Of a stretch of DNA of 64,000 bases, positions 1-64,000 are shown in pieces. Source of the DNA: Arbacia lixula. Taxonomy: Eukaryota; Echinodermata; Echinoidea; Arbacioida; Arbaciidae. How positions within the stretch are numbered: the first letter of the stretch is position 1; every line of letters begins with the position of its first letter. The notes under the pieces are model-generated. The model did not search any database. It saw only the letters and a program-made list of their open reading frames with translations, and was not told the origin of the DNA. Position numbers and translations under genes: made by a program. The DNA is taken from assembly GCA_963669155.1 (NCBI GenBank), contig OZ022581.1:6958915-7022914 (forward strand), written 5' to 3'.

Positions 1-1387
1 GCGCGGCCTGGCTGTATATGTTAGGTTCACACCACTCTGACTCTCAATCTGAGCTCTGCGAGTACATTGGGCAACTCGACTGCTTTAATACAAACTGCAT
101 TAAGCACACTGCAACCATTTTTATGCCAAGATGCAGTATAAATTTGAGATCCATACGATATTGTCCATGAAGGCATGATTACACGCTTGCTGATACTCGA
201 GACGCGAGGGCAGACTAGTATGCGAACGGAGCCACTCAGCAGCTGACAGCTGCCTGTACTAGTACATGACCCTTTCATTCCATACACTAACAATCAACAA
301 TGACCCATCTGCATACACAATGCATAATAATGAGCTTGACCCCAGTGAGTGACCTACACACTTTATACTGCATGCCATTTATATTCCAACTACCGGTAGG
401 CCTACTAAATTTTTCATTTACAATCTCCCTCTCACTCATTCTCATCCTGGTATAAGCCATTTTACACATACATGACATACTTCCATTACATAACTATTTA
501 TACTATATCGGCACCGTTACGGTCTTCCTAAGGATTCATTTAGTGTGTTTCGGTCACCGTCACAGTGTTCCCATGGATGATTCTTGCAATGCGGACACCA
601 GGGCAGTGGGATTTTACGCTCCCTTTTCTCCAGCACTGTAGTCTTGCGCATGCACCATGTTTTGTAATACGAGATTTGATTGGACAGGAGATCTGTTAAT
701 AGTATGTCCGTGTACGTACATGTGGATTAACATGTATCTATGGTACACATCAACTAGTTCATGGATCTGTTGTAATGACCATCACTTTTGTGTAGCTAAC
801 AATGGCCTTTGTATTATGTAAGCCTACTTTTTAAAGCAATATGTAGCAACTCAATAGTTGGGGCATACAAAATCGCAAGTTTTTCATGCAAAGCGTTGAC
901 AGCCGGATTTAATGGAATGATGTAATCTGTTGGACTGCAGGTTTGCTGTAGTGGGTTTTTCCTGGGCCAAAAAAAAAATCAATTTTTTTTTATATTCTGT
1001 AGGGCTTATCCACAGAGGGAAATACATGCAGGTGGAACACTGCAAAAAGTAGGCGCTATTTTTTTTTGCCGCTGAGCATAATGAAAGTGACTCAGAATAG
1101 ACAGAAATCATGTTTTTTTATGAATTGAACTTCACAAATTGGGCCAGACCTAGGTTTGGATTAATGTCAGGCTTAAGGGTTAGTGATAGGACATCTATGA
1201 ACTTTGAACATTTGTGGAATACAGAACAAATTAGTGCCCAAGATTGTAATGCAAAGTTTAGAAGTCCGAAGATTGCACAATAATTAAACCTGCTATAGAC
1301 AGATGACAGGCAGAAATTAATGGTAGGATAACAATTATTTAATAAAATCTCACATCATTTCTCACTGTTTCCTACATGTATTTACAG
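1..1387. other. 5' flank or first intron, no exon recognised
   Basis: No segment here splices convincingly into exon 1, which needs an upstream exon ending after the first base of a codon and carrying the ATG. ATGs at 573 and 659 open short frames, but no donor of the right phase was seen. A T/A-rich stretch runs from 968 to 1120. The start codon could be in a very short exon here or before the window. Confidence 0.5.
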
Positions 1388-1430
1388 AAAAGGAGAAGGC
1401 TTCATCACAAGCCCAGGCCAATGGCTCAAG
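1388..1430 (+). CDS. KIF15: KIF15 coding exon 1 in window (N-terminal extension)
   Basis: Acceptor TTTACAG before 1388 and donor GTACAT at 1431. The exon opens with two bases finishing a codon, then reads [13 protein letters not shown] and splits a Ser codon with exon 2. It is a low-complexity pre-motor extension, comparable to the NGQSNQPSNEGDAI region of human KIF15. It has no in-frame ATG. Confidence 0.8.
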
Positions 1431-4400
1431 GTACATTTACAATAATCATTTATGTAATAGCCTTTTAGTATGTTGTGCTGAGATATAGCAGTGCTCTGGT
1501 CTTTGCAAGACTGAATGTACTTCATGTGAATCTTAAATTAGAGAAACAAACAGAAAATGTAAGGATCATCATAGAGACTGGAATTCTTGTAAAATTAATA
1601 TATTTGTCAAGATATATTACTAATATTATAACAGTGTTATTATTAGTGTTACAGTTACTTTGGACAACTTGAACATTGTGTGACATAACTCAACTGGTTT
1701 TTAAGATTTTATACGCTTTATACCCTAATATGACTTTCATTCTTGGTGTCTGTGGAGAGCAAATTTGCATTAGGAAGGGCTAGTAAGTATGACTTGTACA
1801 CATACTTAGTCAAGGAATTTATGTGCAGATAATTTTCTTAACAGAGTTTATTCTGAATGAAAATAGTAAGATACAATGGTTCCTGAGATCAACCATACAC
1901 ATGACTGTAACCACTTTAAGGTAGATCTTAGCACCATTTTTCATCGCAGGCTCAGTGACAATTATTATTAATTTGTATTCATCTTAGTTATTCATGGCAC
2001 ATTGGAATTAATTTGTATTTATCTTTGTCATATAGTGAGGGCGATGCCATCCAGGTCTTTGTCCGTGTCAGGCCGTCCGAGTACAGCGACACGGACATGG
2101 ACTTCGGCCAGTGTCTGGAAGTGAGACTACCGGACACAGTCATCATGCACTCCAAACCTGAACCAAAGGTGTTTACGTTTGACCATGTGACAGCCAGCAA
2201 TACAACGCAGGTAAGTGATGAATAATTGATTATAAACACATCACAAGAATGCTAATTTTCTTAGTTAATTCTTGGTCCGGCTTTGTACACAAAAATGTAT
2301 ATTTTTCAGGGTCTGCTTATGTGCATGATACTGGCTGCATTTCTCAACGGATTTTTTGTCAAATTTGGTGTGTAAGTGTATCATAGTCAACTCTAGACAC
2401 CTATAAATTTTGGTGATGCTGCCTTCCAAAATGTTCCGCCTTTTACAGGGTCAAAGGTCAACCTGAATGGTCTAAATTTGCAAAAGTGCTTATTTTTCAA
2501 TTACTTTCTTGTTACCCAAAAGATTTTATTCAAACTTGCTGTAAAGGTGTATGGGTGGTCATTCTACACATAAGTATTCGGTGATTGCGCCTTCAGTGTT
2601 TGGATGCCATGTTACATTACTTGTATGTGATCTTTCAGCCACATGTCCAATTTTATTCATACTTGATTTGGAGGTTTATTGTGGGGGGGGGGGGGGGGGG
2701 GGGGTGTCATTCTGCGTAACAAGTAACACTAGTTTTCATTGACAGCGACCTCATTGTTCCAACTTTTGTAGGATGCCATGTCATATTTCTGTTTTTTTTT
2801 CCAGTTTGTGATAACATTTGTCACACAGAAGCAATATTAGAAGGTAAAGCGAGAATGCCTATAATTTATTTATTTATTTTGTTAAAATTTTTTTTTTTTT
2901 GGGGGGGTTGTATATCGCAATGATGGATGATGCGGTGGGTTTAGGGGATACATGTGCTTCGCCGCACTACCTGCTGAGCATTTCTAGTTGATTTTCTTTT
3001 TGTATTTCATTTCACTTATATTTTAACAGGAATCGGTCTTCATATCTGTTGGGAAAAGAATAATTGAAAGCTGCGTTAGCGGGTACAATGGAACTATATT
3101 TGCCTAGTAAGTAATTCATTACAAGTAAGTACATGAGGGCTTAACAAAGTTGTGAGATGGTATTGCCATTTGTCAACCCGTAATATGATTATGCTGTCCA
3201 CACTTAGACAGTATTGTTTGTATGCTACCAGTTCACTTTACATTCTTGAATGTTGAGATACTTTGATATGAAATAAATATTTGTTTCACAGTGGTATTAA
3301 GACAAACTTAAAGGTTAACTTTTGCCTCTGACTGATTCCATGACTGAGGGTATATAACAATGTTAATGTTTATTACGTGTATGTAGCTCAATATTGTTGT
3401 CCTAGACGTATGATTTTTTGTTGTTCTCATATCACAATTGTTTCAAGAGTATGTTCTTTCTTGCAGTGGTCAGACAGGATCGGGCAAAACTTTCACCATG
3501 CTCGGTAAGTTAATCTTCCATGTACCGTAGATATAGGTCTTAATCCTATAATTCTTAAAAAACTTTATTTCAAATTCATGAGTTACTTTGACTGTTTTTC
3601 TTGGATTCCAATGATAGAGATTATGTGTCCTTTCATCATAACACAGCCACTGTGCCTTGACCATCGCTCTCATTCTTGTTTGATTTTAAGATTTTCTTTT
3701 TTAACCCATGAGGATAGACCAGGGCCCCTGTAACATAAAGATTTGTGATCAATCGCAAAATGGCAATGCAATGCCCATTCAACATCACTGTTGCATGTGC
3801 TTTTTGTTCAAAAGACTGACCAGTAACCAATCAGAATTTGTCTTTCAAATTTGTGATTGATTGCAAACCTTTATGTTACGGGCCCCAGAAGTCCAAAACT
3901 TATATAGACACAAGAGCACTTTAATCCACACGGCCCAATCAATGGTTCACAGCAGCTTTCGAAATGATACTTTGAAAGAGTTGTGGCAAAAAGCAGACAA
4001 AGTCATGTTGAACGCTATATCTGGAATTCTTTTTTGTCATTGATTCGCTGTCTCCCCATCATTGTTTTCCCAGGACCATGTGAGGATGGGAATAACTTCC
4101 ACCATGAGCTGAGAGGGATCATCCCAAGGAGCTTTGAATACCTGTTCAGCTTGGTGAACCGAGAGAGAGAAAAGGTATGGAGTTCAGTTACATTTATTCA
4201 CTCTGACATCGTAGCCAAATATCTAATACTGCAATTTAGATGTAAAAATCAAAACATTTAACGGCCTCTAAACATTTGAGTGAAGAAAGAATATGATGCA
4301 CATGTGGTAAGATTGTAAAACATGTCAAAACGGCTAGACATCTACAATCGTTTCTGCATGACACAGATGCTTGTAATTGTTGCATAATTTGATTCAGCAG

Positions 4401-7400
4401 CCATATGTTGTTGCATCAAATATGTTGTTTGTGCTCTACCGGCCACATTTCTCTGTGTATTCCTTCATTTTTTTCTTTATGGGGGTCAGGTGTAGCATAG
4501 GAAAGTCTAGCCACAAATAGCTTTGGTGAGAGTACCCTCAGTGTCCAGACTCTTACAGGAAAAAAGGTGAAGATAGAAAGGAATGCTAGAAGTTTACATG
4601 ATTGATTAATTTTCCTAATATGCCGTGTAACTATATATGATTGGTAAAAGACAACTATAGGTTTTGGTAGTTGCTTCTCTTGTTGATCCATCTTTCCTGA
4701 GATCAAAGGTCACCCTGACCAGATGAATATTTGTTTTAGGTGACCCTTCTAAAGAGGGTTGTTCTCCTTCTTCCTTCAGCATTGAGACCGCTTTGAGTTC
4801 CTGTGTCGCTGCTCTTTCCTGGAGATGTACAACGAGCAGATCTTTGACCTCCTGGATCTAGCTTTTATACACTTCAAGTTTATTTTAGGGTTCTGTTCCC
4901 TTCTAAAGATGGTTGTTCTCCTTGTTCCTGCAGCATGGAGACCGCTTTGAGTTCCTGTGTCGCTGCTCTTTCCTGGAGATGTACAACGAGCAGATCTTTG
5001 ACCTCCTGGATCTAGCTTTTATACACTTCAAGTTTATTTTAGGGTTCTGTTCCCTTCTAAAAATGGTTGTTCTCCTTGTTCCTGCAGCATGGAGACCGCT
5101 TTGAGTTCCTGTGTCGCTGCTCTTTCCTGGAGATCTACAACGAGCAGATCTTTGACCTCCTGGATCCTGCCTCCATGGGGCTCCACCTCAGAGAGAACAT
5201 GAAGAAAGGGGTGTTTGTTGACGGGCTCATCGAACGAACTGTCAGTAGCGCAACTGGAGCATATGATGTAAGTATCATGGCAGGGAAATTGTCCATACCT
5301 CCCTCTCAGACCACAACTGATAAACAGACCTCAAATTCACTCTCGCCCAACTTCTTGGAAATAATTTTAAAAAAAAATGTTGAATGTGGCATATTTTTTG
5401 TCACCTTTTCTTATCTGCGAACTCTCTAATCCTTAATACATTGTGTTTCAATTCTTTCACTTCAAGGAATACAGAAAATGGTAACATTATTATAAATAAG
5501 AACATCTATAGATATTTTATCATCTACAGTAATCAGTGCCGAAAAGAAAAAAAATGCTTTTTGTCTTAAGTCGTCCACTGCTGCTTGTTTTACCCCCCCC
5601 CCCCCCTCAAAAAAGAAAAAAAAAATGGTACAGAAGAAATTCCCCCAAACAAGTGAACATCTTTACAGACTGTCCTAATTTTTACAGACTGATTGGCTTT
5701 AAAAGACACTGGCCTTTATAGATAGGTTTGACCACAGAAGGATCCATGGGTAAATGCCCTTTTTCTCCCTGTGTCTGTCTCAGGTGCTAGTAGCTGGTTG
5801 GCACAATCGTCGCGTGGCAGCCACCTCCATGAACAGAGAGAGCTCGAGGAGCCACGCAGTCTTCACTGTATCCATTGAGACAAAGGTACGGGCACCCACT
5901 GCTGCCATGCCATCCAGTGCAATTTTGTTGTGTTGAGTAGTACAATGTAAATGATCAAATATGAAGTTGCTATTGTTCTCTTGAAAATATGATTTTTAAA
6001 ATCAAGAAGAATCAAGAAGAATAGCATATTTTTCATAATTTGTATATTGATGTGCAGTTAAGCAAGAGTGGATATCAACTCTTTTTTAACATACAATTTT
6101 TATGCCTCCGCCACGAAGTGGCCGGAGGCATTATGTTTTCGGGTTGTCCGTCCGTCCGTCCGTCCGTCCGTACGTATGTCCGTCCGTCCGTCCGTCCGTA
6201 CGTCCGTCCGTCCGTCCGTCCGTCCCGAATCCGTTTAGGCAATATCTTGAGAACCGTGAACCAGATTTGCTTCAAACTTGGTACATTTGTGTATTGCATA
6301 AAACCAATGAAGTGTGTAAAATTGGGGTCAAATCTGATTGAGGTCAAAGGTCAAAGGTCAATGAACATTGTGAAAAATTGCCAAAATTGACCTTTTTCAC
6401 ATTAAATCCAAATCCAAGGATACAATTCTCATCAAACATGGTACAAAGATGGATCACTACTTGGAAGTAGACTGGTGACATTTTGGGTAAAATTCCTGAA
6501 AGTTTAGAGGTCAAAGGTCAATGAACTTTGTGAAAAATTGCAAAAATTTGACCTTTTTCACAATAAATCCAAGTCCAAGGATGTAGTCTCATTAAACATG
6601 GTACACGGATGGATCACTACTTGGGGATAGACTGATGAAATTTTTGGTAAAATTCCTAAAAGGTCAGAGGTCAAAGGTCAATGAACTTTGCCAAAATTGG
6701 CTAAAAATTGCCCCAAACTTTATATTTTTCACAATAAATCCAAATCCAATGGTACATCACCAACTAAACATGGTGCAAAGATGGATCACTACTTGGCGGT
6801 AGACTGGTAACACTTTTGGTGACATTTCTCAAAGGTCAAAGGTAAAAGGTCAATGCACTTTGCAAAAATTTGCTATTTTTCACATTGAATCCAAATCTAA
6901 TGATTCAATCTAAACAAACATGGTACAGAGATGTCTCACTTCATGAAGGTAGACTGGTGAAAGTTTGGGTAAAATTCCTGAAAGGTCAGAGGTCAAAGGT
7001 TTATGAACTTTGCCAAAATGTGCTGAAAATTGCCCCCAAATTGATACTTTTCACAATAAATCCCAATCCAATTATGCATTTCAAGAAAACATGGTACAAG
7101 AATCACAAGGATACAGGGATGGATTTAGACAGACTGGTTAGATTGGAAGTCAAAGAAGTAAGAGGTCAAAGGTCAAATGAACATTGCCAAACTTCGCTAA
7201 ACATAGAAAAACAGAATAAATGGTATTTTCATTTCACATAGGAACTGGAACATTTCCAACCAAACAAACAGATTTTCTGAAAATAATCTAAATAGAGCTA
7301 GCAAAGAGGCGGAGGCATATTTATCGACTGCGTGGCAGTCGAATTGCTCTAGTTTTTATTGTATGTCTAAAGATAAAACATGGTGTCTCTATTCAAAATG

Positions 7401-10400
7401 TGATACAAATGCTGTTGATATTTTTTCTTGTTTCTTTTTTGTGTAGAGTATTTCAGGAACCACCTGGTGGATCTGGTAGGGAAGCAAGCGGCACTAATTT
7501 CAATATTTTTATTGTTCCCTCTTTCAGGAGGAGAAGGTGGTGAGCGGCAAAAAAGAGCACTAGCTCTTATCTAAATTCCTGATCTTTCCTTTCCTCTGGA
7601 GAAGAAGGCCAGTGTGTCCAACATCCGGGTGTCCCAGCTCCATCTGGTGGATCTAGCGGGAAGTGAGCGACAGAAGGACACCATGGCTAATCTCTATATT
7701 CTGATGTTTCCTTCCCACAGGAGAAAAAGGCCGGTGTGTCCAACATCCGGGTGTCCCAGCTCCACCTGGTGGATCTAGCGGGCAGTGAGCGGCAGAAGGA
7801 CACCATGGCTAATCTCTATATTCTGATCTTTCCTTCCCACAGGAGAAGAAGGCCGGTGTGTCCAACATCCGGGTGTCCCAGCTCCACCTGGTAGATCTAG
7901 CGGGCAGTGAGCGGCAGAAGGACACCAAGGCCGTCGGGATGAGGCTCAAGGAGGCAGGGAGCATCAACAAGTCACTCTCCATCCTGGGCAACGTCATCAT
8001 GGCGCTGGTGGACATTGCCCACGGCAAACAGAGGCATGTTCCCTACAGGGAATCCAAACTCAGCTTCCTGCTTAGGGTATGTTTTTCTCTCATCATCTTC
8101 CTCCCGATCTCTTTTTGTATGTTATTTTTTTTTTTTTTCTCTCTCTCTCTATTCCCCTGTTTTCTTCTCCCTCTCTCTCTCTCTTCATATCCTTTTAGCT
8201 TTTCCTCCCTCTTTGTCTTTCTGTCTGTCTGTGTCTTTCTTTCCTTCATCCACTTTCCCTCATTTTCTTTCCCTTCTCATCTTTCACTCTGGTCTGACCT
8301 CCCTTTTTGTTCCTCTTTAACTTTGTCTTTGTCACTTCTCTCTCTCTGCATCCCTTTTCTTTCCTTTTGTTGCCCTTCCTCCATTTTCCTTCCTATTCCC
8401 CTTCCTCAGTCTTCCCTCTTTAATACCTTTCGTTTATACCACTGCTATTCTTCTTTTTTTCTTCTTTCCTCTGCTTTGTCTTCTCATGCTCTCTTTCTCT
8501 TTCTTAATGAATGATGCTATTTTACTGAAACACTTTTTCATTTATATTGGTATACAATAGTAAAGTTGTTTTTGATAATCATTTACTGTATAGGATTCAC
8601 TGGGAGGGAATGCAAAGACATACATCATTGCCAACGTACATCCAGACGCCAAGTAAGTTTGATTTTGTATATAAGGCATATGCCATATTTTGTGTGTATA
8701 GATTTTCTTGCAAAATTGTGCTTCATGGTCAAGTAGTTGAATGTAATGGGTAGGAGTGGTTGAGACTTTGAGACCATACTCACCAGAGTGCCCTATTCTT
8801 GATTAATTTTAGAATTGCAGGATGGAATCATCTCAAAGTGATTAAATCACTGAACTTAAACAAAACCCGGACCAGGTGTTGACGAATGGCGAAAGTGAAT
8901 GGTTCTATGGGATGAAGTCATTTTAAATACTTACCCTTACCTTTGATTTGAAACACATCTACTAAAGTACACTACAGCTAATTGGCATCGGGAAAGGAAA
9001 AGGGAAGAAAGGGAAATACCCGCAATTTTAAACCATGGTATATTTTGTCCAGTTCAGCATGAAACATGATGCTTTTTAGCGTCATGTTTCATGCTGAACT
9101 GGACAAAATATACCACGGTTTAAAACTGGGGCTCCTTCCCTTTCTTTCCTTTCCCTTTCCCTATGCCAATTCCTTTCAGCTGTTGTGTATAACACGACCA
9201 GCTGTTGTTGTTTTTCAACCCACCCTACACCTCCTCAAATTCTACTGATCGCTATAATTTTGCCTAAAGTTAGTTTGCAGTTCTATTATTGGGAGGGAAG
9301 TTCTAATACAGTATCTTCTTCCATTTTCTGTGTTTTTTTACAAAATTTTTGCTTTTTTGACTTGCAAAAGAGACACCCTGTCTTTAGAAATAATGTTGTT
9401 GAGGAAGGAGATGGTGATAGTGATCATGAATGAATAATGTGATATTTCAAACATATTTGCACAACTCTTTCTCTCAAGTTTTTTCTCCTTTAATTCATGG
9501 TTCATTCCTAACTGCAGATGTTTTGGTGAAACTCTTTCAACTTTGAAATTTGCCAGAAGAGCCAAAATGATAAAAAACAGAGTAAGTACAAAATGTTGTA
9601 TCTACACTCACTCTGGTTACTAATAATCATGCAAAAATGTCTGAGACCTAGGATTATTTGAAAGCCACATAAACTGAAAACAGTGTTCAGCATTTTCATA
9701 CCCCAAATTATTTCAAGAAAACTTGATGCAAAGATAATCCATCCTGGAACATTCAAGCTAGTGTACTTTGAAATGAAAGTCCAAGGTAAGTGGTTGCTTA
9801 TCTGGGCAAATGTGAATAATAGCACAATCATAATCTTCCAGTGCATATAGTATTAGTCACATATTTTGAGATTTGTTCCAGGAAAAGTAATAACGCTTGC
9901 GCATGAGTTGGCCTTGATTGAAATAATGTGCTTTGTGTAGACACTGCTCAGCTGAGTGTATCTCATCACAACAATGCAGTACTGATTCTGAGAATATTGT
10001 TCACATAACATTCTCATTGTGAGGGAGGCACCATGGAGGTACGGTCATGCAAGCCTATGTGCGCTTCGTAGTTAGAATCCATTCGGGACCAAGTACATGT
10101 AGCACAAATATGTAGTTTGGTGCTGTAACTTTTGATATGAACTGCTAAACATAATAAAAAATACAGCACATGAAGGATCATAAATTTCTGCATGAGGAAT
10201 CCATTTTGAGCATTTAGTGATATATATTACGTTTGTAATGATTATTCAAAGCAAAATGGGTATCAAATGATCACTCAATTTTCAACTTGGCAATGTACTG
10301 AAATGGTTTAAATCCCACTTTTGCTCTTCAAATTGGCATGATTATTGTTCTTCAATGATTTTGACATCTTGTTGATGTATAGTGGAACTTGCATTCCGTT

Positions 10401-13400
10401 TTCAATTGAAAATTTCATGAACAAAATAAATAGTGTTGCCACTTTAAAAGCCAAAGGTGATTGATCAGTTTTGCTCTTAAAAGGCCTTTGTCCAGAATGA
10501 GTCACGTAGACTCTAACTTTCATCCTTGTGGTCAAGTACAGACCCATGGAGCTGTCCTCACCCAGTGTGATGTAACAGGATCTCCCAACCTTATTCCCCA
10601 CACTGATAACCCCAAACTGGCAATATACCTCCATGACTTCCAATTTTGTGTGCATTATGTGACATATAAGATCATGATTGTTTCAGGGCAGCATTTTGAA
10701 ATTATGTCTAGCAGTCTTGCAGGGGGAACAATGAAATTGATTTTTGTCTCGCCCACCGGAGGTGAAGGCGAGACTAAGGGATCCAAATGGCGTCCGTCCG
10801 TCGTCCGTCCGTCGTCCGTCCGTCGTCCGTCCGTCGTCCGTCCGTCGTCCGTCGTCCGTCCGTCGTCCGTCACAAATGTTAAAGTTTACCTGCAAGACTC
10901 TCTTATGATCCATAACTTCACATGGGTTGCTTGGATTACAACCTAACTTGGGTCATAGATGCACTGGGGGTACCTTCATGTTATGGTACCGTTGGAGGTC
11001 ACAGGATAAGGTCAAAGGTCATTTGAGGTCATACGTTAAAGTTTACCTGCAAGACTCTCTTTTGACAAATAACTTCACATAGGTTGCTTGGATTACAACC
11101 TAACTTGGGTCATAGATGCACTGGGGGTACCTTCATGTTATGGTACCGTTGGAGGTCACAGGATAAGGTCAAAGGTCATTTGAGGTCATACGTTAAAGTT
11201 TACCTGCAAGACTCTCTTTTGACAAATAACTTCATATGGGTTGCTTGGATTACAACCTAACTTGGGTCATAGATGCACTGGGGGTACCTTCATGTTATGG
11301 TGGCGTTGGAGGTCACAGCATAAGGTCAAAGGTCATTTGAGGTCATACGTTAAAGTTTACCTGCAAGACTCTCTTTTGACAAATAACTTCACATGGGTTG
11401 CTTGGATTACAACCTAACTTGGGTCATAGATGCACTGGGGGAACCTACATGTTATGGTGCTGTTGGAGGTCACAGGATAAGGTCAAAGGTCATTTGAGGT
11501 CATACGTTAAAGTTTACCTGCAAGACTCTCTTTTGACAAATAACTTCACATAGGTTGCTTGGATTACAACCTAACTTGGGTCATAGATGCACTGGGGGTA
11601 CCTTCATGTTATGGTGGCGTTGGAGGTCACAGGATAAGGTCAAAGGTCATTTGAGGTCATACGTTAAAGTTTACCTGCAAGACTCTCTTTTGACAAATAA
11701 CTTCACATAGGTTGCTTGGATTACAACCTAACTTGGGTCATAGATGCACTGGGGGTACCTTCATGTTATGGTGGCGTTGGAGGTCACAGGATAAGGTCAA
11801 AGGTCATTTGAGGTCATACAAGTTTACCTGCAAGACTCTCTTTTGACAAATAACTTCACATAGGTTGCTTGGATTACAACCTAACTTGGGTCATAGATGC
11901 ACTGGGGGTACCTTCATGTTATGGTGGCGTTGGAGGTCACAGGATAAGGTCAAAGGTCATTTGAGGTCATACGTTAAAGTTTACTCGCAAGACTCTCTTA
12001 TCACACATTACTCATCACATGTTGCTACAATGGCAATCAAACTTGGATGATGGATGCACTGGGGGCACCTGCATGTTATTGTGCTGTAAGAGGTCACATG
12101 ATAAGGTCAAAGGTCATTTGAGGTCATACATTAAAGTTTACTTGCAAGACTCTTGGTGAAGGCTTCCTAACTTGTGCACAGAATTGTGTGAGCATGTGTG
12201 AGCATTACTGATGTAGATTTAGGCAAACATTACTCATGCACATTTATGCAAATTTATTCAAAGTCACTATTTTGCACCTGATTTTGATGTTGTCTGTTTA
12301 AAGTTGCTTATTTGTTTGTTTCAGTTTTCTTTTGCGTAGCAACAGAGATCGCGATATTTCTGGTTATTTTCGCAAGTGGGCGAGACACAATATTGCTAAT
12401 GCCTTGTTTTAAAACTAAGTTCTCCTGCTTTTACCATCGAGTGTGCCTATGTGACACAAAAATATTGAGTGCATGCATTTTCTATGTGTTCTTTGTGCAA
12501 CGTATAAACGTAAGCAGCCAATGGTTGTCCATTTATGCAGATGAAATGCACAAAGACTTGAGTGTGATGTCATGAAATCAACGTCCTGAACCATCCTAGA
12601 TGCACCTAGATGATTCAAGATGATCCTAGACCTTATGAGAAAAATGCAATTGTCACAAGGGTAATCTTGTTATTTGTGAGCGCTGAATCGCCTGACTGAG
12701 TCCAGGTGTAATTTCTGCCCTGAGTTCTAGAGTGTGCTCTGCTTCTTGCCTCCTCAGGCTGTGGTGAATGAGGACACCCAGGGGAATGTGATGCACCTGC
12801 AGGCTGAGATCCGCAGGTTAAGAGAGGCCCTTGCCCAGCAGTCCACGGGTTCAATACCCCACGGTCCAGGTGCTCCTGGCGGAAGTCAGGGCGGGCTGAA
12901 CGGCAGTGATGCAATGGGTAAGAAATCAAGTTTTAACCCTGGGCCCCAGGAGGGAAAAGACTGGACCGAACCTGGGACGTGTAAAGAATATTCCCGGTTC
13001 CTGGAGCGGAGCGGATCGGAAGCCGGAAAACCGACTCCCAGGGTTATCAAGTTTTCTAACCTTAGTCGTTAAGCACTGTGTCCTACGTTGAGAACCACTT
13101 AAACCATCATCATCTTCCTTTTCTTTCATTTTGCATGGATGAGAACTCCCATTTTCTTCCAATCTGTAGCTTTCTCTGCTCCTTATGTTATTTTCTTAAC
13201 TTACATAGTCCATCTTCATTATCCTGTTCTGTCACTTTGGATTTTGTTCTTTTCTCTCCTTGCTTATTGTTCTGGTTATTATGCTGATATCGTATTCACC
13301 TTGAAAAGATACATATCCACTATAATGCATTGTGTCCATATGTTCTATATTGAATGAACTCTCAATCTGGTTAAAGCTTTGTCTTCTGCAGAGGAGTGCA

Positions 13401-16400
13401 TGTTGAGTTGAGCTGCTTGAGATGTATTCACCTAATCAGCTTAGATGGATGATAAAGGCTCATTTGTTACATGATTACCTCAAGATAAAGGACAGTAGAT
13501 TACTTGCCCTGTAATCATCACAGAATAATTCCACTGATCATTCTGCTGTCTCCACAAGTCTTGAACTCACTAGAGTGCAATGACTGTATCAATTTGTAAT
13601 TTGAGGACCTTATAGTCATGTAAAAATGGCTCTGATTCTTGGTCTGGTACTGTATACGCCATATATTTCGAGGGGTTTTTAGTTTTGTAAATTTTGTGAA
13701 TCTGGACTATTCGCGAATTTAACAACACGTGAAATTATGAATACGACGTGCTTGAGCACATGTACTACTAGTACTAGTACTCCACGATAGCGAATTTAAT
13801 CACTCGCGAAATTTTTTTAAAATCCTGATTCGCGAAAAATTAGACTCGCGAAATACATGGCGTATACAGAAGTCTGTACCACTAGCCCTTACTTTTGGTA
13901 TACAAAGAACAGACTTAAGACTGTGGGTTGGGTACAACTTTAAGAGATGCAGGTGCTATTGTCCCACATAAATTTATTTCTTTTCTTTCAGGTACTCTGC
14001 AGCAAATAGGGAGCTCTGGCAAATGGAAGAAGTACTTCCTCGAGGCCATGGCTTTGCGAGATGCCATAGAGGTTGAGAAGAGGGTATGTCTAACAAAATC
14101 AGACCAGTAATTCTTCATGTGTCACATGTGAATTTATTCACAAGTTATACACACAAATCCCATAGAGCCACATTTTGCCCTGCACTGAAACGATTCCAGA
14201 GTATATGGTCAATTGACCCTTCTAACTGCTGACTGCATAAAACTAATTGATAACTTTTTTCATTAAGAAAGAGCAAGAGTGCACTCCTGCATTGGGGGTT
14301 TCCCCTTAGATTGTGTGTCAGGCCACCATATTCTCTATGGAATGTAAAGAGTTAAGTAGTCATTTGAAAAGAATTGATAATTTTTTAGTAACATGCACAC
14401 AATGCTGGGGATGGCTCACTGAAAATGAGTAGATTATGGATGACGCTATTTTTGTTTCCAATTATTCAAATAACTGTAGCACCATGTGGTTGTACTATTG
14501 TGTGGTATATGACCTCATTGCATTTTTTATTCATTATGTTTTGAACTTAAGTGCTTTCCTTTTCATTATTTTAACTGGGGAAAAGGAAATGGAGAAAAGA
14601 GATGTGAGCCTATAGGGGAAAGGTAGATAAAAAAAAGGAGACGCATTCATGAGGGTAGTGCAATTTGCCTCAAAACTACTAGTTTCTTTTGACCTGTTTA
14701 CTACAGGAGCCGGGTTTACCCAGTTCCCAAGTTTTCTACTCAGGAACAGGAACTGGGTGGGTATAATTGGTCTTCAGAACTATAGCGACCTTGGCTTGTT
14801 TTATCTTTATTGTAAGTACTTTTTCATACTCATTGATGTCTGCCAAAAATAATCGCGTTTGAGGCTGCAGGATGTAATTTACAAATCTTGTAGTTGACTG
14901 GTTTATATTAGAAAGAAGGAGTATCAGTTTCAACTCTTCGGGCAGTGCACTCTGTCCTGCCCCACCAGGAGAATGACTCCTCCCCGTTGTTGTTTCTCCT
15001 GCAGGAGCTGAAGGAGCGTGTGCAGAGCCTGGAGGAGCTCTGCAGCAAGCGGGACGAGGTCATCCGCTCCAACAAGATGATCATCAAGTTTCGCGACAGC
15101 ACCATTGACATGCTGAGGAAGAGCAAGAGCAAGGCTGTCTCTCAGGAGGACGCGGATGCCATACATGTGAGTGACACCAGTTGCTGAATTCATAAAGGGG
15201 CTAGGAAATGGGAGACTGTCACCATGTTCTAGCGAAGAAGGTACATGTATGAAGCTGCAAAGGAGAGCTTGTAATACCTAGCACTGTTAGGATCTTGCTA
15301 TAAGTTGGCATATGTGACAGGATTCCGAGCCACAGTTCTGAGATGTTGTTCACACTTTGAACATGGTCTTTAATTACACGGACTAAATTCCATAGGGTCC
15401 CTTTCATATTTTGTCCGTGTAACAAAAGACCATTTTCATAGTGTGACCATAAACAACTCAGGTGATCATTTACCGATAACCACATGCCATCTGTTCCAAC
15501 TGCAGGAGAACCTGAAGAAGGAGATCGAGCAGCTGCGTGAACAGCTGGAGCACAACCCCTTTGCCATGCGGCATGTTGTGGAGAACCAAGCGCTGCGCAC
15601 CCAGAACAAGAAGCTGCGGATGTTGGAGGCCGTGCAGACAGGGGAGGAGATGCTGGCTGCCCGGGCGCAGGAGCTGGAGAAGTCTTTCCTGGAGCTCAGA
15701 GAAGGTCAGTCTGGATTTCTTTTTGAACCCTTTATGTACAGACAAACTGCTGCTCTATGGTTTTTGTGTGTTGTACTTGTGCACAAATGCATCAATGGTG
15801 CATAAAGAGTTGATTGTGATATACATGATTTTCTTGCCTTTGTTTGGTTGTTTTTAAAGGACTCTTTCTGCAGGGATGACAGTTTTCAGGCAAAGTTCTA
15901 CCTCATACTTTGTAAATATTTGTTTTTGTAAACAAAATCATTTCAAAGATTAAATAATTCTGAGGCCTTTCTGCTCTTTCTTCTCTATATTGTACAGGTT
16001 TTTTTTTGTCCTGTCTTGTTCTGCTTCTTCTTTCTCCTCCTTCATTTGTAGACCGAATCTGTTTCTTTGTCTTTATGCTTCCAGCACAAAGTGGTCGCTT
16101 GCATTCTGCTTCTGAGTTGTTCAATCTTCCAAATGCCCTTTGCGATAACTCAAGTAATATTTTACCAAACTTGGTATAATGATGATATATGATGCAAAAT
16201 TTCTGTGCCAAGTTGCATTTCATATTTAATTATCAAGATACAAGTTTTCCAGTACTAGACAAGGAAATTGATAAACTGCACTGTCTGCGCTGGAGAGCGG
16301 AGGAATAGTGCTTGTTTCTTTCAATTCAAGGTATTATCAAGGTTTCATTATGCTTTTAGTTGAATACTATGATAGCATTGTAGACTCTGTGTTGGTGAAT

Positions 16401-19400
16401 GCTTGTCCTGCAGGCCTGCCGAAGGACAGACGTATCAGCATTACTCCCACCAGCACACCAGTGGATGGAGAGAATGTTGCCACATCAACCATGGTCATTC
16501 TCAAGTCACAAATCAAGAAACTGCAACAAGAAGTTGAGAATGTAAGTATTTTTTCATTTTTTCTCTCTTTATTGGTTTTGCAAGAGAACAAGTCACATAT
16601 ACAATAGAAACATAAGCTAGAATACACAAAGTTAACTAATTAATCAGCCACAAACACACCTCCACCCCCTTCCCCCACACCCACACACATACCCCATTCA
16701 AAAAAGCAGATTGTGTCATCTGCAAAAAGACTTAATTTCTTTTCTAAACACTCGATGGGATTTCCTTTAATAAGAGGCTTGGATCTTAAATCCAAAATCT
16801 CAATTACCAGCAAAAATTAAAGGGGGGATATTGGACAACCCTGAAATATGCCTCTGTCAATCGGAATCAGATCAGAAAGAAAACCATTATTTAATATTTG
16901 ACAATTTCTATTGTTATGAAATGTCATTATCCATCTAATAAGAATATCCCCAAAGTTGAAATATTCCAAGTCTTTGAATAGGTACTTATGTTCGCTCCTG
17001 TCAAATGCTTTTTCAAAATCTAATAACACAATTGAGCCTGAGCAATGTATTTCTTTTAATTCCTTAATATCGTCTTCAATCAATGTACAAAATTATCTGT
17101 CATGCTTCAAATATATTGTATTGAAATTCCAATAGAAGATTTAAATAAACCATACAGTGGTCAGAGCGTATACCAGTACCAACATTAGAATCCTTCATGC
17201 AGATTAACAAATCACTATAAACAAAGATATAATCCAATCCAGAGGAAATTAATGAACTTTTCTGGTGTTGCATACAAACATGTTCTTTACTGTGGTCTCT
17301 TCTCCAAACATCCACAATGCTTAATTCCTCAATGAACATATTAAAAAGATTTTTAGCATGAACATTGTGCTGAACAAGCCTGGAACCCTCTTAATCCAAA
17401 GGACCCACAGTAATATTCAAATCACTTGCCAATATAACATAGGTGTTACCTACATTGTCTACTTTAGCAAACATATCAACAAAAACTCGGGTAAATCTTT
17501 GTTTGGACCATGCACAGTGACCAAAATAAGATCCATATTTTACACATATATGACGGATAAGAAACCTTCCATCAGGGGCAGAATATGATGATAATAATGA
17601 TATTGTGACGCAACTGGGTCATGGATCATTTGTATTTCCTCTTGATTACATTCATTTCCCTCTGCTCAGTTATGCGTTGATACTGGGAATCTCATGGCTT
17701 TACATAGACATTGGATTTGAATCACTCATCTCTCTCTCTTGATTTACTTCAAATAAATACAACAATAGAGACAAGATCATTAAATTAGAAATGACACAAG
17801 TAAGACACTCGCCTTAAATTGTTGTATAGCAAATGGAAGAGTTGGACATGAATAGCAAGCTTCCATGCAAACACCATGGGCATCACCATGTATATCAAAA
17901 TACCTAAGTCTGTAAGCCCAATTTTGCTGGGAAAAAAAGATCCACCCCCCAAAAAATCCCTTGGAATTTAATATCTAGATTGTTATTACAATGAAAGATA
18001 AATCTGAAGTCTTTTCACACCCAATACAGTACATAAATGCCAAATCATAAACTCGGTAGAAAATCTACAAAGAAACAATAAAAAAAACACATCCAAAATG
18101 TGATATACTGCAGTCAGCATTTAAACTTAACTGAATGGAGCAACTGCAGTTGCAATTACAAGAAGCAAAAGGTACATCTCATAAAATACTGTTACCAATA
18201 CTATTATATTTTTACTGAATTACTATTAGAAAATATAGCATTGAGTAATGACTGAAAAGGAGAGGGAGGAAACAGCAATAGACAAAAGAAATATGAGGTT
18301 GAACCTTTGGTAAACACATGCACAAATAAGTAAAACGTTATGTGCAAGTAATTCAAATGGACCAAAAAACCAAACATCTACTCTCTATATAAAAGTGTGC
18401 AGTAAAAAGCTGTATACTATTAACTACATATGGTACAAGTGGAACAGCTAGAAAAAATGTTGAAAGCCTTCACACGGACATCAAACATTAAAGTTAGACA
18501 GACATGTCTGGTGACACCAGCAATGCTATCGCGGACACGGATAGTGTCAGGGTAAACCATGAAAGCATTTCTCCCTTCTCTCATCAGTTTAATCAGCTGT
18601 TGTAGTGTCTCTTCTCTCATCTACGGCTGTAGTCATCAGAGAAACATTCTTCTCTGGTGGTCATTTTTTTTCTTGTCTTTGAGTTTGAAGAACTCAATGA
18701 GACACTTCCAAGCTTTATCCTTATGCAAGTAGGTGTTGAATCTGACTTGAATTGGGCAAGGGCAAGGACTTATCTCTGTAGACAGCCGGCCACTCCTATG
18801 TGCTCCTTGCATGGCCTCCGTGACAACTTCAGGACAATTGGCATCTTTTAGCAATAGAAGGAAATGAATTTGCCTTAAGAGAAGACTTAACTTAAAAAAT
18901 TAAGGACACTACAACCTCCATGCCTTTGGAATAACTTGTGTATATTTCATGTCTATAGAATCAGAAATCTAGAGACTGACTAAACTCTGCATAGTGCGGT
19001 CATTGTTAAAATCCTTGCCATTTGTCTCCATGTCTCCTGGTATCCAGGCAAAGCAGGAGCACACAGAGCAGGAGGAGCTGAGCAGGAGGGACAGGCTAGA
19101 GCTGGAGTCAGAGCTGGCCTCTTTCAAGAAGACCAACCTGGAGCTGGAGAAGATGCTGGAGGGGATGAAGGCCAGGAACAGGCTGGAGAGGGAGACCATT
19201 AACGACCTCCACATGGAGACCATCAAGGTACACACCTATAGTTCATTTATCATAGAGTTGTTATAGAATTGCTGCAGATATCATGTTTTTGTGCTTGTAT
19301 ATCTGTCCCCTTTCCAGTTCTGTGTCTGTAATTTCTTTCGAATTATTGAGTTCCATAGCACACACATGGAGTCAATGACCTTTGTAGAATGGGCTCAAGT

Positions 19401-22400
19401 CAATTGGGGATCAAAGGCCAAAAATCAATGATTTTCGCACAAAATGAATCATTGAATTTCTCTTTACGCAATGACTAGATATCCAATGATCAGGTTTCAG
19501 CCACACATTGTTCAAAGATGACTCGAGACGTGGAGAGGGACTGATAGGAACTAAGGTAAAATCCCTCAGAGGTAAAAAGTTTTTCTCACAACAATTAGAA
19601 ATCTAATGTCCCAATTACTATAATTTCCTACCTTACCTCCACAGAAAATCACCACGCCAAAGAAGGTTTTGTACAATCTGCGATCGCGCCTCATTGCCCG
19701 GGCTAACGGCACGCCTGTGCGGAGCCTGAGTGCAAACAGCTACACTGCAGACAATGATGCTGGGGCGCCCTCTATGTCCAACTCTCCAGGTATGGACCAG
19801 GAAGGGATCATCGAAGAAGACATGCCGGACCATCTCATGGAGCAGTGTAACGAAGCGCTCACCGCTGAGCTGCAGAAGTGGCAGGTTTGTGTGTTGCCTT
19901 GTTTTTTAATTGCCATTTGTGCGTCAGACAAAATGCTCTATAAGATGTGTCTGTATTCCTAGTGAACAAATTCACATGAGGGATAAAAAGGGTTAAAGGT
20001 TCTGTATCGCTTTTGCAGACAATTTTTTTTTAACATTGCATGAACCACAATACAGTATGTATGAAGATCAGGTCCAGCTTGTGACATATGACTTGCTTAG
20101 TTTGTGATGCCAAAAAAAAATGAGGCCATATGCATCACTTTTCTCAGTTTTCGTTTGACTTGCTCTCATTTCTTTATTTCTGCATCAATTGTGATCACAC
20201 TTGGTACAAATGTTCCTTGGGTAATACAACATGTGTCTTTGTGAGAATGATGGGGTCAAAGGCCATCTAGGCGTCAAAAGGTCAAATGTGAGGCCACATC
20301 CATCAATTTTTTAAGGTTTTTGCGTAACTAAAGGATGTTTCTTTATTTCAGTTCAGATCAAACTTGGCATAGATGTGTGGGGCTTGTGTTTATTTCTGCA
20401 TGTTTATTGATCGCAAAATCAGGCGAACCACTTTGTTTCCTAAAATTATTAGAAAACAGACTGTAAACTCTAGTATGAATTGACAAACTGTCAAAATAAT
20501 TCCAGTTAGAGCAATAATCATGTCAATTTGAAGAGCAAGAGTGGGATTTCAACCTATTCAATGCGTTGCTAGTTTGAAGGTTTACTGAATTTTTTACCCT
20601 TATTGTGCTTTGAAAAATCATTACAAAGGTAGTATATTTTACTAAATGCCCCAAATGGATTCATCTTGTGCAGAAATTAATGCTCTTTCATGTGATGTAT
20701 CTTTTATAACTTTAAGAGTTGATATCTAAAGTTATAGCACCAAACCACATATGTGTGGTACTTAATGTAGCTCTATTGTTAGTTTTCCTTGTGCCAGAAT
20801 GTAACTGTGGTACCCAAAGAGCTACAGCATTGTTATCATCATTTCTTCATAAGATACTTTTATGTTGGGCATAGACCAAATGTGTGATTCCCTTATTTTA
20901 TTGTCCCTTGAATCAGGAGAAAACGGTTGCTCTGCAGAAGAGCCTTGAGGACCATGAGTCAGAGAAACACAAGGTGACCCAGAACCTGGCCAAGGTAGAA
21001 CACCAGCTGCAACAGATTACTGAGGTAAGGGAGATTGTTGTAACCACCATGGAAATGGCTATTGAGCTTAGAGCACAGTAATTGTAGTAGTAGTAAGTGT
21101 ACAATATAATAACATAAATTGCTCTTTTTCTGTTCAATGGAATTATTTTTTTTCCATACAGGCATGTATGTAAAATGCACAGGTACAAGGATGTATAGCT
21201 TTTTTTTTTTCTAGAAAATGCACATTTCTGAAAAAAATTATACACAACATATGGGATAGTACATTTAAAAGATCATAACTTTCTTATCCTTTGATGAATA
21301 TTCATCAAACCTTCACTAATATGTTTCTTTCATGTTTCTGTTTTTTTAATAAAAAATAATTTTAGGGTGAACTAGCTCAATAAATTTTGGAGGTCATTTA
21401 GATTTTAATGGCCTGATGGTTGGGTTATTGCCTTGTAAGCAGTAGATGCAGGTTCAAAGATTTGTATTCTTCAGACTTGTTCTTAATTTATTTACAGCAT
21501 AGAGCATGTGGTCACTTCTACTGGGTGTATGCCTAATATTTCTTTAAGAAAAGATACACAATTGCTCTCTTCTCACCAACACAGCTCCACTCCACGGAAT
21601 CCCAGAAGTGGTCAGTGTAGGAGACAACCCTCACGGCCATCTCATAACTCCTTTGACTATTGACCCTTGTCTACCCATGCTTCATATTAATTGCTGTAAA
21701 TTGGTAAATCTTATTCTAAGCGACTGTTCTCTGCGTCTGCTAAAAAAACACAGCTCCACTCCACCGAATCTCAGATGTGGTCAGAGCAGGAGAAGTCCCT
21801 GATGGCCAGACTTGACGAGCTGACCGGCCAGCTGACCACCGTCCGCCGTGACCTGGAACTGGCCCGAGGGGAAGCGGAGGACTTCCGGGTCATGTTCCAG
21901 TCGACCGACCGGGAGCTGGGGGCTGAGAAGAAGCAGGCGGATGAGGCATCGCAGGAGTGGGGGAAGAACAAAGCAGGCCTGGATGCACAGGTTAGTTAGC
22001 ACAGAGAGTGATTGGTGTGTGTGTGTGGGGGGGGGGGGGGGGTGGGGGGGGGGGGAAGAGTGTGTGTATATATGTGTGTGTGTGTGTGTGTAACTGTGTA
22101 TGTATGTATGTATGTATGTATGTAAAAACAGACAGACATAGAGAGAGAAGGGGGACGAGAAGAAGCAGAGTGATGAGCCATTGCAGGAGTGGGGTAAAAA
22201 CAAAGCAGGCCTGAATGCACAGGTTAGTTAGCACAGAGAGTGATTGGTGTGTGTGTGTGTATGTAAAAGAGAGAGAGAGAAATGAGAGAGTGATGAGGCA
22301 TCGCAGGAGTGGGGTAAAAACAAAGCAGGCGTGGATGCACAGGTTAGTTAGCACAGAGAGTGATTGGTGTGTGTGTGTGTATGTAAAAGAGAGAGAGAGA

Positions 22401-25400
22401 AATGAGAGAGTGATGAGGCATCGCAGGAGTGGGGTAAAAACAAAGCAGGCGTGGATGCACAGGTTAGTTAGCACAGAGAGTGATTGGTGTGTGTGTGTGT
22501 ATGTAAAAGAGAGAGAGAGAAATGAGAGAGTGATGAGGCATCGCAGGAGTGGGGTAAAAACAAAGCAGGCGTGGATGCACAGGTTAGTTAGCACAGAGAG
22601 TGATTGGTGTGTGTGTGTGTATGTAAAAGAGAGAGAGAGAAATGAGAGAGTGATGAGGCATCGCAGGAGTGGGGTAAAAACAAAGCAGGCGTGGATGCAC
22701 AGGTTAGTTAGCACAGAGAGTGATTGGTGTGTGTGTGTGTATGTAAAAGAGAGAGAGAGAAATGAGAGAGTGATGAGGCATCGCAGGAGTGGGGGAAGAA
22801 CAAAGCAGGCCTGAATGCGCAGGTTAGTTAGCACAGAGAGTGATTGGTGTGTGTGTGGGGGGGGGGGGGGGGGAGGAGGGTGTGTGTGTATACTTGTGTG
22901 TGTGTGTAAAAAAAAGAGAGAGAGAGAGAGAGAGAAATGGGGGCTGAGAAGAAGCAGGCGGGTGAGGTGTATCAGGAGTGGGGAAAAACACAGCTGGTCT
23001 GGATGCACAGGTTAGATCTCTATCACTCGTTATATCTTCTCTACCTCTTTTTCCTTAGCATTTTCACTCCCTTTCCATCTCTCTGTTTCTCTCCAGATGT
23101 GATAGATATTCTCTTTTCTCTATATATCTCTCTTTCATATATATCATGCACCACTGCAAGAACAGACATAAGTTTTCCAAAAGTTTGTCACATAAAGTTT
23201 ATGTAACCCAGAGTTCTTAATATTTTCCCGAGATCAATTTCAAATGCTCTGAAAATATAATCCCGAGAAAATTGCCCAAGAAAAAGAACATCCGCTTCTC
23301 AAGTTAAAAGAGTAGACCCCATCTGACCATCCTCATCTCAGCCTTTTCAAATTGCTCCACGCTAAATGACTTTGTTGCACATGTCTGTCTATAGGGAGGA
23401 AATCCTTCTTCACCTTATTAAAACAACTTTTCTTTTTTTAACTCCATTGCATGCTACGTGTCCTGCTAGGTTGTGCGCCTGGAGAACGAGCTATGCCACC
23501 GGGCCAAGGAGTATGAGAACCTGATGGAGGACAAAGAACAGCTTCAGGTAAGAGCCCGCCTCTCTTTTAAATGTTGCCAACCGCTGTGATTGTGTTATGT
23601 AATCAGTGGTAACAAGTGATAATTTCTTTCATTGTCAGAATGTCATGAAAGACCTGTTTGGCTCTTTGAAAAGTTATCTTTTTTAGAACAGTCAAACCTG
23701 TCTATAGCATCCACCAGCGGCCACCCCCAACTTCTGATCAGAGAAATTCAGTGTTGAAAACCCTTGATATAGCGGCCACCTGTCTAATGCGGCAATGTCC
23801 CTTGTCCAAAATTTGACTGTGTAAAGCAGCTATCAAATCTAAAATCACTCCGTTGCTGTCGACGTTGAAAGTTAGCTTTTTGCGATGCAATGTAAAGTAC
23901 CCTGCAGTTAAAAGCTTTAGGCGTGAAAAGTCCGCTTTCTAGCTGCATGACGCAATACACATTTACACATTTTCCAACTGTATGAAACTTGGTACCTTGC
24001 TGAACAAATAACGGAATCTTCAACTTAAGTACCTTTGCCAACAAAAAACACTTTTTTGTGAGTTAGTGTCCCCGACTCAAACTCACAGGTATTTTGTTTG
24101 ACTCGTAGTCAGAGGTTAGCATCTTTGTCTTTAACCGTTATAGCGTTATTGTTAATACATGCAAACCCCATAGAGCAGGGGGGTATTCCGAAAATGAACT
24201 TAAGACAAATTTTATTGTATCTCATGGACTTAGGAAAAATTTTATCTTTTGGTATTCCAAAAAGCCAACTTACAATAAAAGATTTTTTATTCAAATGAGC
24301 TAGAGATAAAATTTTTAAGTAAATGAGCCTCCGAGATAAAATTTTTATACAAATGAGCTAAATCTGTTATCTGAAACGCACTTAGGAAAAAAAGTTAGGA
24401 TAAAAGATAAAACTGTTCCCAAGCAATTTTATCCCCAGGCGTACACGCTTAGGGCCATAGCATTACGTGCAAAAATAATTTGCGCATTCAACTTGTTGCG
24501 CATGGGCGCATCAAATGCAATAAGGCGCTCTGACAGACATTGATGCGCAATGTCCCTTTCAGTTTCATGACATCACACCATCAGCTTGATCGTGTTAATG
24601 TATGCAAAAGACATGAAAGGACGTTTATTACTGGCTGCCTCTGGGATAGGAGCGCAGGGCATACGCTCATTAATTTTGGTTAAAATCTTCCTAAAATATT
24701 TTTCAGAATACCAAAGATAAAATATTTTAAGGACATTGTATCTTAGCGGAGATAAAATGCTTATCTCTGTGGATTTTTGGAATACCCCCCCCCCCCCAGC
24801 ATTTTGACTGGCACTCATAAGATTAAGCATATTTGTCCATGTCTCTTTCTGTCTACCTTACAGGATGCATATAGCACACTGCAGGAGGAGCATGAGTTCC
24901 AGCAGCAAAGAGAAGAGGAGCTGGAGGGACGGCTCCGCAACAAGACCACAGAGATCATTCAACTGCAGGAGGATATCCAGGTAAAAACTACAGTCAAATC
25001 TGTATTAGCAGCCGCATTTTATATAGCACTTTTCCTCTAGTGTGTATACTATATGACCGAAGATGGCAGGGTTAATGATAAACTGCATAGAATGACTAAC
25101 CCATTGCCGTCGGAGTCCACAGAGAAATCCCCAAACTACAGGATATCGTGCAGGATATCTTGCATAAGCAGACATTCCCTTCCTAGTGTGTGTATCAGAC
25201 ACAGGAATGAATGACCACATAGATCAAGCTATGTTGTAGGTAACAAATATAGTCATACACCATAATACAGCAGTCAAACTTGCATTAGAAACTAGATACA
25301 GTCCTACCTGCATTATTAGGCACCGGTGAATGTAAGCATCAAAGTCTAAAGCTCATTGTAGCCTTGGAGTTCACCAGGGAAAAAAAAACAGGGGCTTGGG

Positions 25401-28400
25401 GCGATTTTTGCCCCCCAAATGCTTAAAAGAGCCCTGGAAAATGTTGAAAGAGCCCCCCATATTTCCATAGACACAATGTAAAAGTGTAGCTACCTGGTAA
25501 ACAGCCAATGTGCTAAAAAAAGAAGCCCTCGAAAATGTTGAATTTTTTTTTTCCCTGGAGTACACTGTATTCAGTGTAAACAATGTTGGTAAATATTGCT
25601 GAGCAATAACATTGATGCGTACAATCATGGTTATGAAAGAACATATGTTACTTTTCGTAGAAAAATCATTCATTTCAGTAAGATCTGCATTATTGCAAAT
25701 CATCTCAAATTCGAGTTCGTAAAGACTGAATTTAGTGGAAACAAGATAAGAATGTTCCAGATGCAAAATGTTGGTGACTTGCACAAATATCTACTGGAAA
25801 GTCAGAACAATAAATGCTAGTGGCGTATGAGGTGACAAAAAAACAGAAATTGTCTTCTTTTTTTTTTTACCTTAGGCTCATCTTGAGAAGTTGGACAGTG
25901 AGCGAGATAAGAGCTCTCGCCTGATGGCTGAGCTGAGACAGGGAGACAGCACCAAGCAGGAGCTGCTGGCATCTCAGGAGCTCATCGATCAGCTGAGGGA
26001 AGAGTGCAATGACCTCCACCACAGGCTCGATGAGGAGGTAATTCTCACAAATACATGTAGCAATCGTTGATAGTCCCATGGCAATTGCAAAGCAGTGCTT
26101 CGTCTCTGGCACTCAGAAAGCTATTAAAGGCCTATGAAACTTCCAACATATCCCAGAAAATTATATCAGAACTTCTGTGTTTTTTTTAGTCAGTAATGAA
26201 TCTATTCCTGTATATCATAATCCAATATTTGGATATTTTGAACTGATAAAATATAAATATATGTATGTTTAAATGGTAAATCCCCTATTCTGTTTCATTG
26301 GATTATGGTGCCATATTCATAGTTCAGACGTTACTAAATATACTGTCCTGTTTAGGATGATTATACAAGCATTTTCCTTTGCTTTTGAATTTTTTTACCA
26401 GCGCTCACAGCATAAAACAAGATTATTTTGAGGTACCCAGCTACTGTGCATTTGTACAGTGTGTGTAAAACTATTCATAAACAAGGGTGAATATAGATGG
26501 CAACTGGTTCCTCATGAGTAATGCCACCGGAAACTTTGCATTGTAAAGTGCATGCAATATGTAATGTGGTATAACTATTTCCTTCAGAGACAGATGAACA
26601 ATTTTAAGCAAACTCCTTCAACAACATATCTCCAAAGAATTTCCGTGAATATGATCTTGAACGGTAGCTAGACAGTTCAACTACTGATTGCACACATCAA
26701 CTGCATTTAAATATGAAGACAAAGTACTTACCGCAAGCTGATAGTAGTAAGTTTGGGGAATTGGGTATACCAGGTTCAGAAGTGTCATGTTCAGAAACGG
26801 GAACCGGGTATACCCGATTCCCCAAAACTTACTACTACCGTAGTAAATGGATTAAAAAACACAGCAAGCACTAGGAGTAAAGAAGATGAGATTTGTTATT
26901 TGTATTTAACTTCTGTGAAGGTCAATAACAATACTAAGTCAGATTGTTTTAATATCTCAATCTGTCAGTAATAGTGGCTTTGCTCTTCCTGCAATGTATT
27001 GTGACAGCTGCTTTCATCCAACCGTTTACCCAGGTCCTTTGTTCACTCAACAGACGACAAAGTTACACAAAGTGGTTATGATTGAGGAATCATTACATGT
27101 TGAATCTTCTTTTGAGAACCATTGTTAACCAACACTCTCCACAAGTCGTCCTCTGGATGATGACATATAAAACATTGGTCTATACATCCCTCTCACAGTA
27201 TCAATGATATGATTCCTCTCTCATTCATCTGTTATGTTCTTGTTTATGCTCTGCAGGCCAAGAAGCTATGTGAAACCCAGGATGACTTGGAAACCGCCAG
27301 TTCAGCGCTGACAAGTCTGAGAATCGTTGAGAAAGAGCAACAGGTAAGGTTTCCTGTACAGCACCTAAAACATTCTCATATGCTTTATCCCTTCATTTGA
27401 TTAATTCAAGGAAATGTTATTAAGGAATGATCGGTCCTTGCATATTTAATTTGTAAAGATGTTTGTGCTGTTAAACTCCAAAAGTTCTACATCATCTAAC
27501 TCTTGAATTGTCAGAAATTATAGTGGCTTTACTTTTTGCTATGGTGATTTATAATTTCACTTGTTCAATAATTGTAGTATGAATGAACATTAGTTATTTA
27601 AGGATTGTGGTGTGGATCCAACGATTCAAAAAGAGCAGAAAGATACAACGCTTCCACTTCACTTTGTGATGTCTTGGGAACCCCAGACATGGAACATATA
27701 TTGTTGTAGTTTGGGATCGGTGTCTTTGTAGTTACAGTCAAACCTGGCTATGCGGCCACCTGGATTCAGCAGCCACCTGCCTATAGCAGCCACGTTTGAC
27801 TCCTCCGCAGAGAAATTCAGTGTTAAAGACCCTGGATATAGCGGCCACCTGGCTAACGCGGCCAGCGGCCACCCATTTTGTCTCCCTCGGCCAAAATTTT
27901 ACTGTGTATAGCGGCCACCAATTCTGAAATCACCCGTCCCTATCGGCGTGGAAAGTTGGCTTTTTGCGATGCTACGCAACTTAAACGGCCGTGAAAAGCT
28001 CGAGGCGTGAAAAGCCTGCTTTATACCTGCATGACGTAATACAGCTCATTAACACATTCTCGAATTGTATGAAACTTGTAAGAGACCTTGCCAAACAAAA
28101 AGCAGGATCTTAACTTGATTACACTAATCAATGAAATCCCGATGTCCGGTGTTTTTTTTTGTTTGTTTTTTTAGTGAGTCTCTGCGTGTCCCAGGCCCAC
28201 ACTTGCTTTTATTGTTGTGATGAATAATACCCCGGATCCTCGCTCGGCCCCGAGGCCAGCGCAGCCCGGGTTCGCGCGCGCCCTCAGCCCATGCCCAGAC
28301 CAATCTGGATCCGCGATATGCGCTACTGCAAGCTGGCAGCAGCGCGCGGTTCTTCAGCGTTCGCAATCTCAGAAGCACACAGCGAGGCTGTAACTCGAAA

Positions 28401-30895
28401 CCCATCGATATGCCTATGGAATAAGTTGCTTACTTCAATCAACTCCCGTTCGGAAATTATTGAGGCAAAATATTTTAAAAGACACAATAAAGAATGTTTC
28501 TCGATTAAATAAAATATGTTAAGATAGAAAATATATTTTAATGTGCATTTGTAGCCGTATATATATTTTTTCTTTTATTAATTTAAATTAATATTTATCG
28601 TGCATAACTTAGACGAAGTAAGAGAGCACTACTCACGGCACTTGCCCTAGCGATCAGAGAGAGAAACAATAGACACGAAGATGAGGAGATTCTTACTAAC
28701 AACGAAAAAGAGAACACTTGATTATCATTAACGTGGGTATTTTAATTCAAGATCCTGTTTTCGGCAAGTTGTCGTTCTTTTGAAATTATTCACTATTCAA
28801 AGCAATGCCAATGCCCAAGCAAGCGGGCTTTTCATCATACGTAGCCCTTGTTGCTATCTTTCCTAATATCCGGTAGGCTGCCGGTAGAGCTCCATTCTCT
28901 TCTTTTCAAAATGTGGACATAAATAAGTTGCAGATTCTTGTAATCAACGAACGTTTCCGGGTTTTTTCAGAAGGGTATTTCAATTCAAGTTTCTGTTTAT
29001 TTGACAAAGTTAACAATTCTGTTCAAAGTTTTAAACGATTTACGCCCGCCCGTACATGTATGCGTGTGGTTCCTCGGAGTGCTACTGCTAGGTCGTGCAG
29101 TGCTGGTCAAGACATTATGAATATCCCAAACGTAAGAAACTAAACGCACATTAACTTGAGATTTTAAAGAAATCCGATAACATGTGTTTTCTCTGCTAAA
29201 CCACATTTATTTCATCAGTTAGAATAGAAATTGTCTTTCGTGGCGTAAGATATCTAACATAGCATTTATCACCGAGACTCGCGAGAGTTGAGACAGCCGA
29301 TGCAAATATGATATTGAATTAACATATTCATCTGATAATGACGCATTTGATACAGTTTACATAAAATCACTTTCTACGAGTGATCTGCTTGATTATTCAT
29401 TTTTGTTCGAACACTGAAGACAGATTTATGGCATGATATTGTGTTTCATTCTTCTTTTTGCAGATCTAGACTAAACAAACATACCCTTGGATGTTCATGA
29501 CCGTTTACCGTGCCAACCATTGCTCAAGGACAAGGGCCCCTTTCAGGGCACAAAAGAAATAATACACAAATCTCACACAAAATCGCACACACAGAAATAA
29601 TACACAGATAACGAAAATGTGCCTTCAGGTTTATTCATATTTCTCATTGAACGAAAACTTGATAAAATACTATTTATATATCACATAAAAATAAGATGTA
29701 TGTATATTTTACGTAAGCAATAAATTATGTTGCAGCATGAAGGTTACATAGTGCAAAACATATACATGCTCAAAATCAAAATGGCCGCCGACCTGTCTAT
29801 AGTGGTCACCTGTCTATAGTGGTCACTTTTGTGGTTTCCCTTGAGCGGCCGCTATAGACAGGTTTGACTGTATATAGCAATGTTGAGAGGTACATAAATA
29901 AAGAGGGTTCCCACAGTCATGGAAAATCCTGGAAAATTCTGGAAAATCCTTGAAAAATTGTGCTCATGGAAAGTCAGGGAATTTGGAAAATTTGTGAAAA
30001 ATCATGGAAAGGGGATTTGGGAAAATCTGTCAGTTCAAGAAAACGACATGAGTTTGTGTTCAAGATAATTTTGAATGAGTGGCAGTCGAATTGCTCTATT
30101 TCTTTAAAGTGGCCATTTTTTCAAAAGCATTTATAGCATTTTACCTGTGTATTTGATATATTATTCGATACATCTATTTGCACACATGCCTATGAAAAAT
30201 ATTTATGCCCTCATAAAAAGACGGGGCAATTAAATAGAATCGTGCAGTACACACCATATGGGAGAGCAGCATGCAGGTCATGTTACATATTCAAACTTTA
30301 AAAAGTCATAACTTTCTTATCTGTTGATGGAATTACTCAAACTGTCACTAATATGTTGCTTTTATGTCTCTGCTGTAATTAAAACTGATTTAACTTAAGG
30401 GTGGACTTTTCCTTTAAACTTGTGTTTTTGAATATCCTCCTCCGCTGTCTGACAGGAGGCGCTGGCTAGCCTAATGCACAACCTCCAGGAGCAAAAGGCT
30501 CTGGTAAGGGAGCGAGACGAGCAGCTGGCCTCGGTTCACATGCAGCTGGAGGACTCTAGAGGGCGTGCTTCCCTGCTGGAGGCAACAGTGGAGGAAGGGA
30601 AGGCTGCTGCGGAAGCGCTCCAGGCAAACAACGGCGCCCTTGAGGAGAGGATGAGGGTACAGGCTGTGGAACACCAGGAGCAGGTAGGGACATTGCACCA
30701 ACTTGAGGCTCCATGGAGAGTGAGATTGCAGCCTGCAGTGTAGTAATATCATCATCATCAGACATCATTATTTTTATTTCATGTCTACTATGATTTCCAT
30801 CATCTATGATTATCATTTCCATGTAGTGTCTAGGAAATGCATCCTCCTCATCCTCATCCTCCTCATCCATTACTGATATCATCATCATTACCAAG

Positions 30896-30944
<49 letters not shown>

Positions 30945-31087
30945 ATCATCATCATCCATTTTCATCATCACCATCATCACTATTATCACCACAACCATCA
31001 TCATAATGATCACCAGCATCACCATCATTATCCACCATCAATCATCATCATCATCATCATCACCATCCATCATCATCATCATCACCA

Positions 31088-31123
<36 letters not shown>

Positions 31124-34100
31124 GCAGTTAGGGTACACGCACCATTACAATGTCGCATAAGAGGAAAAATTGGTCTTCGACTTCACCCCGTCCATCATAT
31201 ATCAGTGCACCGGAGCTCGATCGGAGCAACGCCATCGAGCCCCGGCTTAAAAAAACATTGAAATGACTCAGGCTTAATTGTCATCTTATATTAAAGTAGA
31301 TGTTGGCTTTCCTAATACAGTGAAACACTAAATAGAATCAAGTGTGCTTGCTCAGCGCACTAGCCATTTATGGAGTTACATGCACGGTGAAGGATGTTAT
31401 GAGGAAAAACAAAATCACGTCTTGGGGAACTATCCCCACTTAACATATTGCAACAGAAACAAATCAACTTTCCATTTATTTTTCATGATATCTTCACTAT
31501 GATGTCGATGTAGGTTGAGAAGATGCGTTCTGAGGCTATGGACATGAGCAGCCAGCAGAAGGAACTACTCAAGGAACTTCAAGACCAGTCTGGAGAGCTC
31601 ACACAGCTCCATCAACAGGTATACACACCAGACATCAGTGGGGCTTAGGGTAATGTAGCCCCTGTGATAAAAATAAATAGTTCCTTGTGATTTTTTGTTC
31701 TTAATTGGGTATAATGCATTGTATGGTTGTTGATGTCTACTACATAATATCAGGCTTGAAAGTAGCTTGAAGTATATTGTCTGCCAAACATATGAAATTT
31801 AACTGTCTAGGCTCTGCTTGTTTGCGATTTTATGGTAAGAGTTTATCTGTCCAAAAGCCTTGTGCTGTGTATATGATATTGACACCTGATATTGCAGTTG
31901 CAAATCTAAATGAAAATATCCTGAATATTGGTGTCATTAGGTGAAGGAGATGGAAATTCAAGCACTACAGTGACATCTTGATAAAAGATAGTGTTTATAA
32001 GTGTTATTGATATAAGAGTTGCCAATCTGAGTGAAAGGAATGTATCAGGGAAAGAAGATGGTGGAGGAGACGAAGTAACTAGTGATTTCTCTGAAAACAA
32101 AACTTTCATGGTGCTTATCTGTACGAGATAATTGTTATGTGTTCCAACCAGGTGAAGGAGAAGGAGGAGGAGATCGAATCTCAACGAACTGACTTCCAAT
32201 CCCAGATGCAAGCCATGGAGGCCCAGCTCGAGGAAGCCCGTACCAACCTCTCCACTGTGGTCGTCGAACTTGGCGGTGCCGGCGACGACATCGAGCCAGG
32301 TGCCAAGAGACGTCGCCGGACACTCTCGGTTGAGGACCAGGTTCAGGAGCTGGAGTCATATCCTTTCATTCCGTGGTCGACGATGCCGGTGTCGGTGTCG
32401 GCACAACCCATTAGGGTTCAGGCAAGTGCTAGTAGGGCAGTGTTGGATCCTTTGCAAAGATTCGAAGTGACCGATCCAACGCCAGTGTTCAGCAGCTCAT
32501 TGAAGTCCTCATGATTGCTCACTTTGACCGAGGCGCTTTCTCTAAACTGAAAGAATAATTTGTTTTGCCTCCACCATGAGGAAAGTGCTCAATATTAATA
32601 TCCACAGGATGGGAAATGTATATTGCAGAGATATGCCTGACATGGAGAGTGTATGATGAGTATATTTCATGTATTTTTGAATGTGCACCGTTAAATCAAA
32701 TTTACCTATATATGTGTTAAAGTGAACAACAATATCAATATATCAGATGAAATATTCATTACTTTTCTTCAACATAGAGTACTGAAGTGTGACATCATTT
32801 GAGAATGTTATCACGGTAATTGGTTATAAACTATGTGGATAGAGCAAACACCTGTGATCATAGTAGGGATTCTCATCGTGAATGCTTAACACCAGCCTGC
32901 TAGACAATGTTGAACCAGTGAAAGTCTTACTTGAGTGATGTTACCAGAAGCCGGCGTAACAATGGATATTGATGGCACCACTTTGTTTTTCTATTGAACT
33001 TTCTATCAACATTTCAAGTTTGGTATGAAGCAGTCTAGCTGGATTCTTAGATCAAGTACAGTTCAACATGTAGACTGTGAGCTACCTGAACCCCCCACCC
33101 CCTCCCCCCCCCACCCCTTAGCCACAATTTATTTTTGTGTTTTTATCTTAGCCAGGATCTTCAGCTGTCAGAATCTGCCTGTTTGCCTTTTATCATTTAG
33201 ACACTAATTTTGTGTTTTTAGGCCACTATATCAGAAATATATATATGGCAATTTCTAATATTTCTGTAATTTCAATAGTTTTGGCACCATGGTGGTGTCA
33301 TAGCAATGGTGCTCTTATGCATGATTGTTAACACTTAAAAATACCTCAATTTTTGTTGCTATGATTCTGATATCTTGATATTCATCCTTTAAGGAACTGG
33401 GATGTGGCTTTGAGTTGCCTTTGAACATATATTTGAATTGTTTACTAAAAAATTGCCTTTTTTGTGATTGTTTTCATGGCAATAATCTTTTTTTGCACAT
33501 GATCGTGGCCTTGAATGGCTTAAATTTCTATCAGAATCAACTGGGCAACTTGTGAAATTTTGTCTTTTTATGTTCATATTTGGCAATTTCGTAACTTCCT
33601 CATATTAAAAAAAAAAATCATTGACATGTAGCCATGGTAACAGCCCTGGTGGCCACACCCACTACCAGTGCAATGGCAAACAGGCAGATACTGAAAGCTG
33701 AGGGACCTGCCTAACATAAAAACATGACTTAAAATTGTGGCTAAGGAGGGGGGGGGGGAACTTTTCAGATTCTGGCCCATGGACTGATGATTGTTCAACA
33801 AAACAAATACTATCATGGTAAACCTCAAAACAGGGATGTGTTATGGAAGGATAGGAAGCAACTTTCTTTCTTTGAACCTATGTGCCAAGCCGCTGAAAAG
33901 TTATGGTGTTCTCAACAGGTGCTGTTCAGGTGTTTGAACAATTATGAACATTGATTGTGTGGCAACGGTTTCTCAGAGAGAACAAAAGAAATGTACAGTC
34001 TTATTTCGCTTGTCCCGTTCTGTTAATGACATTAATACTTCCCTGAGCACAACAGGTATCAGCAAACACAAATAAACAAGTTTTTCAAGTAAAATATCTC

Positions 34101-37100
34101 TGCTTCACGCAAACACACACAAACGCCGTTAATGATAACACACAGCTTAATATATCATTTTGAGGGTGGTTGAATCTCCCAAATGCACAAGTTGTCGGAA
34201 AGTGAAGAAATTGGTCAATTTTGTAATTAATACAAATAGCTTATATGTCCGATTTTTAATGATTTCTCAATACTTTTCGAAGCAAAAGCAGAGTATTAGG
34301 ATCTGTCATTATCTGCCGTTAACTTCCTTATAGTTTGCAAATGCATTTGTCAAAAACAAAACGTCTACAGACAAATGGGAAATTACAGAAATTTCTTTTC
34401 AAGTTGACATCAGCTAAATAGGGACCTTTCGATTTGGACGTGCCACCAGGCGTCACCGTGAATGACGTCACTTTTACGCACCGCGCATGCGTCAACGTCG
34501 ACCCCTTGGCTCAACACCCCTCGGCTCAACGCGTTCACCCAGGTTTTCACCGACCACCCAATTCACTCGCGCCGGGCTCATCCCGTGCTGTCTATGACAT
34601 CATACTCCTCTCGGTATGGACGGTGCCGGAGGAAGATTATGCTGAGTTACAGCAAATCAGTGGGAAGTTCAACTATTTTTCCTTTTATTTTTTTAAACAA
34701 AATATAAATACAGTTGTCCTCAAAATTATTCATACCCTTGTTAATTTTTATGATTTTTTATTTTTGTGATGAAATGAATGCATTTTGTCAAGTGTGTATA
34801 TCAGTTATATGTGACCAACATGTGAAAGAATAACAACAATACACAATTCAAGAAATTCATCATTTCAGGGGTATTTTATTCATGGATTTTCAAAAAATGC
34901 CATGTTCAAAATTATTCATACCCTAGGTTTACTGAGTCCAATGTCTTTCTTTAATAGTCAATAGCATAGCCTTTGTTTCTTATGACTGCTTCTAGACGGT
35001 TCTTGTACGTGTCCACAAGCTTCCTGCATGTCTTCTGGGGGATGTTGGCCCACTCTTCCTTGGCAAAAGCCTCAAGCTGGGACAGGTTGGTCGGTTTCCT
35101 AGCCAACACTCTGGTCTTCAAGTCTCGCCACAAGTTCTCAATTGGATTCAGGTCAGGACTCTGACTTGGCCATTCGAGGACGTTGACATCATTGTCCTTG
35201 AACCATTTCTTCACTACCTTGGCGGTATGTTTTGGATCATTGTCCTGCTGGTACTTCCAATTAGGGCCAAGCTGGAGTTTCTCAGCGGATTCCTTCACGT
35301 TTTCATCAAGGATCGTGATGTAATCCTCTTTTCTCATGATTCCTTGGACCTTGACGAGGTTGCCTGTGCCACTGGAAGAGAAGCATCCCCATAGCATTAT
35401 GTTTCCAAAAGATGCTATGTGTTTGACAATAGTTTAACATTTGGTCAACAAAAAAGGTATTTAATCCATTGGAACATCTTGAAATAACTATAGGACAAAG
35501 ATTAACACATTCTCAGGAAAGGAAAACAATGGATACTATGAAGAAAGAACATTTTTGTTGAGGTATTGTCAGGGGTATGAATAATTCTGAACATGAGGGA
35601 AAAATAACTTTTGGACTTATCTATTATTATGCAAATGAAGTTTAGCCAACTCATATGTGGATTTGTGCATAGCAACAAGTAGACAAAAGATACACAGGAA
35701 GTACCAACATAATAGCTTTTACAAAGGAAGAATCTAACAAAGACTGTTATTTTCAATGGGGTATGAATAATTTTGAGGACAACTGTAGCTATATTACCAG
35801 AAAGTTCATCTTCTTCTCACTTAACATGAGCACCACTGACGTACCAACTACAGCCCGTCAGGTACCTGTTTGCTCTGTCGTCTACCAAGTTGCAAATGCA
35901 CACTACAGTCCCACATATACATTTTAACCGCGCCCGTATACGTATTGCCACCAGTGGGGAGATCAGTGATTGCCACGCGGGCCACCCACTGACCTCCACC
36001 GATGATGGCGCGCGCGCTTTTCACAGGGGCCATGACGTCACTACGTTGACTAGACGTGACGCCTGAAATCGAAACGCATTTCAGGAGCGGCTCAACGTAG
36101 GGAGTAAACGCGTTGACATACGCCTGCCGCCGGGCGTCACATCACTCTCGTTCACCCAATCGAAAGGTCCCTAATGTCGGCTCGGCACATGGAACATCAA
36201 AGCATTGTCATGATTATGGAATTCTTTTGACATTCATGAGCACGCTTTAGAACCCATACCGATGTTTGAATGTATTATGCTCGAGTTTCTACTCCTTCCT
36301 ATAACACTTCCCTGCTCAAAGTATGTCTGACCAGCAACATCGACTGGAATCAAAGTGCATTCCACCCATTGAAACTGAATCACTGGAGAAAGATATGTGT
36401 ATGTTAATCTGTTAATAGGCAGTCCCTGTAACTGACACTTTCCCAATGGTGTGCATAAAACTCTGTTCATGCACGCACTACTTAATTTTCTTAAGGGAAA
36501 CAGACATGCAGTTTGCGTACATTAGTAGTTGGTATGTCTGGCAAACCTTGGGCAAGCTTTGTGGCTGACATGACCTTTGTTAATTAACTATGAAAATAAT
36601 TTTCATTTTTCTTCAGTACATACATGTGTATTTCAATATGTTAATTATAAGGGTCTTTTTGGTTGTGATTTGCTAGGCAGAGGTGAAAAGGGGATGATGT
36701 AAAGAAAAATGTAACAAAGGAAAAAGCATTACAATGTTGATATGTCAATGTGGAAGGAATGCTGTTTGTGAATATTGAAGTGACTGGAATTTGATGCAAG
36801 TTTCACATGAATTCCCATTGTTCCCTTGCTTGAATCTTGTTACAATAAAAAACCAACTCTTCTTTTTTTTGTACAATTGAAACTATGTTTGGAATGCAGG
36901 AGCTAAACAATCAAACATTTTCCCTGATTTTTGAACGCTAACAAATAATTTCTACGAGGTGAAACAAGAGCATCCTGTTTCCAAAGAACATTCTTTATAA
37001 ATCTATTAACAGACATGATGCACACAACAATGGCCATTGTGTACCACACCTGTCAATCCACTAGCAACTACCAATACAGGTGTTATTAATAATGCATGAT

Positions 37101-40100
37101 GCTTCTAGCAGGAAAAAAAGTTGTTGGTTGGCATGTGTGATGCACAATGGCCATTGTTGTGTTCTGAATTAATTGTGTGATACAAACAAAAATGTTTAGA
37201 TCCAGATTTGTCCCAAAGTGAAAAAAATATTCAGTGAAAAATGAAAAATGAAGTGAAAAATATTCAGATGATTATTTTCAAGAAAAGTAATTGATGAAAT
37301 GTCACAATACCTGCTTCTAAAAAAATTAACATCCCTTGATTTTATGATGTGTTTCTTTTCCCCCTTTCATAAAAGTGTAAAAAAAAATAACACCTAGCAG
37401 AATACCTGGCGACTATACTTCTGTGTGTACTATGTAGATTTCATGGATGCATTTCAAGCAATGATTACCCAAAAGACTGTCCGGCTAGCAATAACTTCTA
37501 GATTGCACTCATTGAACCTAATAGACCATTTTTGTTATGTAAAACATGGAAATGTTATTCACATCGTACAAACAATACGTTACTAATGGGAACCCCAAAG
37601 CTTGTCTGAGGTTTGTCCAGTAGCAACAACTAATAGATTAAAAATGCATTCCATCCATTGAATCTGAATGACAAGATACAGGTGAATGCAATAACACATT
37701 ACTACGCAGCTAGGGGAAAGTTGTGAATACATTAGGAAAGCGGTCTATCATTACAAACAGGTGAAGGTTGCAACTTGTTTGTAGATTTCATTACATTACA
37801 AGACACAGTGCTGTTATTGAGCATACGGCTTGCATTATCAGCCAGTGATTCTGTACTGACTCAAAGGGGATTCCCAGCTGTATGATCAGTGTAGCGCAAT
37901 GCCTTTTTATAAAATTGTGCTGAGGTGTTTCTGGCATTTCATCAGCTATTGTATTTTATCCCCCTTTTGACTAAACAAGTGAAATAAACGTGTTTTTCAT
38001 AGATACAGAATACAAATTTAGAGCTAAAATTGTGTGTGTATCAGATAATGAATTCAAGACACAACAATGACCATTGTATGTTAGATCTGTCAATCCACTG
38101 GCAACTTCCATCACAGTGTCATTCATAATGCATGATGCTTCCTGCAGAAACGATATTGTGAGTTGATATGTGTGATGCACAATGACCATTGTTGTGTTCT
38201 GAATAAATGATCTGATACATACACATTTTTAGATCCAAATAAGTTTTGTCCAAAAGTCTTATTTGATATTCACAGGGTCAGTAATGGTACAAAAAATGTA
38301 ATTGATTAACTGTGACAAAATCTATGTCTAAAATCTTTGACATCCCTTGACTATATGATGTGTCAAATTCAGTTTGAATAGAGTTGTAACTTATATTTGA
38401 TTATTTTTCAAAAGTGTCAACACCTAGTGCTTGGTAACTAGGCCTTTTAGTAGCTCACTAAGGCCTACCGGTAGTTTGATGTGAAGTAAGTTTTCATGAA
38501 TATGGCCCCTGGAACCCAGAATGTTCCAGGTGATGATAGTCAGTGTTGAAGATGTGTTCCAAAACTTGATATGATATGTACATTTTGTTGTTCTGCAATT
38601 CATATTTCTGTGAAGGTTTGTAACACTGTGGTCTTTTTGTTACACAGGCTTTAAATTTAAAAGGGACCATTTGAAATTTTGTCTGTGTAACAAAAGGCCT
38701 TGTTCATTGTGTAAAAACAGTGTTATTCATGCATATTTAGCAATGAGATAATAGAACTTAGAAGAAAGATTGGAAGTATTAATATCCCAAATATGTTTGC
38801 TTGCTGAACAGTTAACATCTTTATTACGATCTGTTTAACTTATTATTAACATGAATCATTGTGTTCCAGGCAAGCTGCTGCATGTATTATTTGTGCTAAT
38901 ATGCAACAATGGCACCCACAGAGTGATACATTCCAGATCTATTATGATCACTCTTTATCCTCTCTTTACCATTAATGAGTAAAAGTTGGGTTGATTCCTT
39001 GACTATAATCTCTCCCTCACGCTGCAAGAATCAGAGAAGCGATTTAAGGAGCTATCTGTTGAGTTGGACGCCATGCGGGAAAAGCTGACTGAAGAAATGA
39101 GAGTGTCAAAGGTTTGTGATTATTGATTGTGTTTACTTATTTTCATCTGAATGATTTCATTCTTTGGTTACGGTTTTGGATGCCATGGAAGGAGAGCTGA
39201 TTGACAAAATGAAAATGTCAAGGGTTTGTAATGGATGATATGTCTCTTATCTTTCTTGTTTGTGAAGTTTTATTTGCATGATTTCATTTGTTGATTTTGG
39301 ATACCATGGCAAGAAAGCTGAATGAAGAAATAAGAATGTCTCAGGGTTGTAATGGATTACATTGCACTGTATGAAAATTACCTGCACTGAAAGACACCCT
39401 ACTCATAAAGAATACAACTTTTGTCTCCCTTGAACGGTCTCTATATGGGCCTGTCTACAGTTATGGGGTACATTTCTGTTACATTTACTGTAACATTTGA
39501 ATAAATCTCTTAAATTCCAATTATTATTTTTTTTTGTCTCTTGAATAAACCAGCCAATGATGATAAAATATCAAAGAAATGTATTGATTTGCACTTTACA
39601 AGGTTTTGTATGCTTCAGAAAATTTGCCCCGTACAAATTTGCCATAGCACGTTGGTAACGTGAGAGACGGGTTTGTAACACACTCGTCTGTCCCGTTACC
39701 AATGTGCTATGGCAAATTTGTACAGGCTTAGTTTAGAAATATATAATAAATAAAAAAACATTCAGAGCAGGATTTTAGCTGAAGTTGTTTTGGAGGAAAT
39801 TAATTCAACACTCTGTCATATTTTGGTGGTGCAAGGTGGTCATAATTTCAAATGATTCAGTTATGCCAAAAATATCCCTTTACTGTAGAGATCCCCATAC
39901 ATGCTGGTTGGACTTGTAAAATCATGTATTTATTCCTTTTTATCTTATTCCTCAGATGAAGGCTGATGAGTTGGAGGAGGCCCGCCTGTCAAGGGAGATC
40001 CTGGCCGCTCAGCACCAGACCCTGAAGTATGAACAAGAGGCTCTGACCAATGAGATGAGAGAGAAGTAAGTCAAATTGCCACAATGGGAGAGTTTGTGTG

Positions 40101-43100
40101 TGTGTGTGTGTGGGGGGGGGGGGGCGGTGTGGGTACGTGTCTTTTTTCTGAAAAGAATAAATCTAAACCTTGGAAAATCTTGGCTAAATGTGTGCCTTAT
40201 TTCACTACTAGATGTTACTAGGTGTTAAAAAAAGACACTTTTGAGAAATAATTGGTAATGAGTTACAACAAGATTGAAGCTAAAATTTACACATTACAAA
40301 GTCAAAAGATGTCAAAAGATTTTTTTAAGCAGGTTTCCTGAGATTAGTACCTCCACCACAAAGTGGCTGGAGGCATTATGTTTTCTTGTTGTCCATCTAT
40401 CTGTCCCGAATCTGTTTTTCACTATATTTTGAGAACCGTTCACCAGGTTTGCTTCAAACTTGGTACATGTGTGTATTACATGAAACTAGTGAAGTGTGTA
40501 AAATTTGCTTCAATTCTGATTGAGGTGAAATGTCAAAAGTCAGTGAACTTTGTGAAAGAAAAGTTGACCTTTTTCACAATAAATTCAAGTCCAATGGTGC
40601 CATTCCAACCAAACATGGTGCAGAGATGAATCACTTTATGGAGGTAGACTTATGCCATTTGTGGTAAAATCCTTGCAAGGTTAGAGCTATTTGAACGTAT
40701 TTAATGTAAAACAATATTGATTTCTACATTGTGAAACACAAAGAGAACCTCAGTTCTTGGAAGAAGTGGATGCTCTGAAACGTGATATGAATTGTATAAA
40801 GACGAGTTGTGTGAATATACATAAAATGTTCTGATTTTTAAACAATATTGATTTCTACTCTGTTTAATACAAAGAGAATTATATTTGAAGGTAGAAGTGG
40901 ATGCCTTGCAACGTGATGTGAATCGTGAAAAGACCAGGTGTGTGAATGAAACCTTACATGTTATGATATGAAAACAACATTGATTTCTACTTGGTTTAAA
41001 TACACAGAGAATCACAGCTGAGGGAGGAATTGGATGCCTTGAAATGTGATATGACTCGTCAAAAGGCTAGCTATGTGAACATGGAGAGGGAGAAGGATGA
41101 AGCCACACAGAAGCTCTACTCCATTCAGACAGCGTAAGTTCCTGTAGGGTCTCAATTTACTCCTTCTAAAGATTTTTAAAGGAGAACGAAACTTTGCGTA
41201 TCACTTGAATTGAATAAAAGCAGAAAAAACAGAAAACTAGATTTGTGATATTTTGAGAAAAATCAGACATATTTCAAATGTGAGGAAGTTGTGAATAATT
41301 GAGAATCATGATTACGAGCACTGATTCCTGAGCAGTAACCTTCATGGGCAACTCAATTGATCCAAAATCATGTAGTGTGCGGGATTGATACCGTTTTTGG
41401 GTACCATGCATGACAAGGCAATGCCCAGAGCAGCACTTGCCTGCCTTTGAGTTAGAGAGCAAAATTTATCAAGTACCGAAGTGTGAAGTCATTTGAGTAC
41501 AGTGTCAAGACAACAGATTCTAAACTCTGTGGGTAGAGCAAGCAGCGGTGATCACAGTGGGGATGCCAATTGGGAGACCCCGACAGTAGCCTAATAGACA
41601 ATAACAGACCTTTAACCTCTAACTGCAGTAATTTTGTTTAACGCCATATGTCTTGACGACATGATCATATGACGACACCATTTCGTCACTCCATAGAATA
41701 TGTTCTTTATGAATGGTGGTTGCTTCAAATGTTTATTGTTTTATTTTTTTATGTTGTGGACTTCATAATCCCCGTCCTCATGCTTTCTGTAATCTTATAT
41801 ATATATAAATATATGTTTTTGGTTGATTTTACCCAACAGGCTTGATCAGGCTAAAGCTAATGAGGAGATCCTGCAAGAAAATATGGACCAAGTCATGGAA
41901 GAACTGGACAGGTATGAATAAATGAATGAATGAATGAATGAATGAATGAATGAATGAATGAATGAATGAATGAATGAATGAATGAATGAATGAATGAATG
42001 AATGAATGAATGAATGAATGAATGAATGAATGAATGAATGAATGAATGAATGAATGAATGAATGAATGATGGTATGAATAATGAGTGGAAGGAATTATGG
42101 AATGAATAATGCAATGATTTATGAAATAAATTAATAATGAATGGAATGAAAGATAGAAAGAAGGATGGATTGAAATGATTGAAATGAGTGATGAAATGAA
42201 GGATGGTATGAATAATATAATGAATGATTGGAAGGAGTGATGGAATCAATGATAGAATGAATGATTGGAGGGAGTAATTGAATGAATGATGGAAGGATGT
42301 AGGATGGAATGTAGGATGGAATGAATGATTGGAAGGATAGAAGGAATGAAGGATGGTATGTAGGATGGAATGAAGGATGGAAGGAGTGATGGAATGAAGG
42401 ATGGAAGGAATGTAGGTTGGAATGAAGGATGGAAGGAGTGATGGAATGAAGGATGGAGTGAATGATGGGAGGGTGGAATGAAGGATGGAATGAAGGATGG
42501 ATGGAGTGATGGAATGAAGGATGGAATGAAGGATGGAATGGATGATAGAATGAAGGATGGAATGAATGATTGGATGGAATGAAGGATTGGAAGGAGTGAT
42601 GGAATGAATGATTGTAAGGAATGATGGAATGAATGATCGGAAGGAGTGATGGAGTGAATGATCGGAAGGAGTGATGGAATGAAGGATGGAATGAAATATT
42701 GGAAGGAGTGATGGAATGAAGGGTAGAATGAATGATTAGAAGGAGTGATGGAATGAATGATGGAAGGATGTATGATGGAATGAAGGATGGAAATAATAAT
42801 GCAAAGATTTATAGAAGTAATGACAATGCAATGATTTATAGAATTGATTATAATGAATAATTGAAAGGAATGAAGGAATGATGGAATGAATAATACAATG
42901 ATTTATGAAATTAATACATAATAACTGGAATGTAAGAGACAAAAATAATCACATAGTTTTAATGGGAAAGTTGATGTACAGTAAGTGAAACTTAAATGAG
43001 TGAAATACCAATATCATTAAATAATCACTGTCAGTGTGTTATCTCATTGCCTGTATGATTGATTGTATTTGATTGATGACTAATGGAGAAGTGGATATTG

Positions 43101-46100
43101 CAATTGATGAGTTGTACATTTGACCTATGATATTTTTGATCAATTGTTTCAGACTAATTTTTCAGACTTTTTTTCCCAATATCACATTTGCTTTTTTCAA
43201 ATGTCTTTTTACTGAAAAGGGTATGTTCCGGTGATTGATCAGTTGGTACATTCCACCATTCTATAATTGACACTCAAGTTGTATACATACTCATGATTGA
43301 AAAAATAAATAGGTGGACAATCGGACTGTATTAGAAATTGATTTTCATTTCCCAATTTCTTACCTGTATTATGTGCATGTACTGGTACATGGGTATGAAG
43401 TTGCTTCAAAAAAGTGAATAAAAAAATATAAATTTGAAGACATACCCAAAAATGATAACACATAGATGGATGAATAGACAATTAGTCAGGTAGATACATG
43501 TTTCATATATGTATTTGTAGATGGACAGAAGAGTCGAGAGAGAGATAAAAACCAGGATATAGCTTGCTAGCTGGGTGATTCAGTGAGGGATTGCATTCAA
43601 CTAATTGTTCATGTGACCTTTACCAGAACCTCTGCCCTTGAGAGCGCACACTTCAAGGACAAGGAGGACATCAAGTCCAAGTTGGAGGAGGAAAGAGAGG
43701 AGAAATCAAAGCTTTTGAAGGTAAGACATCAAGATATGTTTGATTATTGACACTAACAAATGTGTTGATAGGAGAATTTAGGAATGTGAGAGTAATAAAC
43801 CATTACCGACTACAAACTAGGTTTATGTTATTCTAGTGATCATTTCCATCCTTTTCATTCATATTTTGACCATTTCATTCACTGTTCTGTTATTCCAACC
43901 AAGGTAGAACGTACAAAACACTTTACTTTGCTAGTTTTCTCTTTGGAATATGTTTCTGGAATGTCCGTTTGTCCTTCTATTTGATCAACCTTCACCATAA
44001 TTGGTACATTTATGATATATGTTAAAGTAGAACTCCATTGAAAATTCTAAATATAGTAAATTTTTACATCTATGGAAAGCTGGTTATGTAGAGATCACGA
44101 AAATATTAATTTCCAGCCTCACACTGCTATGAAAATATAAAAATTAACCATTCTAATCGCCCATGCATGATCTCCTCATCTACCGCGAAACTGTGAGTGG
44201 CAGACCCCCTTTGTGTAGATGTCATTAACTGAACAGATCACACACTCAGGCACACTCGCCATACGCATTGTACACAAAATTCGTCATCATTCAAGAGCAT
44301 CCCCTGTGCAAATGTTGATTCGTACCTATTGTTGTATGATTTATATGAATTAAGTATTTCCTTACAGTGATACACACATATTTGTCTTTTGAACATTTTC
44401 ATTAATAATTAGTCATTCTGTCGTGAAATATGCCGATCTTTTTCTTGCATCTAGCTATAGGCATTGGGCGCGCGCCGCACAACTTGGCCATTGCAACATA
44501 GTACATGTGTACTCCCGTTCGTCCGCTTCCCGCGAGCGCAGTACTTGGTTTTCTGCACAGCTAACAAACGCTAGCTCCGATCCTGAAATTGTCCCTGCAG
44601 CCATGGCCGTCTTACTCTTACGCACGTACGTCTCATCTCAGCGCTGCCGGAGTAAGGCTAGCTAGCTGGCGAGCTTGCTGGCGGCTGCGCTGGCCTGAAT
44701 TATGCGAGTCATACAGCTGTATCACCGATCTCTACATAGGGATCAGTGCTCTACTGGCCAGCCAGACATGCACATAGGCACGTACTCGTATGTAGTCCGC
44801 TACCCGTATGGCCTGCTATGCAACTCCCACCTCCCTGCTCATACTATACAGCACAAAACAACCACCGTGCCCATCGTACCCCGCAGTTGTTTGGAAGCGT
44901 AGCAAATGATGCGCACAGTATGCAGCTTAGCGTTGAGGCAAATCAAGGCATGCACCGATGATGCACGCTATCGTGTGTTCACAAACAACGTCCTGAATCT
45001 GGACTAGTTAGCGCTGTACTAATAACGCGCCTGAGGTAGCACAGCCGCTGTGCCTTCTCCTCCGTCTCTGACTCTGTGTGTATGGCCGTCGTCATCGTCA
45101 TTACTTTCTTTACTTCCTCTTCCGTCTCCATCCCCCCCCCCCCCATCATCAATATCAGTATTGAAAGAAAATTCACCTGAATCATTCTCTCCAATGTCGA
45201 TGTCAAGGTCTAGTGTGTTTCCCAACATGTTGGCTTTACTTTGGAGCAAGTTCGGAGTCAATCACTGGTTGTAATTGCGTTCAAAACGTATGCGTGAACG
45301 TGTATGTATCGGGAGCTAGCTAGCTCGGTTGCAGATCATGTTCAGAGAATGACGTCATCATGCTGACAGCGTTCCGGAGAGTCGATAATGAAGAATTACG
45401 AAGTAGTAAAATTGTAAGTTTTGATGCAGGGTTACTCCGTTCTGTTAGATCAGCGAGGTTGGAAAAGTCACTATTTGGGTACCCTATACTATCCTTTATC
45501 ATATGATACCAAAATATATATCTAAAATCAATGGTGTTCTACTTTAACAGACAATAAAAATCGAAGGTCAAGGTCAAATCATAAAATGTCACTTTAGGTT
45601 CATCTGCATTAGCCTGATCAGACAAAATACTGAGCTAGTTTGCTGATCTGGGAAACTAGCGTGAAGTTGCAATCGCGTCTTCATTAACTCAAATCTCAGG
45701 ATATGTAAGCTCGAGCTTGGGATGCATAAATTACGGAAATATGCCACGACCGCTTGTTTTAGGTTGTGAGCTCGCCTTCACGCACATATAAATCAAAAGT
45801 AAACAATGCCTCAATGCACACTGATGCATGATGGGAGACTTGTGAAGGGGGAAAAATGGAAACCTCTTCGCTCATTCAATGAAATCACAAAAATGTTCAT
45901 TGAAAAAAAAGTACTGCGTCATATTTATTAAAAATTTGTATGTGATATGAGGCGATAAGTCTACATCCATGGTGAAAGTCACATGAGTTTTTATGGAAAA
46001 ATAACAGAGATATGCGAAGATTAATTTTCTGAGATTTAATTTTCTCCATTCTGCACGAGTGCATTTAGTCCGTCAAAATTCAAAATGATATGCCCCTTTT

Positions 46101-49100
46101 CATTGTATGAATTATAGTGCTACGCGTAGACTGCAATAGTTAGCTATTATGTGATTGCTAGCTATACCGATCACGAACTAGCTAGCTATTTCGCCACATT
46201 GGACCTTGTTGGTGTGATCACTTGTAAGATATTTAATCAAATTTAACCAAACATGGTACAGTGATGATATTTGACAGGTCAATTAATTGATTACATTGCG
46301 GATCAGAAAGGTCAAAGGTTATGGGTCAAGTTCAAAGTGTGTAATTTTCCTCTTTACGTGTTAATTTGTGAAATATTTTACCAAATATCACCAAATTTGG
46401 TACAAGAATAAATTTTGACAGTTCTCTATCAATTAAGTTTTATAGCCACAGCCATATAGCATATGGCATTGAATAATGCACTTTTACTATTTAGAGTTCA
46501 TGACAATACTTTAGTGACTGCACAGGGGGATGGAAGCATACCAGTCTATCGGGTGAGCATCTCTATGTTGTGATTTCTTTGCCTTTTAGGAGCACATAAA
46601 GCTGAAGGAGGAGATGGATGAGCTAACCAATCAGAATGTGAAGCTGGTGGGCCATCACAACCACAAGCAGCGCATCAACTACCACCAGAAGGTCAAGGTG
46701 GAGAATCAAGTCCTCAAGGAGGTACGGACATTTTATGGCTGTCACATGACCCAGCTAGATATATTTCACAACTTCTCGCCCCAGGGTCTATTGAGTACTG
46801 TACTCACAGATTTTCATATCCCGTGGGAAATTTGTCTCATGTTAGTCCAAGAGAAGATTTGTTACTTGCTTATTACTTTGTTTGGGTTGTTGTCAGGTAT
46901 CATGACAAAGGGAGCGAGGAACTGCTCAGACCCAATGAATGAGGCTCCCAAATATGAGGGCCAACATCTAGACAACAATATGAATAAGCCTCTTCAGAAC
47001 AATAAATGACTTATGAATTTGGATAGTGCTTGCACATACATGCTAACAAAAAAGAAGCATTTTTATTACAAACAAAAATATGAGATGTCACAAAAAGGTT
47101 TGGGGGAACTTAGGAAATATTGACCCCACCAATGATGAGGGTCAACAAAACAGGTGAATTTGTTCAGGGGAAAAACAACAACAGTATAATCTCTTGCCAC
47201 CCATGTGGTGAATATGAGTAGATGATCATTATATTAAATCATAGAGATTGATGAGGAAACTTTCACACTTATAGCTTTGGACCAGTTATTGGCATGGTTA
47301 CTTTTTACTACTAACCATATTGTTTGGCCTAGAACATACAAACAGTGACAGAAACTAATCTTTGTTTTTGACTACAATACTGCACCATATTACCTTTGTT
47401 AAGTCTGTGTATGACCCCCCCCCCCCCCCCCACCTCACGCTACGCTCTCTGTGCAATACATGCCATTGACCCTGTGCCAATTTTTTTCAGCACTTCGCCA
47501 GATTAGTCATTGAGCAGTGGTTGGTATATTTCAAATTGGTAAAACCTTTTATACGATGGTGTAGCTAGGAAATATTATGTATAAAAGTTGTAAAGAGTTC
47601 AATGCACTTTTTTGGGATGCTGTTTTCAGTGCAGCCAGAGCCTGTAATCTTAAAACATGTCTGTAACTATTCAACCTATGTTCCTTTCAACCCTTTTTGT
47701 TGCTTGTATACATGTTTTTGCATGCATAGAAACACTCTTGTTTATTACTGCATTAAGGTCAGGTGTAGCAGTGGATTTAAGCTTTCCTATGGTGCCAAGT
47801 TCATTTTAGTTTGAAAGAGACTCTTTTTAAAGCTGTGAGAGGTTCCCTGGGGAACCTCTGGGGAATATTGGCGAAAGACATTCACTCTTTAACACAGAGT
47901 TGAAGCAAAAGCTTCAATATTTTGGTCACATTGCAAGGAGAGATGGAGAAAATCTGGAGAAAGTTGCCCTGTTCGGAAAAATGGAAGGAAAGAGAAACAG
48001 GGAAAGAAACATGTCAATATACCACTGCTACTCAAAATCTCATTGTTGATACGAATGGAGAGCCTTTATCCATGGGGTCACAAGTACTCAGATATGAGTA
48101 GAACGACGACAATGATGAGGTTCCCTGATTTACAGAAGAGCAGGATGTGTGGCCAGCGCATGCATGCCTAATGAGCTCCTTACAGTAGGGCTGGGGTAGA
48201 TTTCTACAGAAGACTTCCATGGGTATGACCTCATCTACATGAATAGGTTATGTTTTGTCGACATGTGTTACCAATGTACGTACATGAATTTGCCTGCCAT
48301 AGACTCTAATCTTTCTTTGGTATCTGCAGGCCTAATACCAGTTGAATTTAGTTTAGAAAAAACCTATTGTGGAGCCAGTGAAAGGGCACTTTATGAATGA
48401 ACAGGGAGTGACAACCCAAACCACTTTTAAACTATAGGCAATTACGGAGTGGATCAATTGAAAACTTGACTAACCTTTTTTTTTTTTTCACTTTTTCGCT
48501 TTCCTTTCTTTTATTTACCCCATACGTGGGTCATTTATCTGAACGAATACAACCACATGGTGCTACCGAAAGTTTTACTATTTTCTTAATAGTATTTATT
48601 AGTACACTCTCACCGTGGAAACATTCAAAGAACATTTGACAAAGCTTGTAGCACAATAAACAGGACAGGAATGGGGTGTTTCAGACAATAAAGTCACCAT
48701 GTACATGAATGTGTTGGATTATAAATATTGCTCTGAACCCCTCAAAATCAATAAAGCCACCATTTCCAAGCACACGATGGATATATTATAAACATAGCTC
48801 TGAACCTCCTGAGGCACTGTATTATGGTGAATCAAGTGTTTAAAAAAAATATTGTTTGTATCTTTGTTCTCCCGTCAATGACATATGCATCAGAAACATG
48901 GTCTTTAACAACTAAAATAGAGAGAAAGTTGGCCGCTGCACAACATAACATGGAGCTAAGTATGCTCAACATCACTTACAAAGATCGCAAAACCAATAAA
49001 TGGATAAGGGAGCAGACCAAGGTCAGGGACATAATGAAAGTAATCAAACAACGTAAATGGAAATGGGCTGGCCATGTCTCCAGAAGGAGAGATGGAAGAT

Positions 49101-52100
49101 CGAGTACACAAATTACTGAATGGACACCTCTTGATGGAAAAAGAAACAGAGGCAGACAAAGAAAGAGATGGAGAGATGATATAGGGCAATTCTAGCATGA
49201 TGCCAACTGGTATAAATATGCGAGGGAAAGAGAAAATTGGAGAGACCATGCTGAGGCCTTCATCCAGCAGTGGATCGACAATGGCTGAAGAAGTATGGGT
49301 AAATACAGCGTCGCTCTCACTGTCAGAGCAATGTAGCATTAAGTCAGGGTTTGAATCTTCCGTAGTGACAGGTTCTGGCTGCTGTACATATCCGAATCCC
49401 ATACATTTTGCACAGAGACAAAACAAGCCTTTTCCTTTGGAGGAGGCATTTCAATCTTGACCAACCGTCTCCCCAAATCACAAATTTCTCAGAAATTTCT
49501 AATATAAATGATGTTGCTAATCACTGTGTGTTGGTAGAGTATCATGCCACAATGTGGTCGCGTGCTGAAAAATCACAGCTCCACATTCAATACAATACAA
49601 TAGGCATTTCCATTCACCTACGTGCCTAATGTGAAAATATCTGCACGCGGCAAGCCGTCGTGTGGAAGAATATCTGCGCAAAGCATGTTCTCATCGGGAG
49701 AAAAAATCCACACAAAGCATAGCAAGATTTGACCCATTCAGCCAAAACTGAGGCATGGAGAGGTATGAACTATTGGTGTTTGCCTGCCCTGGTCAGAAAT
49801 GCACACAAATTTCACAACGGCAGCATATCGTCTGTTATAGAAAAAAAATTACAGAAAAAAAAGTTACAGAAAAAATTAAGGGTTCTGACCCCATGGCTGC
49901 TCTTAATTTGAATATGATTTTTTTTTCTTACATTTTTGAGATAATCATTTCAGCCAGCTCACAGAGAGTTTGTTTGTATTGTTTGTGTTTTTTGCATCAG
50001 TCCATGAGCTAATATCCTCCTCTGTAAAAGAACACAATTTGTGTATTATATGATTGCATAAGGAATGGATGGAATCTTTCAAGAAGTTAGAACAGGGATG
50101 GGAGCATTGGTTTTATGAATGGCCTAATATCAAATGTAGTCATTTGTGGGGGGCACATTAGTTCATAAATTGTTATCAGACAAACAAGTCGCCCCCTACA
50201 AAAGCATGTTATGAATTGGAAACAACTGTTGATGATTCATTTGGGATTTGTCATTTCTTTTTCTGGTCTGTTTATGTCAAATTCTAGGAGAAAGATGAGT
50301 TAGAAAAGGTTAGTGTATGCAACCGGCACTTTCTTCCTGAAATCAATGTTCATGTTCAGCTGCAAAAATTCATGTACTTACTTGTTATGTTATATCGTTT
50401 CATTAGGGAGAGAGAGAGAGAGATAGAAAGAAAAAGAAGGTGAGAAAGTGGAAGGGGAAAAAGTACAGAGAGAGAGAGACAAAAAAAGAGATTGAGAGAA
50501 AAGGAGAGAGAGAGAGAAGGGAAGAGAAAGGCTGAGAAAGAGAGAAGGAATACATACAGTTTCAGACTGGCAGTACATTTTATGTGGTCATGTGATTCTG
50601 TCATTTACAAGATTTAATATGATGCATAGCAAACATGACATCACCTTTTTTTTCATGCTTTTTATATATGAATAAATTGCATTCAATCTAGGGAAGCCCT
50701 CGAACAAAGGTTATGAAACTTAGAGTGGATCACCAATATCATGTGTAAAATCTCACAAACCTTTTAAGGAACTGAAAAACTGTCCTTTTTTACGTTTGAA
50801 ATACCCAGTTTTGTATTTCCTAATGACCATAGTCTACTGACATATTCTGTAAGGGCCTGTAAGTGTGTAAAACATTGGTCAGCAGGCATTACTTGTACAA
50901 CCCATTCACTGCGGTGAGGACACCGGTCTCCTTTGTCCAGGCTAAAAGAACTTCTACAGAATGACCTGTCCAAAACTTAGCCCCATATTATATTTCGTTT
51001 CTGTTCTAACTTGCGCTCTTAGCCCTGGACTATTTGGCTTGGCCCGCAATTGCGGGGTTAGCCCTGCTCTTTTGCAGGGCCAAATAATCCTGCATTATTG
51101 GTGGGGCTAGCCCACTTTGGTAAAAACAAGTGAGAACAGAAAGAAGTCTGAGGCCTCATTTACACCAAAAGGCCGGCCTGAGGCCTAAATTTGAGGCCCG
51201 AGGCCCTCAATAATGTGCATTTACACCAAGCTTTTAGGCCGGCCTTGGGCCGGCCCGAAGCTTGGTGTAAATGCAAAGGAGGCCCGAGGCCGGCCCCGAT
51301 TTGAGGCCTCCTTTCTTAACCTCGCCGCACTTTATACACCGCAATTAGGCCGGCCCGAGGCCTCCTTTCCATTTACACCGCATTTAGGCCGGCCTCGGGC
51401 CTCCTTTGCATTTACACCAAGCTTTAGGCCGGCCTTTTAGCTTGGTGTAAATGGGGTCTAAGCTTAGCCCCATACTAAAGGTGGGGCTAAGGGGGGGGGG
51501 GGGGGGGCTCAGGAAATTTTTGCAAGTGAGAAAAGCATTAAAGTCCAGCACTTGCTATAATTCTGCTTAAAGTCAGTTTCCACTTCTAATATTGTGAGTA
51601 TATTCTTCCATTTTCAGTGGTATTTACACATATTTATTTTTATTTTGACCTGCAAAAGGGCTTCCCTATGGTCCCTACCTTTAAAGTTGACCTCTTTTGC
51701 TTCCAAATTTTAGAGCAGTGTTCACAGTCATGAGCATGATGCTGCAGTAACCATGGGAACTGAGTATACCTGGTCTACAGAAATGTACAGACATCAGCTT
51801 GTTTTTACTCTTTTGGGGGAACTTTTTTCATTACAAATATGATACCGTACATGCAATCAGAAGTTCAGTTGTGTAGCTAGCCTTCAAGATCATATTTGTG
51901 GAACTTTATTGGAGAAATGTTGCATAAGAAGGATTTTATTAACATTGTTAATAAGATCAGTTTGTGCTAGCCAGCCACTGTAGCTTTGTACTATATGTGC
52001 ACACACTGTTGATAAACAAAGGGGGAATATTGATCATAACTGGTTACTTGCGAGCATTGGAATTGTGTGTCCACGGAAGATTTTGCATTGTTACTAAAAC

Positions 52101-54010
52101 ATGCTGCAGTGCACGCAATGTTTACCATTGTGTAAAGATTTCCTTCAGATGGATGTACAACGTTAATACAATCCTTCTTAAGCAACATTTTTCCAATAAA
52201 GTTCCACAAAATATGATCTTGAAGGCTAGCTAAACAATTGAACTACTGATTGCACACATTAACGGTATCACATGTTTGTTATGAGAAAAGTTCTCAAAAC
52301 AGAGTAAAAACAAGCTGATGTCTGTACATGTCTGTGGGCCAAGTAGGTATACCCATTTCCCATGGTTAATGTAGCATCATGCTCATGACTTCCATATTTC
52401 AGCGCTCATTGAAAACCCATTCAAAAACTGCTGTTCCTATTATTATTTCATGTAAAAATGCACAAAAAAGTGCCCACTGATAATGTTCATTTCCAATACA
52501 ACATTTCTCTGAAATAAGGAAGGGTTGGAAATGATAAAGATAGCATGAACCATAATCCTGGCTGGCCCATTCTGCGACCATCTTGGCCCCTAGCCCAGTT
52601 TACAAAAACTGCCGTGTATACATCACTAAGATAATTCCTTGACATGGTTGTGACATGAATCTACAACCATGGTAGATTGATGTCACAACCATGTTAAGGA
52701 ATGTGGCCTTGTGGTCATGGCCCAATGGTTCTTCCAAGATTACAGGCTGTGTAATCTTTATGACGTCTGTCTCTTAAAATTATCTCCTTCAGGCTGAGTG
52801 TTGTGTTGTGCAAAATTTACAGCAAGGATTAGGAAAGGATTTCATCCGAATAAAGCTATTACATATTTGACATTTGACATTTTGACAGAACACCCTTTAC
52901 TTTTTTCCCAAAATAATGTAATCCTTGCTCAAAAGCACTCATTGCTTCTACATCTACATGTATGAACTTTGCACATGTGTCTTTGTATGTTGTGATTTAT
53001 GTTAGATGTTTGTCTGTGTTAATTAATGTAGGTGACTTCTATATCCTTTGCATTCATTTGTGTTATCTTTGCTGTTAACCATTTATTGTATTGTATTGTG
53101 TGTTTGTCAATGAGTAATTGGAGATGTCCCATTAATGTATCATGCAATATTATGCAGTTAGAGACTTGCAATAATAAAACTTGCATGATATTCTGGTTTG
53201 ACAACGTCTAGCAGTTCAGGAATGGAAGTAGGAATGTATGAATATGCTCTCTCTTCTTTTTTGAGGACTTCTTTTGTGCACACACATATAATGAAAGTGA
53301 AATTAAGGCTTTGTAGTCAATGAAGAAGAAGGGGATAAGTTCAACCCCCTTCAATGTAAATATAAATGCTTTCTTTCAATTTGTTTGATATTTTTCGTGT
53401 GTTTTACTACTCTGGCTGAGATATGAGGCGAGGGTATTCGATAGCCAAACTAAGCCATTTTCTTTAGATGTAAGTTGATGATACTGTAAAAACTGTCCTT
53501 ACAATAATTTGTATGCAGACTGCTCTGAAATAGTTCAAGCTTTTGGGTCTTTAGAAGAAATAGTGTTTGTGTAGACAGGTTTAGCACTGCAGTGAAATCT
53601 GCAAAGCAAGACTGCTTAAAGGAGACATAAGATGTGGTCTTTATAAGTAGGGGGTCTTTATGCAAACATCACTTTGATATAGGTTTTTACATGAACAATG
53701 TTGAAGGAATATAACAAATGTGGTCTGTATAGACAGGTCGTCTTTCTACACACTTGGTCCTTCTATGCAGGTCATTGCTAAAACATGTTTAAATGTATTT
53801 TAAAGTAAGCTGCTTTTTCTTGAATCTTTTCAGCAACTAATAAGGGCCAACCAGGATCTTGAGCGAATGAGACGGGAGCAGGAGGCCATGGCCAAGCGGC
53901 TCAGCGTCATCATGGGTAACGGCGCCCCCACGAGGCCACAGGTAGACAAGGCGCCCACGGCCACCACCCTCAAGGAGAATGCAGACCCTGAGCTGGGCGC
54001 CCCTTCATGA
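1388..54010 (+). CDS. KIF15: Kinesin-12 motor protein, KIF15/Xklp2/KRP180 orthologue (34 exons, 5' end missing)
   Basis: Plus-end-directed spindle kinesin; family members crosslink and slide microtubules and support spindle-pole separation in mitosis. The 34 exons join in frame into about 1,460 residues (human KIF15 has 1,388). Numbering here starts at the first whole codon, 1390. Order: motor domain about residues 15-355 (nucleotide pocket GQTGSGKT at 99-106, [10 protein letters not shown] in exon 6, switch I NRESSRSH in exon 7, switch [10 protein letters not shown] in exon 8), then the family-typical [11 protein letters not shown] after the motor, a Gly/Pro/Ser-rich linker, a long Glu/Lys/Gln-rich coiled coil, and the conserved C-terminal NVKLVGH segment. 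Key motor residues are intact, so the gene looks functional. All introns are GT-AG except the one after exon 26 (AT-AC). The start codon was not found: exon 1 opens mid-codon after an acceptor. Family assignment is by residue similarity to KIF15 along the whole length, from memory. Confidence 0.93.
2036..2210 (+). CDS. KIF15: KIF15 exon 2, start of motor domain
   Basis: Acceptor CATATAG, donor GTAAGTG. It encodes [13 protein letters not shown] (beta-1 of the motor) through [12 protein letters not shown] to NTTQ, matching the first motor strands of KIF15. It ends in phase 0. Confidence 0.95.
2211..3029. other. Intron with long poly-G tract
   Basis: Contains an uninterrupted run of about 22 G at 2683-2704, a T11G7 run near 2890 and a GGGTCAAAGGTCA motif at 2448-2460. 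No coding signal was seen. The next intron, 3107-3466, shows nothing recognisable. Confidence 0.7.
3030..3106 (+). CDS. KIF15: KIF15 exon 3, leads into the P-loop
   Basis: Acceptor TTAACAG, donor GTAAGT. Encodes ESVF through SGYNGTIFA and the first two bases of the Tyr codon before the P-loop. [18 protein letters not shown] is the kinesin nucleotide-binding signature, split between exons 3 and 4. Confidence 0.95.
3467..3504 (+). CDS. KIF15: KIF15 exon 4, P-loop
   Basis: A 38-base exon with acceptor TTGCAG and donor GTAAGT. It encodes [12 protein letters not shown], the complete Walker A loop (residues 99-106) that binds ATP phosphates. Phases 2 in and 1 out are consistent with its neighbours. 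Confidence 0.95.
3722..3886. mobile_element. Short palindromic MITE, 37-bp terminal inverted repeats
   Basis: GGGCCCCTGTAACATAAAG at 3722 is inverted at 3868-3886 as CTTTATGTTACGGGCCCC. The arms extend inward through a (T)GATCAATCGCAAA-like segment, about 37 bp in all. It is non-coding and lies in the intron between exons 4 and 5. The superfamily is not assignable. Confidence 0.75.
4074..4174 (+). CDS. KIF15: KIF15 exon 5, motor domain
   Basis: Acceptor TTTCCCAG, donor GTATGG. Encodes [20 protein letters not shown] through [10 protein letters not shown], which matches the [23 protein letters not shown] region of human KIF15. Ends in phase 0. Confidence 0.95.
4780..5087 (+). pseudogene. Two partial tandem copies of exon 6 (154-bp units)
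   Basis: Units starting at 4780 and 4934 repeat the polypyrimidine tract, the acceptor and the first ~75 bases of exon 6, then diverge at CTGGAT|CTAGCTTTTATACAC and run into the next unit. Starts 4780, 4934 and 5088 are exactly 154 bp apart. Copy 1 has an in-frame TGA at its second codon (CAT TGA); copy 2 reads [20 protein letters not shown] without a stop. Neither has a donor, and 154 is not a multiple of 3. Using the 4933 acceptor would add 154 bases, shift the frame and hit TGA at 5102. Best read as non-functional decoy exon ends. Confidence 0.88.
5088..5267 (+). CDS. KIF15: KIF15 exon 6, motor domain (complete copy)
   Basis: Acceptor TTCCTGCAG, donor GTAAGT. Sixty codons, phase 0 at both ends. 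Encodes [20 protein letters not shown] and [12 protein letters not shown], the core of the motor. This is the only one of three tandem acceptor copies that continues into the full exon with a donor. Confidence 0.95.
5784..5885 (+). CDS. KIF15: KIF15 exon 7, switch I
   Basis: Acceptor GTCTCAG, donor GTACGG; 34 codons, phase 0/0. Encodes [20 protein letters not shown] followed by [19 protein letters not shown] is the switch I loop that senses ATP gamma-phosphate. All signature residues are present. Confidence 0.95.
6101..7351. mobile_element. Helentron-like/pearl-type non-autonomous element 1
   Basis: TATGCCTCCGCC at 6101-6112 is inverted at 7308-7319 (GGCGGAGGCATA). Just inside the left end is a hairpin (GCCTCCGCC..GGCCGGAGGC), then a (GTCC)n tract at 6145-6225, then about six diverged tandem units, each with 'AAACATGGTACA..GATGGATCACTACTTGG' and 'GAGGTCAAAGGTCAATGAAC'. 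To the right of the inner repeat lie a hairpin GACTGC-GTG-GCAGTC (7326-7340) and CTAG at 7348-7351 before a T run. Subterminal inverted repeats plus a 3' hairpin and CTRR end are Helitron/Helentron features. The microsatellite plus tandem core is like pearl elements of bivalves. No protein is coded. Confidence 0.7.
7453..7842 (+). pseudogene. Degenerate and partial tandem copies of exon 8 (122-bp units)
   Basis: Starts at 7599, 7721 and 7843 (the true exon) are 122 bp apart. The two upstream units repeat intron end plus the first ~80 bases of exon 8 ([19 protein letters not shown] through SERQKDT), then read ATGGCTAATCTCTATATTCTGAT into the next acceptor. At 7599 the acceptor AG has decayed to CTCTG; at 7721 it is intact (CCCACAG). 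Further upstream, 7453-7598 holds two more, heavily decayed copies (CACCTGGTGGATCTGGTAGGGAAGC near 7460; GAGGAGAAGG at 7528). No donor; 122 is not a multiple of 3, so inclusion shifts frame. Confidence 0.88.
7843..8076 (+). CDS. KIF15: KIF15 exon 8, switch II
   Basis: Acceptor TTCCCACAG, donor GTATGT; 78 codons, phase 0/0. Encodes [14 protein letters not shown] (switch II), [20 protein letters not shown] and [14 protein letters not shown] (the helix alpha-5 and loop 12 region that contacts tubulin). All kinesin hallmarks are intact. It sits at the downstream end of a decaying tandem array of its own 5' half. Confidence 0.95.
8080..8505 (+). repeat. CT-rich low-complexity intron segment
   Basis: About 420 bases almost entirely T and C directly after the exon 8 donor, with TCTCTC and TTTCCC runs. 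It keeps a long frame open past exon 8, but this is compositional. No repeat family recognised. Confidence 0.85.
8594..8652 (+). CDS. KIF15: KIF15 exon 9, motor domain
   Basis: Acceptor GTATAG, donor GTAAGT. Encodes [19 protein letters not shown], equal to the [18 protein letters not shown] segment of the human protein. Ends in phase 2. Confidence 0.95.
8976..9182. repeat. Long hairpin, palindromic MITE
   Basis: Core arms 9026-9069 and 9082-9125 (44 nt each, one mismatch, 12-nt loop). The inversion continues outward through a purine-rich left arm (GGGAAAGGAAAAGGGAAG) and a matching pyrimidine right arm to AGCTAATTGGCAT at 8977 and ATGCCAATTCCTTTCAGCT at 9163-9181. Intronic and non-coding. 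Confidence 0.85.
9518..9581 (+). CDS. KIF15: KIF15 exon 10, end of motor domain
   Basis: Acceptor AACTGCAG, donor GTAAGT. Encodes [20 protein letters not shown] then R. This is the final motor helix and neck entry, equal to [21 protein letters not shown] in human KIF15. Confidence 0.95.
10072..10490. repeat. Interspersed repeat, further copies at 20524-20770 (inverted) and 55330-55800
   Basis: Shared blocks include 'TTCAA.TTGGCAATGTACTGAAA', 'AAATCCCACTTTTGCTCTTCAAATT' and 'GTGTTGCCACTTTAAAAGCCA'. The 20524 copy is in the opposite orientation. The 55330 copy is interrupted by a MITE at 55418-55649. No coding potential seen; family unknown to me. Confidence 0.65.
10745..12400. mobile_element. 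Helentron-like/pearl-type element 2, nine 157-bp core repeats
   Basis: TGTCTCGCCCAC at 10745-10756 is inverted as GTGGGCGAGAC at 12376-12386. After the left end come a hairpin (GTCTCGCC..GGCGAGAC) and a (CCGTCCGTCGT)n tract to 10870. Then nine tandem monomers marked by GTTTACCTGCAAGACTCTC at 10884, 11041, 11198, 11355, 11512, 11669, 11822, 11979 and 12136. The period is exactly 157 bp, with one 153-bp unit. Eight monomer junctions carry AAGGTCAAAGGTCATTTGAG followed by GTCA. Same plan as the element at 6101 but unrelated in sequence. Right end uncertain beyond 12386. No protein coded. Confidence 0.7.
12758..12917 (+). CDS. KIF15: KIF15 exon 11, neck and linker
   Basis: Acceptor TCCTCAG, donor GTAAGA, phase 0 in and 1 out. 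Starts [20 protein letters not shown], nearly identical to [20 protein letters not shown] of KIF15 and diagnostic for the subfamily. It then runs into a flexible Gly/Pro/Ser-rich segment ([20 protein letters not shown]). Confidence 0.94.
13650..13869. mobile_element. MITE with CTGTATACGCCAT terminal inverted repeats
   Basis: CTGTATACGCCATATATTTCG at 13650-13670 is inverted at 13849-13869 (CGAAATACATGGCGTATACAG). The interior is rich in TTCGCGA/TCGCGAA. Non-coding, in the intron between exons 11 and 12. The remainder of 12918-13991 shows no other recognisable feature. Confidence 0.8.
13992..14083 (+). CDS. KIF15: KIF15 exon 12, start of stalk
   Basis: Acceptor TTCTTTCAG, donor GTATGT. Encodes [20 protein letters not shown] and [10 protein letters not shown], aligning with YMEYFQEAMLFFKKSEQEKK of human KIF15. 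Phase 1 in, 0 out. Confidence 0.9.
14084..15004. other. Intron, no recognised feature
   Basis: AT-rich unique-looking sequence. A short inverted motif around 14711-14758 (GAGCCGGGTTTACCCAGTTCC..GGAACTGGGTGGG) resembles the hairpin at 26742-26837. No coding or RNA gene signal. Confidence 0.5.
15005..15166 (+). CDS. KIF15: KIF15 exon 13, coiled coil
   Basis: Acceptor CTCCTGCAG, donor GTGAGT; 54 codons, phase 0/0. Contains [11 protein letters not shown], matching QSNKMIVKFRE of human KIF15, a conserved block early in the stalk. High GC at third positions sets it off from the intron. Confidence 0.95.
15348..15448. repeat. Hairpin MITE, second copy at 38620-38712
   Basis: GTTCACACTTTGAACATGGTC at 15348 is inverted near 15433-15448, with a second matching block TTACACGGAC / GTCCGTGTAA. 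The intron 38620-38712 holds a related hairpin (GGTCTTTTTGTTACACAG..CTGTGTAACAAAAGGCC). Confidence 0.7.
15506..15704 (+). CDS. KIF15: KIF15 exon 14, coiled coil
   Basis: Acceptor ACTGCAG, donor GTCAGT. Encodes 66 codons including [13 protein letters not shown] and [19 protein letters not shown], equal to EIQTLREQIEHHP and ENHSLREENRRLRLLEPV in human KIF15. Ends in phase 1. Confidence 0.95.
16414..16541 (+). CDS. KIF15: KIF15 exon 15, linker and coiled coil
   Basis: Acceptor GTCCTGCAG, donor GTAAGT. Encodes a Ser/Thr/Pro-rich stretch ([16 protein letters not shown]) then a helix-forming [17 protein letters not shown] and TPTSTP look like possible kinase sites, by inference only. Phase 1 in, 0 out. 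Confidence 0.9.
16690..18860 (-). mobile_element. Antisense LINE remnant (ORF1, endonuclease, reverse transcriptase)
   Basis: Read on the minus strand in order. 18854-18420 has an L1-type ORF1 remnant ([20 protein letters not shown], then [20 protein letters not shown] after a break). 17600-17100 has an apurinic-endonuclease remnant ([32 protein letters not shown]). 17083-16690 has reverse transcriptase with motif [10 protein letters not shown], motif [12 protein letters not shown] and, after frameshifts, motif [12 protein letters not shown] at 16700-16730. Stops, frameshifts and a large gap between endonuclease and transcriptase make it dead. L1/Tx1-like by ORF1; the clade is not settled. 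Fills the intron between exons 15 and 16. Confidence 0.82.
19048..19227 (+). CDS. KIF15: KIF15 exon 16, coiled coil
   Basis: Acceptor TATCCAG, donor GTACAC; 60 codons, phase 0/0. [20 protein letters not shown] aligns with RQLELESELQSLQKANLNLE of human KIF15. Strong heptad pattern. Confidence 0.95.
19645..19884 (+). CDS. KIF15: KIF15 exon 17, stalk break
   Basis: Acceptor CTCCACAG, donor GTTTGT; 80 codons. Starts [15 protein letters not shown], matching KIITTPTKAYQLHSR of the human protein. A Ser/Asn/Gly-rich non-helical stretch follows, then an acidic helix ending [10 protein letters not shown]. This is a hinge in the stalk. Confidence 0.94.
19885..20916. other. Intron with old repeat copies
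   Basis: Contains GGTCAAAGGCC/AAAGGTCAAATG motifs at 20250-20300 typical of degraded Helentron-like cores, and at 20524-20770 an inverted copy of the repeat at 10072-10490. No coding signal. Confidence 0.55.
20917..21024 (+). CDS. KIF15: KIF15 exon 18, coiled coil
   Basis: Acceptor GAATCAG, donor GTAAGG; 36 codons, phase 0/0. Encodes [20 protein letters not shown] then [16 protein letters not shown], continuous heptads aligning with the AKLDEEEHKNLKLQQHVDKLEHH region. Confidence 0.93.
21265..21375. repeat. Interspersed repeat, copies at 30110-30420 and 61480-61772
   Basis: Shared block 'ATCATAACTTTCTTATC.T.TGATG' followed by 'CACTAATATGTTTCTTTCATGTTTCTG' and 'GGGTG.A'. The copy at 61480-61772 is the longest and also holds 'ATAATGGGAGAGCCCC'. 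Non-coding; family unknown. Confidence 0.7.
21585..21753 (+). pseudogene. Partial 5' copy of exon 19
   Basis: CACAG|CTCCACTCCACGGAATCCCAG at 21585 duplicates the acceptor and first ~35 bases of exon 19 (21754) 169 bp upstream. It reads [11 protein letters not shown] then TAG. The acceptor is intact but no donor follows, so use would truncate the protein. Confidence 0.85.
21754..21990 (+). CDS. KIF15: KIF15 exon 19, coiled coil
   Basis: Acceptor AAACACAG, donor GTTAGT; 79 codons, phase 0/0. Encodes [20 protein letters not shown] through [20 protein letters not shown], aligning with RIDWTKQQEELLSQLNVLEK and LRVVLHSADKELSSVK of KIF15. Both its ends have been copied into the flanking introns. 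Confidence 0.95.
21991..23015 (+). repeat. 120-bp minisatellite made of exon 19 3' end, donor and GT/GA tracts
   Basis: The last 36-70 bases of exon 19 with donor GATGCACAG|GTTAGT recur at donor positions 22223, 22343, 22463, 22583, 22703, 22823 and 23011. Four units (22286-22765) are identical and 120 bp long. Outer copies at 22150 and 22937 retain more exon (GAGAAGAAGCAG) and are more diverged. Units also contain (GT)n, (GA)n and, at the edges, poly-G. In the exon frame every copy stops at once after the donor (GTT AGT TAG). Confidence 0.93.
23470..23547 (+). CDS. KIF15: KIF15 exon 20, coiled coil
   Basis: Acceptor CTGCTAG, donor GTAAGA; 26 codons, phase 0/0. [20 protein letters not shown] aligns with LQLDNLRLENEKLLESK of human KIF15. 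Confidence 0.92.
23689..24110. mobile_element. Truncated copy of the CAGTCAAACCTG element
   Basis: Starts CAGTCAAACCTGTCTATAGC and follows the left ~400 bases of the element at 27735-29870, including GCGGCCACC repeats and CTGCATGACG.AATACA. The right end is missing. Confidence 0.8.
24178..24797. mobile_element. MITE with GGGGGTATTCC terminal inverted repeats
   Basis: GGGGGTATTCCGAAAA at the left is inverted at the right as TTTTTGGAATACCCCC, with the right end slipping into a C14 run. Inside are repeated GATAAAATTTTT blocks. It lies just before exon 21. Confidence 0.75.
24864..24980 (+). CDS. KIF15: KIF15 exon 21, coiled coil
   Basis: Acceptor CTTACAG, donor GTAAAA; 39 codons, phase 0/0. [20 protein letters not shown] aligns with DSYDNLQEIMKFEIDQL of KIF15, then [18 protein letters not shown] continues the heptads. 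Confidence 0.94.
24981..25875. other. Intron, no recognised feature
   Basis: Contains a short imperfect repeat of 'GCCCTGGAAAATGTTGAAAGAGCCCCC' (25430-25560) and A-rich runs. No coding signal. Confidence 0.5.
25876..26037 (+). CDS. KIF15: KIF15 exon 22, coiled coil
   Basis: Acceptor ACCTTAG, donor GTAATT; 54 codons, phase 0/0. Encodes [20 protein letters not shown] through [16 protein letters not shown], acidic/basic heptads typical of the stalk. Confidence 0.93.
26420..26840. repeat. Interspersed repeat ending in a 96-bp hairpin
   Basis: 26742-26837 folds perfectly but for a few bases (TAGTAGTAAGTTTGGGGAAT..ATTCCCCAAAACTTACTACT). The upstream part (CAACTACTGATTGCACACAT, ATGATCTTGAA) is related to the palindrome at 51726-52390. 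Confidence 0.75.
27257..27343 (+). CDS. KIF15: KIF15 exon 23, coiled coil
   Basis: Acceptor CTCTGCAG, donor GTAAGG; 29 codons, phase 0/0. Encodes [20 protein letters not shown] then LRIVEKEQQ. It aligns with the stalk around KVQKLEESLLATEKVISSLEK of KIF15. Confidence 0.92.
27735..29870. mobile_element. 2.1-kb non-coding DNA transposon, CAGTCAAACCTG termini, TA target site
   Basis: TA|CAGTCAAACCTGGCTATGCG at the left and CGCTATAGACAGGTTTGACT then G|TA at the right. Both subterminal regions carry (T)ATAGCGGCCACC repeats. The 2136-bp interior includes a GC-rich segment (28230-28390) and AT-rich sequence but no transposase. CAGT ends and TA duplication suggest a Tc1/mariner-class non-autonomous element. 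A truncated relative is at 23689. Confidence 0.8.
30076..30110. repeat. 3' terminal fragment of Helentron-like element 1 family
   Basis: GAGTGGCAGTCGAATTGCTCTA matches the right end of the element at 6101-7351 (GCGTGGCAGTCGAATTGCTCTAG). Immediately followed by the repeat described at 21265. Confidence 0.65.
30456..30683 (+). CDS. KIF15: KIF15 exon 24, coiled coil
   Basis: Acceptor TCTGACAG, donor GTAGGG; 76 codons, phase 0/0. Encodes [20 protein letters not shown] through [20 protein letters not shown]. It aligns with the VVADLMNQIQELRTSVCEK region of KIF15. Confidence 0.94.
30740..31125. repeat. (ATC)n trinucleotide array
   Basis: About 385 bases dominated by ATC/CCATC, with pure runs at 30891-30942 and 31090-31122. 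It opens artefactual His/Ser or Met frames on both strands. Confidence 0.95.
31514..31618 (+). CDS. KIF15: KIF15 exon 25, coiled coil
   Basis: Acceptor GATGTAG, donor GTATAC; 35 codons, phase 0/0. Encodes [20 protein letters not shown] then [15 protein letters not shown]. Heptad-rich, with weaker direct identity to vertebrate KIF15. Confidence 0.9.
32152..32357 (+). CDS. KIF15: KIF15 exon 26, ends at an AT-AC splice site
   Basis: Acceptor CCAACCAG. Encodes [20 protein letters not shown], aligning with LNQKKEEVEQKKNEYNFKMR of human KIF15, then a basic stretch [12 protein letters not shown] and VQELE. No GT donor gives a good join. The U12-type 5' site ATATCCTTT begins exactly at 32358 and joins a split Ser codon (TC|G) to exon 27, giving [14 protein letters not shown]. 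The frame stays open past the donor to TGA at 32512-32514, so intron retention would yield a short unrelated tail. Confidence 0.88.
33093..33758. repeat. Inverted repeat, ~96-bp arms, possible MITE
   Basis: CCACCCCTTAGCCACAATTT at 33111 and its inverse AAATTGTGGCTAAGGAGGGG near 33731. The arms continue inward to GTCAGAATCTGCCTGTTTGCC / GGCAAACAGGCAGATACTGA. The interior is AT-rich and non-coding. Confidence 0.7.
34421..36171. mobile_element. TIR element, TA target site, split by a Tc1-like insertion
   Basis: TA|GGGACCTTTCGATT at 34419 and AATCGAAAGGTCCC|TA at 36158-36173. Subterminal regions share GGCGTCA and GCGTCAACG motifs. Without the inserted 1,075 bp the host element is about 675 bp and non-coding. 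Confidence 0.78.
34711..35785 (-). mobile_element. Tc1-like transposon, 5' half of transposase deleted
   Basis: CAGTTGTCCTCAAAATTATT at 34711 is inverted at 35757-35785, with TA at both outer edges. A second, inner pair (TTCAAAATTATTCATACCCT at 34906; GGGTATGAATAATTCTGAAC at 35572) gives the IR/DR arrangement of Tc1-like elements. The minus strand from 35397 to 34951 encodes the transposase C-terminal half: QQDNDPKHT and NPIENLW supply the second and third acids of a DD34E triad. The DNA-binding domain and first catalytic Asp are missing, so it is non-autonomous. The transposase sequence looks young, with no stop in 148 residues. Confidence 0.9.
37017..37165. repeat. Palindromic repeat, ACAACAATGGCCATTGTG ends, copies at 38050 and 59678
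   Basis: CACACAACAATGGCCATTGT at the left and ACAATGGCCATTGTTGTGTT at the right, enclosing CTGTCAATCCACTAGCAACT and AATAATGCATGATGC. Each end is itself a palindrome. Copies at 38050-38203 and 59678-59828 share order and spacing. Confidence 0.8.
39021..39111 (+). CDS. KIF15: KIF15 exon 27, coiled coil
   Basis: Begins after CTCAC at 39020 (AT-AC intron), donor GTTTGT. One base completes Ser, then [20 protein letters not shown] and [10 protein letters not shown]. Alternative AG acceptors at 39028 and 39034 exist but have no matching-phase donor upstream that keeps the coiled coil. Confidence 0.88.
39173..39352 (+). pseudogene. Two decayed 3' copies of exon 27
   Basis: GGATGCCATGGAAGGAGAGCTG...AAAATGAAAATGTCAAGGGTTTGTAATGG (39173-39232) and GGATACCATGGCAAGAAAGCTG...AATAAGAATGTCTCAGGG (39292-39352) repeat the second half of exon 27 and its donor. 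Units of ~125 bp also share ATGATTTCATT upstream. No acceptor; donor partly kept in the first copy. Confidence 0.8.
39631..39723. repeat. Hairpin with 30-bp arms
   Basis: Arms 39631-39660 and 39694-39723 (GTACAAATTTGCCATAGCAC.TTGGTAACG), one mismatch, 33-nt loop. Intronic, probably MITE-derived. Confidence 0.85.
39956..40065 (+). CDS. KIF15: KIF15 exon 28, coiled coil
   Basis: Acceptor TTCCTCAG, donor GTAAGT, phase 0 in and 2 out. [20 protein letters not shown] aligns with MLKMKADLEEVQSALYNKE of human KIF15. [15 protein letters not shown] follows. Confidence 0.94.
40348..40685. mobile_element. Degraded 5' part of Helentron-like element 1 family
   Basis: CCTCCACCACAAAGTGGCTGGAGGCATTATGTTTTC and the following 'GCTTCAAACTTGGTACA..TGTGTATT' match 6103-6310, with the (GTCC)n tract decayed. 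The right end is absent; it stops at the exon 29 repeat array. Confidence 0.8.
40709..40973 (+). pseudogene. Two diverged tandem copies of exon 29 (131-bp units)
   Basis: ACAATATTGATTTCTAC recurs at 40711, 40842 and (ACAACATTG) 40974, so units are 131-132 bp. Each unit repeats intron end, acceptor-like ACAAAG/ACACAG and the 5' half of exon 29. Copy 1 reads [20 protein letters not shown]; copy 2 reads [20 protein letters not shown]. Both lack stops in the exon frame within the copied part. Copy 2 has AAG|A at 40874 and CCAG|GTGTGTG at 40937, giving a 63-base segment with the same entry and exit phase as its neighbours. Confidence 0.82.
41008..41133 (+). CDS. KIF15: KIF15 exon 29, coiled coil
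   Basis: Acceptor TACACAG, donor GTAAGT; phase 2 in and out. Encodes [20 protein letters not shown] then [20 protein letters not shown]. The last complete unit of a three-copy tandem array. Confidence 0.92.
41840..41911 (+). CDS. KIF15: KIF15 exon 30, coiled coil
   Basis: Acceptor CCAACAG, donor GTATGA, phase 2 in and out. Encodes [20 protein letters not shown] then ELD, finishing in a split Arg codon. The donor merges directly into a TGAA microsatellite. Confidence 0.92.
41914..42945. repeat. (TGAA)n array with decayed extension
   Basis: A pure TGAA run of about 155 bases (41917-42070) starts 5 bases after the exon 30 donor. It is followed by ~870 bases of degenerate GGATGGAATGAA/GGAAGGAGTGATGGAATGAA repeats. 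Confidence 0.95.
43627..43720 (+). CDS. KIF15: KIF15 exon 31, coiled coil
   Basis: Acceptor TTTACCAG, donor GTAAGA, phase 2 in and 0 out. [20 protein letters not shown] then [11 protein letters not shown] aligns with TLESKAFQEKEQLRSKLEEMYEER of human KIF15. Confidence 0.95.
44021..45548. mobile_element. 1.5-kb TIR element, GTTAAAGTAGAAC termini
   Basis: GTTAAAGTAGAACTCCATTG at 44021 and CAATGGTGTTCTACTTTAAC ending at 45548, the match extending to TCTAAATATA/TATATATCTAAA. Ends can be read as TTAA target sites flanking AGTAGAAC termini. The interior has a GC- and CpG-richer block (44460-45060) but no recognisable protein. Confidence 0.7.
45549..46589. other. Intron with GGTCA-containing degraded repeat
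   Basis: GAAGGTCAAGGTCAAATC at 45563 and AAAGGTCAAAGGTTATGGGTCAAG at 46308 with 'AACATGGTACAGTGATGATAT' mark an old dispersed repeat. Nothing else recognised. Confidence 0.5.
46590..46721 (+). CDS. KIF15: KIF15 exon 32, conserved C-terminal segment
   Basis: Acceptor CCTTTTAG, donor GTACGG; 44 codons, phase 0/0. [20 protein letters not shown] then [17 protein letters not shown] matches EENGKLVGHQNLHQKIQYVVRLKKENVRL of human KIF15, the best conserved part of the tail. Confidence 0.96.
47897..48120 (+). mobile_element. LINE tail fragment (reverse transcriptase C-terminus)
   Basis: Reads [20 protein letters not shown] then [17 protein letters not shown], the motif found at the C-terminus of many non-LTR reverse transcriptases. 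Short, 5' truncated and frameshifted. Confidence 0.72.
48824..49288 (+). mobile_element. LINE tail fragment (RTE/Jockey-like reverse transcriptase C-terminus)
   Basis: Encodes [55 protein letters not shown], then an in-frame TAG (49193-49195), then [20 protein letters not shown] and QQWIDNG before TGA. This is the characteristic end of a non-LTR retrotransposon ORF2. The nonsense codon and 5' truncation make it inactive. Confidence 0.85.
50288..50308 (+). CDS. KIF15: KIF15 exon 33, 21-base microexon
   Basis: Acceptor ATTCTAG, donor GTTAGT. Encodes EKDELEK, exactly one heptad, phase 0/0. It fits between VLKE of exon 32 and [10 protein letters not shown] of exon 34. Skipping would also keep frame, so it could be alternative. 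Called from splice sites and heptad fit alone. Confidence 0.7.
50404..50555. repeat. (GA)n-rich low-complexity tract
   Basis: Purine-only stretch of GAGAGA/AAAGAAAA. It creates Ser/Leu/Phe frames on the other strand. Confidence 0.9.
51150..51460. repeat. GC-rich palindromic element with GGCCGGCC repeats
   Basis: CCTCATTTACACCAAAAGGC at 51154 is inverted as TTTAGCTTGGTGTAAATGGGG at 51436-51456. Inside are at least seven AGGCCGGCC/GAGGCC blocks in both orientations. It sits in an outer repeat carrying GGTGGGGCTAAG/TAGCCCCA. Confidence 0.8.
51726..52390. repeat. Long palindrome (~665 bp), related to 26420-26840
   Basis: AGTCATGAGCATGATGCTGC at 51726 is inverted at 52371-52390. A second, inner pair (GCTAGCCTTCAAGATCATAT..GGAACTTTATTGGA at 51877; TCCAATAAAGTTCCACAAAA..TTGAAGGCTAGC near 52193-52230) has few mismatches. 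Non-coding. Confidence 0.85.
52634..52702. repeat. 69-nt hairpin, 31-bp arms, 7-nt loop
   Basis: ATTCCTTGACATGGTTGTGA at 52634 pairs with TCACAACCATGTTAAGGAAT ending at 52702; two mismatches in 31 bp. In the last intron. Could be a small MITE or a pre-miRNA-like transcript; nothing proves expression. Confidence 0.85.
53834..54010 (+). CDS. KIF15: KIF15 exon 34, C-terminus and stop
   Basis: Acceptor CTTTTCAG. Encodes [20 protein letters not shown] then [20 protein letters not shown] and a short tail [12 protein letters not shown] with TGA at 54008-54010. The last coiled-coil heptads are followed by a disordered tail. Confidence 0.94.
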   Translation, partial: QLIRANQDLERMRREQEAMAKRLSVIMGNGAPTRPQVDKAPTATTLKENADPELGAPS

Positions 54011-54437
54011 TGACATCATGAAAACAATGATTTAATTATCATGTCGCATGTACAGTAAAAGTTGTCCCATAATGCACCATGTGGTAACACCAAAATTGTT
54101 TTATGCAGTCGTGACTGCCTCCGGTCATTAGTACTAGACCGGAAACAGACATGACTGCGAACAAAATCAGAATGTGGGTGCTTGGTGTATCATGGGAGGA
54201 CTTTTCTTTATATGAAGAATGGAAAAATTGTCTCTGAGGTCTCGGTTGTTTCGTTACTGTACTGTCTTTTGACATTGTACAGATTATGCCACATTGCAAC
54301 GAGCTATATGTGCCTTACTGTTACAGTGCTAACCAGCTTTTGCAAAAGGGAAACAGTGTAAAGCTTTCTATTCAACTATGCTGAATCATCACTTAATGTA
54401 CTACATTCTGCATGACACTTAACACCCGTCACTCATT

Positions 54438-54443
54438 AATAAA
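54438..54443 (+). terminator. Candidate polyadenylation signal AATAAA
   Basis: First AATAAA after the stop, 428 bases downstream, followed by GTGTTTATACATG. Later AATAAA at 56365, 56738 and 57216 could serve longer transcripts. Confidence 0.6.
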
Positions 54444-55020
54444 GTGTTTATACATGTAGTTACCTTAAGACACCTATTGCAGCTTTTGGAAATTGCACAT
54501 TCAATCAACTTGTAACTGCAGCAGACAGCCTTACCTCATCTTTGAGTATACCAGTAGTTTTCATAATTATGTAACACTCTGCTTGGCCTATACCTCCATT
54601 GTAACTGATAGAGTTTTCCATAGCATATCTATTTTCCGAATGAACGTGACAACTGCGTTATTAATCCTATGGATTTCTGATGTATATTAGTGTTTGTATT
54701 CAAACATCAGTCAGTATTCTTGTCATCTGCTTTGAAAATTACCTCACATCATTACAAACTTTTGAGTAGAGGATACAAAAGGCAACTTGATTTTCCAGAC
54801 TTGTGTACATACATGTATTCCATTTCTTGTTTTTTACAGAAATAATCTACCCCCGGATCACTGTAGCTCTAATCCATCTATGATCTTTCCATCTTCCAAT
54901 TTTATCTTTTAGTAGATGATGAAAAGAAGTGTTCTGTTCTCTATCTCAAATATATTCTCAAATATATGGTTGATGTCAAGCTAGATTCTAAGCTGTGAAA
55001 TGCGTGGACACATACAAGCT

Positions 55021-55210
55021 TTGCTATCACAACTGTGTCTGGGCACATAGACTAAACCTTGCTATCACAACTGTGTCTGGGCACATAGACTAAGCTTTGC
55101 TATCACAACTATGTCTGGGCACATATACTAAACTTTGCTATCACAACTGTGTCTGGGCACATAGACTAAACTTTGCTATCACAACTGTGTCTGGGCTAGA
55201 ACTTTTGGCA
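55021..55210. repeat. 38-bp tandem repeat, five copies
   Basis: TTGCTATCACAACTGTGTCT then GGGCACATAGACTAAAC recurs at 55021, 55059, 55097, 55135 and 55173. Nearly identical copies, in the 3' flank or a long 3' UTR. Confidence 0.93.
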
Positions 55211-55417
55211 TCAACTATTAAAAATAAGACAAGATTTCGCACAAGATCAATGAATTGTTGACATTTGGTGATATGTACATATATTACATGTACTTTCATA
55301 ATGATTTTTTTCAAAGCTCAGATAAGATCCATATCTTCCCTAAGCCTTCAATTTGGCAATGTGCTGAAAAGATTGTAATCACACTTTAGTTCTTCAAATT
55401 AACATAATTATTGTTCT

Positions 55418-55649
55418 GGGCTATTCCACAGGTTTGGTTTAAGTAATGTAACGTGAGTAGCCAAAGCTTCTTTATTTTGTAATCTGTTATAGTTTTCCAG
55501 AAATTATGTAAATAATTATTTAGTAAGCAAACAGTCCACCTTTCCATGACACGCAATCATATCCTCACACAGAAATTTCTTTTTAAAACAAATAAATAAG
55601 CTTTGGTTACTCATGTTACATGACTTTAACCAAACCTGTGGAATTGCCC
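55418..55649. mobile_element. 232-bp MITE with ~50-bp terminal inverted repeats
   Basis: GGGCTATTCCACAGGTTTGG at 55418 and CCAAACCTGTGGAATTGCCC ending at 55649; arms continue to GTAGCCAAAGCTT / AAGCTTTGGTTAC. Inserted into the repeat related to 10072-10490. Confidence 0.85.
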
Positions 55650-55800
55650 TTCTACAGTTTATGTTTTTGACCTGATGATAATATGTTCAGTTTTATGATA
55701 AAATCTCATTGAAAAAAAGGAGTGTTGCCAATTTAGAAGCCAGATAGTGATCTGTTTGTTTTTTCTATAAGGCCTTCATCCTGAATGAATTAACCCCACT

Positions 55801-57628
55801 TCCTGGAATGGCTATATGTGATTTTTTTTAATTGAGGGAGTTTGTAAATCATTGGGTGTACATAATACGAAATGTGTGGTGGAGAGACTGTTACCTGTTT
55901 TTTTTTCTTCAAAAGATACGTGTACATAATGATGTATTTAGCTTGTACATAATCTATACTTGTTTGGAGTCTGTCTGTTTTTATTAAATCATGAATGCTT
56001 CTTTTATTTTTTTGTGTATTTTACCGCACTTCCTATTATTGGTACAGGTGTATATGATGGCATTTTTAAAGGTTTCAATCAAAGATTTACCGTGAACTGC
56101 TGTTTGCACCGTGATAGAAATGTGTCCAGCATTCATATTAAAATATCTCATATGTCTTGTGTGATACTGTATAGCCACAAACCACATTGGGTGATTTATT
56201 CAGCCCATGAATCTATTGAAACCTTAAGTTGATAACTTTGTAAGTCCTTAAATTGGCAACTTTTCTTTCTTTGACATGTGAAGATGATTTGATACACTGT
56301 ATAATCAACTGTCTACAAGAGTCGAGAAATGCATATTGCAAAGGAGTTGCCAATTTGAGAACAGAAATAAAGAAACAACTGTCTGAAATTTATCGCCAAG
56401 TTGAGGGGTTTAAAGGTTAAGTCTTTACGAACCACTAAGGCATTTTTTGCACTGGTCATACCAAGTGTGCTAGGTTATACACACCATTCCCATAGGGTAG
56501 TGTGGTGTCTGGTAGAGAAGGAGTTAAACATCATGCAAAATGTTGCTGCACCCGCAGTATGTGCCGTACGGTAGTGGAGAAAATAGATTCCTTCCCCCAG
56601 AAATGTTCGCTTCTCAAGTCATTTGGGGAAGAGTTGGTGAAGTGTTATATTCAAAGTTGTGCACAGGCCGTACCGCCAGTGTTCATAGCTATCACGTGAA
56701 AGACCCCAAATATGACATACAAGTATCTGATAACAAAAATAAAAGTTGTACGCAAGCCGCTTTCCTCGTGTAATGATTTTTTATGTGAAAGACCCCAAAC
56801 GTGTAGTACTTTGTCTAAAAAAAAATACTACATGTAGTACATGTATATGGAGCTCCTGAATTTCGATGAATTGGTGTCATGAAAAGAGAATGTAAAGTCG
56901 GCATCATGGTGCGAGTGCAAACCGCGTTGTCCATATACACATGGTTGGTGTCATAGTGGTTAGCACTACCAATGAGTGCCAACTGTAAGCTGCCGTGAAG
57001 ATAATGAACTGCGTATAAGTCTGTTTCACACTTGGTTGTAAACATGTATCAGATAATGGCTCAGAAGAATGTGCGAGGATGTTAAACTTTTAAGTGAATT
57101 ACCATGGTAAGAAAGATTAAACACTGCTTTTAGTAATATTGTACCATAAGTGATAAATGTCTATATGAAATGACAGATTATGTCGAGGAATGGAACATAA
57201 TACATGTACGTGTATAATAAAATGTGGTATCATGCTCTATCAAGTGTATTGTGGAAGAAGTGTTGGTCGTTTTGTTTTAATGAAGATAATTGGGCAGACT
57301 GATTGAATGAGACAGGAGAAATACTTGTGGACAAGTATGAGGTGGTCTGTATGCACGGTGACACCATCTATTCATTAAAGATCAACGCTGAAGAAAGCTC
57401 AAGACGCACCTACAACATACTAACATTTGAGAGACTTGCCTGAAATGGTTACGTCTATGTGCCAGCAAAATGTAGAAAATGGTCATTTATGACAAAGAGG
57501 TGAGATACATGTACAAAAAAAGGGTAAAGAGAATATCAAAGAGAAGGACATAGTAAAAGCAAAAGAACCGAAGAAGGTGGCAAAAATCACAATGCAAAAT
57601 GAATGAAGTAATGACCCTACCTATTCCA
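55801..57628. other. 3' flank, nothing recognised
   Basis: AT-rich sequence with a short repeated phrase 'GTGAAAGACCCCAAA' at 56695 and 56787. No coding signal. Confidence 0.5.
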
Positions 57629-57639
57629 GGGGGGGGGGG

Positions 57640-57800
57640 GGGTCATGAAAGTTGTCAGCACTGACTGTTTAGTCAGTGCTGACAATTTCAGTGAAATCCT
57701 CGGTTTTGATTGGCTGAGAGGCACTATCCTCTGACTGTTACTATGGTAACTGTCGGAGAAAGATTAGTTGTCAGTGCTGACAACTATCATGAAACGATCC
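57640..57800. mobile_element. Hairpin MITE, TTGTCAGTGCTGACAA palindromes
   Basis: GGGTCATGAAAGTTGTCAGC at the left and GTTGTCAGTGCTGACAACTATCATGAAACGATCCC at the right. The left end is itself a 16-bp perfect hairpin (TTGTCAGCACTGAC-TGTTT-AGTCAGTGCTGACAA). Preceded by a G14 run. Confidence 0.8.
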
Positions 57801-58677
57801 CAAGGATATCCGAACCGGGGTCGCGCGTTCTTAAAACGGCCTCTTAAACCAATTCATCCACAAATCTTCCCAAACCATGTAATGCACAGCAGGGGCTATA
57901 ATGATTTAGAAATCGATATTCAAGATGAAATTTCGCCATGATCCCGACATCTGTTAAAGACATGGAGGCCACGTTCATGAAACTTATTCGACTCAGCTAC
58001 ACCGAGATACGCCTCTTAGAAGATCGTCATGTCATTTCATGAATTGAAATAAATGCCCCTACTGTTGATCTTGATCTGATCAGCTCCGTTTGGATCAACG
58101 CTCAATGCGAGACTGTGACTCGACAAGGGCTTAGTCGTGCTTTTTGTTTAGCAATGCTAACTGTGCTTGGAATTTGTTTAAGTCCTCTAATTTGGTTAAC
58201 GTATTTAGCAGGTTGTTCCGATCTCTAGCCGTATGTTTGGTGTTTGGTGACAGTTAGTCTTTGAACGGGGTATTTTTAGTGACAAAAGATTGTGGTTCCG
58301 TTACACATTTCACATTGACATTACACGTAAATAAGTGAGATTTTGATATAATGCTTTTAATTTTACGCACGTTAATGTATTTAACATACAATTACGCGCG
58401 CGTTTTTTTATTGAAATTAATTGCCTTGTCATTAATTTCATGTGTAAAATTTCATTTGATATATATCCAATAATATATTTTTTTTATTAAATTACTCGTA
58501 TATGACGTCACGGTCATAGCACGACTTTGAAAAATATTGCAATCACAAGTTCACATATGTACCTTTACATGATAAAAATTTGATGAAATAATTATGACAC
58601 TTGCATTGTTGTTTTTGGTGCCACCAAAAAGTGGGGGCACGAATAAAAGTAAATAAATAAACTTCAATGATATTAAA

Positions 58678-58916
58678 AGATGATCTGTCGATTACGACAG
58701 ACCACCTAATAAAGAAAAATAATAAAGAAAGAAAATTCAAACGATATTAAGAGGTGATCTGTCGATTACGACAAACCACCTAAAGAGAAAGAAAATTCTA
58801 ACGAAATTAGAAGGTGATCTGTCGATTACGACAGACCACCTAATAAAGATAATAATAAGGAGAAAGACAATTCTGACGTAATTAAGAGGTGGTCTGTCCA
58901 TGGCGACAGACCACCT
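58678..58916 (+). repeat. Array of four near-identical hairpins
   Basis: AGGTGATCTGTCGATTACGA then CAGACCACCT at 58678, 58752, 58812 and 58887, separated by A-rich AATAAAGAAAATTC-type spacers. Each folds into a 12-13-bp stem with a 4-nt loop. The stem is kept while spacers vary. Function unknown. Confidence 0.88.
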
Positions 58917-59173
58917 AAAAACAATCTACGCCACATTCGATGGCTACAATGGGAGTGATAGGTTGCTCAGATGGCTAAGAAGCCAGCTCAGAAATATTGT
59001 TGAGTATGTGTATGTGTACGTGTGTATGCATGTGTGTCTGTAGGAGAATGGGGGATGAGTTACCTGAAAGCCTGAATACGTCTTTTAGTCCAGCGGCATA
59101 GCTGAATAATGGTTCAAATTTGGATATTGAGCACTCTTGAACTTTGCACAGGGAGCTAAAAAGAAAATTACAC

Positions 59174-59394
59174 GAGAGTTCTGCCATACTCGCGATAATA
59201 TTCAAGAAAACCGGTGGTGGATGAGTCTACCTCGCGCTGCGGCGGCAAATTTGGATTGCTGAGCTAGCTTTATAGCCTCCTACGCATGCTGACTGGTAGC
59301 TACATGTATATGCATGAGTTTAGAAATAGGTTTAGGGTTAGGGTTAGGCTCACCGGTTTTCTTGAATTCTATCGCGAGTATGGCAGAACTAGTC
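59174..59394. repeat. Inverted repeat enclosing a short TTAGGG tract
   Basis: 44-nt arms (GTTCTGCCATACTCGCGATA..CAAGAAAACCGGTG at 59177-59216, inverse at 59351-59390). The loop ends in TTTAGGGTTAGGGTTAGG at 59331-59348, three telomere-type units. Confidence 0.85.
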
Positions 59395-59849
59395 TAAAAA
59401 AAAATATGCGCGCCCAGGAAGGCAATGGCGGCCATTTGGCAAAATATGAAGTCAATATTTTGTTTTCATCACGTCAGGTACTATATTAAAGACTACCGCA
59501 TACACACTTCCTTGAAGAAAATCGTACTCCTAACCGCCTTTCTCTGGTAAGATATATAGAAGGGTTTAGTGATATTTTATCAAGTACTTTTCTTGTAATA
59601 ATCCAGTGAATATCTAATGAGATTTTCATTTTTGGACAAATTTGGATCTGAAAATTCGTGTGTATCAGATAAGTTATTCAGAACAAAGCAATGGCCGTTG
59701 TGCATCGCACATGTCAACCCACAACTTCTTTTCTGCCAGAATCACCATGCATTATTAATGACACTGTGATGGCACGTGCTAGTGGATCGACTGGTATGAT
59801 TCACAATGGTCATTGTTGGGTGCTGCAATCATCTGATACACACATTTTT

Positions 59850-61265
59850 TTAGGGCCAAATCTGTCCAAAAGTGAAAATATCATTAAATATTTCAAGGAT
59901 TATTTCAAGAATCAATGTCACAAAACCTGCTTCGAAAAAAAATGACATTTAGACTTCATTGTGTGTCAATTTTAGCTTGATTCAAATTATTTATTTTTTA
60001 TCATTTTAAAAAGTTTCATAGTATATGCGGCTTGGGTTGCAAATAGAGATTTATCAAATCTTTTCGGAGAATCGTACTGATAATCTTGATCCTATTTGCG
60101 GGTGGTATACGACTGGACATTGGACTGTGCAATATAACTAGTATGTTCCAGGGTAATGCTGGCAGAATTATAACATGCCACAAAAAATCCATTAATCCAT
60201 ATAGTAAACGAGTTAGCACAAAAGAAGAAGCAAGGATGTTACTTACCTTAAAGAAAAGATGTCAATTTATTTGTGATGGCAGCTGTTTGAGATGTCATAA
60301 TGTATATCAAGGCCAGTGCAGCATATAGTGCAATAATTTCACAGGACCGAATGATGTTTCGTTAGGCATGAAAGTACACGAATGTACATCACAATTATCC
60401 TGTAAACTGAGGCATGTTGCCCATTTTGCGCTTTTGACATGTGTCAGGCTTGTATATCAATATACTTTCATAACATTTAGGATGACCAAATATGTACTAT
60501 ATACTATATAAAATGTACTATTCAAATAGTATTTATCAAATTGGTCAATAGTACGTTTCCGAGGCGGCATTTTTTTTAAATGGCCGCCATAGCTCTCCTG
60601 GGCAAAATTCGAGAGGGCTTAGTATTCAAATTTGCGTAAAATATGTCATTCTACGTAAGTGCTAAAGTTGGTGCTTTTAGACAAAAGTAAACAATTCGGT
60701 CAAAATATCGGGCTGTGCAGCTGGACTATTTGTCCTTTTCAATACCATTCAAAATTGTAAGTGCTGGACACTGTTTGCTGTGAGAACTTCTTTAATAAAG
60801 CTCACCCAAAATGAAGTGAGTTTGTGCTTTAATGAAAGATTGGATATATTCAACAAAAATCAATAAAAAAGTGCAATGCTCGATGAAATTGTGAGTACCT
60901 GTAGTTCATATTGCGCCAAAAAATATCGTATAAAATTGGATTCCTTTTGGAAGAGGGTCATGGTGGACTTACGTATTAAAACATCATTTTCAATCTACAT
61001 GTACCTTAGTTATCAAATTCACTATCTTTAGGTGTATGTACTTTATAAGAACATATTTTTTAGAATGAAAATCAGGAATTGGTACATATTATCTAGGTTT
61101 CTGTTCCGATATGCCCTCGATTTTTAAAAAAAAAATCTTTATGATTTTTTGTTATTTATCAAGTATTTAAAGTTTTTGCATGCGTATATTGCTGACATGC
61201 GCTAAACACATACAAACTACCTATCACTCATTCCCTCAAGCAATCCGTCAATACATTAAACATTC
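59850..61265. other. 3' flank, nothing recognised
   Basis: AT-rich. An 80-codon frame at 60086-60328 has no features I recognise and no splice context. Left unannotated. Confidence 0.45.
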
Positions 61266-62238
61266 ATTAGTATTTAAAAAAAGGAGTAATTGTCGTTAAA
61301 TGGATACTTCACTCCAATATTTTCTGTCCATAAAAATTTTACAAAAATAAAAATGCAGTGGACAATTAATTGGACTTTGATTGATTGATTTTGTGACATC
61401 ACGTGCGAGGAGCTGTCCCATATGTTGTGTACATTTTTTTGTGAAAATGTCAATTTTCTCAGAAAGATTTTGTGTCCTTTTACCTGTGCATTTGATCCAT
61501 CATTATACATCACGTTTTCACACACCTATCTATGAAAAAAAATGCATTTTGTTGTCAAAAACAGAAAAATAGCAATTTATGGAATCGTAAAGCACACAAC
61601 ATAATGGGAGAGCCCCTTGCACGTGACGTCACATAATTGAAATTTCAAAAGATCATAACTGTTAACTTTCTTATCCTCTGACGGCTTTTCGTCAAACATT
61701 CACTAATATGTTCCTTTCATATTTCTGCTTTTATTGACACCAACTTAACAACGGGGTGGATAATTCCTTTAAATGAAATGTCCAAAGTAGCAATTTTTCC
61801 AGTTACAATTTTATTCAAAGGGGGAAAATAAGCTCACGGTCGTCCGGTGATCTGTCAATCATACTTTTGTGAGAAGAGTTTTGCTTCAATGAAATTCGAC
61901 CCTCCCTCCATTCGGGTAGATTTTTCTCATTTTCTGCAAATGTTAATCTCATAGTGCTAGCTGCAGACTACGCCAGGCAATATATCATATATGATCTTGC
62001 ATCTTCATTAATATCATGTTAGATTTCAACAAAATTGCACAAGTCGTGTACTGTTCTAGATTGATTGTTACTCACAAGTACGCACTATTTGCTGACATTC
62101 CTATCTCGTATTGAACACAGACCCTTACCCTATTTCTTTCACCCTTTCCCAAAGTGCAAGGGTGCCTAAAGCATACATGTGATTAATCAAGTGGACTGGG
62201 CAACCGAACATAAAGAACACACACCGACTGTATACTAC

Positions 62239-62550
62239 CGTGGGGGGGGGGGGGGGGGGGGGTGGTCTGTTGCAAAGGGCGGCAAGTAACAATAGCTTCC
62301 TTCGTCCCCCTGTCGCGTCCCCCTTTCCCACTATAACCCCCTTTTTTTTTATATATCTCCCTCCCCGCTTCCTCCCTCTCCCTCCCCGCTTCCTCCCCCT
62401 TCCTCTCTCTCATCTACCCATCACCCCCACCCCTACCCCACCCCTTTTCTCACCCTTACCATTCTAACCCCTTTATTCTCCATCTCCCCCTCTCTCTTTC
62501 CATCTGACTAGTTCTCTTTATCTCTCTCCCTCTCTCACAAAACACACACA

Positions 62551-62609
<59 letters not shown>

Positions 62610-62650
62610 CCCCCCCCCCCTCTCTCTTATCCCTTTCACCCCTACCTATC
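62239..62650. repeat. Low-complexity block: G24 run, CT-rich tract, (TC)n
   Basis: Poly-G at 62240-62262, then almost pure pyrimidine sequence from 62300, a (TC)n run of about 65 bases (62541-62606) and C14. Confidence 0.95.
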
Positions 62651-62985
62651 GTTGTCTCCGTCTCGCCCACTCCTTCAAGCAGGTTATGCTCAGAGGGCAT
62701 TACCTCCTCAGACTTTATCGTACGAAATTAAGGCCAACAAACTCTGAAGACCCATGGGTGAACTTACAGCATGTTATTTAATCAACGCAAACGAAAGATT
62801 GGGCACATTATTAAGAATTACTCCGACGTTTTGGCTAATCGAACAATTATGACAATCAAAGACAATTTTCTTAGCATTTCATCACCCTAATTAGATGTTT
62901 AGTTAATTTTTTCACAGTCTGTTTACAAGTTTGGGGAAGTGATCAACTACTTTTCTATCTTTACCAGACTCTTTATAGTCATACA

Positions 62986-63020
62986 ATATATATATATATA
63001 TAGTTATATATATATATAGT

Positions 63021-63085
<65 letters not shown>
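62986..63085. repeat. (TA)n microsatellite
   Basis: About 100 bases of TA repeats with three TAGTTATATA interruptions. From 63086 to the window end nothing further is recognised. Confidence 0.95.
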
Positions 63086-63088
<3 letters not shown>

Positions 63089-64000
63089 TAACCTTTGTTT
63101 TTCTCTCCATCAGCATTATTTGTGGTTTATATAGTTATATTTTATCACCTTTACACTTCAATCTACGTACGTTAATTGAAGAGTTCTCTCATGACCTGTA
63201 GAATACGTGTAGTGAGACCAAATGTGGAGTACGAGGAGACGGCATAAACTCATCCTGTGCCCGAAAGGATACTGCTCTGACGCGCGCAGAGTTAAAACTT
63301 GTCGTGTACTGCGAGTAATTGTCCTTTGTACCATCATACCTCATCAACGCGTGCTGTTGATATACAATAGCCACGTTACCATGGTTACATTTCTGAGTGA
63401 GGTACACGTTTCTATTGGTAATTTATGAGTATAGTGTTATGGTCTTCTATTGGCTAAAACTGTGTGTCAACTGATATATTATATGTACACATTAACAATT
63501 ACAATCTTGGCAAGAACAAAACGCAATGTCATCCATTGCCTTCCACTTTATCCGAAATATAGTGATCTTCAAGTGTAATCGCTTTGTATAAAATACAGAT
63601 AAATCTGGCATTGTACTTTTTTTTCTCAATTTCTGTTTGTTTTGTTTCATTTTCAGCACTACTGTAGTCAGACATAGCATGCCGTTTAATACTTCGTGTT
63701 TCAGTACAAATACAATAATGTGCACGTAATTCTAGTTAACTCTTCATGTAGTACACGCAAATCCTATAGAGAAATAATTTATGTGGTACATAGGGCTAAT
63801 GATGTAGAACGAACTCTCGTACGCACTCATATGAACTCGTGTAGCATACGAACCTTATCATATTCTCGTTAGAAAAAGTAAGCCACAGAAGTTTTCCAAT
63901 ACTATTATGACTATGAGCGCATTTTGATTGCATTACACCCCCTTTGCTGAAAATTGCATTTGCATGTGACTGCGCTGTAATACCATATGGGGAAAAGATC

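Follow-up and report, generated by a model that had tools for sequence, protein, structure and literature searches.

A KIF15 gene spans the locus

To describe the host gene, we searched the window (the whole 64,000-nt stretch of Arbacia lixula DNA analysed here) by tblastn with a provisional human KIF15 sequence, which also served for all alignments reported below. On the + strand, matching exons for the motor, the stalk and the C-terminus lie within 2034–46721 and are collinear with the query apart from weak chance matches. Between ~21 and 43 kb the stalk match is weak or absent in parts, and some stalk exons could not be placed. Among solved structures the motor domain is closest to KIF15 (kinesin-12): four KIF15 chains lead the best 60 of 91 matches, with 523–539 bits, and the next kinesin reaches 286. 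The long coiled-coil tail is likewise collinear with the provisional human KIF15 sequence and runs towards the C-terminal zipper, with the last matched exon ending at residue 1368 only. The original prediction, made from the DNA letters, had named KIF15 as the host gene; given the motor match and the tail alignment, we regard this assignment of the gene carrying the AT-AC intron as well supported at the sequence level. The features of the locus are collected in Table 1. Human residues 1329–1368, to which part of the C-terminal exon aligns, are the start of the leucine zipper/TPX2 region.

Table 1. Features of the KIF15 locus and of its proposed AT-AC intron (positions in the window; a slash marks a splice boundary).
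Feature	Position	Strand	Basis or remark
KIF15 motor-domain exons, 10 joined, without in-frame stop	2036..12869	+	tblastn, joined frame, structure match
KIF15 exon 5′ of the intron, ending ...VQELES, phase 2 end	32152..32357	+	acceptor ...CCAACCAG/GTG; provisional human KIF15 alignments
Probable AT-AC intron, U12-type	32358..39020	+	6,663 nt; sites, motif statistics, spliced alignment
Proposed U12-type 5′ splice site ATATCCTTT	32358..32366	+	sequence read; U6atac pairing
First in-frame stop upon intron retention	32512..32514	+	after 51 full intron codons
Transposon remnant within the intron	34701..35795		~1.1 kb; 37-nt inverted ends ~95% alike
DDE_3 transposase fragment inside the remnant	34954..35433	-	flanked by the 37-nt inverted ends
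Proposed U12-type branch site TTCCTTGAC	38995..39003	+	presumed branch A = 39002
Proposed 3′ splice site AC	39019..39020	+	no AC or AG between it and the branch motif
KIF15 exon 3′ of the intron, donor AAG/GTTTGT	39021..39111	+	frame join, spliced alignment
Following KIF15 exon, U2-type acceptor and donor	39956..40065	+	alignment to provisional human KIF15
KIF15 C-terminal exon	46590..46721	+	46602–46721 aligns to human residues 1329–1368

Intron ends and reading frame in the tail coil

Minor introns are characterized by the consensus RTATCCTTT at the 5′ splice site and TTCCTTRAY at the branch site. Against these consensus sequences, the intron start ATATCCTTT fits the former and TTCCTTGAC, near the 3′ end, fits the latter, with a G at the position where A is commoner. 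The terminal dinucleotides, AT at 32358 and AC at 39019–39020, form one of the accepted minor-intron pairs (AT-AC or GT-AG). Read letter by letter, the start of the intron is GAGCTGGAGTC/ATATCCTTTCATT, with the 5′ exon edge TC/ATATCCTTTC, and its end is TTCCTTGACTATAATCTCTCCCTCAC/GCTGCAAGAATCAG, where the last triplet, CAC, closes at 39020. Ten unbroken pyrimidines (39009–39018) stand just before the intron end. The exon upstream runs on in open frame from exon 31514–31618, the join GAG TC/G CTG is in phase 2, and the coiled-coil frame stays open across 32357^39021, so that the joined exons give an open frame homologous to KIF15 in the alignments. Four elements of the original prediction are thereby confirmed: the match of both the 5′ and branch sites to the U12 consensus (at 32358 and 38995), the closing AC 18 bases beyond the presumed branch A (39002 to 39020), the TC/G join that keeps the reading frame, and the length of 6.66 kb (6,663 nt).

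Next to these elements we place the motif statistics, for which expected counts on the + strand of the window came from 200 first-order Markov sequences. ATATCCTTT was observed three times (8187, 32358 and 53041; 0.5 expected), as was TTCCTTRAY with an AC in reach (17060, 38995 and 52635; 0.9 expected); single U12 motifs taken alone are not rare in the window, and we treat them as no more than chance. The combination of both motifs at the correct ends of two exons is rare: in the first-order Markov model of the window, the probability is ~0.003 for ATATCCTTT within the 363-nt open stretch and ~8e-5 for TTCCTTRAC with an AC that borders the next exon in frame. With provisional weights, the proposed sites score 14.3 (U12 donor) and 13.8 bits (branch site), compared with 8.3 and 9.4 bits for the best other sites inside the intron, and equally high scores elsewhere on the + strand are found for the donors at 8187 and 53041 and for the branch site at 52635. 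Both of these donors were considered and set aside. The one at 8187 lies inside a GT-AG intron (8077–8593) whose ends are set by conserved motor exons, and has weaker branch-like sites downstream; the one at 53041 lies past the last matched KIF15 exon, and the sole strong branch site nearby (52635) is upstream of it.

Spliced alignment and competing splice readings

We aligned human residues 971–1260 to 30400–40100 by dynamic-programming spliced alignment at three penalty settings, using provisional U12 and U2 weights and a prior of 5.3 nats against U12 sites. The interval 32358–39020 was taken as a U12 intron at all three settings, at human position 1165 in the tail-coil region, and when U12 sites were disabled exon 39021–39111 was recovered in none of the three runs. 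Scored against the provisional human KIF15 sequence, the AT-AC join reaches 139 and is gapless at the join, compared with 118–124 for four rival joins; the highest score among 200 shuffles was 128. An earlier, lenient whole-gene alignment also used the donor at 32358 as U12, but with an acceptor at 32793, and placed a further U12 intron at 34966–35076; we discounted this run, which contained many spurious tiny exons, and it was superseded by the regional run with its stiffer settings.

Combining the 46 GT or GC donors of the open stretch with 11 AG acceptors gives 179 in-frame pairs, of which the top one, at 7.4 bits, would be an ordinary GT-AG intron with donor CTA/GTAGGG at 32432 and acceptor CAG at 39034. 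Its sum is below 10.9, the lowest donor plus the lowest acceptor among the gene's own sites, and far below their medians (21.4), these own sites being self-scored. Under leave-one-out scoring the weakest own donor falls to 2.2 and the weakest own acceptor to -0.7; two of the 21 donors and four of the 19 acceptors score below the corresponding sites of the 32432/39034 pair, which marks its sites as weak, possible ones; because of these lower-scoring own sites, site scores alone are insufficient against it. The pair is disfavoured by its product, in which 25 residues replace LQESE and bring prolines into the coil, and by its poorer alignment to KIF15 (122 versus 139). It would also turn the U12 elements into a coincidence, and we consider it very unlikely. 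It had been claimed that no GT-AG pair yields the same heptads, and this is the case among the best 12 of the 179 pairs, each of which loses coil residues or adds a proline-containing stretch.

A short exon might slip past the weak coiled-coil alignment, in which case two introns would surround it and each would take one of the proposed sites. Such an arrangement would have to draw on inner sites of at most 8.3 (U12 donor) and 9.4 bits (branch), against 14.3 and 13.8 with the same provisional weights, and the KIF15 alignment is gapless at the join; we judge it very improbable. Still less credit goes to a GC-AG intron starting at the strong GC donor CAG/GCAAGT at 32422, which outscores every other donor of the open stretch (5.9, net of a 7-bit penalty that we set). 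The aligner took this donor when U12 sites were disabled and penalties were lenient, yet with inner acceptors and without exon 39021–39111. It is in phase 0, where no acceptor scores above -6.7; the two top acceptors belong to phase 1, and the pairing of this donor with acceptor 39036 aligns to KIF15 at 124. Removal by the major spliceosome as a U2-type AT-AC intron is extremely improbable: introns of this kind do occur, in SYCP2 and TAF2 (PMC8280824), and here too the 3′ end follows a run of pyrimidines, but the full U12 motif at the 5′ site and the U12 branch site near the end speak against it.

Taken with the alignments, the sequence elements argue that 32358–39020 is a U12-type spliceosomal intron with AT-AC ends, in phase 2, within the part of the KIF15 gene that encodes the tail coil, a reading to which we assign a probability of about 0.94. 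We infer that the cell would splice at exactly 32357^39021, by the minor spliceosome. In the 607-Mb genome, a joined 160-nt query matched no sequence other than the two exons themselves, and no processed KIF15 copy displaying the junction was found.

Candidate minor-spliceosome components in the same genome

Rfam matches above cut-off indicate that the same genome encodes candidates for all four minor snRNAs: U11 (at least 3), U12 (at least 1, 118 bits), U4atac (at least 1, 98.6 bits) and U6atac (at least 20). An Rfam scan of the window itself at gathering thresholds gave nothing. CENATAC (CCDC84), a factor for AT-AN minor introns (PMC8280824), has at least four matches, all on a single contig and arranged as in the profile; one contains an internal TAG.

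For the pairing analysis, snRNA sequences were read directly from their loci. The U6atac sequence ATGAAAGGA is complementary to TCCTTTCAT (32361–32369) over nine contiguous bases; this 9-mer occurs three times on the + strand, and the 12-mer ATATCCTTTCAT once. U12 snRNA contains GAGTAAGGAA, which we take to be the branch-binding stretch. The predicted duplex energies are unexceptional, since among 9,141 sampled window positions 181 do as well as the branch site with U12 and 2,075 as well as the 5′ site with U11, and in the most stable predicted duplex with U12 it is G39001, not A39002, that stays unpaired. Short human motifs sought at the snRNA loci had no match in U11 or U12, the U12 locus being in the other orientation and U11 differing by one base. 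The minor-spliceosome AT-AC class originally proposed is well supported by the splice sites, the reading frame, the alignments at three of three settings and the snRNA matches.

Comparison with known minor introns

The KIF15 intron resembles animal U12-type AT-AC introns in its ATATCCTTT 5′ site, in a TTCCTTRAC close to the terminal AC, in a phase other than 0, and in belonging to a genome in which all four minor snRNAs have matches. The AT-AC class accounts for roughly one in four human minor introns, e.g., IPO5 intron 21 (PMC8280824, PMC7367187), and the phase 2 found here is in keeping with the reported tendency of minor introns to avoid phase 0 (PMC10639083). It differs from these animal introns in the 18-nt spacing between branch and end and in its pyrimidine run: the optimum spacing in U12 introns is given as 11–13 nt, and a distinct pyrimidine tract is normally absent (PMC3584512). 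The optimum spacing and the absence of such a tract are usual traits from which this intron departs, the defining U12 features being the 5′ site and the branch site (PMC3584512), and its departures concern tendencies, not defining traits. It is also like the CENATAC-dependent A-type introns (PMC8280824) in its AT-AC ends, in its location in a spindle-assembly gene and in the CENATAC matches in the genome. KIF15 is absent from the main text of that paper.

The intron is long, with 6,663 nt compared with 339–3,176 nt (median 824) for the 14 other KIF15 introns bounded on both sides; across species, the lengths of minor and major introns track each other (PMC10639083). Repeats contribute to its content: besides the transposon remnant with its DDE_3 fragment, we found one pair of 88-nt inverted arms (33103–33759) and two copies of a repeat that recurs near 59.6–59.9 kb. 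The intron had been called full of transposons, and this holds in part, as repeats including the DDE_3 remnant are present but account for only ~2.6 of 6.66 kb, some two fifths, when in-window repeats are summed. The further suggestion, that such length and transposon content may make removal of the intron slow and hence limit the rate at which a mitotic motor is made, finds no support in the sequence and draws on general reports: U12-type introns were spliced 3- to 5-fold slower in vitro and ~2-fold slower in vivo, and a rate-limiting model for them is cited as a suggestion in the same review (PMC3584512).

Possible consequences for KIF15 expression

In the minor pathway, U11 and U12 recognise the intron ends, and U4atac/U6atac acts next. 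On the KIF15 intron, U11 would accordingly bind the 5′ splice site and U12 the branch site, and U4atac/U6atac would then act. CENATAC may promote removal of this AT-AC subtype, as with other A-type introns (PMC8280824). If the intron were retained, the first in-frame stop would precede the leucine zipper/TPX2 region (the human KIF15 site is at residues 1359–1380; PMC3919264), and the unspliced mRNA would probably either undergo decay or encode a motor without its tail anchor. One might imagine the AT-AC intron as a switch: low CENATAC or minor-spliceosome capacity would lead to retention, KIF15 would be lost or cut short of the tail that binds TPX2, and spindle assembly would be adjusted to minor-spliceosome activity. 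We hold this to be unlikely, and cellular use of retention as a control on KIF15 is conjecture.

The intron is convincing and of a well-known class; since minor introns occur in many genes, the surprise for a specialist is small. Our search of the open-licence literature, with supplements and intron databases outside its scope and thus no proof of novelty, found no paper linking KIF15 to a minor intron. Gene predictors limited to GT-AG and GC-AG introns may truncate or garble the KIF15 tail, as our alignments with U12 sites disabled did. If the reading is true, dependence on the minor spliceosome would extend, in at least one animal, to a gene for a mitotic kinesin. Human cells that lose CENATAC retain AT-AN introns and make chromosome congression errors (PMC8280824), and a KIF15 gene reliant on the minor spliceosome would offer a natural test of whether the link between CENATAC and mitosis recurs elsewhere.

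U6atac pairing and minor snRNA copy number

U6atac is complementary to the 5' splice site of the proposed AT-AC intron of KIF15 over nine contiguous bases (32361-32369), extending past the usual consensus; the + strand of the window has three occurrences of this 9-mer. The A. lixula genome itself contains at least 20 U6atac matches above the Rfam cut-off, at least six of them scoring >125 bits, compared with at least one each for U12 and U4atac and at least three for U11. Two of the U6atac copies are the loci L005 and L006, and part of the weaker matches may be pseudogenes.

Repeats across the KIF15 span

Besides a transposon remnant, whose inverted ends enclose a DDE_3 fragment on the - strand, the window carries several tandem arrays, and KIF15 exon edges are themselves tandemly repeated in several places.

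Transposon-derived and tandemly repeated features, in window positions
Feature	Position	Repeat or ends	Description
Exon-edge tandem repeat	4744-5166	154 bp x 2.7	Unit: acceptor + exon 5' part
Exon-edge tandem repeat	7570-7931	122 bp x 3	Unit: acceptor + exon 5' part
Tandem array	10878-12153	157 bp x 8.2	Inside KIF15 span
Tandem array	22167-22857	120 bp x 5.8	Inside KIF15 span
DDE-type transposon remnant	34701-35795	37-nt inverted ends, ~95% alike	
Exon-edge tandem repeat	39061-39360	~118-120 bp x 3	Judged by eye
Tandem array, ATGA-rich	41914-42792		Inside KIF15 span

The additional copies in the 154-bp and 122-bp repeats are without an evident donor. By eye, the unit of the third exon-edge repeat corresponds to the 3' part of the exon following the AT-AC intron (39021-39111), and positions 31952-31980 possibly represent a partial copy of a KIF15 exon start, likewise seen by eye.
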